DNA of 64,000 nucleotides, taken from positions 186,001 through 250,000 of the forward strand of contig NZ_JBBKTU010000001.1 of assembly GCF_037892605.1 (NCBI RefSeq). Reading direction: 5' to 3'. The notes beneath the pieces are model-generated. The model saw only the letters and a list, made by a program, of their open reading frames with translations. It searched no databases and was not told the origin of the DNA. Each line of letters starts with the position of its first letter. Position 1 is the first letter of the stretch. Positions 1-64,000 of this stretch are shown in pieces. This DNA is from Lacibacter sp. H407 (GTDB taxonomy: Bacteria; Bacteroidota; Bacteroidia; Chitinophagales; Chitinophagaceae). The position numbers and the translations under genes are program-made.

Positions 1-838
1 CGACTACATTCTGTTTATACCGAAAGGAACTCCTGTAAACAAAAAATTATACCTGCTCGTTGAACCGAATAACACAGGCAAGATAACAGACAGCATCGAA
101 ATTCATAAACAATATGCGATTGATCTGGCTTCAGTAAGTTCAGTTGGTAACAATATTTCAACAGAACTTAAACTCCCTTTGCTTGTTCCGATTTTCCCCC
201 GGCCTGCATCGAAACCGCTTGTGTATACACATGCGTTGGACAGAGATGTAATGCTGGAGAAAACACCTGAACTCAAACGACTTGATTTACAATTACTGCA
301 AATGATCAAGGATGCCCGAAGCATATTAACCGGTTTAAATATCCTTACAGATCCGAAAATTTTTATGAGTGGATTTTCAGCGTCGGCTACATTTACAAAC
401 CGTTTTTCGTTTCTGCATCCTGAAAAAATAAAAGCCTTAGCCATTGGAGGGTTCAATGGAAAACTTATGCTTCCTCAAACCGAATTAAATGGAATAAAAC
501 TCAACTACCCCGTTGGAACAAACGATTTCTTTGAATTATACGGACAAACATTTGATATTGAAAAATACAGATCCATTCCACAATACATTTATATGGGAAA
601 ACTGGATGATAATGATGCAGTTCAGTTTGATGATGCCTATAACTTTACTGAACGCAAACTGATCAACGAAAATATCGGGAGATATGTGCAGGACAGGTAT
701 CTTGCATGTCAGAGAATTTACCTGCAGAATAAAATCAGCCCCGTCTTTAAAACCTATGATGATGTTGGACACTGGACTACATCAAACATGAACCTCGACG
801 TTATAAAATTTTTCTTGCGTCAAATGCAGGAGAAATAG
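1..838 (+). CDS. alpha/beta-hydrolase-fold protein, 5' end outside the window
   Basis: The reading frame is open from base 2 to the TAG at 836-838, so the N-terminus lies off the left edge; an in-frame TTG at 179 is internal to this frame. The motif GFSAS (Ser codon at 377) fits a nucleophile elbow, followed by the usual helix and the strand ending ALAIGG. A C-terminal DDVGHW motif (His codon at 770) fits the catalytic histidine. A long insertion between them carries the acidic segment YMGKLDDNDAV, which could supply the acid residue. The family is that of secreted esterase/depolymerase-like hydrolases, but the substrate cannot be told. No signal peptide can be judged because the start is missing. 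Confidence 0.65.
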   Translation, partial: DYILFIPKGTPVNKKLYLLVEPNNTGKITDSIEIHKQYAIDLASVSSVGNNISTELKLPLLVPIFPRPASKPLVYTHALDRDVMLEKTPELKRLDLQLLQMIKDARSILTGLNILTDPKIFMSGFSASATFTNRFSFLHPEKIKALAIGGFNGKLMLPQTELNGIKLNYPVGTNDFFELYGQTFDIEKYRSIPQYIYMGKLDDNDAVQFDDAYNFTERKLINENIGRYVQDRYLACQRIYLQNKISPVFKTYDDVGHWTTSNMNLDVIKFFLRQMQEK

Positions 839-869
839 AACTACGTTCATTCGAAAGGCTCACCACTTA

Positions 870-1085
870 TCAGCTTGCTTTCTTCTTATCCAATGCTACC
901 AATGCAACGCCGGCAACGAGTGCAATCACACCTGCATAAGTTGGCCACGCTACTGTTTTCTTTTCTTTTGCATTGATCTCGATCGGACCAATGTCTACTA
1001 CCTTTTTCTCCTGTGTAAAACTAAACCCTTTCATTACCAGCATTAATATGCCGGCTGCGATCAGAACAATTCCAATAATCTTCAT
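870..1085 (-). CDS. small two-helix membrane protein
   Basis: A 71-residue protein starting at the ATG at 1085-1083. The frame stays open further upstream, but the extra residues look non-coding and the ATG is directly followed by a hydrophobic helix (KIIGIVLIAAGILMLVMKG). A charged middle segment (about residues 20-42) precedes a second helix (TYAGVIALVAGVALVAL) and a KKKAS tail. Such small proteins are common in Bacteroidota genomes; no function is known to me. It is convergent with the hydrolase gene. Confidence 0.6.
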   Translation of the reverse strand: MKIIGIVLIAAGILMLVMKGFSFTQEKKVVDIGPIEINAKEKKTVAWPTYAGVIALVAGVALVALDKKKAS

Positions 1086-1285
1086 GGCTTTTGGTTTAGT
1101 AACAGATAAGCCAATTATAATGCCACAAACTGAAAAGCGGTTGCGGTTAATCAGCTCCCTGCAAATCGTTTCGTAATCAGCCACTGTTATTGTCGCATTT
1201 ACACAGCAGGTTCAACCTGTTTATTCACGAAATTTGTTTGGCCGTCTTTGTTATGCGGCAGACATCTTATTCAAGCAGTTTTACG

Positions 1286-1443
1286 ATGAGAATAATAATT
1301 GTTTTATCAATGATCACATTGGATGGAGTGATGCAGGCATCCGTTTATTTGACCAGATCGGGATCCATCAAATTGAATTAAAGAAAACAAACGTAATTTA
1401 TACGGCCGGCGCTACTCATATTCAATACGAAATAGCAAAATAA
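1286..1443 (+). pseudogene. remnant of a dihydrofolate-reductase-like (RibD C-terminal family) gene
   Basis: The ATG at 1286 opens a frame reading MRIIIVLSMITLDGVMQA, the typical N-terminus of the small RibD-C/DHFR-like reductases. In the next frame the same DNA continues with RLFDQIGIHQIELKK and TAGATHIQYEIAK, ending at TAA 1441-1443, which resembles the C-terminus of the same family. The roughly 110-130 residues normally in between are absent and the two ends are out of frame. I read this as an internal deletion leaving both termini. The assignment rests on recognising the family ends, not on an alignment. Confidence 0.55.
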
Positions 1444-1497
1444 GTGCAGGCTCACATTGCATCATCAGCATAGTAACAAACTCCTAAACATCACAAC

Positions 1498-1878
1498 ATG
1501 ACAGAAGAACAACTCATCGCAGAATTTCAACTGATCGAAGACAACTTCAACAGAGCTGTAATTTCCAACAGTGTTGCTGAGATCAAAAAATGCATTACAG
1601 CCGATTGGGTACTTGTAGACAGCGGGGGTGGTATTATTCCGCAGGAAGGATTTTTCCATGTACTTGAAAAGGGATTACTTTCTCATTCCAGCATGACGAA
1701 AGAAATTCTACGTGTGAAAGTATATGGCGATATTGCCTTGGTAACCGGCCGTGGACAAAATACAGGTACATGGCAAGGGCAACCAATGGAAGCCGACGAA
1801 TGGATCACGGATGTTTATAAGAAAGAACATGATCATTGGCTTTGCGTGTTAACACATTTGACACCGGTGAAAAAATAA
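1498..1878 (+). CDS. NTF2-like / DUF4440 (SnoaL-like) family protein
   Basis: A 126-residue cytoplasmic protein with no signal peptide. The pattern is that of the NTF2-like fold: an N-terminal helix with a D-N-F-N-R-A segment, the strand ADWVLVDSGGGII, then beta strands DIALVTGRGQNTGTW and EWITDVYKKEHDHWLCVLTHLTPV. In DUF4440 proteins this cone-shaped fold binds small ligands or dimerises; some members are enzymes and most are uncharacterised. It stands alone, downstream of the reductase remnant. Confidence 0.75.
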   Translation: MTEEQLIAEFQLIEDNFNRAVISNSVAEIKKCITADWVLVDSGGGIIPQEGFFHVLEKGLLSHSSMTKEILRVKVYGDIALVTGRGQNTGTWQGQPMEADEWITDVYKKEHDHWLCVLTHLTPVKK

Positions 1879-2177
1879 GCTGCTGAAAGCTATTCGTGCA
1901 AGTATGCATCCAACAGTTCATTCGATTTGTAACTGAAAAAACTAAATTGTGCAGCGCAACGTCCTGCCCTATCTTTTGTAGAGGATATTTACTTTGTGCA
2001 AGCAGACACATTGCTGAAAATACGTGGCTCTTTGTGTGCATACTAATCCATCAAATCACAGTTTCCGGGGTTTTACAAAGTTTTTACCTATCCTTTACAT
2101 CTCTTTACTATAAAAAATCTGCAGGCTGATTGACAACCGATAGCTTTAGGTTCTTGTTTCACCAAATCATCATCGTC
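1879..2177. other. intergenic stretch, no gene recognised
   Basis: About 300 bases between the NTF2-like gene and the Asp-box gene. Short frames exist on both strands but none resembles a protein. No exact TAnnTTTG promoter element was found. Confidence 0.4.
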
Positions 2178-3218
2178 ATGAAAATTTACCGTCTTGCTTT
2201 TTTGTTGTGTATCCCGATTATTGCGGGGCTTCTTTTTGCATTCGCCGTTGCATTCCCTATTACTGATAGTAAGCAAAAAACGGGGGCTGCAAACATTGTT
2301 TTTAAATCTACCGATGGCGGACAAACATGGCAGGATATCAGCAAAGGGCTGCCGGAACATTTGCAGGAAGATGGTGTGCGGGGAGATAGCATCTTTGCAA
2401 ATGACAAAGGGCTGTTTGTAAGGGTTGGAAACCAACTCTATCACAGTACAGCAAATGCTACAGCTACTCTTTGGACTAAAGAGAATTTCTCTGGCCAACA
2501 GAACAGCATTGCACCCGGTAAGAGCGGGATATTTACCTTCAAATACTGGGGTATAAATCTGAAAAATTCAAACGGAACGAGTGTATGGTCGCCGATATTC
2601 GAACATTTTCATGAGCCACGAATACGCAGCGCTTTTGAAACTGCCGGAGGTGCTATTTTCATTGGCACCGACAGGGGCTTTTTTAAAACTACTAATAGCG
2701 GAAAAACCTGGAAACAAGTGCATGACGGACGCCTCGTAGGGCATTTGGCAGAAAGGGATGGCGTACTGCTGGCGATCAGTAATCGAAGGATCATCAGATC
2801 TACTGATGATGGCGAAAACTGGGAGTTTGTGACCAGTGAAGGTGCTGAAGTTTTCGATGTAAAGCGGGTCAACCGTGGATTCGCTGCTTTGACTCCCACT
2901 TCAGCAAATAGAAGAGGGGTAAGTACATCCTACGACGGCGGTAAAACCTGGCAACACGGTGATGCCGGGCGTCAGGACAAAGATGTCATTGATTCAATAT
3001 TTCGGACCTGGAATGATCGCCCCCGTGTGCAAGCCTTTCAAACTTCAATTAGCCAGGTTGGTGAAAACTTTTTTTGTACTCATCCTGACGGCATTTTCAA
3101 ATCATCCGACAAAGGAAAAACATGGACATTATTACTTCCTTCTGTAAAAGGTAAGGTCTTCAATTTATTTGGTTCAGGGAACGTGATCTATGCCATACGC
3201 AGCAAGGGTGGATGTTAA
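2178..3218 (+). CDS. secreted Asp-box (BNR/sortilin-like) beta-propeller protein
   Basis: I start it at the ATG at 2178, which directly precedes a signal-peptide/anchor helix (about residues 5-25); an in-frame TTG at 2130 would add an unlikely hydrophilic extension. The 346-residue protein carries Asp-box motifs at fairly even spacing: STDGGQTWQ, TTNSGKTWK, STDDGENWE, SYDGGKTWQ and SSDKGKTWT. These mark blades of sialidase/photosystem-stability-factor-type propellers. Sialidase active-site arginines are not obvious, so a binding or structural role on the cell surface is more likely than catalysis. Asp-box proteins of this sort are common and mostly uncharacterised in Bacteroidota. Confidence 0.75.
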   Translation: MKIYRLAFLLCIPIIAGLLFAFAVAFPITDSKQKTGAANIVFKSTDGGQTWQDISKGLPEHLQEDGVRGDSIFANDKGLFVRVGNQLYHSTANATATLWTKENFSGQQNSIAPGKSGIFTFKYWGINLKNSNGTSVWSPIFEHFHEPRIRSAFETAGGAIFIGTDRGFFKTTNSGKTWKQVHDGRLVGHLAERDGVLLAISNRRIIRSTDDGENWEFVTSEGAEVFDVKRVNRGFAALTPTSANRRGVSTSYDGGKTWQHGDAGRQDKDVIDSIFRTWNDRPRVQAFQTSISQVGENFFCTHPDGIFKSSDKGKTWTLLLPSVKGKVFNLFGSGNVIYAIRSKGGC

Positions 3219-3222
3219 GGCA

Positions 3223-3259
3223 GGTGAGTCGTGAATGGTGAGTCGTGAGTGGTGAATGA
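3223..3259. repeat. GTGAGTCGTGA-type simple intergenic repeat
   Basis: Degenerate tandem units of the form GGTGAGTCGTGA(A/G)T occur directly after the stop of the Asp-box gene. Similar G(T/A)GAGT- or GAGCT-rich stretches recur between other genes in this window. Confidence 0.5.
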
Positions 3260-3398
3260 CCAATGCTTACTAGTTGAATTCTTCTCATTCCTCAACAACG
3301 CTTCCAAATAATAGTAATCGACATAAATGAGCGGAGCATCTTTTCCATATGCAGTATTGTAAGTAACATTCGTCACACAAGCATCTGCCTGCAATAAA

Positions 3399-3406
3399 TA
3401 TCTTTG
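3399..3406 (+). promoter_or_regulatory. -7 element TATCTTTG upstream of thioredoxin
   Basis: An exact match to the Bacteroidota -7 consensus TAnnTTTG, 15 bases before the thioredoxin ATG. No good -33 TTTG lies 19-20 bases upstream, so the promoter is only half supported. Confidence 0.4.
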
Positions 3407-3421
3407 CTGCAAATACAGCAC

Positions 3422-3802
3422 ATGGCAACCATCAAACTCAGCACACAGGATTTTAAAGACAAGGTGTTCAATTACGAAACAGAAAAAGAATGGAAGTACA
3501 AAGGCACCGTGCCGGCCATCATTGATTTTTATGCTGACTGGTGTGGCCCTTGTAAAATGGTAGCGCCTGTGTTGGAAGAATTAGCAACCGAATATGAAGG
3601 ACGCATTGTGATCTACAAAGTAGATACAGAAGCTGAAATGGAACTGGCCGGCGTGTTTGGCATCCAGAGTATACCAACCTTTTTATTTATTCCGGTTGAT
3701 GCAGATCCTATGATGCAACCCGGTGCATTTCCAAAGAAAGTATTTAAAGATATTATTGAAGATCATTTGCTGAATGCAACGAAGCAGATGAATGATCAGT
3801 GA
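3422..3802 (+). CDS. trxA: thioredoxin
   Basis: A 126-residue cytoplasmic thioredoxin with no signal peptide. The active site is WCGPCK (Trp40, Cys41, Cys44), preceded by the strand AIIDFYADW and followed by the cis-proline segment GIQSIPTFLF. It reduces disulfides of cytoplasmic proteins with electrons from thioredoxin reductase. The protein is slightly longer than E. coli thioredoxin, with an extra VDADPMMQPGAF loop between the last two strands, a variant seen in Bacteroidota. The ATG at 3422 is preferred over the in-frame CTG at 3404 because it gives the normal family start. It converges on the large histidine kinase. Confidence 0.9.
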   Translation: MATIKLSTQDFKDKVFNYETEKEWKYKGTVPAIIDFYADWCGPCKMVAPVLEELATEYEGRIVIYKVDTEAEMELAGVFGIQSIPTFLFIPVDADPMMQPGAFPKKVFKDIIEDHLLNATKQMNDQ

Positions 3803-3851
3803 TGAGTAATCAGTGATGAGTGAAATAATTCATCATTTACCACTCACTACT
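3795..3851. repeat. GTGATGAGT repeat with partial dyad between convergent genes
   Basis: Overlapping the thioredoxin 3' end is a run of units CAGTGATGAGT, followed by the roughly inverted TTCATCATTTACCACTCACT. RNA from either strand could fold, so this may end both convergent transcripts, though no clean T-tract follows. Confidence 0.4.
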
Positions 3852-3856
3852 AACTT

Positions 3857-6800
3857 TTAATCCAACAAAGGCAGTTCCACAAAAAAGGTGCTGCCTTTTT
3901 CCTGTTCGGTAGTGAACCAGATATCGCCTTTCATTTGTTCTACAATTCCTTTGCACATTGCAAGGCCTAATCCTGTTCCTGATGTTTTGGTCGTGAAGTT
4001 GGGATAGAAAATTTTATCCTGCAGTTCTGGCTTCACACCGCCGCCATTATCTTCAATACGAATCAATACATTTTCATTTCCCCGTTCAATAAACAGTTGC
4101 ACATGCGCATCTGTACCGGCAGGTACAGCTTCGATTGCATTACGGATGAGGTTGGTGAACAAACGATTCAGTTGTGTTTTATCAGCCATTACAAACAGTT
4201 CGTCATCGGTGCTGGCAAATTCAATCAGTCCTTCTTCCTGCATGCTGAATAAGCCTACGACCGATTGAATGGATTCTACAACATTTACTTTCTGCAAACG
4301 TGGATTTCCAATATTGGCAAAGCTGGAAAAATCGGATGCAATGTTGGACAGATAATCAATTTGCTCAACCAATGTTTTTGCAACACTCTGCGAAATGGTT
4401 TTTGCATCGGCTGAGTTGGAATCAATTGCTTTTTGCAGGTATTGAATACTCAGCTTCATGGGTGTAAGCGGATTCTTGATCTCATGCGCCACCTGCCTTG
4501 CCATTTCACGCCATGCACCTTCACGCTCACTTCGTGCAAGTAAGCTGGCACTTTCTTCCAGTTGTTTCACCATTCGGTTGTATTCCTGTACGAGTTCACC
4601 AATTTCATCGTTACGGTTCCACACAATGGCTTCGTTGGTTTTACCCAACTTAATAGCTTTCATTTTTTCGCTGATGATGGTAAACGAATTAGTGATACGG
4701 CTCGTAACAAAAAAGGCGATCAATCCTGCAATTAAAAAGATAAATGCATTGAGGTTGATCAACGTAACAAGAAAGTTAGAGATCTCCTGCTTCAATTCAT
4801 TTTGTGATGTGAAATAAGGAATGTTGAGATAAGCATACGCCTGCCCTGCTTCATCACGCACCGGCACATAAATACTCATGTAAGAACGTTTGCCCACTTT
4901 TTCATCTTCAATAGTTTGCACCAGGTACTCTCTTGATAATTTATAGTATGCGAGTGGCTCTGTTTTTCTGCTGAGCAATCCCTTGTTGTAATAATATGGC
5001 TCCGATGACAACCGCAGGTTACCGGATGTATCATAAATATTAATATCAACCCCATGTATCTCCGAAATACGATTCACTTTTCCCTGCAATTCAGACGATG
5101 CAACATCATCATACACTTTCAATACATCATCAAAAACCGTTTGCCTGTCCAATGCCACTTCCACTTCTTTTTTCATAATGCCGATTGTTCTTGCCAATCG
5201 CTCTTTATTGATACGGCTATGCCGGTTAATAAAAAAGAAGATGGTGGATGCACCAATGATCAGAAATGAAAAAATACTGATACCGATAATAGTTGTATGC
5301 ACCTGTGTTCGAAAAGTGAATTGCCACTCTTTTCTCCAGTTCGATAAATTACCTCCCAGCTGTAAACCACGTTGCACCAGGCGAAACAACGACAACATCA
5401 ACAGGAATACACAAAACAAATACGCAAACAGCGTAATGGTTTCAAGTACGATATTCTGTGGTTTTACTACCACAACTGTTAAGCTCTTTGTTGCAGTAAA
5501 CCATAATTCAGAGTAACCGTCCCGTTGCTTCCGCTCCAATGACGGGCGATCGAGTTGTGCACCGTTTAAATGGATCGGAAACGGGTAATCGTTCACACTG
5601 CTGATGAGCTCACGGTTTTTATAAATGGCATACGCATACGAAGCTGCTGTCTCGTCTGTTTCATTTACCGACTTTGCAAACAGCTCCGGATAGAATTTTT
5701 CATCGTCGTAACGCTTCGGTCGTGAAAGAATAAATACATACCCGATCAATTCTTTTGTTTCACGGTCAATCACATCTTTCCGGGCGATATAATAAAACTT
5801 ATCAAACGATTCTTCATAATACTTCCAATCCCGGAATGAGGTTGGTTTACTTTGGAGGCGATGGACTGTATTAAGTGTATTGAACGATGTTGAATCGGTA
5901 TTGAACAACGATTGCTCCGTTACCGTATAGGTGTAGATCTCTGTTTCAAATTTATTGAGATAACCGCTGAAGTTTTCATTCACCAAACTGTCTTTCAAAA
6001 ACTGATTGCCACTGGCTGTAGCGAAACGATAAAAATTATCGTCCAGAAAATCGGATCTGAAATTCTGTAATGCAATGTTGAGCAGGTTTTCAATGGTGGG
6101 GTCGGTTTGCAAGCTCAATTTCTCGGCAATACGGATTCGCTGTTCCCATTCTTTTCTGCTGTTTTCGCTGATGAGTAAGGTGGTCAATGAAATGGAAAAG
6201 AAAAACAACCAGAAAATCGTTTTTCCATTCGATGGAAGAAAGCTCAACTGCATGCTTCTGTTGCTGAAAAATAAAGTGATCAGCAATAACCAGATGAGCA
6301 ACGACAAATGATACAGTACAATAGATGAATTGATCGTGAATGTGAGATACAGCAGCCCGGTGATGGTTAATGCCAGTAACTGAATTTTTAATTTACTACG
6401 GCTGTATTGTTTGAAAAAGATAAACAGCCAGTCGATCAGTAAAAAATAATTTAGCGCCAGTGAACCAAGTACAAAGAATCCTGCAAAACTAAATACCGTT
6501 AAACTGAAGAAGTTGGTTACACTAAATGATATTGCCGAATCAGCAACCAGACTCCGAACTATATTTCCAAACAAGATGGTCAAAAAGAAAATCAGGATGG
6601 AGGTAATTACCAATCCTGTTTTTTCATCGATGCGAACCGGTAATAACACGGCCTTCTTCCCATTCCTTCGGATGAATAATAAGATCCATAACAGCAGGAA
6701 CGAATTTATAAACAGATCGCCCAGCGATTTTAAAACATAGTTGGAACCGTACACAGAAGGATCGAACAATTCAAATTGCCGCAGGTTGAGTGGTATCGGC

Positions 6801-7669
6801 AAATAATAACTGGTCACCCGCAGCAATACAATTACCATTACAAGAAATAATAACCCTTCGTTAAATGATCTTGCTTCAGCAATACCCGTTGCTGCCTTGT
6901 GCAACAGCAACAGAAAACAAAACATAGCAAGTAATCGCAAAATGATGGTAATGCGATTGAGTGGCTGGGGCAAATTGGTTTGTGCTTTCAACCAAAAAAG
7001 TCCGGTGCCATCTGTACTATTGATCTGCAAGGGCGATTTCTGTACATCACTGAGTGTATAATATTTTTCAATTCCGTCGAGATAAGTAAAGCCGTTACTG
7101 AGATAACTGGTCGTTAAAAAATAATTCCACTTCACCGGAATCAATGCCATGGCATAGCAAGTAGTACCATTCCGCAGTTTGATCTCCTTTTTATAAACCG
7201 TGTAGTAGCCGTTGATCAACTGTTCAAACCAAATACCATCGGCCCGCTGCCACAATTCAATATTGGGCAAAATGGTTTGTGTGTTCCAGAAACGTGTTTG
7301 AAAACCATCATTCCCTGTTGAAGCAATAAAAATGAAATAATCTTTATCCAGTAATTCCAGATAATCCTCCCGTTCAACTGTACCGTTTTCGAGTTTGGTT
7401 AACAAAGCAGTATCAGTAAGCAGTTTTTCAAACTCACGCTCACGACTGTTGATAGCACTCTGCAATGCTTTTTTTACCTGTGCCGGTGCAGACGTATACG
7501 ACCAGTAATATTGAAACAGATAAGAGAATGTAAGCAACCAACCTGCTAAAATAAGCAGGTAGCCATTTTTGTAAACAAAGCGGCGGATGGTTGAAATGTG
7601 GTTCAAGATATTATTGTGCTTCCCTGTTTTTTTGTTTGATGCGGTTCCAGATGCTGTCCATTTCCTCAA
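3857..7669 (-). CDS. very large NtrY-like membrane sensor histidine kinase
   Basis: A 1270-residue inner-membrane kinase. The N-terminal three quarters hold one helix at about residue 38-55, an extracytoplasmic region, a cluster of helices (about 240-500), a second large extracytoplasmic region and further helices. A last helix and HAMP domain (about 965-1040) lead into the H-box HEIKNPLTPM (His1062). The N-box is LTNLIRNAIEAV and the G-boxes are IEDNGGGV and TSGTGLGLAM. In NtrY-type kinases ATP phosphorylates the histidine and then a response regulator, but none is encoded nearby. The first 59 bases overlap the end of mazG; an in-frame TTG at 7606, just past the mazG stop, would avoid this and still keep the first helix. 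The input signal is unknown. Confidence 0.88.
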   Translation of the reverse strand: MRKWTASGTASNKKTGKHNNILNHISTIRRFVYKNGYLLILAGWLLTFSYLFQYYWSYTSAPAQVKKALQSAINSREREFEKLLTDTALLTKLENGTVEREDYLELLDKDYFIFIASTGNDGFQTRFWNTQTILPNIELWQRADGIWFEQLINGYYTVYKKEIKLRNGTTCYAMALIPVKWNYFLTTSYLSNGFTYLDGIEKYYTLSDVQKSPLQINSTDGTGLFWLKAQTNLPQPLNRITIILRLLAMFCFLLLLHKAATGIAEARSFNEGLLFLVMVIVLLRVTSYYLPIPLNLRQFELFDPSVYGSNYVLKSLGDLFINSFLLLWILLFIRRNGKKAVLLPVRIDEKTGLVITSILIFFLTILFGNIVRSLVADSAISFSVTNFFSLTVFSFAGFFVLGSLALNYFLLIDWLFIFFKQYSRSKLKIQLLALTITGLLYLTFTINSSIVLYHLSLLIWLLLITLFFSNRSMQLSFLPSNGKTIFWLFFFSISLTTLLISENSRKEWEQRIRIAEKLSLQTDPTIENLLNIALQNFRSDFLDDNFYRFATASGNQFLKDSLVNENFSGYLNKFETEIYTYTVTEQSLFNTDSTSFNTLNTVHRLQSKPTSFRDWKYYEESFDKFYYIARKDVIDRETKELIGYVFILSRPKRYDDEKFYPELFAKSVNETDETAASYAYAIYKNRELISSVNDYPFPIHLNGAQLDRPSLERKQRDGYSELWFTATKSLTVVVVKPQNIVLETITLFAYLFCVFLLMLSLFRLVQRGLQLGGNLSNWRKEWQFTFRTQVHTTIIGISIFSFLIIGASTIFFFINRHSRINKERLARTIGIMKKEVEVALDRQTVFDDVLKVYDDVASSELQGKVNRISEIHGVDINIYDTSGNLRLSSEPYYYNKGLLSRKTEPLAYYKLSREYLVQTIEDEKVGKRSYMSIYVPVRDEAGQAYAYLNIPYFTSQNELKQEISNFLVTLINLNAFIFLIAGLIAFFVTSRITNSFTIISEKMKAIKLGKTNEAIVWNRNDEIGELVQEYNRMVKQLEESASLLARSEREGAWREMARQVAHEIKNPLTPMKLSIQYLQKAIDSNSADAKTISQSVAKTLVEQIDYLSNIASDFSSFANIGNPRLQKVNVVESIQSVVGLFSMQEEGLIEFASTDDELFVMADKTQLNRLFTNLIRNAIEAVPAGTDAHVQLFIERGNENVLIRIEDNGGGVKPELQDKIFYPNFTTKTSGTGLGLAMCKGIVEQMKGDIWFTTEQEKGSTFFVELPLLD

Positions 7670-8396
7670 GGCTCATGTGTACCAGTTGTTTTCCTTCACT
7701 CATCGCTTCCTGCTCCATTTGTGTAAACCGCCGGATGAACTTCTGGTTGGTACGCTCCAGTGCATTGTCTGCATCAATCTGCAAAAACCGTGCATAATTT
7801 ACCAATGAAAAGAAAACATCACCCAGCTCATCTTCTATTTTATCGATCTCATTAGTTTGTATCACTTCTTTCAACTCGCTGATCTCTTCTTCAATTTTCT
7901 CAAACACTTGCTCTTTATTCTCCCACTCAAACCCAACCTGTTTTGCTTTTTCCTGGATGCGGATAGCCTTTACCATGGAGGGTAACCCTTTCGGCACACC
8001 ACTCAACACCGATGTTTTTCCTTCTTTCATTTTCAACTTTTCCCAATTCCGCTTTACATCTTCTTCATCCTCCACTTTTACATCGCCATAGATATGCGGA
8101 TGCCGTGCAATGAGTTTATCGCACACCCCATTGATCATTTCAGGGATGGTGAATTGCTCCTGTTCTGCTCCAATCTTAGAATAGAATACAATGTGCAGCA
8201 ACAGATCGCCCAATTCTTCTTTGATATCTTTCCAGTTATTGTCGGCAATGGCATCGGTCAACTCATAGGTTTCTTCAATGGTAAGTTGCCGGAGAGTATG
8301 AATGGTTTGCTTTTTATCCCACGGACATTGCTCCCGCAGTTCATCCATGATCTTTACCAATCGCAAAAACGATTCCTGCACCTGTTGTTCATTCAT
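7611..8396 (-). CDS. mazG: nucleoside triphosphate pyrophosphohydrolase MazG
   Basis: A 261-residue cytoplasmic enzyme hydrolysing NTPs or dNTPs to the monophosphate and pyrophosphate, cleaning the pool of non-canonical nucleotides. The N-terminal signature CPWDKKQTIHTLR is followed by the metal-binding helix EETYELTDAI and ELGDLLLHIVFYSKI. A second copy of the pattern (EEEISELKEVI, then ELGDVFFSLVNYARF) shows the tandem-domain architecture of full-length MazG. The ATG at 8396-8394 gives the family start. It lies 3 bases beyond the end of the DUF3667 gene upstream and overlaps the kinase start downstream, so co-transcription is likely. Confidence 0.93.
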   Translation of the reverse strand: MNEQQVQESFLRLVKIMDELREQCPWDKKQTIHTLRQLTIEETYELTDAIADNNWKDIKEELGDLLLHIVFYSKIGAEQEQFTIPEMINGVCDKLIARHPHIYGDVKVEDEEDVKRNWEKLKMKEGKTSVLSGVPKGLPSMVKAIRIQEKAKQVGFEWENKEQVFEKIEEEISELKEVIQTNEIDKIEDELGDVFFSLVNYARFLQIDADNALERTNQKFIRRFTQMEQEAMSEGKQLVHMSLEEMDSIWNRIKQKNREAQ

Positions 8397-8399
8397 ACA

Positions 8400-9491
8400 T
8401 TATAAATTAAAAAACGAATAAGAAAATAGTCCAATGAAGAGAAACATATTCAGAATGAAAGCCATCAGTAATAACAAACTGTACTTCAGTATTGTTTTGG
8501 CCCTGCCTTGCTGGTACACTCTGCGCATGGCTTTGTAAAGATAAACGAACAGGTAGATCCATAAAGCAGCAGTGATCCAGCCGGAGCCCCATCCTGTTGC
8601 ATTCAATAATTTATCGTGTGCAAAAATGAGCAACAACATCAGAAACGCAAATACAAACAGGTGAATGGTGAAGATGAGATGTGCTACATAATGAAATTGT
8701 TTACGCCTGATGTACAATAACGAAAGCAGCAACGCAAACAACGGCAATGAGATAAATAATACTTTGGGCAACGAATGCATGGCATGATCAAACAATGCCC
8801 GGTTGAATTTACTGAGATCACCACCGTAACGTTCATCTACCAATATCAACCTTCGCTTAAACACCCATTCGAACCAGCTATCTCTTTCTTCAGCAGGTAA
8901 TTTTTTTTGAGCAGCATCGTACTCGGCCATTGTTTTATACTTTACTTCTTTCTTCTTTCCACTTTTCGATATTGAAGCCACGCTGTCCTGCAGCAACCAG
9001 GTGGAGCTGCTGTCGGCAATGTCAAATACTTTTTCAAGAATAGCACTGTCCACCTTTGTATCGGCCTGGTTCAAAACATCCTGTTTTGCTTTCGATTTAC
9101 TGGTGGGTGTTGTTAAACTCACGCCTTTTTTCTTGGGCTCATTGAGTTTGAATATCTCCGGATCTTTGGTACTGCCCGCAAAAAACGAAAAGAAGAGGAT
9201 AAAGAAAAAAGCAGAAGTAAACACATACATCCGCACCGGATTCATATAACTGGCCCTGCGGCCACGGATATATTCTGCCGTTAGGTAACCGGGGCGAAAG
9301 AACAAATAGCGGAGCGATGTGATAAATTTGCCCTCAAAATGGGTAATATCATTAAAGAAATGGACCACCAGCCCCCAGGCTGTTTCTTTGGGTTCAATAT
9401 TTTCCTGTCCGCATACATGACAATACCGGCCAAACACTCGTGCATTGCAATTCAAACAGTTTTTTTCTTTCCGCTCCTTTTCGTGAGACAT
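8400..9491 (-). CDS. DUF3667 membrane protein with N-terminal zinc ribbon
   Basis: A 363-residue protein. Residues about 10-35 form a zinc-ribbon-like motif (CLNC, 11 residues, CHVCGQ). The following segment (FFNDITHFEGKFITSLRYLF, then RPGYLTAEYIRGRR) is the DUF3667 signature found throughout Bacteroidota. One membrane helix follows (about 90-110), then a hydrophilic insert of roughly 130 residues, then four helices near the C-terminus. The function of the family is unknown; its position ahead of mazG and a sensor kinase suggests co-expression only. Confidence 0.8.
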   Translation of the reverse strand: MSHEKERKEKNCLNCNARVFGRYCHVCGQENIEPKETAWGLVVHFFNDITHFEGKFITSLRYLFFRPGYLTAEYIRGRRASYMNPVRMYVFTSAFFFILFFSFFAGSTKDPEIFKLNEPKKKGVSLTTPTSKSKAKQDVLNQADTKVDSAILEKVFDIADSSSTWLLQDSVASISKSGKKKEVKYKTMAEYDAAQKKLPAEERDSWFEWVFKRRLILVDERYGGDLSKFNRALFDHAMHSLPKVLFISLPLFALLLSLLYIRRKQFHYVAHLIFTIHLFVFAFLMLLLIFAHDKLLNATGWGSGWITAALWIYLFVYLYKAMRRVYQQGRAKTILKYSLLLLMAFILNMFLFIGLFSYSFFNL

Positions 9492-9548
9492 GTGGCCGAA
9501 GTTTTGCTAAAAATAAAAAGATTAACCATACGTTTTCTATTTCAGGAA

Positions 9549-9556
9549 TATCTTTG
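9549..9556 (+). promoter_or_regulatory. -7 element TATCTTTG before the YD-repeat gene
   Basis: An exact TAnnTTTG lies 9 bases before the ATG at 9566. No matching -33 element was found, and the start of transcription would be very close to the start codon. Confidence 0.3.
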
Positions 9557-9565
9557 AACATCACT

Positions 9566-10402
9566 ATGTACAAACTACTACCCGCCTTTCTCCTCGTTTG
9601 CTTACTGCCATTGTTCAGTATCGGGCAATATTATCAAAAAGACATCCTCAGTACCCGCCAAACCATGGAACAGATCAAACAATACAAAGCGAACAAGGTG
9701 CGAAAGGTGATCCTTACTTCGTTTGAAGGTACAGGCCAACCCGTTGATCAGTTTCTTTGTTTTCAGGAAATCAGCCCTACCTACAATATCATTAAAACGT
9801 TTAGCCAAACCATGCAAACCATGCAATCGGTGTTGGTGAGCCAATTCAATGCAAAAGGACAACTCATTCGCAGTGCCGATAGTTCCAACACAACCTTGAA
9901 TGTATCGAGTTATACCTATGATGCCGAAGGACGTTTAACCGTGGTAGAAAATGTATCGCAGGCTTATGCGTACAAAACAAAAGAAGTGGTGCGGCATCAA
10001 TACAGTTACGATTCTACCGGTGTGCCACAAACGATGTTACGCATCAAGAACGGAAGCGATACAACTGTTGTACGTTTTGTTGTTGATGAAAAAGGAAATG
10101 TTGCGGAAGAAATTGCAACTGCCAAAGGAAAACCTGCTCAGAATTGGTACTATTATTATGATGAGCAAAACCGGTTAACGGATATTGTGCGTTTCAATGA
10201 GCGTGCCCGCCGTTTGCTGCCCGATTATATTTATGAGTACAACGAGCAATCAATGCTCACGCAAATGATCTCTGTGCAATCGGGCACCAGCGATTATGTT
10301 ACCTGGCGCTATCAATACGATGCAAAAGGATTGAAAATAAAAGAAAGCTGTTTTAGTAAGCAGAAGCAATTGATGGGGTATGTGACGTACAGGTATGAAT
10401 GA
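9566..10402 (+). CDS. secreted YD/RHS-like repeat protein
   Basis: The ATG at 9566 starts a signal peptide (YKLLPAFLLVCLLPLFSIGQ) giving a 278-residue exported protein; the longer frame upstream overlaps the divergent gene and is not needed. After about residue 110 there are degenerate YD repeats of some 25-30 residues: YTYDAEGRLTVV, YSYDSTGVPQ, YYYDEQNRLTDI, YEYNEQSMLTQM and YQYDAKGLKI. Such short YD-repeat proteins in Bacteroidota have no toxin domain and unknown function, unlike the large RHS toxins. It is divergent from the DUF3667 gene. Confidence 0.75.
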   Translation: MYKLLPAFLLVCLLPLFSIGQYYQKDILSTRQTMEQIKQYKANKVRKVILTSFEGTGQPVDQFLCFQEISPTYNIIKTFSQTMQTMQSVLVSQFNAKGQLIRSADSSNTTLNVSSYTYDAEGRLTVVENVSQAYAYKTKEVVRHQYSYDSTGVPQTMLRIKNGSDTTVVRFVVDEKGNVAEEIATAKGKPAQNWYYYYDEQNRLTDIVRFNERARRLLPDYIYEYNEQSMLTQMISVQSGTSDYVTWRYQYDAKGLKIKESCFSKQKQLMGYVTYRYE

Positions 10403-10420
10403 TGAATGATGAATGATGAG
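10396..10420. repeat. GAATGAT tandem repeat at a gene end
   Basis: Three units of GAATGAT plus a GAG end overlap the stop codon of the YD-repeat gene. They belong to the same class as the GATGAGTGA-type intergenic stretches. Confidence 0.5.
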
Positions 10421-10500
10421 TTTAAATCTCAGGTTTTTTGAGCCCCTGGAGGTTTTATTATCTTCTTACTACAGCATCAATCAAATTGAAGTTCGACGGT

Positions 10501-11004
10501 TTAAGAATCCAGTTTATGCGGGTGTATAAATGGCTGCTTATTCTGAAAAATTAAAATAATAATAGTTGAAGCAAAAGTTGAAATACTGCTAGCCAACCAA
10601 AAGTAATATCCGATTCCAGTACTAGCAATTTTTCCAGACAAGCCTGCTTCATTTATAACGACTTCGTCAAAAAATAAAAAACTAGAACAAAATATTGTCG
10701 ATGCGAAGCTCAATCCAATTGCTACTTTAATATTTCGTTTAAACATAAACCAGCTTAATATTAAAAGAGGATTAGCAAGCCAAGAAATGCCGCCAACTTT
10801 CCCAACTGTCAACCAACCAAATAAAAAACACCATAATCCAATTGGCCAAGGTTTTGCATTATCGCCAAATATCGTGAACGGTAACAAAAATAAAGACACA
10901 ACAAAACAAGTAATACAGAGTATTAACAAAAACAGTTTCAGACTTTTCACTTTATGCGAGTCGATGGATTGTATCATGGTTCCACTATTATCGATTGCGT
11001 ACAT
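10501..11004 (-). CDS. hypothetical membrane protein, four helices
   Basis: A 167-residue protein that I do not recognise. A short hydrophilic N-terminus (to about residue 22) is followed by helices at roughly 23-45, 52-80, 95-115 and 135-155. The gene looks more AT-rich than its neighbours and uses many AT-ending codons, which may point to a different origin; this was judged by eye. It sits alone between the YD-repeat gene and the tRNA pair. Confidence 0.55.
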   Translation of the reverse strand: MYAIDNSGTMIQSIDSHKVKSLKLFLLILCITCFVVSLFLLPFTIFGDNAKPWPIGLWCFLFGWLTVGKVGGISWLANPLLILSWFMFKRNIKVAIGLSFASTIFCSSFLFFDEVVINEAGLSGKIASTGIGYYFWLASSISTFASTIIILIFQNKQPFIHPHKLDS

Positions 11005-11074
11005 TCTTGTATTACAATATATAAATTTCGTTCAATAAAGGCTGGAGATTACCTTTTATATTGACCTAAAACAA

Positions 11075-11107
11075 AAAAGCCCTAATCGAATCTCGATCAA
11101 GGCTTTT
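11075..11107 (-). terminator. terminator after tRNA-Leu(UAA)
   Basis: Arms AAAAGCC (11075-11081) and GGCTTTT (11101-11107) enclose an inner stem ATCGA/TCGAT. Read on the minus strand it ends in six T residues, 11 bases past the tRNA. Confidence 0.7.
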
Positions 11108-11117
11108 ACATTTTTTG

Positions 11118-11203
11118 TGCCCCGGAACGGAGTTGAACCGTTACGACCGTTGCGGGTCACAGGATTTTAAGTCCTGCGTGTCTACCAATTCCACCACCGG
11201 GGC
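11118..11203 (-). tRNA. tRNA-Leu(UAA)
   Basis: An 86-base class II tRNA with acceptor stem GCCCCGG/CCGGGGC and discriminator A. The anticodon loop is CTTAAAA with anticodon TAA. A long variable arm and a T-arm with GTTCAACTC are present. The CCA end is not encoded. Confidence 0.95.
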
Positions 11204-11223
11204 AATGGTCAAGTGAAAAAAAA

Positions 11224-11243
11224 TCCCCCGTTTAAGCGGGGGA
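11224..11243 (-). terminator. hairpin with T-tract between the two tRNA genes
   Basis: TCCCCCG (11224-11230) pairs with CGGGGGA (11237-11243). On the minus strand it is followed by a run of seven T residues, the layout of an intrinsic terminator, yet tRNA-Leu(UAA) begins only 20 bases further on. Confidence 0.65.
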
Positions 11244-11248
11244 CTGTG

Positions 11249-11321
<73 letters not shown>

Positions 11322-11343
11322 TTGTAAAAGAACGATTGGGGTG

Positions 11344-11375
11344 CAAATGTAAGGTACGTTCAATAAACTGACAAA
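11344..11375 (-). promoter_or_regulatory. Bacteroidota-type promoter of tRNA-Gly(GCC)
   Basis: On the minus strand TTTG (11375-11372) is followed after 20 bases by TACATTTG (11351-11344). Both elements and the spacing match the Bacteroidota -33/-7 consensus exactly, 22 bases before the tRNA 5' end. It also calibrates what a promoter looks like in this genome. Confidence 0.8.
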
Positions 11376-11465
11376 AAACTCATGAAAAATTTTCAGATTA
11401 CCCTGTAAAAACTTCTCCGGCAACCATTGAGCATCAGTGCGAAGCAATTAGTTACAGCACCGCTT

Positions 11466-12983
11466 TTATTTCTCTTTCCCTGCTTTCGCAACTACATGAA
11501 AAACAGATTCCATATCAATTACAAGTTCGTTTGGTGCCGGCTGCTGTGGCTTTTTGGAGAGAGATTCAGCATTGGACAGATTAACAACGTTAAGCTGTTT
11601 GGCTTTTGCACGATCACTTCGTTTCTCCAACACAAATTGCCTTACCAACGGCTCAATTGTCCAGTCTTTTTCAGTGGAAGGATAACCAAACTCATCAGTG
11701 TAATAATGTACGCCAAATGCTGATCGAAACAGACTCACCGGTGGCCGGTAAAAGATCACTGTTGTGGTTGAATCAGTATAATGATCGAGGAAATGGTTGC
11801 GTAGTGCAGTATATTCTTTTTGCAATGGCTTTGTGAATTGAAACTGATAATTATAAAACGCAACCACGAACAACACAACTCCAACGAAAATGGTAATGCC
11901 TTTCTGCAGGCTGGCTTTTTTCAGGAATGCTAACCCGGTCTCGCAAATCATCACAAATGCCAGAAAATTCAACGCAAACATGGTTCGATACGAAGCAAAA
12001 TTTTCAATCGAGATCATCAAGGGCAAATAACTAAGTATAAAAAATGTAAAGCAAATGATGATGTAGGTAACAATTCTGCCAATATTCTTTTTCCCGATCT
12101 GCACAACTGTACTCAACACCCACAACAGAATAACTAATGGATAAAATACCTGCGACAGAATACTGCGGGCATTGTATAAAAAATTAAAACTGAACGCCTG
12201 CGCCAATGGATAAGAAAGAAAAAAACTCAGCTTACCAAGCGGATCAATGTTAATGGTTGCACGATCACTTGCCGGAACTTGATATACTTTGAGTGAATAT
12301 TTAAACAGGAAATAATAGACTACATAACAGGCAAGATAAAAGCCCAGCCCGATCAAAATTGTTCTGTCAAGCTTTGCCGGTTTATTCGTTATAAAATAGA
12401 GAAAAAACGGAAGCAGAAAAAAACCGAATGTTGTTTGATAGGTAAACAACGAACATAGTGCGAAGAATAAACTTACAATTAAGGTGAGTGTAGGAATCTG
12501 GATATACTGTTCGCTGCTGTTTACTTTGCTGAATAAAACATAACCGGATAGAAATGCTGCAAGTGTACCTGTAAATATCTCTGCACAGGAAGCCCAACCA
12601 ATATAAATGGCTGTTGATAAACTACAGGGAATAAATACAACCGATAAAGCCCATAGCTTTCGATCCAACTTCAACGCATCAAATAGTTTTTTTGATAACA
12701 GCCCGTACACAACAATAAAAACGAGCATGGTTGCAAACGAAAAGATCCGCAGCCACTTTATGTCAGCAACGCTGTCCATGTTTCCGAATGCGCCATCGAT
12801 CAACCAGCCGGTAATAATTCTTCCCTGATTCAGAAACATCGTGAAATTTGATCCGTCCTGATTATTCCAGAGTTGATGTGCTTCATCTGTAAACGCATAG
12901 TCAGCAAAAAAAACCGGATAATAGATCAACAGGCTGGCCAATACAGCGATGCCAATAATAAGTGCAGGTTGCTTTGAATACAT
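11466..12983 (-). CDS. polytopic membrane protein, GtrII-like glycosyltransferase
   Basis: I start it at the ATG at 12983 (505 residues); a TTG at 13019 is in frame further up. A first helix (about residues 7-25) is followed by the segment FTDEAHQLWNNQD and the loop NQGRIITGWLID, which resemble the acidic and GR motifs at the start of GtrII/GT-C membrane glucosyltransferases. About ten more helices follow to residue 390. A soluble C-terminal part ends the protein. Such enzymes add sugars from lipid-linked donors on the outer face of the inner membrane. A GT2 glycosyltransferase gene on the same strand supports a role in surface glycans. The family call is tentative. Confidence 0.6.
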   Translation of the reverse strand: MYSKQPALIIGIAVLASLLIYYPVFFADYAFTDEAHQLWNNQDGSNFTMFLNQGRIITGWLIDGAFGNMDSVADIKWLRIFSFATMLVFIVVYGLLSKKLFDALKLDRKLWALSVVFIPCSLSTAIYIGWASCAEIFTGTLAAFLSGYVLFSKVNSSEQYIQIPTLTLIVSLFFALCSLFTYQTTFGFFLLPFFLYFITNKPAKLDRTILIGLGFYLACYVVYYFLFKYSLKVYQVPASDRATINIDPLGKLSFFLSYPLAQAFSFNFLYNARSILSQVFYPLVILLWVLSTVVQIGKKNIGRIVTYIIICFTFFILSYLPLMISIENFASYRTMFALNFLAFVMICETGLAFLKKASLQKGITIFVGVVLFVVAFYNYQFQFTKPLQKEYTALRNHFLDHYTDSTTTVIFYRPPVSLFRSAFGVHYYTDEFGYPSTEKDWTIEPLVRQFVLEKRSDRAKAKQLNVVNLSNAESLSKKPQQPAPNELVIDMESVFHVVAKAGKEK

Positions 12984-13026
12984 GTGCTGAAAAATTATGT
13001 TTCGGATAGGTTGTACCAACAGAAAA

Positions 13027-13049
13027 GCCCTCCTTGTAAGAAAGAGGGC
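13027..13049 (-). terminator. terminator after the 67-residue protein gene
   Basis: GCCCTC (13027-13032) pairs with GAGGGC (13044-13049). On the minus strand the stem is followed by TTTTCT, 22 bases after the stop codon of the small gene. Confidence 0.6.
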
Positions 13050-13071
13050 CCTTTATTATTTATCTAGAATC

Positions 13072-13275
13072 TTATTTATACTTCGGATTGTACAAAGTGC
13101 TTTCAGGAATTTCTACCTGCGGCTTTCCTTTGTAACGATAGCTGTAGAGTTTGTAACAACCGCCCAGCAAAAACGCCACGATACAAAACAACTGTACATA
13201 AAACAGGAAACGGGAAGAGATTACCCAGTTGCTGGTAATATCTTTTTTCTTTTCGTCGATGATTTCTTGCGCCAT
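13072..13275 (-). CDS. small single-helix membrane protein
   Basis: A 67-residue protein starting at ATG 13275: a charged N-terminus (AQEIIDEKKKDITSNW), one helix (about 20-45) with a Cys near its end, and a basic tail. I do not recognise a family, but it has its own -7 element and its own terminator, which supports a real gene. A frame beginning at 13297 on the same strand is a shadow of it. Confidence 0.6.
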   Translation of the reverse strand: MAQEIIDEKKKDITSNWVISSRFLFYVQLFCIVAFLLGGCYKLYSYRYKGKPQVEIPESTLYNPKYK

Positions 13276-13294
13276 AATAGTCAGTTTTCAGTTG

Positions 13295-13302
13295 CAAATG
13301 TA
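13295..13302 (-). promoter_or_regulatory. -7 element TACATTTG of the small membrane protein gene
   Basis: On the minus strand TACATTTG ends 20 bases before the ATG at 13275. It is the same octamer as in both tRNA promoters of this window. No TTTG is seen at the -33 position. Confidence 0.5.
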
Positions 13303-13323
13303 AGGGTTGAACGTTATATCCGT

Positions 13324-14364
13324 TTACTGCGGCTTTACAATTTCAGAAAAAATCTGCTTTTTTTGAATGAAGTACTTCCACACTACCGAACCGGGATATA
13401 CGCCCTGTAAGGTTGGATAACCAGGCTCTGCTTTGCGTGTTCCGGTAAAAAACCATGCAGTATAGGCAAAATGCGCCCGTACCACTGCCCACCAATAGCC
13501 GGGCTTTCCACTCAGCAATTCCTTCCATGCAGAAACAGCATCCAATGCGATCCGCAATGGCAATTTCCAGATGAGTTGTTGAAGCGGCATATTCTTCGTG
13601 ATCATGACCAGGTTATTCCGGAAGTTGAGGAATACTTTCTGCGGATTTCCCGTTGGCAACGTGCCACCACCCACATGATACACCACCGATTGCGGACACA
13701 CCATGATTTTATAGCCGTTACGTTGCAGTCGCCAGCAAAGATCAATTTCTTCCTGGTGTGCAAAAAAGAAATCATCAAACCCATGCATTGCATGAAACAG
13801 TTCTGCCCGGATGAACAGCCCTGCACCACTGGCCCAGAAAACAGGAGCGGCATCGTTGTATTGTCCGTTATCTTTTTCCAACACGTCAAACACACGACCA
13901 CGTGAAAACGGATAACCCAATGCATCGATCCATCCACCACTTGCACCGGCATATTCAAACAAGTTCCTGTTGTGAAAGGCCAATAACTTGGGTTGACAGG
14001 CAGCAATTGTTGTATCTGTTTGCATCAGATCGATCACAGGTTCTATCCAGCCCGGTTCCACTTCCACATCACTGTTGAGCAACACATAATAATCAGCCTT
14101 TACCTGTTGCAGAAAAAAATTATAGCCTTTTGCAAAACCAAAATTTTCATTGCTGGCAAGCACTTCCACTGCAGGGAATTGATGTTGTACAAAAGCAACC
14201 GAATCATCAGTGGATGCATTATCAGCAACGATCACACGCATGTTGCCATACGTTGATGCAAGTACAGATGGCAGAAACTGTTGCAGAAATTTCTTTCCAT
14301 TCCAGTTCAGAATTACAACAGCAACAGTGGGTTGAGAATGCAAGTGTGCTAAATATTTTTTCAA
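13324..14364 (-). CDS. GT2 family glycosyltransferase
   Basis: A 346-residue inverting glycosyltransferase of the rhamnosyltransferase-like GT2 group. The nucleotide-sugar fold begins with VAVVILNWNG, followed by VIVADNASTDDSV, NFGFAKGYN and the metal/nucleotide site LLNSDVEVEPGW. A later segment FFAHQEEIDLCWRLQRNGYK contains the ED-type motif of the acceptor site. No membrane helix is clear; a basic C-terminal part may be peripheral. The open frame starts at a TTG (14364). A second TTG at 14343 would begin MHSQPTVAVV, closer to the usual start, and leaves room for a -7 match (TATTTTTG) at 14369-14362. It likely builds cell-surface polysaccharide. Confidence 0.85.
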   Translation of the reverse strand: MKKYLAHLHSQPTVAVVILNWNGKKFLQQFLPSVLASTYGNMRVIVADNASTDDSVAFVQHQFPAVEVLASNENFGFAKGYNFFLQQVKADYYVLLNSDVEVEPGWIEPVIDLMQTDTTIAACQPKLLAFHNRNLFEYAGASGGWIDALGYPFSRGRVFDVLEKDNGQYNDAAPVFWASGAGLFIRAELFHAMHGFDDFFFAHQEEIDLCWRLQRNGYKIMVCPQSVVYHVGGGTLPTGNPQKVFLNFRNNLVMITKNMPLQQLIWKLPLRIALDAVSAWKELLSGKPGYWWAVVRAHFAYTAWFFTGTRKAEPGYPTLQGVYPGSVVWKYFIQKKQIFSEIVKPQ

Positions 14365-14403
14365 AAATAGCGGTTGACAGTGAAACCTTGTCTAAATTAG
14401 GGC

Positions 14404-15552
14404 ATGCTTGGTCAATATTTTAACTGGCGCACCTTTCTGGCATTGATTGCAATAGGTATTGTTACCGGTACAATTTTTTATTCGAACTATCTCGCCGGTA
14501 AAATAGCAATTGACGAACGGTTGAAAGTTGAGCAATGGGTGGAAGCAGGACGGTTTATTATTATGGCGCCTGTTGATGCAGATACAAAACTGCCATCGCT
14601 GATACGAAACGAGCAGAAATCAATTCCCATCATTGAGACAGATGAGAAAGACAGTGTGGTGAGTTATATCAATATTGATTCTGTAAAAATTGCCGCCGAT
14701 CCCGATTACCTCCGGAAAAAATTGAAAGAGTTCAAAACACTCAATCCACCCATCGTTTTAACGGTGAGTGAAGATCCGTTGCTCATCAACAAATATTATT
14801 ATGGTCATTCGGTGCTGTTGCAACAGGTGCGGTATTACCCGATGGTGCAATTGTTCATTGTTGCGTTGTTCATCATCATCACCATCTTTTCATTACAGGC
14901 ACGCAATAAATCAACCCAAAATCAGGTGTGGGCGGGTATGGCCAAAGAAACGGCACACCAGTTGGGCACACCTGTATCATCGTTACAAGGCTGGGTTGAA
15001 ATGCTGAAAGAAGAAAATGTACACCAACAAATTGCTACTGAAATTGAAAAAGATGTACAACGGTTGCGTTTGGTGAGTGATCGTTTTGGAAAGATCGGCA
15101 GCACACCACAGTTAGAACCGAATAATATAGTGCGCCAAGTAGAAGAAATGGTGGAATACATCCGCAAACGGGCTACCGGAAAAGTACACCTGGAAGTGAA
15201 GAAGAATAAAGCGGATATGATCGCTGCTGTTTCTCCCCCGCTCTTCGATTGGGTCATTGAAAATCTATTGAAGAATGCATTGGATGCCATGGATGGAAAA
15301 GGAAATATTACGGTGGATATGCACGAAGAAGAAAAAGCCATTGTGATTGATGTGACTGATACGGGCAAAGGCATTGTATCGCAAAACATCAACCGTGTGT
15401 TTAAACCGGGCTTTACCACTAAAAAACGTGGCTGGGGTTTAGGCTTATCGCTGAGTAAACGCATTATTGAACAATATCATAAAGGACAGTTGTATGTAAA
15501 ACATTCGGAGCCGGGAAAAGGAACAACATTTCGGATCGTGTTGAAGAAGTGA
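14404..15552 (+). CDS. orphan membrane sensor histidine kinase with AHQLGTP H-box
   Basis: A 382-residue inner-membrane kinase. Helices at about residues 10-30 and 148-168 bracket a periplasmic sensing domain of some 115 residues. The dimerisation/phosphoacceptor segment is ETAHQLGTPVSSLQGW (His185), which differs from the usual HE(I/L)(R/K)(N/T)P pattern but recurs in Bacteroidota kinases. The N-box is ENLLKNALDAMDG and the G-boxes are TDTGKGI and RGWGLGLSLSKRI, so the ATP site looks intact. No response regulator is adjacent. It is divergent from the GT2 gene with only 39 bases between the frames. Confidence 0.88.
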   Translation: MLGQYFNWRTFLALIAIGIVTGTIFYSNYLAGKIAIDERLKVEQWVEAGRFIIMAPVDADTKLPSLIRNEQKSIPIIETDEKDSVVSYINIDSVKIAADPDYLRKKLKEFKTLNPPIVLTVSEDPLLINKYYYGHSVLLQQVRYYPMVQLFIVALFIIITIFSLQARNKSTQNQVWAGMAKETAHQLGTPVSSLQGWVEMLKEENVHQQIATEIEKDVQRLRLVSDRFGKIGSTPQLEPNNIVRQVEEMVEYIRKRATGKVHLEVKKNKADMIAAVSPPLFDWVIENLLKNALDAMDGKGNITVDMHEEEKAIVIDVTDTGKGIVSQNINRVFKPGFTTKKRGWGLGLSLSKRIIEQYHKGQLYVKHSEPGKGTTFRIVLKK

Positions 15553-15621
15553 GGGCAAGCCGGTAGCCATTAGCCGATAGTTCTCTCTTGTTTTTTATTT
15601 TTCATTCTACATTTTTCATTT

Positions 15622-15629
15622 TACATTTG
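15622..15629 (+). promoter_or_regulatory. -7 element TACATTTG of tRNA-Leu(GAG)
   Basis: An exact TAnnTTTG ends 12 bases before the tRNA 5' end. The sequence upstream is a T-rich tract without a clear TTTG at the right distance. Confidence 0.55.
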
Positions 15630-15641
15630 CGCCCTCCCGTT

Positions 15642-15725
15642 GCCCGGGTGTTGAAATTGGTAGACAAGCCACTTTGAGGTGGTGGTGTTCGAAAGGACGT
15701 GCTGGTTCGAATCCAGTCCCGGGCA
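15642..15725 (+). tRNA. tRNA-Leu(GAG)
   Basis: An 84-base class II tRNA with acceptor stem GCCCGGG/CCCGGGC and discriminator A. The anticodon stem CCACT/GGTGG encloses the loop TTGAGGT with anticodon GAG. A long variable arm and the T-arm GGTTCGAATCC are present. CCA is not encoded. Confidence 0.94.
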
Positions 15726-15873
15726 CGAATAAAATGGATAGATCGAAGATTGATTCGGTTTGTCCATTTTTATTTTTTGCTAATCCTACCTTTCCTGACT
15801 GTATATCAGCTGTACAGTTTACTTCATTGAGCTTGGTAGTCGATATTGTAATTCATAATTAAAAATAAAAAAA

Positions 15874-15897
15874 GAAGGCCACTGGAAAGCGGCCTTC
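15874..15897 (-). terminator. second minus-strand terminator downstream of the xylan operon
   Basis: GAAGGCC (15874-15880) pairs with GGCCTTC (15891-15897). On the minus strand it is followed by TTTTTTTATTTTT. It may catch read-through from the operon end. Confidence 0.6.
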
Positions 15898-15975
15898 GTA
15901 CTGTTTCAAAACTAGTCGCATTTGACTAATGCTTTTGTTGGCATCTTGTTACTGCCCCATAATTTTTTAAGGTAT

Positions 15976-16059
15976 ATGAATGAAATAAAACCGATTGTGC
16001 TTTTGTTCTTGATCGTTGTAGTTACGTTGCTATTAAAATTATGTGTCCACTTTTCGTAG
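15976..16059 (+). CDS. possible 27-residue membrane miniprotein
   Basis: ATG at 15976, TAG at 16057-16059. The product starts MNEIKPIVLLFLIVVV, continues TLLLKLC and ends in a short polar tail, forming one membrane helix. A purine-rich TAAGG lies 3-7 bases before the ATG, which is unusual in this genome. No homologue comes to mind and chance cannot be ruled out for so short a frame. Confidence 0.25.
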   Translation: MNEIKPIVLLFLIVVVTLLLKLCVHFS

Positions 16060-16208
16060 TGCTATCATGCGCAATCTTATTGTTGAATACAGGATATTAT
16101 CAAAGCTTTATCGTATTTGATATTGTACTACTTCCTGGCTGCCAGATTATATTTCTGCTGAAATGATCAACGATGAAATTGTGCTGTGATTTTTGTAACT
16201 AAAAGAAA

Positions 16209-16230
16209 GTCCGCTGTAGAAACGGCGGAC
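16209..16230 (-). terminator. terminator of the xylan utilisation operon
   Basis: GTCCGC (16209-16214) pairs with GCGGAC (16225-16230). On the minus strand TTTCTTTT follows. It lies 86 bases beyond the GH10 stop codon. Confidence 0.6.
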
Positions 16231-16315
16231 GTTGTTTATCGATTGCTGTATGAGAAACAATATCTCTTTATAGTCGGGCACTTACTGCCCGGGCTTATAA
16301 AAGATGTATTTGTTG

Positions 16316-17440
16316 TTATTTTTTCAGTTCAATTACTTTATAAAAAGCGGGCTTGGGTTTAAACTCTTTATCGAACAACAGCGGATAGTTGGTTCTGCCA
16401 CGAATGGGAAAACCATTCAACCAGGACTGGCCGTCATCTACACCCCAAAGTGTAACACGACTGATTTTTTCTTTGTGTTTTAAAAATAAGCGGAACAAAT
16501 CCGCATATCCGTTGGCCAGTGATACCTGCATGGAATCAGGCAACCCCGCTTTATAAGGGTTCAGCTTTGCCTCGTATTCGGCACGTTGATTTACATCGGC
16601 ACCAACGATATCACGGGGATTTGGCAATACACTTACATCGAGTTCAGTAAACATTACATCAATACCCAAAGCAGAAAACTCAAGAATGCTTTGCTCAATA
16701 TCTTTCAACGGAATGTTTTTTACATGCCAATGCCCTTGAATACCCACACCGTCAATACGTACACCGGCGGCTTGTATTTTCTTTATGAGTGCAATAGCAC
16801 CTGCTCTTTTTCTGGGTTGCTCAATATTATAATCATTGTAATACAGCTTGGTGTTGGGTGCGGCTTTTTGTGCCAGGCGAAAAGCTTCTACAACAAAATC
16901 ATCTCCCAGCTTTTCAAGAAAAATAGATTTACGCATGGTGCCATCTTCATTCAATGCTTCATTTACCACATCCCACGAATACACCTGGCCATCGTAACGG
17001 CCTGCAATGGTGTTAATATGATCTGTGAAAAAAAGACGAACCGAATCTGCATCTTTCATGCGACGAATAAATGGCGGCAATTGACTATGCCAGATCAATG
17101 TATGTGCATTCACAACAATGTTATGTTTTTTGGCATACGCAACCAGTTTGTCTGACATGTCAAAATTATAGCGGTTCCACTCCGGGTGCATCACTTCCGC
17201 TTTCATGATGTTCTCCGGTGTTACTGCATTAAATTGTTGTGGAACTAAAACAGCTGCACCGGGAATCCTCTCTTCAATTTGTGCATTGTTCAATGCAGTT
17301 CCAATAAAGAAATCATCTTTAAATGCTGTTTTGAGTGAGGGAGTACCTGAACCATTTGCTGTTTTTTGAACACCGGCACAATTCAAAAATGTGATGCCTA
17401 CAAAAACAACAAAGAGAATATTTAAATACTTTATGCGCAT
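16316..17440 (-). CDS. GH10 endo-1,4-beta-xylanase, lipoprotein
   Basis: A 374-residue enzyme hydrolysing internal beta-1,4 bonds of xylan with retention of configuration. The ATG at 17440 is chosen because it starts a lipoprotein signal with lipobox FLNC; longer starts add hydrophilic residues. Diagnostic GH10 segments are HTLIWHSQLP, WDVVNEAL with acid/base Glu161, GIQGHWH and FTELDVS with nucleophile Glu266, and a C-terminal TLWGVDDGQSWL. The length is that of a bare catalytic domain: the carbohydrate-binding insertion found in several Bacteroidota xus-linked GH10 enzymes is missing. It is last in the operon, after the DUF1735-type gene (112-base gap), and probably faces outside or the periplasm. 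Confidence 0.95.
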   Translation of the reverse strand: MRIKYLNILFVVFVGITFLNCAGVQKTANGSGTPSLKTAFKDDFFIGTALNNAQIEERIPGAAVLVPQQFNAVTPENIMKAEVMHPEWNRYNFDMSDKLVAYAKKHNIVVNAHTLIWHSQLPPFIRRMKDADSVRLFFTDHINTIAGRYDGQVYSWDVVNEALNEDGTMRKSIFLEKLGDDFVVEAFRLAQKAAPNTKLYYNDYNIEQPRKRAGAIALIKKIQAAGVRIDGVGIQGHWHVKNIPLKDIEQSILEFSALGIDVMFTELDVSVLPNPRDIVGADVNQRAEYEAKLNPYKAGLPDSMQVSLANGYADLFRLFLKHKEKISRVTLWGVDDGQSWLNGFPIRGRTNYPLLFDKEFKPKPAFYKVIELKK

Positions 17441-17552
17441 GTTTTTTGTGAAATTGATTTGTGCCGAATAGAATTTATAAGCAAAATTGTAAACCGTTCC
17501 ATTACTCATTCGAATGGAGATAAGAAAACCTTAATTCTGCTTTCAGATATTT

Positions 17553-18581
17553 TTAGTAAACGACAGGAGTGAATGTTTCAAATTTCACTCCCCTGTCACG
17601 CAGCACCAGGGTATCAGTAAAGTTGTGTGTTGTTGTTCCGAAATCGACTTGGTATTTCAGATGCAATACATCTCGTTTTTGATTACCCCACATATCGCCC
17701 TTCTTTACAAATGTACCATTACCGGTAACCGTGTAGGCAGCTGTAGCCGGCCCTGCAACCGTACACTTGCCGGTATTATCAAAGTTCAGTACTAACTGAA
17801 AAGGCGCATTGATATTTCCTTTATTCTTGGCGTTCAGCGAAATACTATCCTGCGTCATTGATTTGGTAAACAGATTACACACTTCATCCTTTTCAACAAA
17901 TGTATTGCGATACACTACTGTTGTATCTAATGCAGTGTTGCCGCCACTTCCCTTTACTTCGTCTACACCTCTGCGTAAGTAAACACCGTGGAAAGGATTC
18001 ACATATTTAACAGCATACAAAACAAAGTCCTTTGGAGAAACTCCCCAGTCGCCTGCCAAACGGGGATCAGGAGATGTTTTTGTGGTTGAACCTCTCAGAA
18101 CAGAATCTGCATTTGCGACAGAAACAATCTTCAACGGAATAACAAAGGTGTTTTTAATAGCCCGTGGATCAGCAAAAAATGCATCCGTGAGTTGAACCTC
18201 AATCCCTCCCATTACTTTGCCTGCCGGAATAACAATCTTCATGTCTTGTGGCAACGTATAATAATTGCTTGGCATAGCAACAACATCACTTCCGTTGGAA
18301 GAACCAAACTTAAGCCTTTGTGTAAGTGTGTTTTCCAATGCAACTGTAAGCGTGATATTTTTTTTGTTTTCATACACGCCGCCCATTGTGGCCATGATCA
18401 AAAACTTGTGCTGATTATCCAATGTGTTATCAATAATATCTTCTCCAAGTACAAGCGTTCTTACCGGCGATTGATAAGGGAAATACACAGTGCTGTATTT
18501 GTAGTCTGGGAACTCCCATTTTTTATTACAGGCAGTTACGATCAAGAGCAATGTAAAGGATATTAAAAAAACTCGTTTCAT
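17553..18581 (-). CDS. DUF1735-type surface lipoprotein at the xusE position
   Basis: The protein starts MKRVFLISF and has lipobox VTAC at about residue 18, then a Trp/Tyr-rich segment (WEFPDYKYSTVYFPYQ). The segment RTLVLGEDIIDNTLDNQH and the YENKK motif are typical of DUF1735 proteins encoded after SusD, and the C-terminal beta-rich half fits the companion DUF5627-type domain. Such lipoproteins (SGBP- or XusE-like) sit at the cell surface and are thought to bind the glycan. In-frame ATGs also occur at 18593 and 18611. The gene starts 30-odd bases after the susD stop and is followed by GH10, which makes xylan the likely ligand. Confidence 0.8.
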   Translation of the reverse strand: MKRVFLISFTLLLIVTACNKKWEFPDYKYSTVYFPYQSPVRTLVLGEDIIDNTLDNQHKFLIMATMGGVYENKKNITLTVALENTLTQRLKFGSSNGSDVVAMPSNYYTLPQDMKIVIPAGKVMGGIEVQLTDAFFADPRAIKNTFVIPLKIVSVANADSVLRGSTTKTSPDPRLAGDWGVSPKDFVLYAVKYVNPFHGVYLRRGVDEVKGSGGNTALDTTVVYRNTFVEKDEVCNLFTKSMTQDSISLNAKNKGNINAPFQLVLNFDNTGKCTVAGPATAAYTVTGNGTFVKKGDMWGNQKRDVLHLKYQVDFGTTTHNFTDTLVLRDRGVKFETFTPVVY

Positions 18582-18613
18582 ATTCTTAAGCATTAAATAA
18601 TTATAGATAGGTG

Positions 18614-20380
18614 TTACCACCCTTTGTTTTGTTGAAGGTTGGCTTTTAACGCCTCAGTTAACGGAATAGGACCATAGTACATGTCATTTGTATATTGTCT
18701 GTTTTCAACGTTCTGTATGCTAAACACATTGTTGTTAATAGTAACTCCTTTTGCGGGCTCAGTGAGATTTGCTTTCCAGCGACGGAGATCCCAAAAACGA
18801 AACCCTTCAAAACATAATTCTAATCTTCTCTCATTACGAATCAAATTACGCATTGCCTCTTTTGTAGTAACGGATGCCAGATAGTTATCCGGCTGTGCAA
18901 TTCCTGCTCTTTTCCGGATAGCTGCAATGATGTTGCGGGCAGAGAGCCCATGTGTAGTTGTTCCGTCGGGTCCCCAGGCTTCATTCGCCGCCTCAGCACA
19001 AATCAAAAATATCTCTGTATACCTGATGTGAACAGGGTAATGCTTTTGCGTTGAACTCGAAGCCGGATTCGCATTTACATCTTCCCGTAATAACTTACGC
19101 AGATAGTAACCGGTTCTTGTTGATGTAGGAAGTATGTTCACTGCATCATTGGTAGGAGCATCGGTTTTTGTAAAAATTGTTCTGTTTGAAATAGTACCAC
19201 CATTTACCACGATATAGTTTCTTAACCTCGGGTCACGGTTGGCGTAGGGGCTTGTTGCAACATAACCACTGGCAGGATCTGTTATTGGTAATCCATTGGC
19301 CATTGGAAATGCATCTACAAGATTTTGTGTTGGGTTCACTCTTCCGCTTCCAAAAAGTGTTGGAGGGAAATTGCTGATCTCTAAATTATTTGTGTTAACA
19401 ATATTGCCTCTCCACAACATTTCACGTTGTTCGATTGGGGAACCTGCAGATGGGTTGATATTAATTGCATTTACATTCGCTGCCGTGTAAAACAAAGCGC
19501 CTTGCGGATCTAAGCCATTGATACCTCCATTCAAATTAAGAATTTCACTTGCATAATTTGCCGCATTTTCCCATTTGCTGGCTGTTGCCTGCGGATTGTA
19601 TGCGGGACTAGCTGCGAGCAACGCTGTTTTTGCTTTGATTGCTTTTAAAATCCTTCCAGATACACGTTGTCTGCTGAAGGTTCCAAACACACGGTTATAA
19701 TCTGCTACCGCCATGCTGCTATATTTTGCAGGTAAATGTCCGGCAGAAATATTGACATAATCGAGTGGTAAATATTTTTCTGACTCTGCAAGATCAGTAT
19801 AGATCTGCTGTATACATTGATCAAACGTATTACGTGGTTTTTTAAAATCAGAATTTGGTTCAAGCGCTTCGGTAATAATGGGCACGCCCATCAACTCACC
19901 GCCGGAAGTGTAACCGGCATGTGCCTGAAGCAGATTGAACATAAAGAGTGCTCTTAACCCGTACACTTCTCCTTTCAACCGATCTGTAAATAACGTACGC
20001 ACATCTTTACTTGTGGGCGACCAGTTTACACTATCAACCTCCCTAAGAAACAGATTCAAATACAAAATTGCTGTATAAGAATTATTCCATTGATCAACGG
20101 GATTGTTGGCTGCAGACCATGAACCAGTGGCCATATTCAACAACGGATTAAACTTATCATTGGTTACTGCATCGTCTGTAGCTACTTCGTTAAACGAATA
20201 TCCATTTGTTGGAAGCCTTGTATACGCATTCATCAATATGCCCTCTGCATAATAAGGATCAGCATAAATATCTTCCAGTGTGCGATGGTTATCGTCCAGT
20301 GGAGCAAGTGTTTTTTTACACCCTCCCAGCACTAAACCAACAACAAAAAGTATCAGTAATTTTTTAAACATGTTTATCAT
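18614..20380 (-). CDS. SusD/RagB-family glycan-binding lipoprotein (xusD position)
   Basis: About 588 residues, a surface lipoprotein that lids the preceding SusC channel and binds the oligosaccharide. The lipobox is VLGGC followed by KKTLAPLDD. The N-terminal helical (TPR-like) SusD domain includes NDKFNPLLNMATG and LRALFMFNLLQAH. The C-terminal family signature is NERRLELCFEGFRFWDLRRWK near residue 545, then YYGPIPLTEALKANLQQNKGW. ATGs at 20398, 20380 and 20371 are all possible starts; the last two give the more normal signal peptide. The gene follows the susC stop within about 20 bases, so translation is probably coupled. Confidence 0.93.
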   Translation of the reverse strand: MINMFKKLLILFVVGLVLGGCKKTLAPLDDNHRTLEDIYADPYYAEGILMNAYTRLPTNGYSFNEVATDDAVTNDKFNPLLNMATGSWSAANNPVDQWNNSYTAILYLNLFLREVDSVNWSPTSKDVRTLFTDRLKGEVYGLRALFMFNLLQAHAGYTSGGELMGVPIITEALEPNSDFKKPRNTFDQCIQQIYTDLAESEKYLPLDYVNISAGHLPAKYSSMAVADYNRVFGTFSRQRVSGRILKAIKAKTALLAASPAYNPQATASKWENAANYASEILNLNGGINGLDPQGALFYTAANVNAININPSAGSPIEQREMLWRGNIVNTNNLEISNFPPTLFGSGRVNPTQNLVDAFPMANGLPITDPASGYVATSPYANRDPRLRNYIVVNGGTISNRTIFTKTDAPTNDAVNILPTSTRTGYYLRKLLREDVNANPASSSTQKHYPVHIRYTEIFLICAEAANEAWGPDGTTTHGLSARNIIAAIRKRAGIAQPDNYLASVTTKEAMRNLIRNERRLELCFEGFRFWDLRRWKANLTEPAKGVTINNNVFSIQNVENRQYTNDMYYGPIPLTEALKANLQQNKGW

Positions 20381-20401
20381 TTTACTACGTGAGATCATAC
20401 T

Positions 20402-23401
20402 TTAAAATTTGGCTCTGATTCCGATATTGAAATTTCTGAACTGTGGTGTGCTGGCAACTGCCAACTCAAGAATTTTCCGATTCTGCGAGAACGTATACAA
20501 GTTGGCACCTGAAACGTACACAACCACATCCTTTACAAATGCGCTACGTAAAATTGTATTTGAGAAATTGTATGTAAGCTGCACTTTGCTCAGGTTAAAC
20601 CGGTCAGTTTTATATAACCAAAAATCAGAATTGCGAAAATTGTTGTTATTCTGCTGTGAACTCAGGCGGGGATAAGTGGCGGTGGTTTTTGTAGCTTCTG
20701 TCCATCTGTTGTTTACAACTTCAGAATATTTAAGATCACCGGTTACCCAATAGTAATTGTTATTGGTAATACCATTAGCTCCGTTGTTACCTGTACCCAG
20801 TACGAATAAGCTGAAGTTTTTATATCCAACGGTGAAGTTGATTCCGTAGGTAAAAGGAGCAATGTAGCGACCGATCATTATTTCGTCTCTGCCATCAATT
20901 ACATTATCAGCATTTTGATCTACGTATTTAATATCCCCCGGCTTTACTTCACTAAACAATTGTCGTGGGCTGCTGTTGATGTCGTTTTGATCCATAAAGA
21001 AACCATCATTCACAAGACCAAATATGGCATCAGCAGGCTTGCCGGTTCTGTTCTGATAATCATCCAGAAACAGTTCGTCACGTTTTGTAACTTTTGATTG
21101 TGAGTAAGTAGCTACAGCTCCAACGTTCAAATGAACATCTCCAAATTTCTTATCAAGATTCATCATCAAATCAAAACCGGTACGTTGATTTGTATTGTAG
21201 TTGGTATAAGGGATGAACGTACTGAAATAGTTTGGATACTGTGAAAAACGCTGTGTAAGAAGACCAGCCATTTGTGTCCTGAAAAAAGTTGTTTGAAAAG
21301 TCAGCAGATTATTAAACAAAGCTCCTTCAAGACTTGCATTCAACTCTTTTCGCTGTGGAAATGAAAGATTAGGACTCGCACCAAATCGAGAAGTGGTTGT
21401 TTGGTTTTGCCCTGCAACCCCATCGTTCCATGTAAAAAATCCACCTCTTTGATAAATATCGTTATACAAATAGTAATCGGCGATATCGAGGTCGGTGCTT
21501 AGAATACCTGCAGACGCAGATAGTTTCAAATAATTAACTGCTTTGGAATTTTTCAGAAAATTTTCTCCACTAACTAACCATCCTACACTCATGGTTGGAG
21601 AAAAACCTGTGCGGTTACCATCGGGCAACTTTGTTGAGTTTACATAAGCTCCGCTAAAGTCGGCCCAATATTTATGCTTGTAATTATAACCAACTTGTAA
21701 ACCCAGATGCGAATTGGTAATTGGCTGATAGATATCATTTACAGAAGTAGATGAAGTATAACCCAACAGTTTTGCAGAAATATTATGATTACTGTTGATC
21801 GTTTTATCATAGCTTAACCAGGAAGAAAAACCAATGTTCTGCCTTTGCGCCGAGTTATTGATATTTTGTGTACCCGGGCGAGCGTCTTCCCCAAATCGCT
21901 GGCTCGAACTTAAAGATAACGAGTCGGCATTCGCATTCCATATTGGGTTGTATACTGCGTATGTGTTGTTGATCGATTGCAGATAAGAATTTGCATAATC
22001 CAAATTGAATAACGTATGAAACGATAAGCCCTTCAACACAGAACCAAGGTCTGCATTGATTTCATTTGTTACCTGAAATACACGACTGATGTTGATATCA
22101 TAACCTGCAACATACAGATCGGCGATGGGGTTTGTTTGAAAACCTTGCAAGCCACCCAATAAGTATTTACCGTCAATCAGATTACGACTCGCATTTGCTA
22201 ATCCCAGCGATACTTTGTCGTTAGGCGAAATTAAATCGATAGGAATAAGCGGGGTAAACCTGTTCGGCAATAATGAAGCAGCATTGCCCCAATAGTTACC
22301 ACGTGCTCTGCGACTTTCACCGAAAATTGCTGACACATAAACAGAGCTTGAAATTTTATCATTCAACTTCAAATCAACATTACCTCTTACATTCAAACGA
22401 TTGTCATTTTCATTTTTACCTTCGCCGATGTTCAGCAAGGTGGAACTGTTTGTCCAACCAACATTCGAATAAAATCGTGCATTACTGTTACCACCCGAAA
22501 ATTCAGCATTCGCATTTGTGAAATTCTGATATTTTTTCAGGTACTGTGATGAGTAATAATCTACACTTGGAAAACGAAATGTATTTCCGGTGCGATGATT
22601 TTGAATGGTAGTAGCGCTGTAAAGATCTGCAAGGCCATCATTACGACGTGCTTCATTATACAACGTCATGTAATCAGCAGAATTGAGATAGTTAGGAAGT
22701 GCACTCGGCATACCAACACCTGTGTTTACACGTACGCCGATTTTACGGCCATTCGCTACTCCCTTCTTTGTTGTGATGAAAACAATGCCTTTCGCTGCCT
22801 GGCTGCCATAAAGTGCAACAGCATTTACTCCTTTCAACACAGAGATCTGTTCTACCTCGTTGAGAGTGATGTCGCTAAATTCACGACGTACACCATCAAT
22901 CATAACAATCGCATTCTCCAATCCCCAAATATTATTACTCCATAATAAACCAGCTACCCTTCCATTCATACCGCCTTCAACGTTGAGGTTAAAGTCCTGA
23001 TCAATATAGGAGTCTGGATTTAAAGTACTGATAGCTCCTGATACATCCTGTTTCTGAATCTTTCTAAAGGGCAGATAAACTTCTTCCTGTGATCCACTGT
23101 TTACTGCAAGACTGATGCTTGCCGGAATTGCCGTAGCTCTCAAGGTTTGCATTTTGAACCCCTTGGCGGTTAACACTACAACAGAATTTGCAGCTACTGT
23201 AATCGAGAATTTTCCGGCATTATCCGTATAAGCTACGGTTTTGCCCTCGTTACCCGACACTATTACTCCTGAAACGGGATTACCCTTATCATCATAAACA
23301 ACTGACGTGATGTTAACCTGGGGAACATCCTGCGCTTTCAACTTCATGACAAAGCAAGAGACAATCGCACAGAATACCACGCATATTTTAATATACTTCA
23401 T
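20402..23401 (-). CDS. SusC/RagA TonB-dependent outer-membrane receptor (xusC position)
   Basis: A 999-residue outer-membrane importer. A signal peptide ends near AQDVPQ (residue 24), then comes a CarboxypepD-regulatory-like beta domain (about 28-110: SVVYDDKGNPVSGVIV). The plug follows (about 115-220, with MIDGVRREF and VLKGVNAVALYGSQAAKGIVFITT). The rest is a 22-strand barrel ending FNIGIRAKF, with a terminal aromatic residue as needed for barrel assembly. No N-terminal STN signalling domain is present. With its SusD it should import xylo-oligosaccharides using TonB energy. It is 86 bases after the first SusD. Confidence 0.95.
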   Translation of the reverse strand: MKYIKICVVFCAIVSCFVMKLKAQDVPQVNITSVVYDDKGNPVSGVIVSGNEGKTVAYTDNAGKFSITVAANSVVVLTAKGFKMQTLRATAIPASISLAVNSGSQEEVYLPFRKIQKQDVSGAISTLNPDSYIDQDFNLNVEGGMNGRVAGLLWSNNIWGLENAIVMIDGVRREFSDITLNEVEQISVLKGVNAVALYGSQAAKGIVFITTKKGVANGRKIGVRVNTGVGMPSALPNYLNSADYMTLYNEARRNDGLADLYSATTIQNHRTGNTFRFPSVDYYSSQYLKKYQNFTNANAEFSGGNSNARFYSNVGWTNSSTLLNIGEGKNENDNRLNVRGNVDLKLNDKISSSVYVSAIFGESRRARGNYWGNAASLLPNRFTPLIPIDLISPNDKVSLGLANASRNLIDGKYLLGGLQGFQTNPIADLYVAGYDINISRVFQVTNEINADLGSVLKGLSFHTLFNLDYANSYLQSINNTYAVYNPIWNANADSLSLSSSQRFGEDARPGTQNINNSAQRQNIGFSSWLSYDKTINSNHNISAKLLGYTSSTSVNDIYQPITNSHLGLQVGYNYKHKYWADFSGAYVNSTKLPDGNRTGFSPTMSVGWLVSGENFLKNSKAVNYLKLSASAGILSTDLDIADYYLYNDIYQRGGFFTWNDGVAGQNQTTTSRFGASPNLSFPQRKELNASLEGALFNNLLTFQTTFFRTQMAGLLTQRFSQYPNYFSTFIPYTNYNTNQRTGFDLMMNLDKKFGDVHLNVGAVATYSQSKVTKRDELFLDDYQNRTGKPADAIFGLVNDGFFMDQNDINSSPRQLFSEVKPGDIKYVDQNADNVIDGRDEIMIGRYIAPFTYGINFTVGYKNFSLFVLGTGNNGANGITNNNYYWVTGDLKYSEVVNNRWTEATKTTATYPRLSSQQNNNNFRNSDFWLYKTDRFNLSKVQLTYNFSNTILRSAFVKDVVVYVSGANLYTFSQNRKILELAVASTPQFRNFNIGIRAKF

Positions 23402-23486
23402 TAACTAGGTTTTAAGGCTTAAAGAGTTTCGTTTGTGCTTAATCGATATCAATCTTTGATTTGTTCCTGTAATCAATCGATGTTCA

Positions 23487-25319
23487 TTACCATCCCGGAT
23501 TTTGCCCGAAGCTTGGATAAAGATTCACCTGGCTTGTTGGTAAAGGCAGCCAATTGTGTTTCTTTTCAAACACTCTTGTTACAACAACTCTTTCTCTGAG
23601 ATTTATGGGTTTGCCGTTTGTACCACGGTCAAAATCAATAACCGTTTTTTCAACATATTTTTTCTGATCCGCAATATTCCATCGACGAAGGTCGTGCCAA
23701 CGCAAACCTTCGAATGCGAGTTCAACCGCTCTCTCTCTCATGAGTTCACTCATAAATGCATCCTTTGAACCAAGGAACCTCGCATCTACAGGTGGTACAC
23801 CTGCTCTTTCTCTGATTGTATTAACAGCACTTACCGCTGTTAAACTATTTGGGTGACTGCTTTGCGGTGTTCCATATCCTTGCAATACCGACTCAGCATA
23901 CATGAGATACACATCTGCTAAACGCAGATAAGGAATTACAATGTTGATATTGTTCCATTCATTGTCTGTATTGTTACAACCGTCTGTTACAAACTTGCGA
24001 ACAAGGTATCCGCTACGGCTTGCTGTATTATCAAGGCGCAAATTTCCACCGTTATAAAGATTGGCAAAACGATAGGCCGCATTAGCAGTACCACGAATTA
24101 ATCGTACACCATCGTAAGTAATTGACTTGTAAAAACGTGGATCACGTCCTGTCCATGGATCGTTTACATCGTAACCAGATCCTGCTTCATCAATGGGGAG
24201 GCCATTGGCCATTCCAAAATAATTTACATAGTTTGCTGCCGGTGATGAAATACCTGCTTCTCCACCTAATGGTGGTGGTATAAACATGTTCACTAACGAC
24301 CAGCGTGATTTCCATCCTACATAAGTTGGCGGTCCAAAAATTACTTCAGGATAACCCGGATGTTTTGAGTAGTTGGAGATCGTAAACCAGTTTTCACTGT
24401 ATTTATCCCAAGGCAATAATTTATGATAGGATTCACCCGTCTCCGACATTTTGATTACTCTCGCAAATGCATCTGCTGCCTGCTTACACAACTCCACATC
24501 ATAACCTGCATTTCCGGTAGATGACTGATTCATCATTGGGCTTGCAGCATAAAGTAGGTTTTTACCTTTAAAGCCGAGTGCCATTGATTTTGTTACACGT
24601 TGCTGGTTATTACCCAACGTTGCCTGACCTACGGGAGAGTTATCCCAATTGCTTGGCAATAAAGCTGCAGCATCTTCAAAATCTTTTGCAGCTTTAAGTG
24701 CTGTTTCCCGATAGCTTAATCTTGGTAATTCAAGCCTTGCTGAACTGGATAACACCGTATCGATATAAGGTAATCCACCCCAGAAACTCATTAACTGAAA
24801 ATGAAAAAATCCACGGAAAAATAATAGTTGTCCTCTTATAACATCTTTTTCGTTTTGCGTTGCATTACTCAGCATATCAAGATTTGCCAAACCCAGATTG
24901 GCTTTACGTATACCATACCATGCTAATGGCCACAAGCCTTTATCATGACACTCGTTCGGGTTTGTGGTAGCCGCTCTGTCGTCGAGCCAGCTATTATCCC
25001 AGCCACCTCCACCGGTTTGCCAGGCCCGGTAATTACCATTGTCGAATTCAGAACTGAGCCTGTAATTTGCGTTAGTTGTTGACAAAATATCGTCACCCAT
25101 ATTCCATTCACTGTTCCATGTAGATTTAGACATGTCTGGTAAACAGGAATATAACTCTTCGGTAAAACCTTGAAAGCTTCGGAAATTGGTGAACACGTCT
25201 TTCTCTGAGATGTTTGCATCCAGTGGCCGATCAAGATATTTTTTACAAGACGGTAATCCAAACACTATAAGTATAATACTTGTAGCTAAGGCTAATTTTA
25301 CAGAATTATTCATAATCAT
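23487..25319 (-). CDS. SusD/RagB-family glycan-binding lipoprotein (xusB position)
   Basis: About 610 residues. The signal peptide has lipobox GLPSC at about residue 25, followed by KKYLDRPLD, a very typical SusD start. The N-terminal helical part includes the long pair QLLFFRGFFHFQLMSFWGG. The C-terminal signature is RERAVELAFEGLRWHDLRRW, and the protein ends QVNLYPSFGQNPGW. It partners the SusC encoded directly upstream. ATGs at 25319 and 25313 are equally likely starts; the TTG at 25331 abuts the susC stop. In the known xus system this partner (XusB) contributes to xylan binding. Confidence 0.94.
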   Translation of the reverse strand: MIMNNSVKLALATSIILIVFGLPSCKKYLDRPLDANISEKDVFTNFRSFQGFTEELYSCLPDMSKSTWNSEWNMGDDILSTTNANYRLSSEFDNGNYRAWQTGGGGWDNSWLDDRAATTNPNECHDKGLWPLAWYGIRKANLGLANLDMLSNATQNEKDVIRGQLLFFRGFFHFQLMSFWGGLPYIDTVLSSSARLELPRLSYRETALKAAKDFEDAAALLPSNWDNSPVGQATLGNNQQRVTKSMALGFKGKNLLYAASPMMNQSSTGNAGYDVELCKQAADAFARVIKMSETGESYHKLLPWDKYSENWFTISNYSKHPGYPEVIFGPPTYVGWKSRWSLVNMFIPPPLGGEAGISSPAANYVNYFGMANGLPIDEAGSGYDVNDPWTGRDPRFYKSITYDGVRLIRGTANAAYRFANLYNGGNLRLDNTASRSGYLVRKFVTDGCNNTDNEWNNINIVIPYLRLADVYLMYAESVLQGYGTPQSSHPNSLTAVSAVNTIRERAGVPPVDARFLGSKDAFMSELMRERAVELAFEGLRWHDLRRWNIADQKKYVEKTVIDFDRGTNGKPINLRERVVVTRVFEKKHNWLPLPTSQVNLYPSFGQNPGW

Positions 25320-25331
25320 AGTATTTATCAA

Positions 25332-28300
25332 TTATAAACTGAGGTTAATTCCAAAGTTGATCCGGCGAACCGTTGGGTATGCTCCCTGACCGGAGAAATT
25401 GCTTGAACCAACATTTGCTTCACGATCATCGGGCATCTTACTCCAAAAAAGAAGGTTATTACCATTTACATAAAGACGCATTGATTGAATACCTGTTTTT
25501 GTCAACCATAATGGATCTAACGTATACGATATTTCCGCTGTTTTTAAACGAACATAAGAACCGTCGTAGTTGAAGAAATCGCCATAACTATATAACCGGG
25601 ATTTCCATCGGGGAAGTGGTGAAGCAGCATCTGTATTCTCTTTTGTCCAATAATCTCCTTGTTTGAAAACAGAGTTCAGATTTGCAGCGAAGTTTGTTTG
25701 CGCAAGATTCCTTGTTACATTATTAACTGCATAGAATTGAACGAAAATTGAGAAACGTTTGTAATCAAATCCCACGCTGCCGGTGTATGTATTTTGAGGA
25801 CGTTCCGGATAGGCGTAGGGTACATTATCAAAATTGTTAATTACACCATCACCATTGAAATCAATCAGATTAAAGTTGCCGGGTAATTTGTTATTATCGT
25901 TTTGATCCACAACACTGCTACCGTACACTTCATCCCACGTATTGTAATAACCTGAACGCAATTGCGATCTGTACTGTCCGATCTGATAACCCGCCTGCTT
26001 TAAATAATCATCCAATAATTGAGGATCGTCCCGATCGATGATCTCATCCTTTGCATGCGTTATGGCTACATTTCCCCATAAACGCATCTCTCTTTTGCTG
26101 CCAAAGTTTTTGTTGAACTTCAATTCAATTTCATATCCTTGTACAATTGTTTTACCCAGGTTAGATGTTGGTGGTGTACCGCCGAAATAAGCAGGCACCG
26201 CTCTTTGAGTTCCCGCTACTAACACGTCGGTTCTTTGATCTCTGTAAACTTCGAACGTACCTTCAATCAGTCCTCTGAATAATGAGAAATCTAAACCGAT
26301 ATTGGCCTTGGCCACTGTTTCCCAATGGATATCCGGATTACCAATTGTATTTTCTCTGAACCATACATAAGGACTGTTTGCATTGTTATCACCCATTCGT
26401 GATTGACCTCCAAAGGCCCACTGTGTTAGATAAAGATAATTTCCACCAATAGCGTCGTTACCTACCAGACCGTACGAACCACGGATCTTCAACGTGGATA
26501 CCCATGGCAATTTGTCCATGAACTTTTCATTCGTCAATGTCCAACCTACTGCGGCAGAAGGGAAAAAGTCGAACCTGTAATCAGGACCAAATCTTTGTGA
26601 ACCGTTGTAAGCTCCGTTGATCTCAGCAAAGTATCTGTTTGCAAAATTGTATGTGCTTCTAAACACCCAGTCTTCACGAAACTCAGGAAACGAGCTGCCC
26701 TGTGCATTTTCATTGCGCATAAACAAGCCCATGGTTGTGATATTATGCCTTCCGATTTTAGCAGAATGATTCAGTTGTAACTGATACACACGCCTTCTTC
26801 TTGTTTGTCCATTCTGGAAAGCATCAGGACGTACTGACCATTGCGGTAATATATAATCGAACTGATTAGGACCTGCTGTGTTTCTGTATTGCACTCTTCC
26901 GTCAGGAGCGATCCATTTAACGATCGCACTTCCATCATCAAATTGACCACCTTGCGCAACAAACGTATTATCTAAAGAATACGAACCTCTAAACGAAAGG
27001 TTTTTTACCAACATCCCCAGATCCTGTGTCAATATAAAATCGGTTGTCATCTGCGTAGTCTTCGTATTTCTTACCCCGTTGTTTGAAAGTATGTGTGCAG
27101 GGTTATTGGTTGACACTGGATCAAGCGGATAATAACCAAAAGCACCATCACTGTACTGCGGATAAAAAAGATCGGGTGCAAGACCATAAATTCCCTGATA
27201 CCATGAATATTCAAAACCGCTCCATGTATCCTGTCTTTTTCCATAAAGTGTGGAAATGTTAGTTGAGAGCGTAGTACTTTTTGTTAGTTTGAAATCAAGG
27301 TTTGCACGAATATTTAACCTGTCGTAAAAAAATCCCGGCTTGTAACCTTTTCCATTGTCAGGGATTTTCATAATGTCGCCTTCATGAAGAAAATCTACAG
27401 AAGTAAAATATTTTACAAAACTTGATCCGCCTGAAATATTGATGTTGGCATTTTGTGCCATCGCCATTTTCTTTAATGACTCAGCCTGCCAGTCAATATT
27501 GGGATATTGCTGTGCTTCTTGCGCATTTGCAGGGTTACGATATTTATCAATAATTGCCTGCGGTGTATAATCTTGCCAGGATGCCGGACTAACGCCCAAC
27601 TCCCGTTCGATCGCCATATTTCTGATTGTTAACGCATCATATGCATCGTACTTCTCGGGCAAACGAGAAGGAACTTTCATTGTAGAGTTAACTGTAATAT
27701 TGATGTTTGCTTTACCTTCTACACCTCTTTTAGTAGTGATAAGAACAACACCGTTTGCACCTTTTACACCAAACACGGCTGTAGCAGATGCATCTTTTAA
27801 TATCGAAACACTTTCTACTGAACCAATATCAACTCCAGCCATAGGACGTTCAATACCATCTACTAAAATGAGTGGTCCTGCACTGTTCCATGTTCCCTGA
27901 CCCCGTATAAAAATGAGCGGATCTTCAGCACCCGGCATACCTGTTCCCTGTACAGTTATAACGCCCGGTACATTACCTGTAAGTGCGGCACCTATATTGG
28001 AAACACCACCCGCACGCTGAAGTACTTTACCTGTTGTTTGAGTAATGGCACCAACAACGCTTTCTTTCTTCTGTCGACCATAACCCACCACCACAACGTC
28101 TTCTAACGTAGAGCGTGCAACACTTAACCTTACTTCGATGATATTTTGGTCTCCTACATTCACTTCCAACTCATCCATTCCAACATAACTGATCAAAAGC
28201 GTTTTGTCTTTTGATGGAATTGTTATTTTGAAATTACCAGCGGCATCGGTTGTAGTTACAATAGCGGTACCTTTTACCTTAACGGTAGCCCCGGAAAGGG

Positions 28301-28436
28301 CAACACCAGAAGAATCTTTAACTGACCCCGAAACCGTTTGTGCACTTACTTGTGCCATAACCGGTAACCCCGCCAATAAAATCCCGAAAAGAGCAAGTGT
28401 CAGCTTATGCAGCCAGTTGTTTGCCACGCATTTCAT
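25332..28436 (-). CDS. SusC/RagA TonB-dependent outer-membrane receptor (xusA position)
   Basis: A 1034-residue receptor, first gene of the main operon. A signal peptide (to about residue 29, VMAQ) is followed by a CarboxypepD-regulatory-like domain (VSGSVKDSSGVALSGATVKVKG). Next comes a TonB-box-like strand LEDVVVVGYG at about 112-121, then the plug (LILVDGIERPM and VSILKDASATAVFGVKGANG). The beta-barrel ends RRINFGINLSL. There is no STN domain ahead of residue 30, which matters for how the neighbouring sigma factor could receive a signal. It works with the adjacent SusD to bring oligosaccharides across the outer membrane. Confidence 0.95.
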   Translation of the reverse strand: MKCVANNWLHKLTLALFGILLAGLPVMAQVSAQTVSGSVKDSSGVALSGATVKVKGTAIVTTTDAAGNFKITIPSKDKTLLISYVGMDELEVNVGDQNIIEVRLSVARSTLEDVVVVGYGRQKKESVVGAITQTTGKVLQRAGGVSNIGAALTGNVPGVITVQGTGMPGAEDPLIFIRGQGTWNSAGPLILVDGIERPMAGVDIGSVESVSILKDASATAVFGVKGANGVVLITTKRGVEGKANINITVNSTMKVPSRLPEKYDAYDALTIRNMAIERELGVSPASWQDYTPQAIIDKYRNPANAQEAQQYPNIDWQAESLKKMAMAQNANINISGGSSFVKYFTSVDFLHEGDIMKIPDNGKGYKPGFFYDRLNIRANLDFKLTKSTTLSTNISTLYGKRQDTWSGFEYSWYQGIYGLAPDLFYPQYSDGAFGYYPLDPVSTNNPAHILSNNGVRNTKTTQMTTDFILTQDLGMLVKNLSFRGSYSLDNTFVAQGGQFDDGSAIVKWIAPDGRVQYRNTAGPNQFDYILPQWSVRPDAFQNGQTRRRRVYQLQLNHSAKIGRHNITTMGLFMRNENAQGSSFPEFREDWVFRSTYNFANRYFAEINGAYNGSQRFGPDYRFDFFPSAAVGWTLTNEKFMDKLPWVSTLKIRGSYGLVGNDAIGGNYLYLTQWAFGGQSRMGDNNANSPYVWFRENTIGNPDIHWETVAKANIGLDFSLFRGLIEGTFEVYRDQRTDVLVAGTQRAVPAYFGGTPPTSNLGKTIVQGYEIELKFNKNFGSKREMRLWGNVAITHAKDEIIDRDDPQLLDDYLKQAGYQIGQYRSQLRSGYYNTWDEVYGSSVVDQNDNNKLPGNFNLIDFNGDGVINNFDNVPYAYPERPQNTYTGSVGFDYKRFSIFVQFYAVNNVTRNLAQTNFAANLNSVFKQGDYWTKENTDAASPLPRWKSRLYSYGDFFNYDGSYVRLKTAEISYTLDPLWLTKTGIQSMRLYVNGNNLLFWSKMPDDREANVGSSNFSGQGAYPTVRRINFGINLSL

Positions 28437-28641
28437 ACTTGATTTTTTTAATTTATAGAAAGCCTTGATTTTGACATTTTATATAACATTCCTTCCTGAA
28501 TACTTTGTGGTTATTCGCTCACTTCATCTTCCTGTAACTACTCCTATCGTTTCTCAATAAGTAAATCCTTTTTTATTGCCGGATCTTCAGGTGTGTTTCA
28601 TAAGCCTTAGCTAATGCCGACTGATTGACTCGTTCCTATTC

Positions 28642-28881
28642 TTATTTCAGAGATGAACCAAGCAAGTGGCTTCTCAAACGTTGCAAATGTTTTTCGTAAG
28701 CCTTTTCTTTTCTTCTGGTTGAATCGCTCACTGTTTTGTTTCGTAAATTCTCAAACATCATCATGCGGCTGAAATAATCAGGATATTGATTCAATAGCAT
28801 GTTCAATTTCTCTTTGTCGTTGCCTGCTTCGCCATTTAATTTTAAACTGTACAATATCCAAAGTCGCTGATCCAAAAACAT
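28642..28881 (-). CDS. small FecR-N-terminal-like protein between sigma factor and SusC
   Basis: A 79-residue hydrophilic protein. The start DQRLWILYSLKLNGEAGNDKE, then LNMLLNQYP and KAYEKHLQRL, follow the pattern of the N-terminal sigma-binding domain of FecR anti-sigma factors (RLW-x5-KLSGEA, then AFERHLxRM). The membrane helix and periplasmic FecR domain are absent. It lies 144 bases after the ECF sigma gene and 205 before susC on the same strand. It could be a soluble anti-sigma factor or co-activator for that sigma factor, or the stump of a deleted fecR. The family call rests on a short pattern. Confidence 0.55.
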   Translation of the reverse strand: MFLDQRLWILYSLKLNGEAGNDKEKLNMLLNQYPDYFSRMMMFENLRNKTVSDSTRRKEKAYEKHLQRLRSHLLGSSLK

Positions 28882-29025
28882 TACTGTGTAGCTTTATATA
28901 AGCATAGACAGCGGAGAATTTAAAATGTACTAAAGACATTTATTTTTTATTTGAAAGAACTTTTGCCGGTCCGAGAGGAAAAGACCGTCGATCGAAAAGT
29001 TGTCACCAACAAACCTGTAATCCGC

Positions 29026-29634
29026 TTAGTCTGTTTGCAAAGGATTACCGCCACCTATCAAATTTGGAATAGCCAAACCACATCGGGCAGAAACCCGGTA
29101 CGACAGTGCATTTCCAATTTTTTTTGTAGCAATTGACATTTGATTACGTACCGTAAAAACAGAAATATTCAATACAGCCGCTACTTCTTTATATTTTAAC
29201 CCCTCTTCCTTTACTAATTGAAACACAATTTTACATTGGGTAGGAAGCCCCTGCACCACTTGTTCGATTCCTTTAATTGTTTCATTTGAAATAAACAGAT
29301 CTTCCGGGCTGTTGAACTCAACAACAGTTTCCATATCTACATCATGTAGCTGGGATGCCGGGTTTCTTGCATTTTTTTCGATATAGTTGAGGGAAAAATT
29401 CCGGGCTGTGGTATAGAGGTAGGCCTTGAGATTATCGATTTGAAGAAGCTGACTTCTGATCTGCCATAATTTAATAAATACGTCGGAGACAATTTCTTCT
29501 GCACCTTCCCGAGACTTAACGAGGGAAAAAGAAAATCGATGAAGACCATCAAACAAAAGCATATACAGTTCCTTATATGCACGCATGTCCTCATGTACAG
29601 CAATTTGGCGTTGCAAATCTTTAACTACTTCCAT
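29026..29634 (-). CDS. ECF sigma-70 factor (SusC-linked type)
   Basis: A 202-residue RNA polymerase sigma factor with only regions 2 and 4. Region 2 includes LYMLLFDGLHRFSFSLVKS and AEEIVSDVFIKLWQ. Region 4 includes LPTQCKIVFQLVKEEGLKYKEVA and the recognition helix ISVFTVRNQMSIA. This is the FecI-like group common in Bacteroidota, where it drives transcription of susC/susD-like genes after release from a FecR-type anti-sigma factor. It heads the transcription unit leading to the xylan operon. The C-terminal 25 residues (RCGLAIPNLIGGGN) are not family-typical. Confidence 0.92.
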   Translation of the reverse strand: MEVVKDLQRQIAVHEDMRAYKELYMLLFDGLHRFSFSLVKSREGAEEIVSDVFIKLWQIRSQLLQIDNLKAYLYTTARNFSLNYIEKNARNPASQLHDVDMETVVEFNSPEDLFISNETIKGIEQVVQGLPTQCKIVFQLVKEEGLKYKEVAAVLNISVFTVRNQMSIATKKIGNALSYRVSARCGLAIPNLIGGGNPLQTD

Positions 29635-30348
29635 ATGGCAATTAGTAATGGTAAACTTGAATCACATGCAATGGCATCACGAAAACTTTCCCTGAATGCT
29701 CAAAGCAGCTGACTCAACTTTAATGTTTGGTTATCTACACAATCGTTCGAATACCGGTTAAAACACGGCTGGCAAAGGGCTCAAATGTTTATTTTGAAAG
29801 CTTTGCGTTTGCAAGAATCCAACCGGGTAACACTTCAAATTTTTTTCAGCAATTCAAGTAAAAATCCATCGGTGCTAAAAAACTCTTCTTGTGTATCCAA
29901 AACTAATTTTTGAATCCTCTAAGGGCTGGCTCATTTGTTGAAACTTATAGAACAAATGTTCAATTTTGATTTTATGCAACCGATTAGATTGATTGATATT
30001 CAGTTAGTTACATTTTTGCCTATTTTTTGAACAATGCGCAACTTTAGAAAACAAGTTTTACTTTAGCAGTTGTGATCGCTTTTTTGATTTGGATAAAAAA
30101 TGGCACTGTGTGGATGTGTTTTACTTTCTGTTTAGTAGAAATTTTGTGTGCATCAGAATGAGCTCTTTTGTAAAATTTTGAAGCAAAGCAGCCTTTTGAG
30201 TGAACAGAAAATCTTGTTGAACCAAGTAACGAAATGAGTTTCCAAGTTGTCTTTCAAAACAAATGATCGCATCTTATTTTAACCGATGAGTTGCAGTTCA
30301 ATTACTGCAGTATTGTGTAACATTTAAAGCAATTGCCTGCCGGCCCAA
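29635..30348. other. divergent regulatory region between sigma factor and hybrid regulator genes
   Basis: A 714-base AT-rich gap with no convincing gene on either strand. It must hold the promoters of both regulators. T-rich near-matches to the -7 element occur (for example TATTTTTTG at 30020-30028), but no exact TAnnTTTG was found. Leader length and composition would allow regulatory sites for the hybrid regulator. Confidence 0.45.
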
Positions 30349-33300
30349 ATGTCAAAAAATACATCTCTTTTACTTTTCTGCATATGTTTCTTCACCTGGC
30401 TCTCAACAGCCACTGCACAAGAGGATATCAATTTTACCTCACTAACCACAAAGGACGGGCTGTCGTCAAATAATGTAAACGCAATTTTAAGAGACAGGTA
30501 TGGGTTTATGTGGTTTGCCACCGACGATGGATTGGACAGATTTGATGGCGCCAATTTTAAGGTTTATCGAAACAAACCAATGGATTCTAGCAGTTTGCAA
30601 GCCAATGAAATTTTATCGCTCCATGAAGATAAAGACGGTAATTTATGGGTTGGTACAAGTAGTGGATCTCTCAGCTTATACGATCGAAAAAAAGATCACT
30701 TCATTAATTTTCCGGCTAACTACCTGGGCAAAAATGCCATTCGGCACAATGTAATTCCAAGTGTTTGCAGCGACTCACAGGATAGGTTGTGGATCGGTCA
30801 TTACGACGGCATAAGTTTACTGGATAAAAAAACGCAACAGATCTCAGATTTCACAACCAGCAATGGCTCCCGTTTTACAAAAAACTGTAACACCCTTTTT
30901 GAAGATAGCAAACAGAGGATGTGGATCGGAACTTCAGAAGGATTGTTCCTATATCTGCAAGAAACAAACTCTCTCACTCAATTCGTTTATTCTGCAAACG
31001 ACCCAACTAGTTTAAGTAACAACCTCGTGCAAAGCATAACGGAAGACAAAGATGGAAATATATGGATCGGCACACATGACGGGTTGAATATCTTAGCTGA
31101 GAATGGTAAAGAATTTATCAAGTTCAGGCATACCGAAGGAAATCAACAAACACTCAACAGCAATGTAATTTATTCACTCGTTGCTGATGATTCAAATAAA
31201 CTGTGGATCGGTACATCAAAGGGACTGAACATACTGGATCTAAAAACAAAACGCATTACAGGTTATACGTTTGATCCACGAAATACAAATAGTCTTTCAG
31301 GCAATAGTATTCGTTGTGTTTACCTTGCCAAAGAAGGTATATGCTGGATCGGTACATTTTTAAGCGGTATAAGCAAATATGATAAGAATCTTACCCTGTT
31401 TAATTTGGTACAAAGCAACCCCTTTGACAAACAAGGATTGAACGCTTCCATTGTTACATCGTTCGCAGAAACTAAAGATGGAAATGTTTTTATTGGCACT
31501 GATGACGGAGGGCTTAGTTTGTTTGATCCGAAAACAAAATTATTTCAGCAAATCAATATTAAGACCAGGCGTCCGGAAGGTAACCGGCTTGCGATCATGA
31601 CCCTGACAATGTCAAGGAATCAGCAGTTATTGATCGGAACGTTCGGTGATGGGTATTTTGTGTATGATCCTTCATCAGGTAAATACGAACAGTTGCTACG
31701 GGGACCAAAACCGACAGACATTAATTCCAATCAGATCTATTGTATTAAAGAAGATAAAGCAGGAAACCGATGGATCGGTACTAACGGAAATGGTATTGTG
31801 GTTTTAACAAAGGAAAATAAGGCGTTATTCAAATTTACGCCTAACCCCACTTTGCCGAATGACATTAAATTACCTATCAACGGATACATTCGTGATATTT
31901 TGGAAGCTAAAAATGGCGAGATGTGGATTGCTACGCATGGTGGAGGAATCGCCGTTTATAATCCTATTTCTCAAAAATTTACGATTTACACAACTTTCAA
32001 TGGAAAATTGCCGAACGATAAGGTTCTTACCTTATTGGAAGACAGAAAAGGAAATATTTGGGCCGGTACGTTTGGCGGAGGCTTGGGGTTATTTAACCGG
32101 AAGACAAGCGAGTTCATTTCTTACTCCGAGAAAGAAGGACTCAACAACAATAATGTCTACAAAATTCTTGAAGACAATAACGGGCTTCTTTGGATCAGTA
32201 CAAACAAGGGGCTCAGCAGCTTTGATACAGACAGTAAAAAGATCAACAACTATAATCATCATAACGGCATTCAAAACAATACGTTTATTCGTGGATCAGG
32301 CTTACGAGTACAAAGCGGTGATTTGTTTTTTGGAGGCCACGAAGGTTTCAACTATTTCAATCCTGCAAATCTTAAACGGAATAAGATTATACCGCCTGTG
32401 ATCTTTACCGACCTGAAAATTTCTAATACATCTGTAGTTCCATCGGAAGACGGACCCATACAGGAAAATATTACTACTGCTGCAGCAATAAATCTCAAGT
32501 ACAAGCAAAACTTTGCAATAAGTTTTGTGGGCATAAACTATACTGATCCTGAACAAAATCAGTATGAATACAAGCTGGAAGGTTTTGACAGAGAATGGAT
32601 CAATATCGGCAATGCTTCAACGGTATCGTATACAAATATATCTCCCGGCAACTATGTTTTTCGGGTAAGGGCAAGCAATAATAATGGTGTATGGAATACA
32701 CAAGGAGCGTCGATAAAGATCAATGTACATCCCCCGTTCTGGCGCACCATTTACGCTTATCTGTTGTATGCATTGATCATTATTGCTGCACTTACCTATT
32801 TCCGCCACAGAAGTATTGAAAAAATAAGACGTAAGTATATACTTGAGCAGGAACGGTTTCATGCAGAGCAGGAACGGAAGGAAGCAGAACGATTGCATGA
32901 GCTGGACCAACTGAAACTTAAATTTCTTACAAACCTCAGTCATGAATTCCGGACACCTATTTCGTTGATACTTGGTCCTGTTGACAGCCTTATGAAAGAG
33001 GAAAAAAACAACGCTTTCAAGGTTCAGCTGAATATGATCAAGCGTAATGGCAAACGACTGTTGAACCTTGTTAACCAACTGCTCGACTTCCGTAAAATGG
33101 AAGAACAGGAATTAAAGTTGCAAGTAAAAGAAGGCGACCTTATTTTCTTTGCGAAGGATGTTTTTGATTCGTTCCAGGACTTGTCTGAAAGAAAGAAAAT
33201 TAATTTTTCATTTACGTGCAGCATTGAAAAATTCAACACCTTATTTGATCACGATAAAGTAGAACGTATACTCTTCAACCTTTTATCCAATGCATTCAAA

Positions 33301-34488
33301 TTTACATTTGAAGGAGGAGCCATCAATTTCGAAATTGAAAAGAGAAGTAGCAACACTACAGAGCAGGTGGAATGGATAGCGATGAAAATTCAAGATTCGG
33401 GGATTGGAATTCCACCCGATAAACAAGAAATTATTTTCGAACGCTTTTTTCAGAATACAACGGCTGAATCAATACTGAATCAAGGCTCCGGAATTGGGCT
33501 TGCAATTACCAAAGAATTTGTAAAAATGCATGGCGGGAAAATTGAGGTGGAAAGTGAAGTTGGAAAAGGAAGTACATTCACCATACATCTTCCCTTTGAG
33601 GAGTTACAAACAACAAACGAACAAGCGGTTCGACCATCTGAAACAGAATCAGAATTTACGGAGCCTGTCTTAATTGAAGAAGAGACAAAGGAATATGCTC
33701 AAGACAATCCCACATCAATCATCCCGTCAATTTTATTAGTTGAAGACAATGACGATTTCCGGTTTTATCTCAAAGAAAACCTTCGTTTACAATATAAAGT
33801 TTTTGAAGCTACCAACGGATTAGAAGGTTGGCAAAAAGCCCTGTCCGTACACCCAAGTTTGATTGTAAGTGATATTAATATGCCGTACATGGACGGCATT
33901 CAACTGTGCAAGAAAATTAAAGAAGATAAACGGACCGGTCATATACCGGTAATTCTGTTAACTGCTTTAACTGATGAAAAAAATCAAATCGAAGGTTTGA
34001 AGACAGGAGCTAACGACTACATCACAAAGCCATTCAATTTTGAAGTGCTTATAGCCAAGGTTAAAAATATTTTAGTGTTGAATGATACACTAAAGAATAC
34101 CTATACAAAAAGAGTGGAGGTATTAACTCCCAAGGTGAAAGCAGAATCGTCCAATGACAAACTAATTAAAAAAATTGTACTTTATATCGAGGACAATCTT
34201 ACAGACACGCAGTTGTCTGTAGAAACCTTAAGCCGGCATGTGGGCATGAGCAGAGGTACACTCTATAATAAATTACTTGAGTTAACAGGTCAAACACCCG
34301 TGGAATTTATTCGTTCAGTTAAACTTGACAAAGCTGCTGAGCTCTTAGAAAATAATGAGCTCACCATTGCAGAAGTAGCTTACTCAGCAGGGTTCTCCAC
34401 TCCGAATTATTTTGCCAAAGCATTTAAGGCGAAATTTAATATGCTGCCTTCGGAGTATATCATCAAGAAAAGAAAATCAAACCAATAA
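30349..34488 (+). CDS. hybrid two-component system regulator (sensor, kinase, receiver and AraC output in one protein)
   Basis: A 1379-residue inner-membrane regulator. After a signal peptide (to about residue 24, TATAQ) come at least twelve Reg_prop blades with motifs such as NLWVGT, RLWIGH, NIWIGTHDG, EMWIATHGGG and NIWAGTFGGG, forming two periplasmic propellers. Then come a Y_Y_Y domain (about 720-790), one membrane helix (about 798-819), an H-box SHEFRTPISL (His865), an ATPase with DSGIGI and GSGIGLAI, a receiver with SDINMP (Asp1175) and TKPF, and an AraC-type HTH at the C-terminus. All catalytic residues look intact. In such proteins a released oligosaccharide binds the propeller and switches on the adjacent PUL; the position suggests a xylan-derived ligand, as for XynR-like regulators. 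Confidence 0.95.
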   Translation: MSKNTSLLLFCICFFTWLSTATAQEDINFTSLTTKDGLSSNNVNAILRDRYGFMWFATDDGLDRFDGANFKVYRNKPMDSSSLQANEILSLHEDKDGNLWVGTSSGSLSLYDRKKDHFINFPANYLGKNAIRHNVIPSVCSDSQDRLWIGHYDGISLLDKKTQQISDFTTSNGSRFTKNCNTLFEDSKQRMWIGTSEGLFLYLQETNSLTQFVYSANDPTSLSNNLVQSITEDKDGNIWIGTHDGLNILAENGKEFIKFRHTEGNQQTLNSNVIYSLVADDSNKLWIGTSKGLNILDLKTKRITGYTFDPRNTNSLSGNSIRCVYLAKEGICWIGTFLSGISKYDKNLTLFNLVQSNPFDKQGLNASIVTSFAETKDGNVFIGTDDGGLSLFDPKTKLFQQINIKTRRPEGNRLAIMTLTMSRNQQLLIGTFGDGYFVYDPSSGKYEQLLRGPKPTDINSNQIYCIKEDKAGNRWIGTNGNGIVVLTKENKALFKFTPNPTLPNDIKLPINGYIRDILEAKNGEMWIATHGGGIAVYNPISQKFTIYTTFNGKLPNDKVLTLLEDRKGNIWAGTFGGGLGLFNRKTSEFISYSEKEGLNNNNVYKILEDNNGLLWISTNKGLSSFDTDSKKINNYNHHNGIQNNTFIRGSGLRVQSGDLFFGGHEGFNYFNPANLKRNKIIPPVIFTDLKISNTSVVPSEDGPIQENITTAAAINLKYKQNFAISFVGINYTDPEQNQYEYKLEGFDREWINIGNASTVSYTNISPGNYVFRVRASNNNGVWNTQGASIKINVHPPFWRTIYAYLLYALIIIAALTYFRHRSIEKIRRKYILEQERFHAEQERKEAERLHELDQLKLKFLTNLSHEFRTPISLILGPVDSLMKEEKNNAFKVQLNMIKRNGKRLLNLVNQLLDFRKMEEQELKLQVKEGDLIFFAKDVFDSFQDLSERKKINFSFTCSIEKFNTLFDHDKVERILFNLLSNAFKFTFEGGAINFEIEKRSSNTTEQVEWIAMKIQDSGIGIPPDKQEIIFERFFQNTTAESILNQGSGIGLAITKEFVKMHGGKIEVESEVGKGSTFTIHLPFEELQTTNEQAVRPSETESEFTEPVLIEEETKEYAQDNPTSIIPSILLVEDNDDFRFYLKENLRLQYKVFEATNGLEGWQKALSVHPSLIVSDINMPYMDGIQLCKKIKEDKRTGHIPVILLTALTDEKNQIEGLKTGANDYITKPFNFEVLIAKVKNILVLNDTLKNTYTKRVEVLTPKVKAESSNDKLIKKIVLYIEDNLTDTQLSVETLSRHVGMSRGTLYNKLLELTGQTPVEFIRSVKLDKAAELLENNELTIAEVAYSAGFSTPNYFAKAFKAKFNMLPSEYIIKKRKSNQ

Positions 34489-34549
34489 TGCGATATAGTA
34501 ATCAGAATTCTATAAGATAAGTATGCACAAATACATTGGCATTGTTACA

Positions 34550-35431
34550 TCATGCTTTCTTACTAATTGCCCGTTTCTTTTGTACAAGATACAACCCAAC
34601 CGAAACCAGCAGCACACCCGCAACTGTGTAAAGACTGATCGGTTCGTTCAAACTAATTGCAGCAATAATAAATCCAAACACCGGACAAAGAAACAACCAG
34701 TAAGATGCAGTTACGGCATTTCGTTTCAACAACCATAACCAAAGCTGCACGGCAGCAATAGATACCGGAACAGCCAACCACAAGACCGGACCAAAAAAAT
34801 CCATATCATACCGGTTGAGTTCTGCTTTGTAGGTAAACAGTAAAACAGGGAGGAGTAATACACCGCCGATCAATGTTTGCCAACCATTGATGGTAAGAAT
34901 ATGCAGATCGGTCCATTTGTTACTTGAAAAATAAATAGCGCCGACAGAATAAGCCAACATACTCACCAGCATAATTAGAATACCATTGACCGTTGCAAAA
35001 CTATTTTGTAACAACGGCCATGCAGCTACAACCACACCTGCACTGCAGAGTAATAAACTCAGCCAATGTTTTACGCTCATCTTATGATCGAATAAGGCAG
35101 CAGACAGAATGCTGATGAGTACAGGGTTAACAGCAACGGCCATACTTCCTAACCCTGCCGATACTTCCTGCATGGCCACCACGTATAAACCGAGATACAA
35201 ACTGATATTGAGCAAGCCGTAAATGGAAACAGCCAGCCATTCTTTTTTTTGCGGTAAGCGTTTGCGCCAGATAAGGTGTACGAAGATCAACATGCCTACG
35301 CCACCAATGAAGAAACGGGCTACTGCTATTACAAATGGTTGTGCTGATTGCAAAGCAATTTTAGTAGCGGCTGCGGCCGATGACCACAACAACGCAAATA
35401 ATACACCCGCCAAAAGATATTTCCCGTTCAT
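34550..35431 (-). CDS. EamA/DMT-family transporter
   Basis: A 293-residue inner-membrane protein with about ten helices in two EamA repeats. The first repeat begins LLAGVLFALLWSSAAAATK, including the typical W-S/G-x-N/A pattern, and ends AVVVAAWPLL. The second begins GILIMLVSMLAYSVGAIY. Family members export amino acids, nucleobases or other metabolites; the substrate cannot be read from sequence. It is convergent with the hybrid regulator and does not look linked to the PUL. Confidence 0.88.
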   Translation of the reverse strand: MNGKYLLAGVLFALLWSSAAAATKIALQSAQPFVIAVARFFIGGVGMLIFVHLIWRKRLPQKKEWLAVSIYGLLNISLYLGLYVVAMQEVSAGLGSMAVAVNPVLISILSAALFDHKMSVKHWLSLLLCSAGVVVAAWPLLQNSFATVNGILIMLVSMLAYSVGAIYFSSNKWTDLHILTINGWQTLIGGVLLLPVLLFTYKAELNRYDMDFFGPVLWLAVPVSIAAVQLWLWLLKRNAVTASYWLFLCPVFGFIIAAISLNEPISLYTVAGVLLVSVGLYLVQKKRAISKKA

Positions 35432-35480
35432 AAAGAAAATGAAAAAGGAAAAATAGGAACAAATCGGTTTTTCAACGATT

Positions 35481-36887
35481 CTATTTTTTGGGAGCAGTCA
35501 CTAACGTTGTATCGCTTGCGAGTGCAGGGACCGTATATTTTCCTGAATCAAGTTGTGCAGCTGGAAACGATTGATGCAACAGCACCCAATCAGCAGAACC
35601 AACAGCAGTTTGATAGAGATATAAATGTTTTAATTTTTTCAAACCTTTTAATTGCATTACTCCCTGTGCTGTAACTTTTGTACCGGTGAGATTGAGCGAT
35701 TGCAGTTGTTGTAATGATTGCAGTTTCAACAAGCCTTTGTCAGTGATCGTTGCATTACTGAGTTGCAGACGGGTAAGAGTTGTTAGTTTAGAAAGTACAT
35801 CCATCGATGCATCGTTAATAGCTGCATGATCTAACTTCAACCATACAAGTTGTTTGCTCAACTGTTGAAGTAATTGCAGCAATGAATCAATACCATTTGT
35901 AACCGCAACAAAATTTACGGAGAGATAATTACTGTTTTGTGCAACAGGGATCACAATTACACCTGCTTTTTTTAACCGGTTGATGATGGCTTCATCCGCT
36001 TTCGCAACAGGTTCAACCGGCACATCTGCTACTTTCTCTTCGTTATCGGATGAACCTGCCTGCAACGACAGTAATACCGGTTTTATTTTTTCAGTTTGCG
36101 GCAGCTCTTTTACTTTCTTATTAAAATGAGCACCCGAATTCACCCACCAATGCAACAACGAAATTTCCTGAGCAGTTAATTGTGATTTTTCTTTCGGTGG
36201 CATGTGGTCTTCGTTATCAACCGGCAACAACATTCGCTTGATCATTTCACTTTCATCTGCATTGCCCGGCTGCATGGTATATCCAGTCTTACCGCCTTTA
36301 ACGATATATTCCTGTTGATCAAGACGAAGTTTTCCTTTTTGCTTGCTTGCTCCATGACAGCTGTAACACTTTGCTTCAAGCAACGGTTGCACTACATCTG
36401 TATAAACAACTGCCTCCTGAATATTGGGAATTGGCTTGATAGCTGTGCCTTGTTCCGCTCCACTTTGCAGTCCCTCGGTTAAATAGTTTGAACCATGTGT
36501 CAATGAACCACCGAGATGTCCTGTAACAGTTATCAACGCAATGATAACTACAGAAACAATACGTGTCGTTTTCACAGAAATTGAAAATCGATACAATAAC
36601 CATAATACAAACGATACAACAGCCGTAGCAATTCCTAGCCATTGATGACGACCCACCAACTGTTCTTCATAATCACCACTCAACGAAAGTATATAACCAC
36701 TGATGCAGGAGAACACAGCACCCAACATTCCCCAAAACAAAATAACGGGAACGGCTGGCTGCAAAAAAGCGAATTTTGCTTTAACAGTAAGCAGTTGAAA
36801 AAAACAAGCAAGCAATAAAATGCCAATAGGCAAATGCACAAGCACTGGGTGAAAACGACCAATGAAATCGGGAAGTGAAAGAAACAT
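35481..36887 (-). CDS. DUF2231 / planctomycete-type cytochrome c / LRR protein
   Basis: A 468-residue membrane protein. Five helices in the first 145 residues (starting FHPVLVHLPIGILLLACFF) match DUF2231. A PSCyt1-like haem c module follows with CYSCH (Cys174, Cys177, His178) and the sequence MPPKEKSQLTAQEISLLHWWV. A C-terminal leucine-rich segment (about 360-445) has units like TRLQLSNATITDKGL and QSLNLTGTKVTAQGV. Haem would be attached on the periplasmic side. The same PSCyt1 module occurs in the DUF1549/DUF1553 protein of the cluster, so the two probably act in one pathway, with an unknown electron-transfer or sensing role. Confidence 0.85.
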   Translation of the reverse strand: MFLSLPDFIGRFHPVLVHLPIGILLLACFFQLLTVKAKFAFLQPAVPVILFWGMLGAVFSCISGYILSLSGDYEEQLVGRHQWLGIATAVVSFVLWLLYRFSISVKTTRIVSVVIIALITVTGHLGGSLTHGSNYLTEGLQSGAEQGTAIKPIPNIQEAVVYTDVVQPLLEAKCYSCHGASKQKGKLRLDQQEYIVKGGKTGYTMQPGNADESEMIKRMLLPVDNEDHMPPKEKSQLTAQEISLLHWWVNSGAHFNKKVKELPQTEKIKPVLLSLQAGSSDNEEKVADVPVEPVAKADEAIINRLKKAGVIVIPVAQNSNYLSVNFVAVTNGIDSLLQLLQQLSKQLVWLKLDHAAINDASMDVLSKLTTLTRLQLSNATITDKGLLKLQSLQQLQSLNLTGTKVTAQGVMQLKGLKKLKHLYLYQTAVGSADWVLLHQSFPAAQLDSGKYTVPALASDTTLVTAPKK

Positions 36888-36893
36888 AAAAAA

Positions 36894-36931
36894 GCGGTGA
36901 GCTTTGAGCTGTGAGCTACGAGTTACGAGTC
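36894..36931. repeat. GAGCT-rich repeat, left of the four-helix-bundle gene
   Basis: Units GTGAGCTTTGAGCTGTGAGCTACGAG read on the plus strand. An inverted counterpart lies at 37367-37402, on the other side of the four-helix-bundle gene. Confidence 0.5.
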
Positions 36932-36968
36932 TTACAGCAGTAAGCGTTTGGGTTAATGAGTTACTGTT

Positions 36969-37322
36969 TTATTTGTTTAGCTTATTCATAAAACTGATAA
37001 GCATTTTCTGCTCTTCATCAATATCTTTTAGCATTTCACTTCTTAACTTCGCATCGCCATAGTTTACAGCTTCTGCGATTAAAAGCTGCGTTTCTAATTC
37101 AAAAGTTGAACCTAATGAAATTTCAATGAAGCGGTTATAGTCCTTTTCACTGCTTCGGCTGCTTCCCTCCGCTATATTTGATGAAATAGAAACAGCTGCT
37201 CTCGTTATTTGAGATGATATGCCGAATCGCTCCTCCTTAGGAAATGCTGCAACGAGTTTAAATGAATGAACGGCAATTTGAAATCCCTTGTGCCAGATCT
37301 TAAGATCTTTGAAATTTTTCAT
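36969..37322 (-). CDS. four-helix-bundle protein (23S rRNA intervening-sequence type)
   Basis: A 117-residue cytoplasmic protein starting at ATG 37322. It matches the family pattern FKDLKIWHKGFQIAVHSF, ISSQITRAAVSISSNIAEGS and a C-terminal helix with the FELETQL motif. Members form pentameric four-helix bundles; they were first seen within 23S rRNA insertions but are frequent as free-standing genes in Bacteroidota, with no known function. Here it splits a cluster of cytochrome/DUF1501 genes and is flanked by inverted GAGCT-rich repeats, suggesting a late insertion. Confidence 0.9.
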   Translation of the reverse strand: MKNFKDLKIWHKGFQIAVHSFKLVAAFPKEERFGISSQITRAAVSISSNIAEGSSRSSEKDYNRFIEISLGSTFELETQLLIAEAVNYGDAKLRSEMLKDIDEEQKMLISFMNKLNK

Positions 37323-37366
37323 ACGCAAATTTTATAGGTGATAAAATAATAACTTGTAAACGACCC

Positions 37367-37402
37367 AGCTCAAGGCTCGCAGCTCATCGCTCACAGCTTC
37401 TT
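37367..37402. repeat. GAGCT-rich repeat, right of the four-helix-bundle gene, inverted
   Basis: Plus strand reads CAGCTCAAGGCTCGCAGC then TCATCGCTCACAGCTTC, the inverted form of the stretch at 36894-36931. It overlaps the last base pair of the downstream TIM-barrel gene. Confidence 0.5.
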
Positions 37403-38327
37403 ACCCGTATCTCTTCCGCAACAATTTCATCATATGCACATTGATTGCCCATTGATCAGCCACCGGCTGTTGTGTATAAGGAAGCGTGGGCATATAACCG
37501 GGCGGACCAAACTCCGTTAAGAAGGTTAATCGCTCACCGTTTTTCTTTTTACGTTCCGCTACTTTATCCCACCAATCGAAATGTTGTTTCACCACCGCTT
37601 CCCATTCAGGTGCACGGGGATCATTTACCTGCGGCCCTTCGGCATAACCAATGCGTGCATGAATATGCTCCACCCGTTGCAATGCCAGGTCAATTGTTTC
37701 CTTTTGATCACCTAACAAACTCTCATGCACATTGCACCAATGCGATACATCGAAAGTCAATTTCAATGAAGGAATTTTTTCAATGAACTGTCTTGTGGTA
37801 TGCGCTGCAAACATGATCCGTGACCGATGCGTTTCATGACAGATCGTAATTCCCGTTTCATTTGATAATTGTGTAGTATGATCAACAAATGCTTTTGATT
37901 GTTCAAAGCTATAGTGATCTCTTCCGGAATGACAATTGATGTACAACGGTTTTTGAAACGAATTTTTTGCTGCGGCTATCGTTGCTTTTTTAAATGTAGC
38001 AAGATGTTCGTTGTAATCGGTTTGCCATCCACCGCACAGAAAACCAACTTCCAGTGCATGTTTTTTCAATGCAGCAAACAGATCAGTTTGTGCTTTTGCA
38101 TCATCGGGCCACCATATCTCAATGCCATCATAGCCTTCTTTTTTAGCAGCAGCACAAAACGCATCAACAGTTCCCTGAAAACCCCAGTCGGTAGCCATCA
38201 CCGTTAGTTGAAAGCCGGGAGCAGACACAACATTCAATTTCGTTTGTGCGTCCACGTCATTCACTGAAGCAAGAATCGTTGCTGCAGCAGCAGAAGTTGA
38301 CGTTTGTAAAAAGTTTCTGCGATTCAA
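37401..38327 (-). CDS. exported sugar phosphate isomerase/epimerase-like TIM-barrel protein
   Basis: A 308-residue AP-endonuclease-2-type TIM barrel. The likely metal ligands are visible: Glu in ICHETHRSR, Asp/His in LTFDVSHWC, His in HIHARIG and Glu in LTEFGPPG. The N-terminus NRRNFLQTSTSAAAATILAS is a Tat-like signal, so the protein is exported folded. The start is a TTG at 38327; no ATG is available nearby. Relatives act on sugars or inositols. Its place behind the DUF1501 gene suggests a shared exported pathway, not central metabolism. Confidence 0.85.
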   Translation of the reverse strand: MNRRNFLQTSTSAAAATILASVNDVDAQTKLNVVSAPGFQLTVMATDWGFQGTVDAFCAAAKKEGYDGIEIWWPDDAKAQTDLFAALKKHALEVGFLCGGWQTDYNEHLATFKKATIAAAKNSFQKPLYINCHSGRDHYSFEQSKAFVDHTTQLSNETGITICHETHRSRIMFAAHTTRQFIEKIPSLKLTFDVSHWCNVHESLLGDQKETIDLALQRVEHIHARIGYAEGPQVNDPRAPEWEAVVKQHFDWWDKVAERKKKNGERLTFLTEFGPPGYMPTLPYTQQPVADQWAINVHMMKLLRKRYG

Positions 38328-38379
38328 TCAGTTTAATTTTAAGAGTTTCAATTTGTTGGATTGACGACAGGCCACAGCT

Positions 38380-38414
38380 GATCAACCACTCATCGTTCAT
38401 CACTCATCCTCAAG
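38380..38414. repeat. CACTCATC-type intergenic repeat
   Basis: Degenerate units (CCACTCATCGTTCATCACTCATCC) between the DUF1501 and TIM-barrel genes, the inverted form of the GATGAGTGA class. Confidence 0.45.
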
Positions 38415-39918
38415 CGATGATATCACGAATCACATTTCCTTCTACATCAGTCAATCGAAAAGGCCTTCCCTGGAATTGATACGTAAATTCTTCGTGATTA
38501 AATCCTAACTGGTTTAAAATAGTTGCCTGTATGTCAAAGGCATTTACTTTTCCACTGATAGGACTGTAACCGATCTCATCTGTTTCGCCATGCGTTGTAC
38601 CGCCTTTTATACCGCCACCGGCCATCCACATCGTGAATGCTTCTGTATGATGATCTCTTCCTTTGTATGGCGCATCCGAACCGTTGCGATTTTCCATCAT
38701 AGGTGTACGACCAAACTCTCCGCCCCACACCACCAATGTTTCTTCCAGTAATCCACGTTGTTTGAGATCCAGTAACAATGCAGTAATTGGTCTGTCAACC
38801 GTTTTGCATTTATTCACCATACCAATGTTCACCGCATTATCTGCATGATCACCATGTGCATCCCAACCCCAATCAAACAACTGTACATAACGAACACCTT
38901 TCTCTACGAGTTTTCGTGCAAGCAATACGTTGTTGGCAAAACATGCTTTGCCGGGTTGCGTGCCATACATGTCGTGAATATATTGCGGCTCATCATTGAT
39001 GTTCATTACATCGGGTGCCGTGATCTGCATCCGATAAGCCATTTCATATTGAGAAATACGTGAAAGAATTTCGGGATCATTGTACTCTGCATACTCTTGC
39101 ATGTTTGCCTCATTGATCGCTTCGATCGAAGCTTTCCGCAAATCACGACTCATTCCATGCGGATCTTTGATAAACAAAACAGGATCGCCTTCGCTCCGAC
39201 ATTGCACACCTTGATAAACCGACGGCAAAAATCCACTACCCCACACACTCTTACCTGCATCGGGAAAACTACCACCACTTGTTAATACCACAAAGCCGGG
39301 CAGGTTTTGATTTTCTGTTCCTAAACCATAGGTTACCCAACTGCCAATACTTGGCCGGCCCAACCGTGCACTGCCTGTGTGCAATAACAACTGTGCAGGT
39401 GCATGGTTGAACTGATCGGTTGTTACTGCTTTTAAAAAACTGATATCATCTACAACAGTTGAGAGATGCGGAAGATTTTCACTAACCCATGCACCACTTT
39501 GTCCGTGCTGTTTAAAATTTGTTTGTGGTCCCATCATTTTCGGAACGCCACGAATGAAAGCGAATTTTTTCCCTTCCAGTAATGAAGGCGGACAATCCTG
39601 TCCATCCATTTTCATTAACTCCGGTTTGTAATCAAACAACTCCAGTTGCGAAGGAGCACCAGCCATATGTAGATAGATCACACTTCTTGCTTTGCCAATG
39701 AACGGTGGCGATTTTGGCAACAATGGATGTGCCGGATCAAACACAATTGGATTGGTGCCTGCAGTTTTATTTCCACAACCACCAAGTAAAGAACCCATCG
39801 CTAATGCACCAAGTCCCATTGCACTTTCTTTTAAAAAATGCCGGCGTGTATGCAACCGAAGCTGTGCTTCCTGGGCCTCTTTCACCATCCGTTGTGCATG
39901 TAATTCTTGTTGAGTCAT
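38410..39918 (-). CDS. DUF1501 (sulfatase-like fold) protein, Tat-exported lipoprotein
   Basis: A 502-residue protein. The N-terminal TRRHFLKESAMGLGALAM is a Tat signal and ends in a lipobox, LLGGC (about residue 48), so it is probably a lipid-anchored exported protein. The body has DUF1501 hallmarks: YLHMAGAPSQLELFDYKP, VQLFDWGWDAHGDHADN, LVVWGGEFGRTP and RDHHTEAF. The fold is related to alkaline phosphatase/sulfatase. DUF1501 genes almost always pair with a DUF1549/DUF1553 gene, as here (8-base gap). The biochemical role of the pair is not established. Confidence 0.92.
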   Translation of the reverse strand: MTQQELHAQRMVKEAQEAQLRLHTRRHFLKESAMGLGALAMGSLLGGCGNKTAGTNPIVFDPAHPLLPKSPPFIGKARSVIYLHMAGAPSQLELFDYKPELMKMDGQDCPPSLLEGKKFAFIRGVPKMMGPQTNFKQHGQSGAWVSENLPHLSTVVDDISFLKAVTTDQFNHAPAQLLLHTGSARLGRPSIGSWVTYGLGTENQNLPGFVVLTSGGSFPDAGKSVWGSGFLPSVYQGVQCRSEGDPVLFIKDPHGMSRDLRKASIEAINEANMQEYAEYNDPEILSRISQYEMAYRMQITAPDVMNINDEPQYIHDMYGTQPGKACFANNVLLARKLVEKGVRYVQLFDWGWDAHGDHADNAVNIGMVNKCKTVDRPITALLLDLKQRGLLEETLVVWGGEFGRTPMMENRNGSDAPYKGRDHHTEAFTMWMAGGGIKGGTTHGETDEIGYSPISGKVNAFDIQATILNQLGFNHEEFTYQFQGRPFRLTDVEGNVIRDIIA

Positions 39919-39926
39919 AGCTTCTT

Positions 39927-42665
39927 CTAATTTTTCATAATCACTTCATCAATATTCAACATGGCGTTTGCCACTACTACCAATGCCGCTGTCTCCGCAT
40001 TGTTGTGTTCATCATCTTTCCCAATCAATTCACGTGTTTTTGTTTGATCTGTTTTAAACTCAGTGAATGCCTTTTGATAGAGACTGGTAAATGTTTTCAA
40101 TTTTGCTGCATCAATTTTTTTGTACAGCATCAGTTCATATCCTTTTGCAATTTGCTGTTCGGGATTTTTTCCTGCTTCTTTCTGCATGCGGTATGCAAAA
40201 TGTCGTGACATATCAAGATATGCTGAATCATTCAAGGTCACCAACGCCTGCAATGGTGTGTTGGTACGAATACGACGGGCATTGCATACCACTTTCGCAA
40301 CACCATCAAACGCAATCATCGATGGATAGGGAGCCGTACGTTTCCAATATGTGTACACTGCTCTCCGATATTGATCTTCACCTTCACTTGTTTTCCATTT
40401 ATCGCCGTTGTAAGGTGATAACCAAATGCCTTCCGGCTGCCAGGGCATTACACCGGGGCCATACATTTTATTACTCATGGTGCCGCTGATGCATAAATGT
40501 TGATCACGTATTTGTTCTGCACTCAACCGCACTCGTGGACCACGTGCATAATATCGGTTGAACAGATCCTTTGCTTTTATTTCTTCGGTAAGTTTTGAGT
40601 CCTGCATGTAAGCAGCACTCATCACCAATTCTTTCAATAATGCTTTCATGCTCCATTTGTGATCGTTCATCAATTTCCACGAAAGATGATCCAGTAATTC
40701 CTGGTGTGTGGGCGGTGCTCCCTGCGTACCCATATCTTCCAATGTTTCTGCAATGCCTGTACCAAACAACTGTTCCCAAAAACGATTCACCAATGTGCGT
40801 GATACCAATGGATTCTTTTTATCTGTTAACCACATCGCTAATCCCAAACGATTTTTTGGCGCATTGGCTGGCATTGCAAAAGCAAATGTTTGCGGCACAT
40901 CCGGCTGCACTTCTTCTCCTTTACTCGTCCACGCACCACGTTCAAACACATTACTGGTTCGCCACATCCACGAAGGATTTTCAACCATCACCGGTGTGGT
41001 AACAGGATTTGCATCTAAGAGTGTACGATAAGCCTGATTGATTTTTGCAAATCCAGGTTCTGTTTTTCCTGGTAACTCATTCACGAATGCAAACCAATCG
41101 AAAATGAGTGCAAACTCTTTACTGTTGGCAGGCAATGTTGCATTTTCATACGTTACATATACATCATGAATGCCCTGTTGCGGTGTAAACGAAAGGAAGA
41201 ACTTTTGAAATTTATCCATCTTCTGCAACGGTACACTAGCAAATACCGGTCCTTCCGGGCTATCGGTACGGAATTTTAATACGCCTCCCTTTATTCTTGA
41301 AATGAAATTAAATATCAGTTGATTTGAATGCTGCAGATCGATGCGTTTTAATCGTGCCGAAGAATAATTCAGCATCATCAACGCATAATTGTTATTTCCA
41401 ATTACTGCATTGTTCAAACTATCGGCCGTAGTTGAATTAACTGATGGCTGCCAGGTACGCAAAAAAAGTTTCACTCTGCTTGCTTCATCTTTAGAAGCAT
41501 ATCGCTGTACCCAGTTCACAACTTCGTTCAACGTTTGTTTCAATGTATCGTTGTACTCCCGCAGCAATGGATATTCAGCAGGTACATCTTCATCTCTTGT
41601 GTTATTGAAGTACGCCAAAAATTTATAGTACTCAGCATGTTTGATCGGATCGTATGGATGACTGTGGCATTGCACACAACTAAATGTTGTACTCATCAAT
41701 GATTCCCATGTTGTATTCACTCTGTCAATCACTGCTGCTGTTCTGAACTCTTCATTATCCGTTCCGCCTTCCATATTATTCATGGTGTTGCGGTGAAAGG
41801 CAGTAGCAATGTATTGTGCATCGGTTGGGTCTGGCAGCAGATCACCGGCCAGTTGTTCCACTAAAAATTCGTTATACGGTTTGTCTTTATTAAATGCATT
41901 GATAAGCCAGTCTCTGTATTTCCAAATAGTGCGACCTTCATCTGATTCATAACCTTTGGTATCAGCATATCTTGAAAGATCGAGCCAGAGTGATGCCCAT
42001 CGTTCACCAAAACGTGGTGATGCCAGTAATGAATCAACCAACACTTCATATCCTTTCTCATCTGTACTTTGCAAAAATTGTTTTGCAACAGCCTCGGATG
42101 GATACATACCGATCAAATCAAGACTAACTCTTCTTAATAATGAAGGTTTGTCGGCTTGCACAGAAGGTTTCAATTCCAGTTCTTTCAGTTTTGCAAAAAT
42201 GAATTTGTCAACATCATTGTGTATCCATGGATCAGTAACATCCGGCAATTCGGTTTCTTTCACCGGCAGATACGCCCAATGGTCACCCCACTTTGCACCC
42301 TGTTTGATCCATTGCTTTAAAATCTTTATCTCTTCCTTACTTAACGGTTCATGTTTGTAAGGCATCCGCTCTTCCGGATCGTTCACTGTAATTCTTCTGA
42401 TCATTTCACTTGCGTCGGGATCACCTGGAATGATCGCCGGCTTTCCCGACTCCGTTTTGGCTAATGCTTCATCACGAAACAATACACTAAAACCGGCTTT
42501 TGCTTTTACACCACCGTGGCAGGAAATACATTTATTATTGAGGATGGGTTTTACATCGGCACTGAAATCAACTGTACGTGATGGCATCAGGAACAAATAG
42601 CCTGCTACCAGTACAATGAGCAACCCGATAATAAGAACCGTTTTTTGTTTGAAGAATGATTTCAT
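39927..42665 (-). CDS. planctomycete-type cytochrome PSCyt1 / DUF1549 / DUF1553 protein
   Basis: A 912-residue protein anchored by one N-terminal helix (about 9-28). A PSCyt1 haem-binding module follows (CISCH, Cys46, Cys49, His50, and MPYKHEPLSKEEIKILKQWI). DUF1549 (about 145-350, RRVSLDLIGMYPS and QCHSHPYDPI, itself a second CxxC-less CH site) comes next, then a roughly 200-residue insert. DUF1553 closes the protein (about 620-880, GLAMWLTDKKNPLVSRTLVNRFW). It would face the periplasm. It is the first gene of the group 42665-35481 on the minus strand. Such proteins are abundant in Planctomycetota and Verrucomicrobiota and scattered in Bacteroidota. Confidence 0.92.
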   Translation of the reverse strand: MKSFFKQKTVLIIGLLIVLVAGYLFLMPSRTVDFSADVKPILNNKCISCHGGVKAKAGFSVLFRDEALAKTESGKPAIIPGDPDASEMIRRITVNDPEERMPYKHEPLSKEEIKILKQWIKQGAKWGDHWAYLPVKETELPDVTDPWIHNDVDKFIFAKLKELELKPSVQADKPSLLRRVSLDLIGMYPSEAVAKQFLQSTDEKGYEVLVDSLLASPRFGERWASLWLDLSRYADTKGYESDEGRTIWKYRDWLINAFNKDKPYNEFLVEQLAGDLLPDPTDAQYIATAFHRNTMNNMEGGTDNEEFRTAAVIDRVNTTWESLMSTTFSCVQCHSHPYDPIKHAEYYKFLAYFNNTRDEDVPAEYPLLREYNDTLKQTLNEVVNWVQRYASKDEASRVKLFLRTWQPSVNSTTADSLNNAVIGNNNYALMMLNYSSARLKRIDLQHSNQLIFNFISRIKGGVLKFRTDSPEGPVFASVPLQKMDKFQKFFLSFTPQQGIHDVYVTYENATLPANSKEFALIFDWFAFVNELPGKTEPGFAKINQAYRTLLDANPVTTPVMVENPSWMWRTSNVFERGAWTSKGEEVQPDVPQTFAFAMPANAPKNRLGLAMWLTDKKNPLVSRTLVNRFWEQLFGTGIAETLEDMGTQGAPPTHQELLDHLSWKLMNDHKWSMKALLKELVMSAAYMQDSKLTEEIKAKDLFNRYYARGPRVRLSAEQIRDQHLCISGTMSNKMYGPGVMPWQPEGIWLSPYNGDKWKTSEGEDQYRRAVYTYWKRTAPYPSMIAFDGVAKVVCNARRIRTNTPLQALVTLNDSAYLDMSRHFAYRMQKEAGKNPEQQIAKGYELMLYKKIDAAKLKTFTSLYQKAFTEFKTDQTKTRELIGKDDEHNNAETAALVVVANAMLNIDEVIMKN

Positions 42666-42792
42666 ACAGCAATACCCTGTTAACTTGTGCCTTCAATTTA
42701 CATTTATTTTCCTTTACTGCTTCATCAATTTGCACAAACGATTGTACAACTAAATAAATGGTATGCCTACACTCCGGCTTATCGACTGCAAT

Positions 42793-42824
42793 AAAAAAAA
42801 CCCGGCCAATAATTGCCAGGTTTT
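42793..42824 (-). terminator. terminator after the beta-barrel protein gene
   Basis: AAAACCCGGC and GCCAGGTTTT form an imperfect stem around an AT-rich loop. On the minus strand eight T residues follow. It is 26 bases past the stop at 42850. Confidence 0.7.
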
Positions 42825-42849
42825 ACCATATATATTGAGCGATGAGAAG

Positions 42850-43698
42850 TTACAATCTAATTCCAATACCTGCTGTGATGTAAAAACGATTACGGCCGTA
42901 TTCACCGTTTGATGCGATCAGATTTTGCGGCATTACAAACGATGGACTTACTACCGCATTCATTTTACCCATAACCAGCACAATCGGCATGGTATATTCG
43001 TATGCGAGTAATGAAAACGTATTTACATTTCTTGTACCGGTTACTGTTTGCGGAGGGCCAACCGGTAATCCGCCAATGGTTCCATTTCTTTTTTCCTCGT
43101 AGGTTTCAACAAACCGTTGTGTACCTCCGTATGCTGTAATGGTTGGATTAATAGCCAATGCCCGTGGCTTTCCTTCTTTTAATTTAATAATAAATAAATG
43201 ATCGAGCCCAGCTGTTGCACCAATATCTGTATTGCTGCTGAATTTAAGATCGGCACCAAGATTTATATTGATGATCTTTGTTTGTATGGTTGTGTTGATC
43301 CCGGTTTGATATTTCAAGGCTGATTGTACCAATGAAGATTCTTCTTTGTACAAGAACCTTGATGCAAACAGATTGCCTGTAAAATGTTCACTCTCGGGGA
43401 AACGATAACCCAATTCCACACTACCTCCTGTTAATTGAAACGGCAATGCACTGTTTTGTATAAAGATGGCAGCACCTTGTGCATACAATCCATTTTTCAA
43501 TTGATATCCCACGATTGGCAACGTAGCGCTGCTGCTTAAACTATCTGTACGTCCGAGAAAATGTACCAGCGTTTGATGAGCAAGTGTTGCTGTAAATACA
43601 GGTTTTCGTGTATCAGTTTTTGTTGTGTCGTCCTGTGCTGCAAGAAACAGCGGACACAAGAGCAACAAAAAGGAAAAGAGTTGTTTTATTTTTTTCAT
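42850..43698 (-). CDS. predicted outer-membrane beta-barrel protein
   Basis: A 282-residue exported protein with a signal peptide ending near LFLAAQ (residue 21). The mature part is built of alternating hydrophobic strands (GLYAQGAAIFIQ, GGSVELGYRF, INLGADLKFSS) and ends RNRFYITAGIGIRL, as expected of an integral barrel. I do not recognise a specific family. It is a monocistronic gene bounded by terminators on both sides. Confidence 0.6.
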   Translation of the reverse strand: MKKIKQLFSFLLLLCPLFLAAQDDTTKTDTRKPVFTATLAHQTLVHFLGRTDSLSSSATLPIVGYQLKNGLYAQGAAIFIQNSALPFQLTGGSVELGYRFPESEHFTGNLFASRFLYKEESSLVQSALKYQTGINTTIQTKIININLGADLKFSSNTDIGATAGLDHLFIIKLKEGKPRALAINPTITAYGGTQRFVETYEEKRNGTIGGLPVGPPQTVTGTRNVNTFSLLAYEYTMPIVLVMGKMNAVVSPSFVMPQNLIASNGEYGRNRFYITAGIGIRL

Positions 43699-43724
43699 GG
43701 CCTTACAGTTTGGTTCGGAAGAAA

Positions 43725-43748
43725 GAAGTCCCGCTTCTGCGGGACTTC
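43725..43748 (-). terminator. strong hairpin terminator after the low-complexity protein gene
   Basis: A perfect 10-bp stem GAAGTCCCGC/GCGGGACTTC with loop TTCT. On the minus strand TTTCTT follows. It is 42 bases after the stop codon at 43790. Confidence 0.75.
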
Positions 43749-43789
43749 CAGTTCCCGATCGTCATGATTTCTATAACTACCTATAAAAC

Positions 43790-44518
43790 TTATTGACGAC
43801 CGGCAGTAACTGTTGAGTTACTGTTTGCTGACACTTCTACATCAGCGCCCGCTTCCGTATTCTTCACTTTCTTTACAGTTGCTTTTGTAGTTTGTTTTGC
43901 CTCAGCTGTTGTGTTGCCTGCTTTCGTTTTAATTTTCTTTGTTTTCAGTTTTGCATCAGTTGTTACTTCTGTACTACTATTCACATCACCATTGGCAGAT
44001 GCATCGTTTGCATTAACCTCACCGTTTGCATTGGCATTGGTGTTACTGCTGATGTTGAGCCCCGGCTTTACTTCATTCCGCATTTCTTTTGTTGTTGTGC
44101 GGATGCCTTGTGCTTCTGTTACAACTAATTCTTTTACTTCTGTTGCCATACCATTTCCTTGCTCAGCAGCATTTGTTTCACCCTTTACACGGGTATCCAC
44201 TGCTGTTTCGTTTGTTACTTTCGCATTAGTTCCTTTGGCCGTAGCATTTGCAGCTGCATTTGTTTTTGCAGTTACGTTTGCTGTTGTACGTGTTGTAACA
44301 TTCGCAGTAGTTTGCACTACTTTACCGGTTGCCTGTACCACTCTTGTAGTAGCCTGTGTTGTTTTACTTACCACATCTGCAACTTTACTTGTGTTTACAG
44401 TAGCTTTTGTAACAGCACTGGTTGTACTGTTCAAATTCAGGTTCACCTGAGCAAAAACTGCGTTACCTAAAAGCATCACTACTGCAGCGGCTGTTAATTG
44501 TTTCATCTTGTTCTTCAT
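43790..44518 (-). CDS. secreted Thr/Ala/Asn-rich low-complexity protein
   Basis: A 242-residue protein with a clear signal peptide (LTAAAVVMLLGNAVFAQ). The mature chain lacks Cys and Trp and is almost free of aromatics. Residues about 30-100 are Thr/Val/Ala-rich with a loose 11-residue rhythm (KTTQATTRVVQ, ATGKVVQTTAN, VTTRTTANVTA), recalling amphipathic-helix or LEA-like repeats. Residues about 150-180 are Asn/Ala/Ser-rich, and the C-terminal third alternates Lys and Thr (TKKIKTKAGNTT). Mixed charge and no hydrophobic core suggest an extended or disordered protein in the periplasm or outside. No family is recognised; a 179-residue open frame on the other strand is a composition artefact. Confidence 0.6.
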   Translation of the reverse strand: MKNKMKQLTAAAVVMLLGNAVFAQVNLNLNSTTSAVTKATVNTSKVADVVSKTTQATTRVVQATGKVVQTTANVTTRTTANVTAKTNAAANATAKGTNAKVTNETAVDTRVKGETNAAEQGNGMATEVKELVVTEAQGIRTTTKEMRNEVKPGLNISSNTNANANGEVNANDASANGDVNSSTEVTTDAKLKTKKIKTKAGNTTAEAKQTTKATVKKVKNTEAGADVEVSANSNSTVTAGRQ

Positions 44519-44856
44519 TTGATTGTTTTTTTTGTGATTGATAAATTAAAAGCGTTTTGCTTTATTTCCGGATATACAGACAGAGGATGTTTTCGCAGGT
44601 TTAAAACTGTTGATAACTTATTTTTTTACATCAACATCCGGTATAAAGCAGAAAGTGTGCCAACAGAAATAATTGATCATTCATAAAAATAAACTTCTAC
44701 TTATTGACTGCTCAAAATCAATAAGAAACGATCGTTTTTGTGAATAAAAAAGAACAGCACTGTTGCTGTTCTTTTTTTATTTTATGAATGTAAATCCGTT
44801 ACTTTTTCTTTTACGTAACTATTTGTTTTTTCTTTTGCTGCAAAACAAATTGATCA
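44519..44856. other. intergenic stretch with bidirectional terminator
   Basis: About 340 bases between the low-complexity gene and the subtilase gene. Apart from the hairpin at 44746-44777, no gene or recognisable site was found. The low-complexity gene's promoter must lie in it. Confidence 0.4.
44746..44777 (-). terminator. long A/T-tailed hairpin terminator after the subtilase
   Basis: A perfect 14-bp stem AAAAAAGAACAGCA/TGCTGTTCTTTTTT with loop CTGT. A- and T-tracts on both sides let it work in both directions. It lies about 80 bases past the subtilase stop. Confidence 0.8.
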
Positions 44857-46158
44857 TTACAATAATACTGTTTCAATTGCTTTTTCAATTGCTTTGTATG
44901 CATTGATCTTTCCATGTCCGACCCTATTGAGATGTTCTAACCCTGCTTCACTGCTTACAGCATCTGCTGTTGATAATAAACAATCACGTACATCCGTAGC
45001 CGTTAGTGCAGGATTGATGGCTACAAGTATGGCAGCTATTGCCGATACAATGGCAGTGGCAGCACTGGTACCGCAAAAGATATCGGTGTATTTCCCGTTG
45101 TTTCTGGTAGTGGAAATAAATAAACCCGGCGCAGCAATATCCACTTCACGCCCGTAACAGGAACCAAATTTCTGATCGGATGGAGTATTGACGAGATTCA
45201 CCCATTCTGATTTATTGTTAACAGCAGCAACGGTAATCACTTCATCCATTCTTCCGGGAAACTGTACTGCATGATCATCACTTGCACGCACATAGTTTCC
45301 GGCTGCTGCACAAAAGATCACTCCTTTTGAAAAGCCGTATTGAATGGCTTCTGCTACCAACGGACTTGGTTCCATTCGCCAACTTAAATTGATCACCCGT
45401 GCATTGTTATCAACTGCACGTTTTATTCCTTCACTGATGCGTAATGCATTTACACCTCCTACATTATCCTGTGTAAAATAAATACGTCCGGACATGATCT
45501 TACAAAACGGATTGATCCCGGCAATACCTACCCCATTATCCTGTATCGCTGCAATAACACCAGCTACTGATGTGCCATGATGATCTTTATCTTTCGGCAA
45601 TAATTTATTGGCACCAAACACACTGAAATTCTGATGCCATAAATTCGGATCCCTCAGATCAGGATGTGTTGTATCCACACCTTCATCCAATACAGCTACA
45701 CAAATCGTTTTGTCGAGTGTGAGTTGATTGTCTGCGATCAACTTCAATCCATCCAGTATTCCGATATCATCTCCGGGAATTCCGTTGAACTGACCGGTAT
45801 TTTCCAAGATCCATTGCGTTGAAAACTTAGGATCATTCAATGAAATTGCTGTGTTTTGTATATGATGTAATACATAAGGCTCAGCGAATTCTGCAATGCC
45901 ACTATCATAATATGTTTTTGCAAGTGCAGCCAGTTTGTTCACCGACATTTTTTTGAAATAACAGAGATAAATATGACCGGCTTTGTCGTGTACTTTTTTT
46001 CGCAGCAGTCCGTTGGCTTTATTAAATTCATCGGTATGCTTGCTTACACCGCCTCTGAACCGTATGATCAATATCGAGTACTCCTGTTTTTTTTCGCTGC
46101 TGATATTTTTACTGTTGATCTTTTTTTTGATTCCTTGTTGATAAACAAAATAAGACAT
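44857..46158 (-). CDS. S8 family subtilisin-like serine peptidase
   Basis: A 433-residue peptidase with an intact catalytic triad: Asp158 in VAVLDEGVDTTHPDL, His194 in HHGTSVAGV and Ser365 in GTSAATAIVSA; the oxyanion Asn is in FCAAAGNYV. The first 115 residues look like an inhibitor-type propeptide (EYSILIIRFRGG and AALAKTYYDSGIAEFAEPYV), as in fervidolysin-like enzymes. No signal peptide is visible: the start MSYFVYQQGIKKKINS is charged. It may thus be cytoplasmic or leave by another route. It lies 18 bases after the LpxR-like gene on the same strand, so the two are probably co-transcribed. Confidence 0.9.
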   Translation of the reverse strand: MSYFVYQQGIKKKINSKNISSEKKQEYSILIIRFRGGVSKHTDEFNKANGLLRKKVHDKAGHIYLCYFKKMSVNKLAALAKTYYDSGIAEFAEPYVLHHIQNTAISLNDPKFSTQWILENTGQFNGIPGDDIGILDGLKLIADNQLTLDKTICVAVLDEGVDTTHPDLRDPNLWHQNFSVFGANKLLPKDKDHHGTSVAGVIAAIQDNGVGIAGINPFCKIMSGRIYFTQDNVGGVNALRISEGIKRAVDNNARVINLSWRMEPSPLVAEAIQYGFSKGVIFCAAAGNYVRASDDHAVQFPGRMDEVITVAAVNNKSEWVNLVNTPSDQKFGSCYGREVDIAAPGLFISTTRNNGKYTDIFCGTSAATAIVSAIAAILVAINPALTATDVRDCLLSTADAVSSEAGLEHLNRVGHGKINAYKAIEKAIETVLL

Positions 46159-46176
46159 GACGATTGATTGATGCTG

Positions 46177-47250
46177 TTACCAATTATAATACAAGGCCGC
46201 ACTACCCCAGGAATGATTGCGTGCAGTTGGAAGATTTGTTTCCGATGTGCGTAAAATGTACGGTTGAAAAATAGCCGTGAGTTTACCAATATTCAACATC
46301 ACTCCACTTTCTGCTTCAAACAAAAAGCGGTTCACTTGTTCTTTCGTTAACTCAAATTCATTTTGCTTGAACTGACCTGTCAATAACGCATTGTACACCA
46401 CGGCCCTTCCTCTGAACTGTACAAAAAAACTGAACTCCGGTTTTTTATCGATCCGTGAAGGCGCTTGTGACACCACCGACATTCCTGAATTATTAAACTT
46501 CCAAAACGGTGTTGTAAACCGACCGATGCGAAATGATAGACCACTCGCCATATTGGTATAATAGCCAAGATTTGTTTCGAGCAACCACGTTGCCTGCATT
46601 CGTTTCAACTGTGTTTGTGTGGGATGTGTTTCTTCGAAGATGGGTTTCATGAATTGCAGTTGATATAGCAGCGTAGGTTCACCTCCATCAGAAATTTGTG
46701 TGGGCCAGCCAACAGGCACTGCCCGTTTTCCATCAAAGAAGTTTTTATGGATATATGATTGTACCGCTTCTGCTACTCTGGTACCAATAATGCCCAATAC
46801 AAAGCGGCTGGTAATACTACTTTGCTCCCGTAAGTCTTCTGATGAATTGATAACGGTGGTGCGTGAAGCTCCAATGCCCAATATATTTCCATAGGGCCGG
46901 TCGTTTGTTACAGGTGTAAGCGATTCCAAATTCAAGGGTGTAAAGGCACCATCAAATAATTGCATCCCGGTGAGATAGTTGTCACCTTCTTTGTGCCATT
47001 TTTTGATTCCAAAAAGCCAATCGGCACCTTTTCTTAAAAGCGGAACGATGAGGTAATTTTTATCAAACACCGGGCCGTTCATATTAATGCTTACACCCAT
47101 TGTGTAATTGCGGTCCTGGTTTTGCGGTGTGAAAAAATCCTGATCGAAAATAAGGCCAAAGCCATACGATGAATCCTGCGTCTGCTCATTTTCCTGAGCA
47201 TAACTAAAAGAAGCTGCAAAGCAGCATAGCAAAATGGTGAGTGTTTTCAT
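46177..47250 (-). CDS. LpxR-family lipid A deacylase-like outer-membrane protein
   Basis: A 357-residue protein starting at ATG 47250 with signal peptide LTILLCCFAASFSYAQ. The N-terminal segment GLIFDQDFF, then DRNYTMGVSINM, matches the LpxR/DUF2219 pattern, where Asp and Tyr-Thr-x-Gly residues line the active site. Later strands (LLETNLGYYTNMASGLSFRIG) fit a 12-stranded barrel ending SAALYYNW. LpxR removes the 3'-acyloxyacyl group of lipid A. A conserved Asn before Asp is replaced by Phe here, so activity should not be assumed. Confidence 0.75.
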   Translation of the reverse strand: MKTLTILLCCFAASFSYAQENEQTQDSSYGFGLIFDQDFFTPQNQDRNYTMGVSINMNGPVFDKNYLIVPLLRKGADWLFGIKKWHKEGDNYLTGMQLFDGAFTPLNLESLTPVTNDRPYGNILGIGASRTTVINSSEDLREQSSITSRFVLGIIGTRVAEAVQSYIHKNFFDGKRAVPVGWPTQISDGGEPTLLYQLQFMKPIFEETHPTQTQLKRMQATWLLETNLGYYTNMASGLSFRIGRFTTPFWKFNNSGMSVVSQAPSRIDKKPEFSFFVQFRGRAVVYNALLTGQFKQNEFELTKEQVNRFLFEAESGVMLNIGKLTAIFQPYILRTSETNLPTARNHSWGSAALYYNW

Positions 47251-47441
47251 TTGACAATTGTTAGTGATAAGATCAACCAATGTAAAAAAAAGAAAACGCT
47301 TTTGAAAGAGTGAAAATACGGTTGGGGATAAGTGTATTACACGGGTGCAGCAACGCCCTGACGAAGGTCAGGATTTTGTATTACCAGCATTAGGAAAGCA
47401 GTAAATTCGGCATGCTATCTTTCGCCCTTAAATGTTCATTC

Positions 47442-47849
47442 ATGAAAAAGATCATCAGTTCCGGCTTTGTCGTTAGCCTTGTGTTACTGGCTTTTGCCTA
47501 CCTGTGTTTATTGATAATGCCCGTTCTGCTTCCAAAAGTGGCGGAAGAATACTATAGTCCGGCATTTGTAAACGATGAATCCCGCAACCTGTTGTACTAT
47601 GTACATCCTGTTGTATTGGCATTTGGTCTTGCATGGTTCTGGAACCGCTTCAAAAAATTATTAAAAGGAAATGCACTGATGCAGGGAATTGAAATGGCGT
47701 TGATCTATGTAGCCATTGCCACTATTCCATCGCTACTCATTACGTTCAGTGCAATTGACGTATCGTTTTTAACCATCATTTCCTGGTTAGTATATGGATT
47801 TTTCCAGGCATTGATCGCCGGCATTATTTTTTCAAGGATGCATGCATAA
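47442..47849 (+). CDS. hypothetical four-helix membrane protein
   Basis: A 135-residue protein starting at ATG 47442. Helices are visible at about 6-28, 50-66, 83-105 and 108-130, with an extracytoplasmic loop PKVAEEYYSPAFVND after the first. It is compact and hydrophobic, and no family is recognised. A near-match to the -7 element (TATCTTTC at 47416-47423) lies 18 bases before the ATG. Confidence 0.6.
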   Translation: MKKIISSGFVVSLVLLAFAYLCLLIMPVLLPKVAEEYYSPAFVNDESRNLLYYVHPVVLAFGLAWFWNRFKKLLKGNALMQGIEMALIYVAIATIPSLLITFSAIDVSFLTIISWLVYGFFQALIAGIIFSRMHA

Positions 47850-48256
47850 AAAAACCTGAACTTCATTACAACCGCTTTCGATTTGTATTGTGCTACCCTG
47901 TTGAGCAAGTAGTTCAGTGTTGGCTTTGCACTATCGGCATACTTCAGCTGCAGCAAAAATTGAGAATGCACATCTTGATCTCCTGTGTTTTTGCTCTGCC
48001 AATCCATGGCAATAAAATTACTCAATCAACTCATCATCATACGTCTGGTGAATTACTGAATTGACTGCATCGCTACGTCCATCCGCAGCGGAAAAAAGAC
48101 CTCCATTTTCATTGCATTAACCACTTAAACAGTGTGCAATCGGTTGTGCTGTATTTCGCCTTCTGAATCAGCATAAGTTAACTCCTATACTCTACTTTTA
48201 GCAAGGACATTTCAATTGAAATTCCCTAGTAAACTTAATTAAACTGCAAATTCATT
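47850..48256. other. 407-base intergenic stretch, no gene recognised
   Basis: A minus-strand frame (48025-47705) covers part of it but overlaps the membrane-protein gene and has no family resemblance. No hairpin with a T-tract or exact -7 element was seen. Confidence 0.35.
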
Positions 48257-49588
48257 ATGCGACATTTTCTTTTGTTTTTTCTTTTATCCGGCACATTACA
48301 TGCACAAACTACAGGCGATAAACAATTGCCTTCACGCACAGAAATTATTACACCACTTCATAAAGATAAATTTTGCGAAGACAGTTTACGCAACTCCAGA
48401 AAACAAGGCGGTAATCCACAAACCAAAGATGGGTACCTGCTATTTAACGGCTCAACCGATGGTAACCGCCAGGTAGATCCGCAAATTGCTGTGGGTGGTG
48501 GTTATGTATTGCACGGAACAAACAACGGCCTTATTATTTATACCAAAAAAGGTGAGTTTGTTGCAGGTATTTCGCAAAAACATTTTAACAATGGCATTGA
48601 TCCAAAGATGGGTTACGAACTTCATAATAAAGTATTCCTGTTCGATCTTTGGTGGTACTACGATAAAGAAAAAGTAAAACCCGTTAATATTTCTGTCTCT
48701 GAAACAAGCGATCCAACTGCTGCCTGGAACACCTACCCTGTTCCTGCACAAAAAGGTGTTGATGGTGGTGGTATTGGTTACAGCAAAAAATGGATCGGTT
48801 ATTCATTTCCCGGTGGAGAGGAAAGAACATTTGTATTAAAACTTGCTGAAGCAAAATCAGGAAAGCCTGCAACAATTTATCATTTCGCAGGAAGCTTAGG
48901 TCATCCTGTTGCTATGCAGGATAATGTGGATGATCTGTATTTCTTTGATATTGCCGGGCCCAACTTTATCATCAGAAAAGTAACTGAAGGTGCGGATGGT
49001 GTTCCATATTGTGTAGTTGTTTCGAAGAAACCACATCAATTGCAATATTATAATTATCCACCTCAATCATCACAAAAAGGAACTGCACAAAAAGTATCAA
49101 GTGGCGATCGTAATCCTAAAAACTTAGTGTATCAAAACGGTAGTCTTTGGTTTTCCCACGCCGTTAATAAGAACGGACATTCTGCAGTACAATGGCACCA
49201 GATCAAAGGAGATGATGGTACTATTCTGCAAACAGGTATTATTTCAAGTGATACAACCAACTATATACAAACCACATTAGCGGTGAATAAACGAAACGAT
49301 GTGCTCATTGGCTTCCAGGAAGTAAATGGTGCTTCATTCATCAGCCCGAGGTTTGCTTACAGATATGCAAATGATGCAGCAGGAACTGTTCGTGAAATTG
49401 TAAACGTTGGAGAAGGAAAGGGTGCTGCTGATGGTGTTGCCTGGGGCGACTACAGCGGAAGTGTAATTGATGGCGACAACTTACTTGACTTGTGGACCAT
49501 TCAAAGCATTGCAAATGAAAAAGGCCGTGGAGAAACTGTAATTGTGAAAGTTCCGTTCACAAAGAAGAAAAAGAAGAAGAGAAAATAA
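48257..49588 (+). CDS. secreted hypothetical protein, probable beta-propeller
   Basis: A 443-residue protein with signal peptide RHFLLFFLLSGTLHAQ. Repeated segments with Gly-Gly and aromatic residues (GGGYVLHGTNNGLIIY, GGGIGYSKKWIGYSF, NGSLWFSHAVNKNG, WGDYSGSVIDGDNLLDLWTI) suggest a six- or seven-bladed propeller. The sequence STDGNRQVDPQIAVG is typical of uncharacterised propeller-like proteins. The C-terminus is a cluster of eight basic residues encoded by a purine tract (AAG/AAA), unusual for an exported protein. The substrate is unknown. Confidence 0.6.
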   Translation: MRHFLLFFLLSGTLHAQTTGDKQLPSRTEIITPLHKDKFCEDSLRNSRKQGGNPQTKDGYLLFNGSTDGNRQVDPQIAVGGGYVLHGTNNGLIIYTKKGEFVAGISQKHFNNGIDPKMGYELHNKVFLFDLWWYYDKEKVKPVNISVSETSDPTAAWNTYPVPAQKGVDGGGIGYSKKWIGYSFPGGEERTFVLKLAEAKSGKPATIYHFAGSLGHPVAMQDNVDDLYFFDIAGPNFIIRKVTEGADGVPYCVVVSKKPHQLQYYNYPPQSSQKGTAQKVSSGDRNPKNLVYQNGSLWFSHAVNKNGHSAVQWHQIKGDDGTILQTGIISSDTTNYIQTTLAVNKRNDVLIGFQEVNGASFISPRFAYRYANDAAGTVREIVNVGEGKGAADGVAWGDYSGSVIDGDNLLDLWTIQSIANEKGRGETVIVKVPFTKKKKKKRK

Positions 49589-49609
49589 CTACCTGAGCAT
49601 TGCTTACTG

Positions 49610-49633
49610 AAAAGCCCTCATTCGAGGGCTTTT
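49610..49633. terminator. bidirectional terminator between convergent genes
   Basis: AAAAGCCCTC pairs with GAGGGCTTTT around loop ATTC. It can end both the propeller gene on the plus strand and the kinase-like gene on the minus strand. Confidence 0.8.
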
Positions 49634-49714
49634 CTATTGCTGGAAATATTTCTGAATCGAATCTGGAGTAATGAGTTTTATCAGCATAACATGATGTTGT
49701 ACAAATGAAAGTTG

Positions 49715-50785
49715 TTATGCTTCGCTCATGTCAGCAGCTTTGTTCAGCATGGTTTCAAATAACTCCTTCTTTTCCTGCAAGCGTTGTAATAAAACGATCT
49801 GATTTTTAGCCCGTACAAAATTATGCTGCGGATACCGGCTGCCATAGTACACATCATTGTTGAGATAATCTGTAAGAAACCGGATGGCTTGCATATAGAT
49901 CATAAATGTACCCGAATAAAAAAAGTATTTCTTTTCTTCTGCTGATAACTCGTTCTTCACTTCATTGAAATAACCGCTGACGATTGCTTCATAAAATTCA
50001 TCCCTCACTTCAACCAGAGAATAATCACTTTCTTCTTCGCTTACAGGTGAGAGATAGGTACGCATCATATCGCCAAGATCGCTGATGAAATAGCCGGGCA
50101 TCACAGTATCCAGATCAATTACACAGATACCGTTATTGTAACTGTCGAATAACACGTTACTGATCTTGGTATCGTGATGCGTAGCCCTTATTTTAAAGCC
50201 GGTTCCGTTTTTTAATTTTTCAAAATCACGAACAATATCATTGTTCAGCTTAATAAACTGAATGAGTTCATCAGCTTCGTTTATTCGGCTCTTATCGCCT
50301 GTTGTAAGCGCTTCTAAAAACTGCTGGTACCGTAAGGACAAATTATGAAAATCGGGGATTGTAATTTTCAAATCACTAACGGAAATGCCGGCCAGCATAT
50401 TTGTAAACTTACCAAACCTTGCTGCGGCCTGAAACGCTTGCTCTGGTGTTTCTACCACATCCTTTGAATGTGAATCGGGAATAAACGGAAACATGCGGAA
50501 ATATTCATGTTCGCTTTTTTGTACAAGCGTACTTCCGTCCAATGCAAAAATCGGTTGCAACAAATTGTATTGAGGATAGTATTGCTGCAAATGTGCCGCA
50601 ATAAGATTCAGATTCTTATCAATATCTTCAGGTTTCTTGAATACTTCATCATTTACTTTTTGAAGTACATAATCCTTCCCATCTACCGAAAGCTTCCAGG
50701 TTGAATTGATCAATCCATTTCCTAAAGGAGACATATGCAATTCATCTCTCTTCAACCCATAACGCCTTATAACAAACTCCAACAT
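49715..50785 (-). CDS. phosphotransferase-family kinase, N-acetylhexosamine 1-kinase-like
   Basis: A 356-residue cytoplasmic kinase of the aminoglycoside-phosphotransferase fold. The N-lobe has SPLGNGLINSTWKL, a glycine-rich nucleotide loop, and YVLQKVN with the lysine. The catalytic loop is THHDTKISNVLFD (Asp base, Asn Mg ligand) and the metal loop is VIDLDTVMPGYFISDLGDMMR. This set closely resembles NahK-type N-acetylhexosamine 1-kinases, which phosphorylate GlcNAc or GalNAc at C1. If so, it could salvage amino sugars released by the neighbouring M60 locus on the same strand, although a 234-base gap separates them. Other sugar or choline-type kinases remain possible. Confidence 0.75.
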   Translation of the reverse strand: MLEFVIRRYGLKRDELHMSPLGNGLINSTWKLSVDGKDYVLQKVNDEVFKKPEDIDKNLNLIAAHLQQYYPQYNLLQPIFALDGSTLVQKSEHEYFRMFPFIPDSHSKDVVETPEQAFQAAARFGKFTNMLAGISVSDLKITIPDFHNLSLRYQQFLEALTTGDKSRINEADELIQFIKLNNDIVRDFEKLKNGTGFKIRATHHDTKISNVLFDSYNNGICVIDLDTVMPGYFISDLGDMMRTYLSPVSEEESDYSLVEVRDEFYEAIVSGYFNEVKNELSAEEKKYFFYSGTFMIYMQAIRFLTDYLNNDVYYGSRYPQHNFVRAKNQIVLLQRLQEKKELFETMLNKAADMSEA

Positions 50786-51019
50786 TACTTTCTTTTTAAT
50801 TGAACAATGCCTGCCCTCAGAAAAAATTACAGATGAATAATAAACAGCCTGCCTTCTTTAATGCACAACAAATCAGTGTTTTTTACACAAAGGTCAACAG
50901 TTGAATGATGTTTCGATAACAAGTATGCATGATCGATGAATAAAAAATTCGTTTTCATGGGCGGCGATCTGTGAAACGGTATTTAAATCAATCCACACTT
51001 CTATACTTTGCGCTGCTGT

Positions 51020-52780
51020 TTACAATTTCACAAATTCCTGCTCGTACAGCTCAAGCCATTTACTGCCTTCCAATCCCCATACTGCCTGTGTATTTAATTT
51101 CAACCAATAAAAAACTGTTGTAGCAAACCCTGAGTTTGTTAAGAACAAGTTTGTTTTTCCCGGATCCACAACACTTGAGAAACTACATGGAAATTCAGGA
51201 ACGGGCTTCCATTCAAAACTGCTTTGCAGAATAAAATCTTTATTAACAGCGCCGGGTGCATAGTTTTTAAACCGACCACCTAATCCATCTGTACATGGCC
51301 AGTAGCCTGTAAGGTTCGCATACTTACTGTGTTGTGTAATGTTTTTTACACAAAGGTTTGCTGCTACTTCTGCAGAGCTTAAGCCTACATTGAATATTTT
51401 AATATCGGATACATTGTATGCAACATGCGATGTAAGTGCATCGCCTGCATTTCCCTGACCCCAACCTAAGATCAATGGTTGAGGCGACGTAATTGCACCA
51501 AACGAAGAAATATCTGTTTCGTCAATTTTTACACCATCCCTGTAACGCTTGGCCCAACGTTTTGAAGCACTGTCAACAAACACCAATGTAAGCGTATGCC
51601 AACTGTTATCAACTACCGCAGGTGATTGCGGAAGCCCCGGTTGAATACGCACATTACCACTGGCACCTCTTAACTGTAAATTCCAGTTATTGTTACCGCC
51701 GGAAAAATAGGCAAAGCCGGGATCGCCCGAATCAAGAATATTACCTGATGCAGGTCCTTTCTTCGTAACAAACAACGGAAAGCCACCACTACGGCTGCCT
51801 TTCATTTTCATTTCTATCGTCATAGGCCCTGTACCCGGATTATAAGCAGAAGCATCGCTCATAACTGCTCTTACACCTCCCTGTCCTCCTTTCATTTGTA
51901 CATTCACAAAAGACCCTTGCTTTGTAAATTCTGTTTGCTTAAATGCTTCGTTGTAATAAAAAGAAAAAGCCGTTGTTTCTTCAGGGCTAAAGCCACCATG
52001 GCTGTTTCCTGTACCACCATGTGTACTGGCTACCACCACCAACCATTCTTCATTCTTATTATACCCGGGCCTTGCTTTTAATGCCATCATCATTTCGCCA
52101 ATATAGTTGTCAACCTGTGATGCTGCATTTTTATAATCGCTGTTTGCTTCACTGAACCCACCCGATTTACCGGCAATAGCAACAGAGTTGAAATGCACCA
52201 CCATAAATTCAGGATTGCCATTTTTAATTCGCTTTACTGCAGAATCTTTCACCGCTACATCGTTGGCTGCTGTTACAGGATCCTGTACTTCAGGCACCAG
52301 TTTTTCAACCATGGTTGACCAAGGCGAAATAAACACTGTACGCATTTCATTTTTGGGTGAAGAAAGGATGTACGAAAAAATTGAAGGGAAATTCGGTATT
52401 GCTCCGTGTTGCGGATCATTGATCCCTTGCGTATAAATGAATGTACTGTCTTTTATTTTGTGACGTGAATAAGAGATACCGCTCATGAGTGTTTTCCACG
52501 ATGCACCTGAAGTACTTAATTCATCTGATATACCATCCCAGCTGTATTTACTTTTTGCCAACATACCCTGCAATGCAGGCAATGTCATTTTTTTATACTC
52601 ACCGGGCACTGCACCATCAATACCAATGAACAGTATTCTGCGTGATGCAGGCTTTGTTGTATCGCCCGGATCCTCAAAATAAGGAGGCGGATCAACATAA
52701 CGTTTACAGGAGGCAAACAATATGATCATGATTCCTACAGAAGAAAGTAAGAGAGCAATATGCAGTTTGTTCTTTTTCAT
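51020..52780 (-). CDS. surface lipoprotein: degenerate alkaline-phosphatase-like domain, LamG, DUF4983-like end
   Basis: A 586-residue lipoprotein (lipobox LFASC, about residue 25). Residues about 48-300 have an alkaline-phosphatase/phosphodiesterase fold pattern: RILFIGIDGAVPGE, SWKTLMSGISYSRH, then VDNYIGEMM. The usual metal motifs are altered: the DxxGH site reads SVAIAGK and the late DHG motif reads THGG. A LamG/ConA-like module follows (about 310-470, with SWHTLTLVFVD and RYRDGVKIDE). The last 100 residues (LTGYWPCTDGLGGRFKNYAPG and VWGLEGSKW) match a DUF4983-like end. A glycan- or peptide-binding role fits better than hydrolysis. It is last in the M60 locus and is a paralogue of the protein at 54981-56738. 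Confidence 0.75.
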   Translation of the reverse strand: MKKNKLHIALLLSSVGIMIILFASCKRYVDPPPYFEDPGDTTKPASRRILFIGIDGAVPGEYKKMTLPALQGMLAKSKYSWDGISDELSTSGASWKTLMSGISYSRHKIKDSTFIYTQGINDPQHGAIPNFPSIFSYILSSPKNEMRTVFISPWSTMVEKLVPEVQDPVTAANDVAVKDSAVKRIKNGNPEFMVVHFNSVAIAGKSGGFSEANSDYKNAASQVDNYIGEMMMALKARPGYNKNEEWLVVVASTHGGTGNSHGGFSPEETTAFSFYYNEAFKQTEFTKQGSFVNVQMKGGQGGVRAVMSDASAYNPGTGPMTIEMKMKGSRSGGFPLFVTKKGPASGNILDSGDPGFAYFSGGNNNWNLQLRGASGNVRIQPGLPQSPAVVDNSWHTLTLVFVDSASKRWAKRYRDGVKIDETDISSFGAITSPQPLILGWGQGNAGDALTSHVAYNVSDIKIFNVGLSSAEVAANLCVKNITQHSKYANLTGYWPCTDGLGGRFKNYAPGAVNKDFILQSSFEWKPVPEFPCSFSSVVDPGKTNLFLTNSGFATTVFYWLKLNTQAVWGLEGSKWLELYEQEFVKL

Positions 52781-52904
52781 GTGTAATTATTTATTTTTTT
52801 TGGCCACATGTTATTCACCATAAAATTTTTATCGGTAGTTGTTATAAATTACCTCAAAAATTTTATGGCTCATTTCATATTATTCATTTATCTCGAATAA
52901 AAAA

Positions 52905-54932
52905 TTAAGGTCGTACAATATTTATTTCAGCTAATGCTGAGTTGTTACCTGTTGGATCATTATCGGATGTAGCAGATACAACATACCGGAAATACCTGGC
53001 TGTAATATTTGCAGTGAGATTGAAGCTTTGTAATCCCTGTTGATTCAACAATGTCATAGCACCGGCAATTGTACTTGCACCGGTCACAAACGTAACCGGG
53101 GTCCAGTTAATATTATCGTCACTTACCTGTACCCGTATGTTTTTAATACGGGTTGCTGTACCTGTACCACTTTGCCTTAATGCAGCAGCAAAACCTTTGA
53201 TGACTGTTGGCACAGCCATATCCACCGTAATTGTGTGCGTTGGCGATGTTGGTCCGGTACCGGTTCCATAATTACTATGCCAATACGTAGTGAACGAACC
53301 ATCGAATGCATTATTAATGGTTCCGTTTGAACCTTCACTTGTAGACCATGAACTTGCAGTGGCCGTCCAGATCGTTCTCTTTTCAGTTGCCTCTCCATCT
53401 CCACCTGTTTTTGTTAATGGGTTATACTTCCATATTTCCTGGAATGATAAAGGATAAACGCCTGCCATCTTGTTTAGTGAAATAGTACTCACGGTAATAC
53501 CCCATGCTTTGAAAAATGCACGCATATCCCTGCGGGTAAAATCGCATAATGTTTCGTACACAAAATCACGTTTGTTCTGATCGGTCAACGATATCCTGTT
53601 TGAACGTCTTGTTTTTTTGTACAACTCTGTTACAAAGCTCCATCCATCCGGTTGCCCGGGATAACCCCAATTAGCCGGTATCTTACTCATGATCTGAATG
53701 AATGGTGTTAACCGTGCAAACGGATCATTGATCGCAGCATCGGTGCCATCAAAATTTCTTGTGCCTATAGCAGAAGATGCCCATGTGATTGCTCCGGGTA
53801 TTGCTGTTGCCAGCGCAGGATGTTTCGGAGGCCATGCAGTTGGAGTTATTGCGCTCAACCGATTGGCAACTTTAAACGAGAAAATGTTACAGGTAACTTC
53901 ACCTAATGTGCTCCAGCTCCAATAAGTACCTTGCTGATTGTTGTGCCCCACTTCATGGAATACACCCCAGTTACCGCCGCCATTAATGTTGGTGACGTTG
54001 CCAATTCCATCGAACCAACTGTAATCGTTTTGCACAACAATTGGGAAACCAGAGTGACCATAACCTACAACAGGTTTAATATCCATCACCACTCTCCATG
54101 GAAGAAGCGGTGCTTCATCAATTGCATCAACAGGATTTTCACTCAAACCTTCCCATTGGTAAAAATCAAGATTGATAATATCATCCCAATCCTGCATTGC
54201 TTTTTGAATATCAGCAAACGGCCGGTCGATACAATATTGACGTGGTACAACAAAGATCATGTTGGCACTTCTTAATTCAAGCCATGGTACACAGGATGAA
54301 CGTATGGCAGCTTCCCAGGTTGCCCGATCAGTTTGTCCCAGTACAAAATCAGGCGACTTCACAACATTCGTAAATGATAAGTTTACCGGAGTTGCAATTG
54401 GGCGACCTGCGAATATATAAATATGGCCTCCGTATAAATTCCGTAAATAATTTCTTCCGGGATTTAACTGGCTGCGTGTATAAATAACGGGATCACGTGG
54501 TGCATTCTGGATAGTAGAAAGATTATCCGTCCATGCACCTATTTGTACAGACAATGAATATTCGTTTTGCGGAACATCAATGATCACCAACTCACCGGGA
54601 GCTGCATAAAGCCCCGTACTGAATTGCGGACTTGGCGGAACAGAGATACGCAACTCATCCTGCACATGGTTGTAATTTAAATTCATTGCAATATCCACTT
54701 TGGTTCGTGGTTCAGATGCACACACCAAACCGGGAAACACCCTTGCCTGTGCGTACTTACTTGCATCTACATTTTTAATACTTGTATCAACCGTAATGCT
54801 GCCTGCAGGCGCACCATTACCGGGAGTACCATCTTCAAATTCGTATGCATATTTTTTTCTGCATGCGGTTACTGCTACTGAAAGTAACAGCAGGCAAACC
54901 GATAATCGCTTAACAAGAATAACAGAATTCAT
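52905..54932 (-). CDS. M60-like (PF13402) zinc metallopeptidase with F5/8 type C domain, lipoprotein
   Basis: A 675-residue surface lipoprotein (lipobox VTAC, residue 24). A beta-rich N-terminal domain (about 60-180) precedes the peptidase domain (about 190-500), which holds the zinc motif HEVGHN (His326, Glu327, His330) and the third ligand Glu345 in STLGEVTCN. The C-terminal 150 residues (WSTSEGSNGTINNAFDGSFTTYW, then VQVSDDNINWTPV) form a discoidin/CBM32-type domain. Characterised M60-like enzymes (BT4244, IMPa) cut O-glycosylated proteins such as mucins next to the glycosylated residue. Its place between two paralogous lipoproteins in a SusC/SusD locus suggests glycoprotein degradation at the cell surface. 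Confidence 0.9.
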   Translation of the reverse strand: MNSVILVKRLSVCLLLLSVAVTACRKKYAYEFEDGTPGNGAPAGSITVDTSIKNVDASKYAQARVFPGLVCASEPRTKVDIAMNLNYNHVQDELRISVPPSPQFSTGLYAAPGELVIIDVPQNEYSLSVQIGAWTDNLSTIQNAPRDPVIYTRSQLNPGRNYLRNLYGGHIYIFAGRPIATPVNLSFTNVVKSPDFVLGQTDRATWEAAIRSSCVPWLELRSANMIFVVPRQYCIDRPFADIQKAMQDWDDIINLDFYQWEGLSENPVDAIDEAPLLPWRVVMDIKPVVGYGHSGFPIVVQNDYSWFDGIGNVTNINGGGNWGVFHEVGHNNQQGTYWSWSTLGEVTCNIFSFKVANRLSAITPTAWPPKHPALATAIPGAITWASSAIGTRNFDGTDAAINDPFARLTPFIQIMSKIPANWGYPGQPDGWSFVTELYKKTRRSNRISLTDQNKRDFVYETLCDFTRRDMRAFFKAWGITVSTISLNKMAGVYPLSFQEIWKYNPLTKTGGDGEATEKRTIWTATASSWSTSEGSNGTINNAFDGSFTTYWHSNYGTGTGPTSPTHTITVDMAVPTVIKGFAAALRQSGTGTATRIKNIRVQVSDDNINWTPVTFVTGASTIAGAMTLLNQQGLQSFNLTANITARYFRYVVSATSDNDPTGNNSALAEINIVRP

Positions 54933-54980
54933 GCTTGTTCGTTTTATTGTAACTAGTTTATTGATCGTTCGTTTTCTTTA

Positions 54981-56738
54981 TTAACCTCCACTTACATCGC
55001 TGTAGGTCGGAATCCAGTTTTTTCCATCTAATCCCCATGCAGCAGGTACCGTAATTCCAAACCATGCATAGATCTGCGTTGCTACATCCACCGAGTTTGG
55101 AACTGTTTTGTAAACAGGTTCGCTAACAGGAGGACAAACATTTGCATTGAGATCATTAAAGCTGCCCGGAGAATAAGCTTCAAGTGTGAAAGCACGACCG
55201 AACGGACTTGCGTCTTGCATTTTAAACACACCATTATCATTGATAACAGGGAAGCCTGGCCAGAAACCAACAAGATTATTATAATACTGACTGGATGGTT
55301 CAATGCTTGTTGTACAATACGTATTTGCAATATAGCTGTCGGGCAAGGCCACGTTGAAATACCTGATATCCGTTATATGATAATTGCTGAGCCCTGTTAC
55401 ATTATCTGGAGGAAGATTTCCGATTGTAAGCGGTTGAGGACTGTTGAGATTTCCATAACTGGTAATATCTCTTGTAGCTGCAGAAATACCTGTGTTATAA
55501 AGAACACCATCAGTATAGGTATAAACGTTTCTGGCAGCGCCTTCTTTTCTTATTACAACGGTAAGTGTATGCCATTGACCATCGGCAATTACATGCCCAC
55601 GAATCTGGCGGTTTCCTAAACTTGTTTGTCCAATGTTCACCATCCAATAGTTAGCTTCCAGAAAAAACACCCATCCAACAACTCCGCCGGAAAAAGATGC
55701 ACGTTTTGATACGATCGCAGGATAGTAGTAATTCCCGACCGGTATCTTTACTTTACATGAAATCGTCATTTCCCCTGTTGATCCAATATCAAATGCCGAT
55801 CCTCCATCCAATACTTTCGCTCTGCGATTTTGTGCGAGTGTACCTGAAAACAATGGCGCCGTTCCTGTGTACGGAATCAATGCACCGGGCTTTGATAATC
55901 CTTTGCTGTTAAAGCGTGGGTTAAAGCAAAAGAAAAACGTATTATGTCGTGTATCCTCAAACGCAGACCATGAGCCGGATGGATTGTAAACTGTATTGCT
56001 TCCTTTGTTTGAAGTAATGATCACCATCCAGTTTTCTGATTTGAATGATGGACGGTTTCTGAGAGCAGTTAATATTTCACCAATGTATGCATCGGTTTGT
56101 AAGATCGCATCTTTATAAGTTGTTGAACCAACTGTGTACGATGATGCTACACCTGCTTTATCAACCGCATGAAATTGTGCCAGCACCAGGTCAGGGTTTT
56201 GTGTATTCAATTCAGCTTTCACTGCTTCTTTTACCGCTGCATCATTTTCATTGAACGATTCATGTTTTGTAGCGTCTGCTGCCAGTTCACCGGCAATACC
56301 ATTTGATGAAAAGAACGCAGTTGTTCGCATGCCGGGCCTTTGTTGCTTGAGTCTTGTAAACAACGAAGGATAATCTGCAAAACGGTTACCGGTAAAATTT
56401 GCACCGGTAACATTGTGCTTATTTACTTTTACGCCGGTAAACAGGTTCGACCAACCTAATTCATTTGTAACATTTACGTTATCATAATCGCTCAATGCAT
56501 CCCATGAAAAGATGGAATAATCTACAAGGCTGTTAAGCACGGGCGGGTTCGATACCTGCACCTGTGTACCTACTGCACCGTCAACTACGATCACCAATGT
56601 TTTTGGATTAACAACTGTTGCAGCATTTCCACCTGCAGTTGTTTCCAAAGGATTGGGAAATGATTTATTGCAGCTTGCTGCTATAAATCCTGCTCCGGCA
56701 AAGAGAAATAAAACCTTTAGATATTTCAGACGTATCAT
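54981..56738 (-). CDS. surface lipoprotein: degenerate alkaline-phosphatase-like domain, LamG, DUF4983-like end
   Basis: A 585-residue lipoprotein (lipobox IAASC, about residue 23) with the same layout as the protein at 51020-52780. The alkaline-phosphatase-like part reads TLVIVVDGAVGTQV, NELGWSNLFTGVKV, FHAVDKAGVASSY and TDAYIGEILTAL. The late DHG motif has become NKG in ITSNKGSN, and the His of DxxGH is missing, so metal binding seems lost here too. A LamG-like module (about 305-455, WHTLTVVIRKEG) and a DUF4983-like end (AAWGLDGKNWIPTY) follow. It precedes the M60 gene by 48 bases. Confidence 0.75.
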   Translation of the reverse strand: MIRLKYLKVLFLFAGAGFIAASCNKSFPNPLETTAGGNAATVVNPKTLVIVVDGAVGTQVQVSNPPVLNSLVDYSIFSWDALSDYDNVNVTNELGWSNLFTGVKVNKHNVTGANFTGNRFADYPSLFTRLKQQRPGMRTTAFFSSNGIAGELAADATKHESFNENDAAVKEAVKAELNTQNPDLVLAQFHAVDKAGVASSYTVGSTTYKDAILQTDAYIGEILTALRNRPSFKSENWMVIITSNKGSNTVYNPSGSWSAFEDTRHNTFFFCFNPRFNSKGLSKPGALIPYTGTAPLFSGTLAQNRRAKVLDGGSAFDIGSTGEMTISCKVKIPVGNYYYPAIVSKRASFSGGVVGWVFFLEANYWMVNIGQTSLGNRQIRGHVIADGQWHTLTVVIRKEGAARNVYTYTDGVLYNTGISAATRDITSYGNLNSPQPLTIGNLPPDNVTGLSNYHITDIRYFNVALPDSYIANTYCTTSIEPSSQYYNNLVGFWPGFPVINDNGVFKMQDASPFGRAFTLEAYSPGSFNDLNANVCPPVSEPVYKTVPNSVDVATQIYAWFGITVPAAWGLDGKNWIPTYSDVSGG

Positions 56739-56769
56739 AATCGTATCAATTAATGTGTTTATGAATCTG

Positions 56770-58440
56770 TTAGTTTTCCATACGGATTTTTACAATGTCT
56801 CCAACTGTCTTACCATCGAACCTGTCAAAATCTCCTACCAGTATTACACCAGGTGTTCCGTTAATAACGATCTGTACCAGATCATTGATGGTTCCTCTGA
56901 ATAATCCGGTGTTGTTGTAACCCAACGCCAATTCACCGTTACTTTCAAGCACCATAAAACCGGGACGAACAATTGATTTATCGGGTGTAGTCAAATAATT
57001 GTAGTTGTAATGACTAAAGCTGCCGGCAACAATAATTTTTCCATTGTTTAACTGTGCAGCAAAAGTTGGTATACCACCTGTTGCCCGTCCAAACTTGAAC
57101 GTTGCGTCTGTTGAACCATCAGGGTTGATCATCACAACACCATTTGCATCCTGTCCATTGTATTTCTTGAAATCACCAACAAGTAAAATTTTATTGGTAG
57201 TTGCATTATATCTGATCTTATTGATTGGGCCATCAGCACCAACTCCGCCTTGATTAAACGTAGCATCTACCAATCCGTTTGCCGGATTAATGCGTGTGAT
57301 ATAGTTTGTGGTTGTTCCGTTAAACGTTGTAAAATTTCCTGCAAGAATGATCTTTCCATCGTTCAACTGCACGGCATCATAAATAAATCCATTACCGCCT
57401 TCGTAACCTTCCTTCGTTGCAAAATTGAAATTGAATGAAGAATCAAATGCACCGGTTGATTTCATGCGAATCAACTGACGCACTTTCACCAGATCCACAA
57501 ACGGACCTGTTTTGGTTGAGCGCTCATAAAACGTACTTACATGACTTGAGAAATTTCCTATCAGGGTAATATCACCTGTTGTTGAATTGAAAAACATTTT
57601 TGTAATACCACCACCGGATGTTCCTCCATTCAGAGATGCCACTGTTGCCGTTCCGTCATTTGGAAAATTGACCGGGTCTGGATTAATGATGTCAACAATC
57701 TGCGTTTCCAATACACCGGCTGATGTTAAACGGGTAATATTGTTGATGCCATTGGTAGTATCGTAACTGCTGAAAGCGCCTCCGATCAAGTATTGACCGG
57801 TGGGTTGTTGAATTACACTTGTTAAACTTCCTGCAACACCCGTTTTGCCAACCTTCATTTGATCGGCTACAGCTTTGTATGCACAGTTGAGATCAACAAT
57901 TGCCATACCTGTAATCGGATTCGCTACGGTAGCACTGTTTTGGTAGTTAGAAAAACGTCCGTACAGAAAATAGGAAGTATTATCAGAACGCAGAAAAATA
58001 CCATTGATCGCACCATCTGAAACATATGCATCTGGATTAAAGGAAGCATCAATGGAAAGTTTTCCTTTGATCACAAATGTTGGTCCGAAGTAGTATTGTC
58101 CGTTGATGAGCACATTGGCAGCACCTGTACTTGCTCCTAACGGAACCTTTACTGTAATTGCATTTTCTTCAACTGTTATAATTTCTGCTTCGGTAAGATG
58201 AACGAAAAACTTAAACTGTCCTTCCTTTCCTTTCAAACCGTTCACATTAAATTTTACAATGGAACCTTCACTGCCAATGGCAGGATAAGGACCACCATCC
58301 AGAAACTTTACCAATACAGGGGGTGGGGCGGGATATACTTCCGAAGGCTCTACCTTTTGTTTTGAGCATGAACTTAAAAGTACAGCTACAAGAAAACAAC
58401 TGATTGCTGCAAGGCTTACCTGCCTGTTCTTTATTGTCAT
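56770..58440 (-). CDS. surface lipoprotein with IPT/TIG-like domain and delta-60 repeats
   Basis: About 556 residues from ATG 58440 (an ATG at 58473 is also in frame); the lipobox is LLSSC. Residues about 35-130 fit a DUF5008/IPT-type beta-sandwich (GSEGSIVKFNVNGLKG, ITVKVPLGASTGAANVLING). The rest is a delta-60-repeat (DUF5122) propeller with units such as NDGKIILAGNFTTFNG, NKILLVGDFKKYNG, NNGKIIVAGSFSHYN and GVILVGDFDRFDG. Such proteins often sit behind susD and are thought to bind substrate at the cell surface. The gap to the fasciclin gene is 57 bases and to the next gene 31. Confidence 0.8.
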   Translation of the reverse strand: MTIKNRQVSLAAISCFLVAVLLSSCSKQKVEPSEVYPAPPPVLVKFLDGGPYPAIGSEGSIVKFNVNGLKGKEGQFKFFVHLTEAEIITVEENAITVKVPLGASTGAANVLINGQYYFGPTFVIKGKLSIDASFNPDAYVSDGAINGIFLRSDNTSYFLYGRFSNYQNSATVANPITGMAIVDLNCAYKAVADQMKVGKTGVAGSLTSVIQQPTGQYLIGGAFSSYDTTNGINNITRLTSAGVLETQIVDIINPDPVNFPNDGTATVASLNGGTSGGGITKMFFNSTTGDITLIGNFSSHVSTFYERSTKTGPFVDLVKVRQLIRMKSTGAFDSSFNFNFATKEGYEGGNGFIYDAVQLNDGKIILAGNFTTFNGTTTNYITRINPANGLVDATFNQGGVGADGPINKIRYNATTNKILLVGDFKKYNGQDANGVVMINPDGSTDATFKFGRATGGIPTFAAQLNNGKIIVAGSFSHYNYNYLTTPDKSIVRPGFMVLESNGELALGYNNTGLFRGTINDLVQIVINGTPGVILVGDFDRFDGKTVGDIVKIRMEN

Positions 58441-58497
58441 CGCTGAAAAATTTTTAATCGTTTGCTTTATCATGAAAAACGCTTACGCTTTTTATAC

Positions 58498-59211
58498 TCA
58501 GTAAATAATGCCTTTGTCAATTACATCTTCAATAAACTGGGTGGTTCCAAATCCGAAAAAGTGATACTGATAATTCAACACATGTACATATCCGTTAGTG
58601 GGTGCAACATTCACCGATGCAACAATAGCCGGGAACCAACTGTTATAATCTCTCGGTGCTGAAACAGATGGGATAAAGGAGATCATCAACTGCCTGTAGC
58701 CTGCATACTTTACACCACCGGCATCATTATAGATCACGCCGATATTCATAATGTCGCCGAGATAAGAACTGTAGATCTGTCCGGGATAAGCGGATAAATT
58801 GCCCGGGTCGAGCTGCGGATAATCGTTCATTGAACGGGCATCTTTAAACAGGTAACGGCTCAATTGTTTTTTCCATACTTCCGGTTTAATTTGATCGAGC
58901 CTTGTTACACGTGGCTTCCCTTTCCTGTCCAACTCGAAATTTAATATCCGTATTGAAAGTGCAATGCTTGAATCGGCAGGAGCAAAGAAGGTGATCTTTT
59001 CATTTTTGAATACATCTTCCATCCCTGCAATGCGGATCACTTTCAACAACGAATCCCACATGTATGGTTTTGATTTTAAATAATCAAATACAGTACCCTC
59101 GTAATTGGGTGTATGCTTCCCTGTATCAGTGAAGTAATCATTTTTCTGACAACCAACTGAAATGGTTGTGATGAGAACAGCGATGATGATGGAGCGATTC
59201 ATATATTTCAT
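58498..59211 (-). CDS. fasciclin-domain lipoprotein
   Basis: A 237-residue lipoprotein (lipobox ISVGC, about residue 21). The fasciclin pattern is visible: VFDYLKSKPYMWDSLLKVIR, then KITFFAPADSSIALSIRIL, and YLFKDARSMNDYP. The C-terminal YVHVLNYQYHFFGFGTTQFI is the second conserved strand and differs from the usual GVVHVID. FAS1 domains mediate adhesion and are recurrent in Bacteroidota PULs between susD and the binding proteins. It lies 19 bases after the susD stop. Confidence 0.85.
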   Translation of the reverse strand: MKYMNRSIIIAVLITTISVGCQKNDYFTDTGKHTPNYEGTVFDYLKSKPYMWDSLLKVIRIAGMEDVFKNEKITFFAPADSSIALSIRILNFELDRKGKPRVTRLDQIKPEVWKKQLSRYLFKDARSMNDYPQLDPGNLSAYPGQIYSSYLGDIMNIGVIYNDAGGVKYAGYRQLMISFIPSVSAPRDYNSWFPAIVASVNVAPTNGYVHVLNYQYHFFGFGTTQFIEDVIDKGIIY

Positions 59212-59230
59212 CTGCCTTTATTTTTATTTG

Positions 59231-60787
59231 TTATTGCCAGTAATTATTTAATGTCATACCGGGATTATTGACCAATGCCGATGGATGAATAGGCCATGTC
59301 CATGCACCTGCTTTAAATTGTTCTACCGTGCAATGGTAACCGAACTTATATGTTGGATCGATGATGCGTTTTGTGCGTACCACATCAAACCAATAATGAC
59401 CTTCGCCCAATAACTCCCTGCAGCGTTCATAAAAAATATCTGTTTTTAAATCGGCACCTGTACTGGTTAATGGAACAGCAGCAGCTCTTTCACGCACAAT
59501 ATTTACTTTGTCTTTTGCTTTTGCTTCGTTGCCAAGATTTGCTAATGCTTCTGCATGTAACAGAATTGCATCGGTATAGCGGAAAATGATCTGGCTTGCA
59601 TCAAACGAAGTACCATCAACCGAATTCGGATCACGGTTCACAAAAAACTTCAGCATTTTAAAGGTTCTGTTACCACTGTACATGGTTGTAACATCAAACC
59701 AGTAATCAGTTCGTTTGTCAGCCTGTCCAACCGGATAAATGGTTTCCATGAATTTGGTATCGTAACTGATATAAGGATGGCTGGGATCCGGATTCAACCG
59801 ATCATAATAAACAAGATCATAGTAGTACGACCAGCCAAATGATTCGCCATAGTTTGCATTCTGTGGCACTTCAAACAAACCTTCTTTTGAACGGCCTTTA
59901 AAAATTTCACCATTACGTTCCAATGGCAACAACGCATACGCACCTTCGTTATCGTTATACAGCTCATCGCCCAATACATCTACAGCTTCGTAATATCCTT
60001 TTTCATTCCCTGTATCAAATGCAGCAAGCCACATGTTGATATGCATTAACAATGCAAGAGCCGATCCTTTCATGCCACGCACAGCCACAAACACCGGATC
60101 TTTATACGTCCATGGCAGATCATCTTTTACAGCCATCAAATCTTCCCGGCATTTTTTTAATACTTCCACCATTGGCATACGTTTCAATGGTGCACTGTGG
60201 TAAGCATCTGTATAGTAAGCAACATCACCCCACTGACGAACCATCAGGAAATAAGCCATGTTGCGGATGAAGATCGCTTCTGCTTTGTATTGCTTTCTCT
60301 CTTCCGTAGTTAATGAAGGATCGGGTACGCCATCAACACGATCAACCGCAATATTAGCCGCAGCGATCACTTTATAAAAATTATCCCACTGGCTGAAACG
60401 GATCATATTAAATACACGATACCAGTTATTACCACCACTTGGCGCATCAACAAAAAGTGCATTAATATTATTGTTTGATAAATTACCAATGTAAGTACGC
60501 CCCCAGTTCAATTCGGTGTTCTCTTTCGCCATACCACCTCTCAAATCGCCGGAGAAAGCAAAGAAGGGAAAGTTGAATGAACCTGCAGAGGCTTTCATGT
60601 CGAGCCTTGCAACAGATTTGCGCAGCAGCTCATACATACCATTGGTATAGTTTTCAAGATCAGTTCTTGTTTTCCAGAAATTATTTCCTGAAAGCGCATT
60701 GGGTGGATCAAGACTTAAATATTTTTTACAACCGCTGCCAAACAGAAGTATTGTTGTAACTGTAAGTATGCTGATAATACGTTTCAT
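59231..60787 (-). CDS. SusD/RagB-family lipoprotein of the M60 locus
   Basis: A 518-residue lipoprotein from ATG 60787 with lipobox FGSGC followed by KKYLSLDPPNALSGNNFWKT, a standard SusD start. The helical part includes KAEAIFIRNMAYFLMVRQWGD. The C-terminal signature is FYERCRELLGEGHYWFDVVRTKR and the end is NPGMTLNNYW. It should bind the ligand of its SusC partner, whose stop codon lies 25 bases upstream. A longer open frame to 60826 overlaps susC and is not needed. Confidence 0.93.
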   Translation of the reverse strand: MKRIISILTVTTILLFGSGCKKYLSLDPPNALSGNNFWKTRTDLENYTNGMYELLRKSVARLDMKASAGSFNFPFFAFSGDLRGGMAKENTELNWGRTYIGNLSNNNINALFVDAPSGGNNWYRVFNMIRFSQWDNFYKVIAAANIAVDRVDGVPDPSLTTEERKQYKAEAIFIRNMAYFLMVRQWGDVAYYTDAYHSAPLKRMPMVEVLKKCREDLMAVKDDLPWTYKDPVFVAVRGMKGSALALLMHINMWLAAFDTGNEKGYYEAVDVLGDELYNDNEGAYALLPLERNGEIFKGRSKEGLFEVPQNANYGESFGWSYYYDLVYYDRLNPDPSHPYISYDTKFMETIYPVGQADKRTDYWFDVTTMYSGNRTFKMLKFFVNRDPNSVDGTSFDASQIIFRYTDAILLHAEALANLGNEAKAKDKVNIVRERAAAVPLTSTGADLKTDIFYERCRELLGEGHYWFDVVRTKRIIDPTYKFGYHCTVEQFKAGAWTWPIHPSALVNNPGMTLNNYWQ

Positions 60788-60812
60788 CTGATTTTTGTTT
60801 TTTCTTTTACAA

Positions 60813-63800
60813 TTAAAACTGAACATTTAAACCAACTGCATAGCTCCTAGCGTTGGGATAACCACCGGAGTTATCTCTTCCCAACTGTGTAACCAATTCA
60901 GGATCGGGACCGCTGTAATTTGAAAATGTAAATACATTGTTGGCCGTTAATGTAAACCTGCACGAAGTCATCTTAAAACGTGAAATGAATTTTCGATCTA
61001 GGTTGTACGCCAATACGATGTTGTTGATTTTCCAGTACGAACCATCTTCAAGGAACAAGGTTTGATTTGAACGGAATGGTTGCATTACACGTGCTCTTCT
61101 GAAATCGAATGGATTTGGATATTGAGCATTTACTGTACCGGTTCCTTTATCTCCTGGAGATGGTTTCCAGTAATTGTATTCATCAATCGGCACCAATGCA
61201 CCGGGCAATAAACGTTCGCCATTAGGTCCGATGGCTGCGGGGTTTCCAAAGTTTTGCATGGTTTGCGCCAGCGAAGCATTCAGCAGATCACGAAACAGCG
61301 TGTAGGATGCATTAATATTTAACTGGAAGTTTCGATACTGCATTTGTGAAAGAATTCCTCCGATCACTTTTGGAATGGGATTACCAATTGGCAACAGATC
61401 TTTTTCATCAATGATGTAATCGCCGTTTACATCGGTCCAGCGTGGATCGCCTCCCTGAAAATAATAACCCATACCTGAGCCCAACTGTTGACGCCTTCCT
61501 GTTGCAATGTTTACGGGCACATCCGACGTGCTGCTATAAACACCTTGTGTATGATAAATGAGATTGGAGATTGCATTACGTCCTATTCTATAAATAACCG
61601 GCACATCGCTTCCATTATCTTTTATCTCTTTCCTTATCTGGCGGAGATTATCGGGCAGCTTAGTGAGTATTTCACGGTTAAAAGCTCCGTTCACTGCAAC
61701 TGTCCACTGAAAGGGTTTGCTTTGTTTGAACATACGTACTGTTGCCGACCACTCCATACCATAGTTTACCAAACTCACAGCATTTGTTTGCAACTCAGCA
61801 AAACCACTTGTATTGGCCAGTTCAATTTCCATGATCTGGTTATCAATAGACCGGTAGTATGTTTCATATGTAAGTTGTAAAGCGTTGTTGAAAAGACCTA
61901 ATTCCAAACCGGCATTTGTTTGTGTTTGTGTTTCCGGTAAAAAGTTTTCATTCGGAACAGTAGAATAGTCGATGGTTACAGTTGGGTTGTTGTTGTACGG
62001 TAAACCAACAATGTATCGGCCATAGGTATCAAATATGTCGCCGGTAGGTTTAATGTTACGTCCCCACGAAACCTTTGCAGACCCATAACTTAACCAGGAA
62101 ACTTTTTCCAGCCATTTTTCCCGGTTAAAGTTCCAGCGTGCACTCACAGCAGGATTTTTTGAATAAGGTTGTTTCGAACCAATATTTGATAACCCATCAA
62201 AACGGAAATTGAAATCAATTACATATTTACGATCGAAGTTGTATGAAAAAGATCCGCCATAACCATGCTGTCTTCTTTCAAAAATATTATCTAATGTACC
62301 TCCACGTGTAGCTGCCCATCCATAACCGATAGGTCCTGTTATCTGATCATTTGCGGTACGAACTAACCGAACAGCATTTGCACGAAACCCATTTGAAGTG
62401 ATCTCATTAAATACAAACGCATTAAAATTGTGCAGATTATTTATACTCTTTGTAAAATTTATATTCGAACGATTGTTTAACTGATAGGACCTGCTGTTAA
62501 AACTAAATGACTGTGATGAACCATTGCTGAGAAACGATGGTGTAAACCTGTCTTCTGTACCTGAATTAAAATTGTAACTGAGCAGGTTGCCAACACGAAG
62601 TCCTCTTACCGGCTCGTATGAAATATCAAGACTGGTAAGAATATTTGCTGTTTTATTATTATTGGTAACTCTTGCTGTAGCAAGGGCACTGTTATTTTCA
62701 GAGAACAATGATGGTGATGGAAGTAAGGAAGAAGCTGATCCGCCACTTGCCAACCCTGTTTGTATCAACCCTACACCGCTACCGTTTTGTTTTTGTCCAA
62801 GCTGGCTTGAAAGATTCATTTGTACACGCAACTGATTGGTAGGTGCATATTGTGCATTCATGCTGAGACCATAACGTTTAAATCCTGTATTCTGCACAAT
62901 CCCATTTTCCTGGTAATAGTTCAGGTTGGTTTTGTAGTTGAAACGGTCATCACCACCACGTATGCTTAGGTTGTGCTGCTGGTTAGAAGTAGAACGGAAA
63001 AAATAATCCTGCCAGTTGGTAGAGTTGTTGTAGTAAGGATTAAGGCTATCGGATAAAAACGGGGTTTGATTGATCAGCGCCTGTGCTGCTGTAGCAGAAG
63101 TATCATAATCAAGAATGGTACGTATACGGAACAAACGTTCTTCCTTACCACCAAGTACTTCACGTAAACGTGGAGGTGATTTTACAAAGTAGCTGGATGA
63201 GTATTGTACAATCGGTACTTTTGATTTACCTCTTCTTGTGGTAACAATAATAACACCGTACGCTGCTCTTGCTCCGTATACAGATGTTGCTGCTGCATCA
63301 CGCAACACTTCCATCTGTTCAATATCTTCCGGCGGTATCAATGCCAATGGATTGATACCTGAGCCACCACTTTGAAATCCATATTCAAAATTTGTATTTA
63401 CATCAACCGGAACACCATCTATCACAAACAAAGGAGATGTGGGTGTTAAGAAACCATCACTGCTGATGTTGATACTTGATATACCACGTAAGTTAATGGT
63501 GCCCATACCACCCGGAGAACCTGAGTTATTCTGTACGTTCAATCCGGCCACTTTACCCTGCAACAGTTCCACCACATTCGATACAGGAACATCCTGTAAT
63601 GCTTTACCATTGATAACGGTGCTTGATCCGGTTGCAGTTTCTTTTGTTTTTTGACGGAAGCCCTGGATCACTACTTCCTGCATGGTGTTATCCTTTACAG
63701 AAAGTGATATTTCAACGGATGAAGTACTTGAGAGAAATGTTTTGCGTGAAGCTGTATAACCTGAGTGCGAAAACACAAGTTCAGTTCCTGCATCAATGGT

Positions 63801-63998
63801 TACTGTAAACGCACCATTTGCATCTGTAGTTGCAATTGTTTTGGAAGGCTTGGTAGTAGATACTGTTACACCCTGCATAGCTGTTTGCTGTGCATTGTCT
63901 TTTACAACACCTTTCACAGTTATCTTGTTTTGTGCCTTCGCATTCACAGCAAAAAGAAGTGCAAGTGCCATTATCCCGATACAGGGTAACAATCTCAT
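60813..63998 (-). CDS. SusC/RagA TonB-dependent receptor of the M60 locus
   Basis: A 1061-residue receptor with a signal peptide ending FAVNAKAQ (residue 23), then a CarboxypepD-regulatory-like domain (TVKGVVKDNAQQTAMQGVTV). A TonB-box-like strand MQEVVIQGF is followed by the plug (FVIDGVPVDVN, MEVLRDAAATSVYGARAAYG). The barrel ends RSYAVGLNVQF. No STN domain is seen. The ATG at 63998 is two bases from the window edge, so a start further upstream cannot be excluded. It heads the seven-gene M60 locus as far as visible; the regulator lies outside the window. Confidence 0.93.
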   Translation of the reverse strand: MRLLPCIGIMALALLFAVNAKAQNKITVKGVVKDNAQQTAMQGVTVSTTKPSKTIATTDANGAFTVTIDAGTELVFSHSGYTASRKTFLSSTSSVEISLSVKDNTMQEVVIQGFRQKTKETATGSSTVINGKALQDVPVSNVVELLQGKVAGLNVQNNSGSPGGMGTINLRGISSINISSDGFLTPTSPLFVIDGVPVDVNTNFEYGFQSGGSGINPLALIPPEDIEQMEVLRDAAATSVYGARAAYGVIIVTTRRGKSKVPIVQYSSSYFVKSPPRLREVLGGKEERLFRIRTILDYDTSATAAQALINQTPFLSDSLNPYYNNSTNWQDYFFRSTSNQQHNLSIRGGDDRFNYKTNLNYYQENGIVQNTGFKRYGLSMNAQYAPTNQLRVQMNLSSQLGQKQNGSGVGLIQTGLASGGSASSLLPSPSLFSENNSALATARVTNNNKTANILTSLDISYEPVRGLRVGNLLSYNFNSGTEDRFTPSFLSNGSSQSFSFNSRSYQLNNRSNINFTKSINNLHNFNAFVFNEITSNGFRANAVRLVRTANDQITGPIGYGWAATRGGTLDNIFERRQHGYGGSFSYNFDRKYVIDFNFRFDGLSNIGSKQPYSKNPAVSARWNFNREKWLEKVSWLSYGSAKVSWGRNIKPTGDIFDTYGRYIVGLPYNNNPTVTIDYSTVPNENFLPETQTQTNAGLELGLFNNALQLTYETYYRSIDNQIMEIELANTSGFAELQTNAVSLVNYGMEWSATVRMFKQSKPFQWTVAVNGAFNREILTKLPDNLRQIRKEIKDNGSDVPVIYRIGRNAISNLIYHTQGVYSSTSDVPVNIATGRRQQLGSGMGYYFQGGDPRWTDVNGDYIIDEKDLLPIGNPIPKVIGGILSQMQYRNFQLNINASYTLFRDLLNASLAQTMQNFGNPAAIGPNGERLLPGALVPIDEYNYWKPSPGDKGTGTVNAQYPNPFDFRRARVMQPFRSNQTLFLEDGSYWKINNIVLAYNLDRKFISRFKMTSCRFTLTANNVFTFSNYSGPDPELVTQLGRDNSGGYPNARSYAVGLNVQF

Positions 63999-64000
63999 AG

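Follow-up and report, generated by a model that had tools for sequence, protein, structure and literature searches.

What would a SusC/SusD locus import when it encodes an M60-like peptidase and no glycosidase? The question is raised by the window analysed here, 64,000 nucleotides of DNA from Lacibacter sp. H407. The initial annotation described seven genes in a row at 51020-63998 as a locus built around the peptidase and a candidate for an undescribed system. All seven are present there on the minus strand, almost contiguous (intergenic gaps of -14, 19, 24, 31, 48 and 124 bp). They are listed below with the downstream kinase gene, which that annotation did not mention; Pfam E-values are in brackets.

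60813..63998, minus strand: SusC1, TonB-dependent transporter of the SusC/RagA type, frame starting past the window end (Plug 8.7e-21; CarbopepD_reg_2)
59231..60826, minus strand: SusD1, SusD/RagB-type lipoprotein (SusD_RagB 3.8e-24)
58498..59211, minus strand: Fas1, small fasciclin-like lipoprotein, weak match (Fasciclin 0.036, below cut-off)
56770..58473, minus strand: beta-propeller lipoprotein with DUF5008 and DUF5122 (delta-60) (4.5e-7 and 4.2e-29)
54981..56738, minus strand: APa, alkaline-phosphatase-superfamily-like protein with a LamG-like stretch and DUF4983 (DUF4983 1.3e-11; Phosphodiest 9.3e-6)
52905..54932, minus strand: M60-like peptidase with M60-like_N, Peptidase_M60 and a C-terminal CBM32-type F5/8C domain (7.7e-42; F5/8C 8.7e-17)
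51020..52780, minus strand: APb, second alkaline-phosphatase-like and LamG-like lipoprotein (Phosphodiest 4.2e-8)
49715..50785, minus strand: APH-family kinase, downstream and outside the 11 invariant genes (APH 2.3e-15)

The end of the window truncates the locus. SusC1 starts 31 bp past it (L002:3532; C1:250031), and upstream on the same strand follow genes for DUF5007, a fasciclin-type protein (Pfam E 1.6e-5), SusD2 and SusC2 (L002:3545-9957). The whole block comprises 11 co-directed genes and contains two SusCD pairs, with susC next to susD in both. It is flanked by the kinase gene on the window side and by ftsZ/ftsA-like genes upstream, and the flanking genes read include neither an HTCS nor galactan-active enzymes adjacent to the block. 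Pfam supports the annotated SusC/SusD pair, the delta-60 propeller (NCBIfam delta_60_rpt gave 49.2 bits, under the 76.5 cut-off) and the M60 protein with its CBM32-type domain. Fas1 is present at its place in 10/10 family genomes with the block; its Pfam match stays below the fasciclin cut-off. As annotated, no glycosidase, sulfatase or lyase is encoded: Pfam matched no GH, PL, CE, lyase or sulfatase family in the 11 block proteins, and the CBM32-type domain was their sole carbohydrate-related domain. For DUF5007, no solved relative was found by sequence at E 0.1, and its predicted model (pLDDT 81.4) resembled no known fold convincingly (best E 1e-3, TM <0.3).

Polysaccharide utilization loci (PULs) tend to be mosaic, with differences between closely related genomes. 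Among the 147 genomes of the family sample, the ten block carriers (M60 orthologue >480 bits, own genome counted) all keep the 11 genes in intact order, and genes 4-11 are kept in 65 of the 75 named loci. By these counts, taken on this block alone, the conserved order looks like more than chance. The DUF4983/LamG proteins co-occur with M60 and SusCD in the genomes searched, a co-occurrence that the initial annotation had proposed to check, and the hosts include isolates whose names point to soil and rhizosphere. The end of the block is more variable. Four paralogous blocks contain genes 1-9 and no M60, its place being taken by PA14, PKD and F5/8C proteins, once with a GH32 gene nearby; two Niabella blocks lack APa. 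Downstream glycosidases vary by locus (GH2, GH27, GH84, GH20, GH35). In ten Pedobacter-type loci the downstream genes include GH2 and GH27, and in nine of these loci a second M60 too; the best matches of the Pedobacter GH27 are proteins named alpha-galactosidase. Because M60 is missing from four blocks that retain genes 1-9, and because the gut-type M60 homologues lack HExxH (see below), we read the locus from its sequence as a two-receptor chassis and not, as first described, as one built around an M60.

The window M60 matched PF13402 with 144.2 bits against a cut-off of 25.8. Its zinc motif HExxH..E is present, and H326, E327, H330 and E345 are invariant in an alignment of ten sequences (window and nine relatives). 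The motif is intact in 61 of 71 M60 orthologues from named loci, and in 61/62 within the soil-type clade (the exception being L067). A crude pattern found a lipobox-like start in 61 of 73 M60 proteins. None of the nine gut-type homologues read has HExxH. A search of 158 Bacteroides genomes gave 6 with a match to the B. faecis M60 homologue, and three of these were read for the motif.

Of the two phosphatase-like/LamG lipoproteins in the initial annotation, the phosphatase-like part was found in both (Phosphodiest), but LamG was weak in both, below the Pfam cut-off in APa and visible in APb only when its profile was matched to chains of Sialidase B (E 0.005). DUF4983 was detected by Pfam in APa and not in APb, for which the AlphaFold model was poor (mean pLDDT 62.8). 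The metal-ligand and nucleophile positions of NPP enzymes were not conserved in 10 aligned sequences. DHG occurred in 1/69 APa and 2/69 APb (4 and 26 with a looser pattern), and HGG in 58/69 APb. APa and APb thus look catalytically dead and are probable pseudo-enzymes.

The kinase shares 54% identity with each of two GH109-adjacent kinases, one in the own genome, where LacI is also a neighbour, and one in genome G009. Identity to three other Bacteroidota kinases was 33-34%, namely 34% to a GH2-adjacent kinase in B. finegoldii, 33% to that of a Persicobacter SusCD-GH2 locus, and a third without GH2/SusCD neighbours. The available part of one study describes BT4240 as a GalNAc kinase, likens it to the HexNAc kinase BL1642, and joins it in one PUL with M60 BT4244, GH109 BT4243 and GH2 BT4241 (PMC11992087). 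Judged by these relatives, the Lacibacter enzyme is probably a GalNAc/HexNAc kinase, perhaps of the BT4240 type; neither Pfam nor NCBIfam names its substrate. Besides the Lacibacter locus, 5/75 named loci have an APH kinase within about 3 kb after the block, making six loci in all. GH109 is not in the M60 locus, where only M60 and kinase stand together with SusCD: in the own genome GH109 (295.7 bits), LacI and the second kinase are clustered about 0.5 Mb from the block.

The palindrome CAANCGNTTG lies <=600 bp upstream of SusC2 in 14/15 soil-type loci, against a background of 52 occurrences in 1,445,768 bp. A longer palindrome, GCGCAANCGNTTG, has 5 matches in the own genome, three at the SusC2 promoter and two within other genes. 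The palindromes before SusC2 lie at C1:256602-256638. In the own genome this promoter region does not contain the Bacteroides-type promoter TTG-N-TAnnTTTG, which was found before SusC2 in 3/15 other loci. A consensus scan of window positions 50700-55100 gave 12 sigma-70-like sites (12.2 expected) and 7 terminator-like sites (3.3 expected). Some loci have a LacI gene right next to the block, two on its upstream and two on its downstream side; one block-adjacent LacI is from Pinibacter. The own LacI nearest to these (C1:725352-726362; 51%, 369 bits; next own LacI 171) is the one clustered with GH109 and the second kinase. In G009, a LacI with 68% identity to it has as neighbours the genes M60-GH123-SusD-SusC and, divergent from them, a pair of GH109 (73%) and kinase; ACGCAACCGTTTGCGT lies in the interval from SusC to GH109. 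A LacI-type palindrome is common to the block promoter and this G009 PUL. The own LacI is, however, only 45-52% identical to the block-adjacent ones; with its nearer relative in the G009 PUL, it need not regulate the block. CAANCGNTTG was absent from the own LacI cluster (L194, 19.9 kb).

Tentatively, and at slightly less than even chances, we favour the block as a free-standing surface machine for GalNAc-type glycoproteins. Such a machine would capture Ser/Thr-O-linked glycoproteins, whose backbone the M60-CBM32 O-glycopeptidase would cleave at the cell surface, and the two SusCD importers would take up the resulting glycopeptides. The fasciclin-like, DUF5007, propeller and two pseudo-phosphatase/LamG lipoproteins would serve as binding or scaffold parts, the GH109 encoded elsewhere and the downstream kinase would complete breakdown, and a LacI-family repressor acting on the palindromes before SusC2 would control the block. 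The glycopeptide capture proposed in the initial annotation fits the intact M60 and the GalNAc kinase, LacI, GH109 and palindrome links, from which we infer the substrate. The closer relation of the own LacI to that of the G009 PUL than to the block-adjacent ones lowers the weight given to this reading and to the wider one set out below.

Other observations run against this reading. They include, besides the own LacI relationship, the lack of CAANCGNTTG in L194 and a kinase after the block in 6 loci only, the alpha-galactosidase-like Pedobacter GH27 and the M60-less paralogous blocks. Moreover, the gut-type blocks belong to arabinogalactan PULs and their M60 lacks the zinc motif.

The block could instead import arabinogalactan proteins, capturing the hydroxyproline-linked arabinogalactan of plant O-glycoproteins while M60 trims the backbone. 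The identical 11-gene order was found in B. faecis (read directly), B. finegoldii (across two overlapping loci) and two MAGs, one of Bacteroides and one of Dysgonomonadaceae. Directly upstream of the B. finegoldii block is an HTCS, with GH43 genes farther out; among solved chains these genes match 6euf (920 bits) and 3nqh (685 bits) best, and their weaker matches include exo-beta-1,3-galactanases. About 15-22 kb downstream are GH88, GH28 and GH35; in L124 GH35 comes directly after the block. The published listing, in its available part, gives BT0262-90 for arabinogalactan with BT0267 as HTCS and BT0268 as its susC, and its labels place the block-like BT0268-BT0278 within this PUL. The gene set, which the initial annotation took as a candidate for an undescribed system, is thus matched there by gene number and labels; as a described locus with a known substrate, this match speaks in part against that annotation, although the gut clade is deeply diverged (SusC1 distance 1.11 substitutions per site) and its M60 zinc motif is gone. 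Moreover, one 2026 paper gives PUL5 (BT_0270, BT_0273) as substrate unknown, and soil-type loci carry LacI-type palindromes in place of an adjacent HTCS. Because of the motif loss and the LacI/GH109/kinase links, we downgraded the arabinogalactan-protein reading and consider it rather unlikely. A GH43_24-like gene was present in 8/10 block-bearing and 23/137 other family genomes, but the own copy has no obvious PUL neighbours. We rejected this association as arabinogalactan evidence: since the GH10 control associates as well (10/10 vs 59/137; GH18, 9/10 vs 95/137), the count marks a plant-feeding lifestyle.

A generic uptake chassis with an accessory M60 and a clade-dependent substrate, here perhaps neither of the above glycoproteins, would agree with the M60-less paralogous loci, the Niabella blocks and the inconstant downstream glycosidases. 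We regard it as unlikely, as the ties to GalNAc-type genes through regulator, palindrome and kinase would then be a coincidence. That the same machine takes bacterial O-glycoproteins, its own or its neighbours', in place of animal mucin-type ones is highly improbable: soil and rhizosphere names among the hosts and the enzyme-dependent selectivity of M60 described in the available part of one paper (PMC13355702) would allow it, but no sequence evidence separates the two kinds of prey, and the GalNAc-type genes favour GalNAc-linked substrates.

The favoured GalNAc-glycoprotein machine may itself be one form of something wider. It is possible, if somewhat doubtful, that the block is a glycosidase-free two-receptor chassis for protein-linked glycans, with constant front genes and a changeable end. 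Its soil/rhizosphere form would have an active M60 and LacI-GalNAc wiring, and its gut form would sit in an arabinogalactan PUL, the peptidase having decayed to a binding protein at an unchanged place in the gene order. The 11-gene order itself spans soil Chitinophagaceae to gut Bacteroides. If this holds, import of glycoproteins, and not just glycans, by soil Bacteroidota becomes directly testable, a role is suggested for DUF5007, DUF5008, DUF4983 and the fasciclin-like lipoproteins, and BT0277-type M60 proteins of gut arabinogalactan PULs are predicted to bind, not cut. The literature searched, from which subscription papers were mostly absent, gave no description of the functions of the block genes; it mentions DUF5007, DUF5122 and BT0277, and no mention of DUF4983 or DUF5008 was found in it.

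SusCD 'utilisomes' and RagAB-type peptide importers are known kinds of system. SusC1 and SusC2 resemble them, their top solved chain being the SusC homolog 8aa4, followed by RagA; the Lacibacter block differs in that a single operon, with its gene order fixed, encodes two pairs. With the M60-like (PF13402) O-glycopeptidases, the Lacibacter protein, whose activity is predicted, shares the domain, HExxH..E, a CBM32-type domain and the lipobox-like start. The 2012 survey, in its available part, ties the M60-like domain to host-associated microbes (PMC3267712), whereas the present carrier is of soil type.

The closest gene set, as compared by printed labels, is that of BT0262-90. Eleven gene numbers, BT0268-BT0278, fit the block: BT0268 is labelled susC, BT0269-75 include SusD, DUF5007 and SusD, BT0277 is carbohydrate-binding and BT0278 belongs to the alkaline phosphatase family. 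The DUF5124 label among BT0269-75 was not matched to a block gene, and the gut-type loci differ in the missing M60 motif of the nine homologues read and in their nearby HTCS and glycosidases. Two further B. theta PULs hold M60L homologues according to the available part of PMC11992087, and the BT0277 locus may be among them.

The closest parallel in function would be BT4240-50, the mucin O-glycoprotein PUL with M60L BT4244. Both would join import through SusCD to an M60 peptidase at the cell surface, with GH109 and an APH-like kinase, in Lacibacter a putative GalNAc kinase, in the pathway; a glycopeptide-import model has been published for BT4240-50 (PMC11992087, available part). BT4240-50 has one receptor pair and glycosidases inside the locus, whereas the Lacibacter block has a second pair, another six genes of binding type and no glycosidase, with LacI-type palindromes and a GH109 about 0.5 Mb off. 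On our best reading, by analogy, the block would work like BT4240-50 but with another architecture.

Seven genes, from SusC1 to APb, had been recognised in the 4.87 Mb genome of Lacibacter sp. H407 (window C1:186001-250000) by the initial annotation, and lie where it placed them, on the minus strand and almost contiguous. The set is not complete, however, as SusC1 starts 31 bp beyond the window end and is preceded by four more genes on the same strand. The window edge thus conceals part of a unit of 11 genes with two receptor pairs, in this order:

L002:3545-9957 (region past the window end), same strand as SusC1: SusC2, SusD2, fasciclin protein (Fas2), DUF5007 protein (277.7 bits)
Window, to 31 bp beyond its end, minus strand: SusC1, SusD1, Fas1, propeller, APa, M60, APb
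Window 49715-50785, minus strand: APH-family kinase, directly downstream of APb

The gaps among the four upstream genes, calculated from coordinates, are 12 to 50 bp; beyond them, a 590-bp gap separates the block from ftsZ-like and ftsA-like genes (identified by eye). None of the 11 proteins had a Pfam match to a glycosidase, lyase or esterase family, which bears out the earlier claim that glycosidases and lyases are missing. Among the named loci, those of Lacibacter luteus and L. cauensis have the nearest M60 proteins (89% identity). Window 16316-28436 holds a separate locus, probably xylan-directed, in which a GH10 enzyme (C1:202328-203338) is accompanied by two SusC/SusD-like pairs.

Gene order was counted for this block alone. 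An M60 orthologue (> 480 bits) was found in 10 of the 147 family genomes searched, our own included, and all ten keep the 11 genes in identical order, with 27 to 92% identity to the window proteins; SusC2 was read partly where the region ended. Of 395 genomes drawn from the phylum, three had the full-length M60 orthologue (> 690 bits, first three candidates per genome scored), and exactly these three had DUF5007. Using M60 as bait, the scan of named genomes found 75 loci, 65 with genes 4 to 11 in order; the others were three different M60 genes (L134-L136), three loci cut by contig ends (L086, L107, L132), two with an extra downstream M60-profile match (L100, L116), and two with broken or missing frames (L075, L122). 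SusD2 was present in all 20 genomes chosen from this set. The full order was read directly for one Dysgonomonadaceae MAG and for B. faecis; for B. finegoldii and one Bacteroides MAG it was pieced together across two loci that overlap. In G083 (L032/L166), another genome of the genus, the block adjoins a recN-like gene, and in our genome ftsZ; the block has moved within one genus.

Other places with SusD2 were examined, and ten blocks were read there (L159 is the same place as L081). Four (L150 with L149, L151, L152, L153) keep genes 1 to 9 and have two other lipoprotein-like genes instead of M60 and APb; the four replacement proteins scanned matched PA14, PKD and F5/8C, some F5/8C matches being below the cut-off. 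The Niabella blocks L155 and L156 lack APa, and the remaining four have the standard set. The operon end is therefore changeable, and the description of the locus as built around M60 is not supported. In the SusC1 tree, a quick tree with long branches flagged by the program, a branch with support 100 sets the four M60-less blocks apart, and such paralogous blocks probably use the same chassis for another substrate. A GtaA-like gene lies near L151 and a GH32 gene near L152.

APa and APb retain a partial Pfam signature. Of the ligand positions characteristic of NPP enzymes, the first aspartate is the sole one broadly conserved across the 10 aligned proteins. DHG was found in 1/69 APa and 2/69 APb, a looser pattern in 4/69 and 26/69, respectively, and HGG in 58/69 APb. 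Judged by these residues, both are best read as putative binding modules.

The HExxH..E zinc motif is present in 61 of the 71 M60 orthologues of named loci. The ten exceptions are Niabella drilacis (L067) and nine gut-type loci: six of Bacteroides (L126-L131), one of Sphingobacterium FBM7-1 (L124), and one MAG each of the Dysgonomonadaceae (L125) and the Odoribacteraceae (L132, poorly aligned). In the quick SusC1 tree, a branch with support 100 and length 1.11 separates the eight gut-type loci that have SusC1 from the rest. The predicted M60 catalytic site is lost in this clade. The N. drilacis protein has HQLGH where HExxH is expected, apparently an independent loss of the catalytic glutamate. 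According to PMC3267712, B. thetaiotaomicron has four M60-like proteins, three with HEXXH, including BT3015 and BT4244; our guess is that BT0277 is the fourth.

In B. finegoldii, an HTCS precedes the block, GH43 genes lie further out, and GH88, GH28 and GH35 about 15-22 kb downstream. Two of the GH43 proteins best matched the PDB entries 6euf (920 bits), presumably BT0265, and 3nqh (685 bits), exo-beta-1,3-galactanases scoring lower. For SusD2, the solved structure that matched best was 3hdx (440 bits), which we take to be BT0269. Martens et al. (PMC3243724) place BT0262-90 under arabinogalactan, with BT0267 as the HTCS, and report 78.9% of growth when it is lost; BT0268 is described as the arabinogalactan-responsive susC (PMC6874557, PMC5061871). 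The PMC10434189 table labels BT0269-75 SusD, hypothetical, DUF5007, SusD and DUF5124, and BT0277-79 carbohydrate-binding protein, alkaline phosphatase family protein and hypothetical. Compared by these labels, BT0268 to BT0278 are like the block in having 11 genes that fit, although DUF5124 has no matched counterpart. The gut version thus sits in an arabinogalactan PUL, and its position beside HTCS and GH43 genes would suit arabinogalactan-protein as the block's substrate; yet PMC13088901 gives the substrate of the PUL5 genes BT_0270 and BT_0273 as unknown. For the block in our genome, we rate arabinogalactan-protein as the less likely reading.

The APH-family kinase follows APb in our genome and lies within about 3 kb of it in L063, L071, L078, L095 and L104. 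Among eight plasmid-collection matches, four neighbourhoods were examined: the B. finegoldii relative adjoins GH2, that of Persicobacter belongs to a LacI-SusC-SusD-Gfo/Idh/MocA-kinase-GH2 locus, that of Parabacteroides has no GH2 or SusCD-type neighbours, and the fourth is without annotation. BT4240 is described in PMC11992087 as a GalNAc kinase of one PUL with GH2, GH109 and M60. Ten Pedobacter-type loci (L077, L080, L082, L084, L085, L087, L090, L092, L093, L112) carry GH2 and GH27 downstream of APb, and all except L077 also a second M60.

Of 15 soil-type loci, which are related and hence not independent, all but L169 (14) carry the palindrome CAANCGNTTG, presumably a LacI/GalR-type operator, no more than 600 bp upstream of SusC2. 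It was there in 0/4 other loci (three gut-type, one M60-less); the background is 52 in 1.45 Mb of named loci. A longer form occurs five times in our genome, three times at the block promoter and twice within other genes. A LacI gene adjoins the block upstream in both Pinibacter-type loci and downstream in two Mucilaginibacter loci. Our nearest LacI, 51% identical to the Pinibacter one, is clustered with GH109 and a second kinase, where no such palindrome was found. It is closer (68%) to a LacI of another family genome, G009, and thus groups there and not with the block-adjacent LacI; the neighbours of the G009 gene are M60-GH123-SusD-SusC and a divergently placed pair of GH109 (73%) and kinase genes, and the palindrome recurs in the stretch from SusC to GH109. 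This compact locus (L041 6867-19901 and L195 1544-4015) is an apparent GalNAc glycoprotein PUL. Fourteen further upstream flanks hold mostly housekeeping genes (by eye), with Pfam-confirmed GH36 (L172), GH88 (L174) and GH35 (L177).

Together, the kinase, palindrome, LacI and G009 links point to GalNAc for the soil version. The lipoproteins would bind a glycoprotein, M60-CBM32 would cut next to the O-glycan, and the two SusCD pairs, at their presumed location, would take up the glycopeptides; GH109 and other glycosidases would release GalNAc, the kinase would trap it, and LacI would repress the block until a sugar appears. We regard this whole scheme as quite possible, if short of probable.

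Neither the two-receptor, glycosidase-free, LacI-linked form nor the gut clade's loss of its M60 site was found in the mainly open-access literature searched. SusCD systems with M60 acting on O-glycoproteins are already known, and the block itself occurs within a known PUL (BT0262-90), so that the proposal of an undescribed system went too far.
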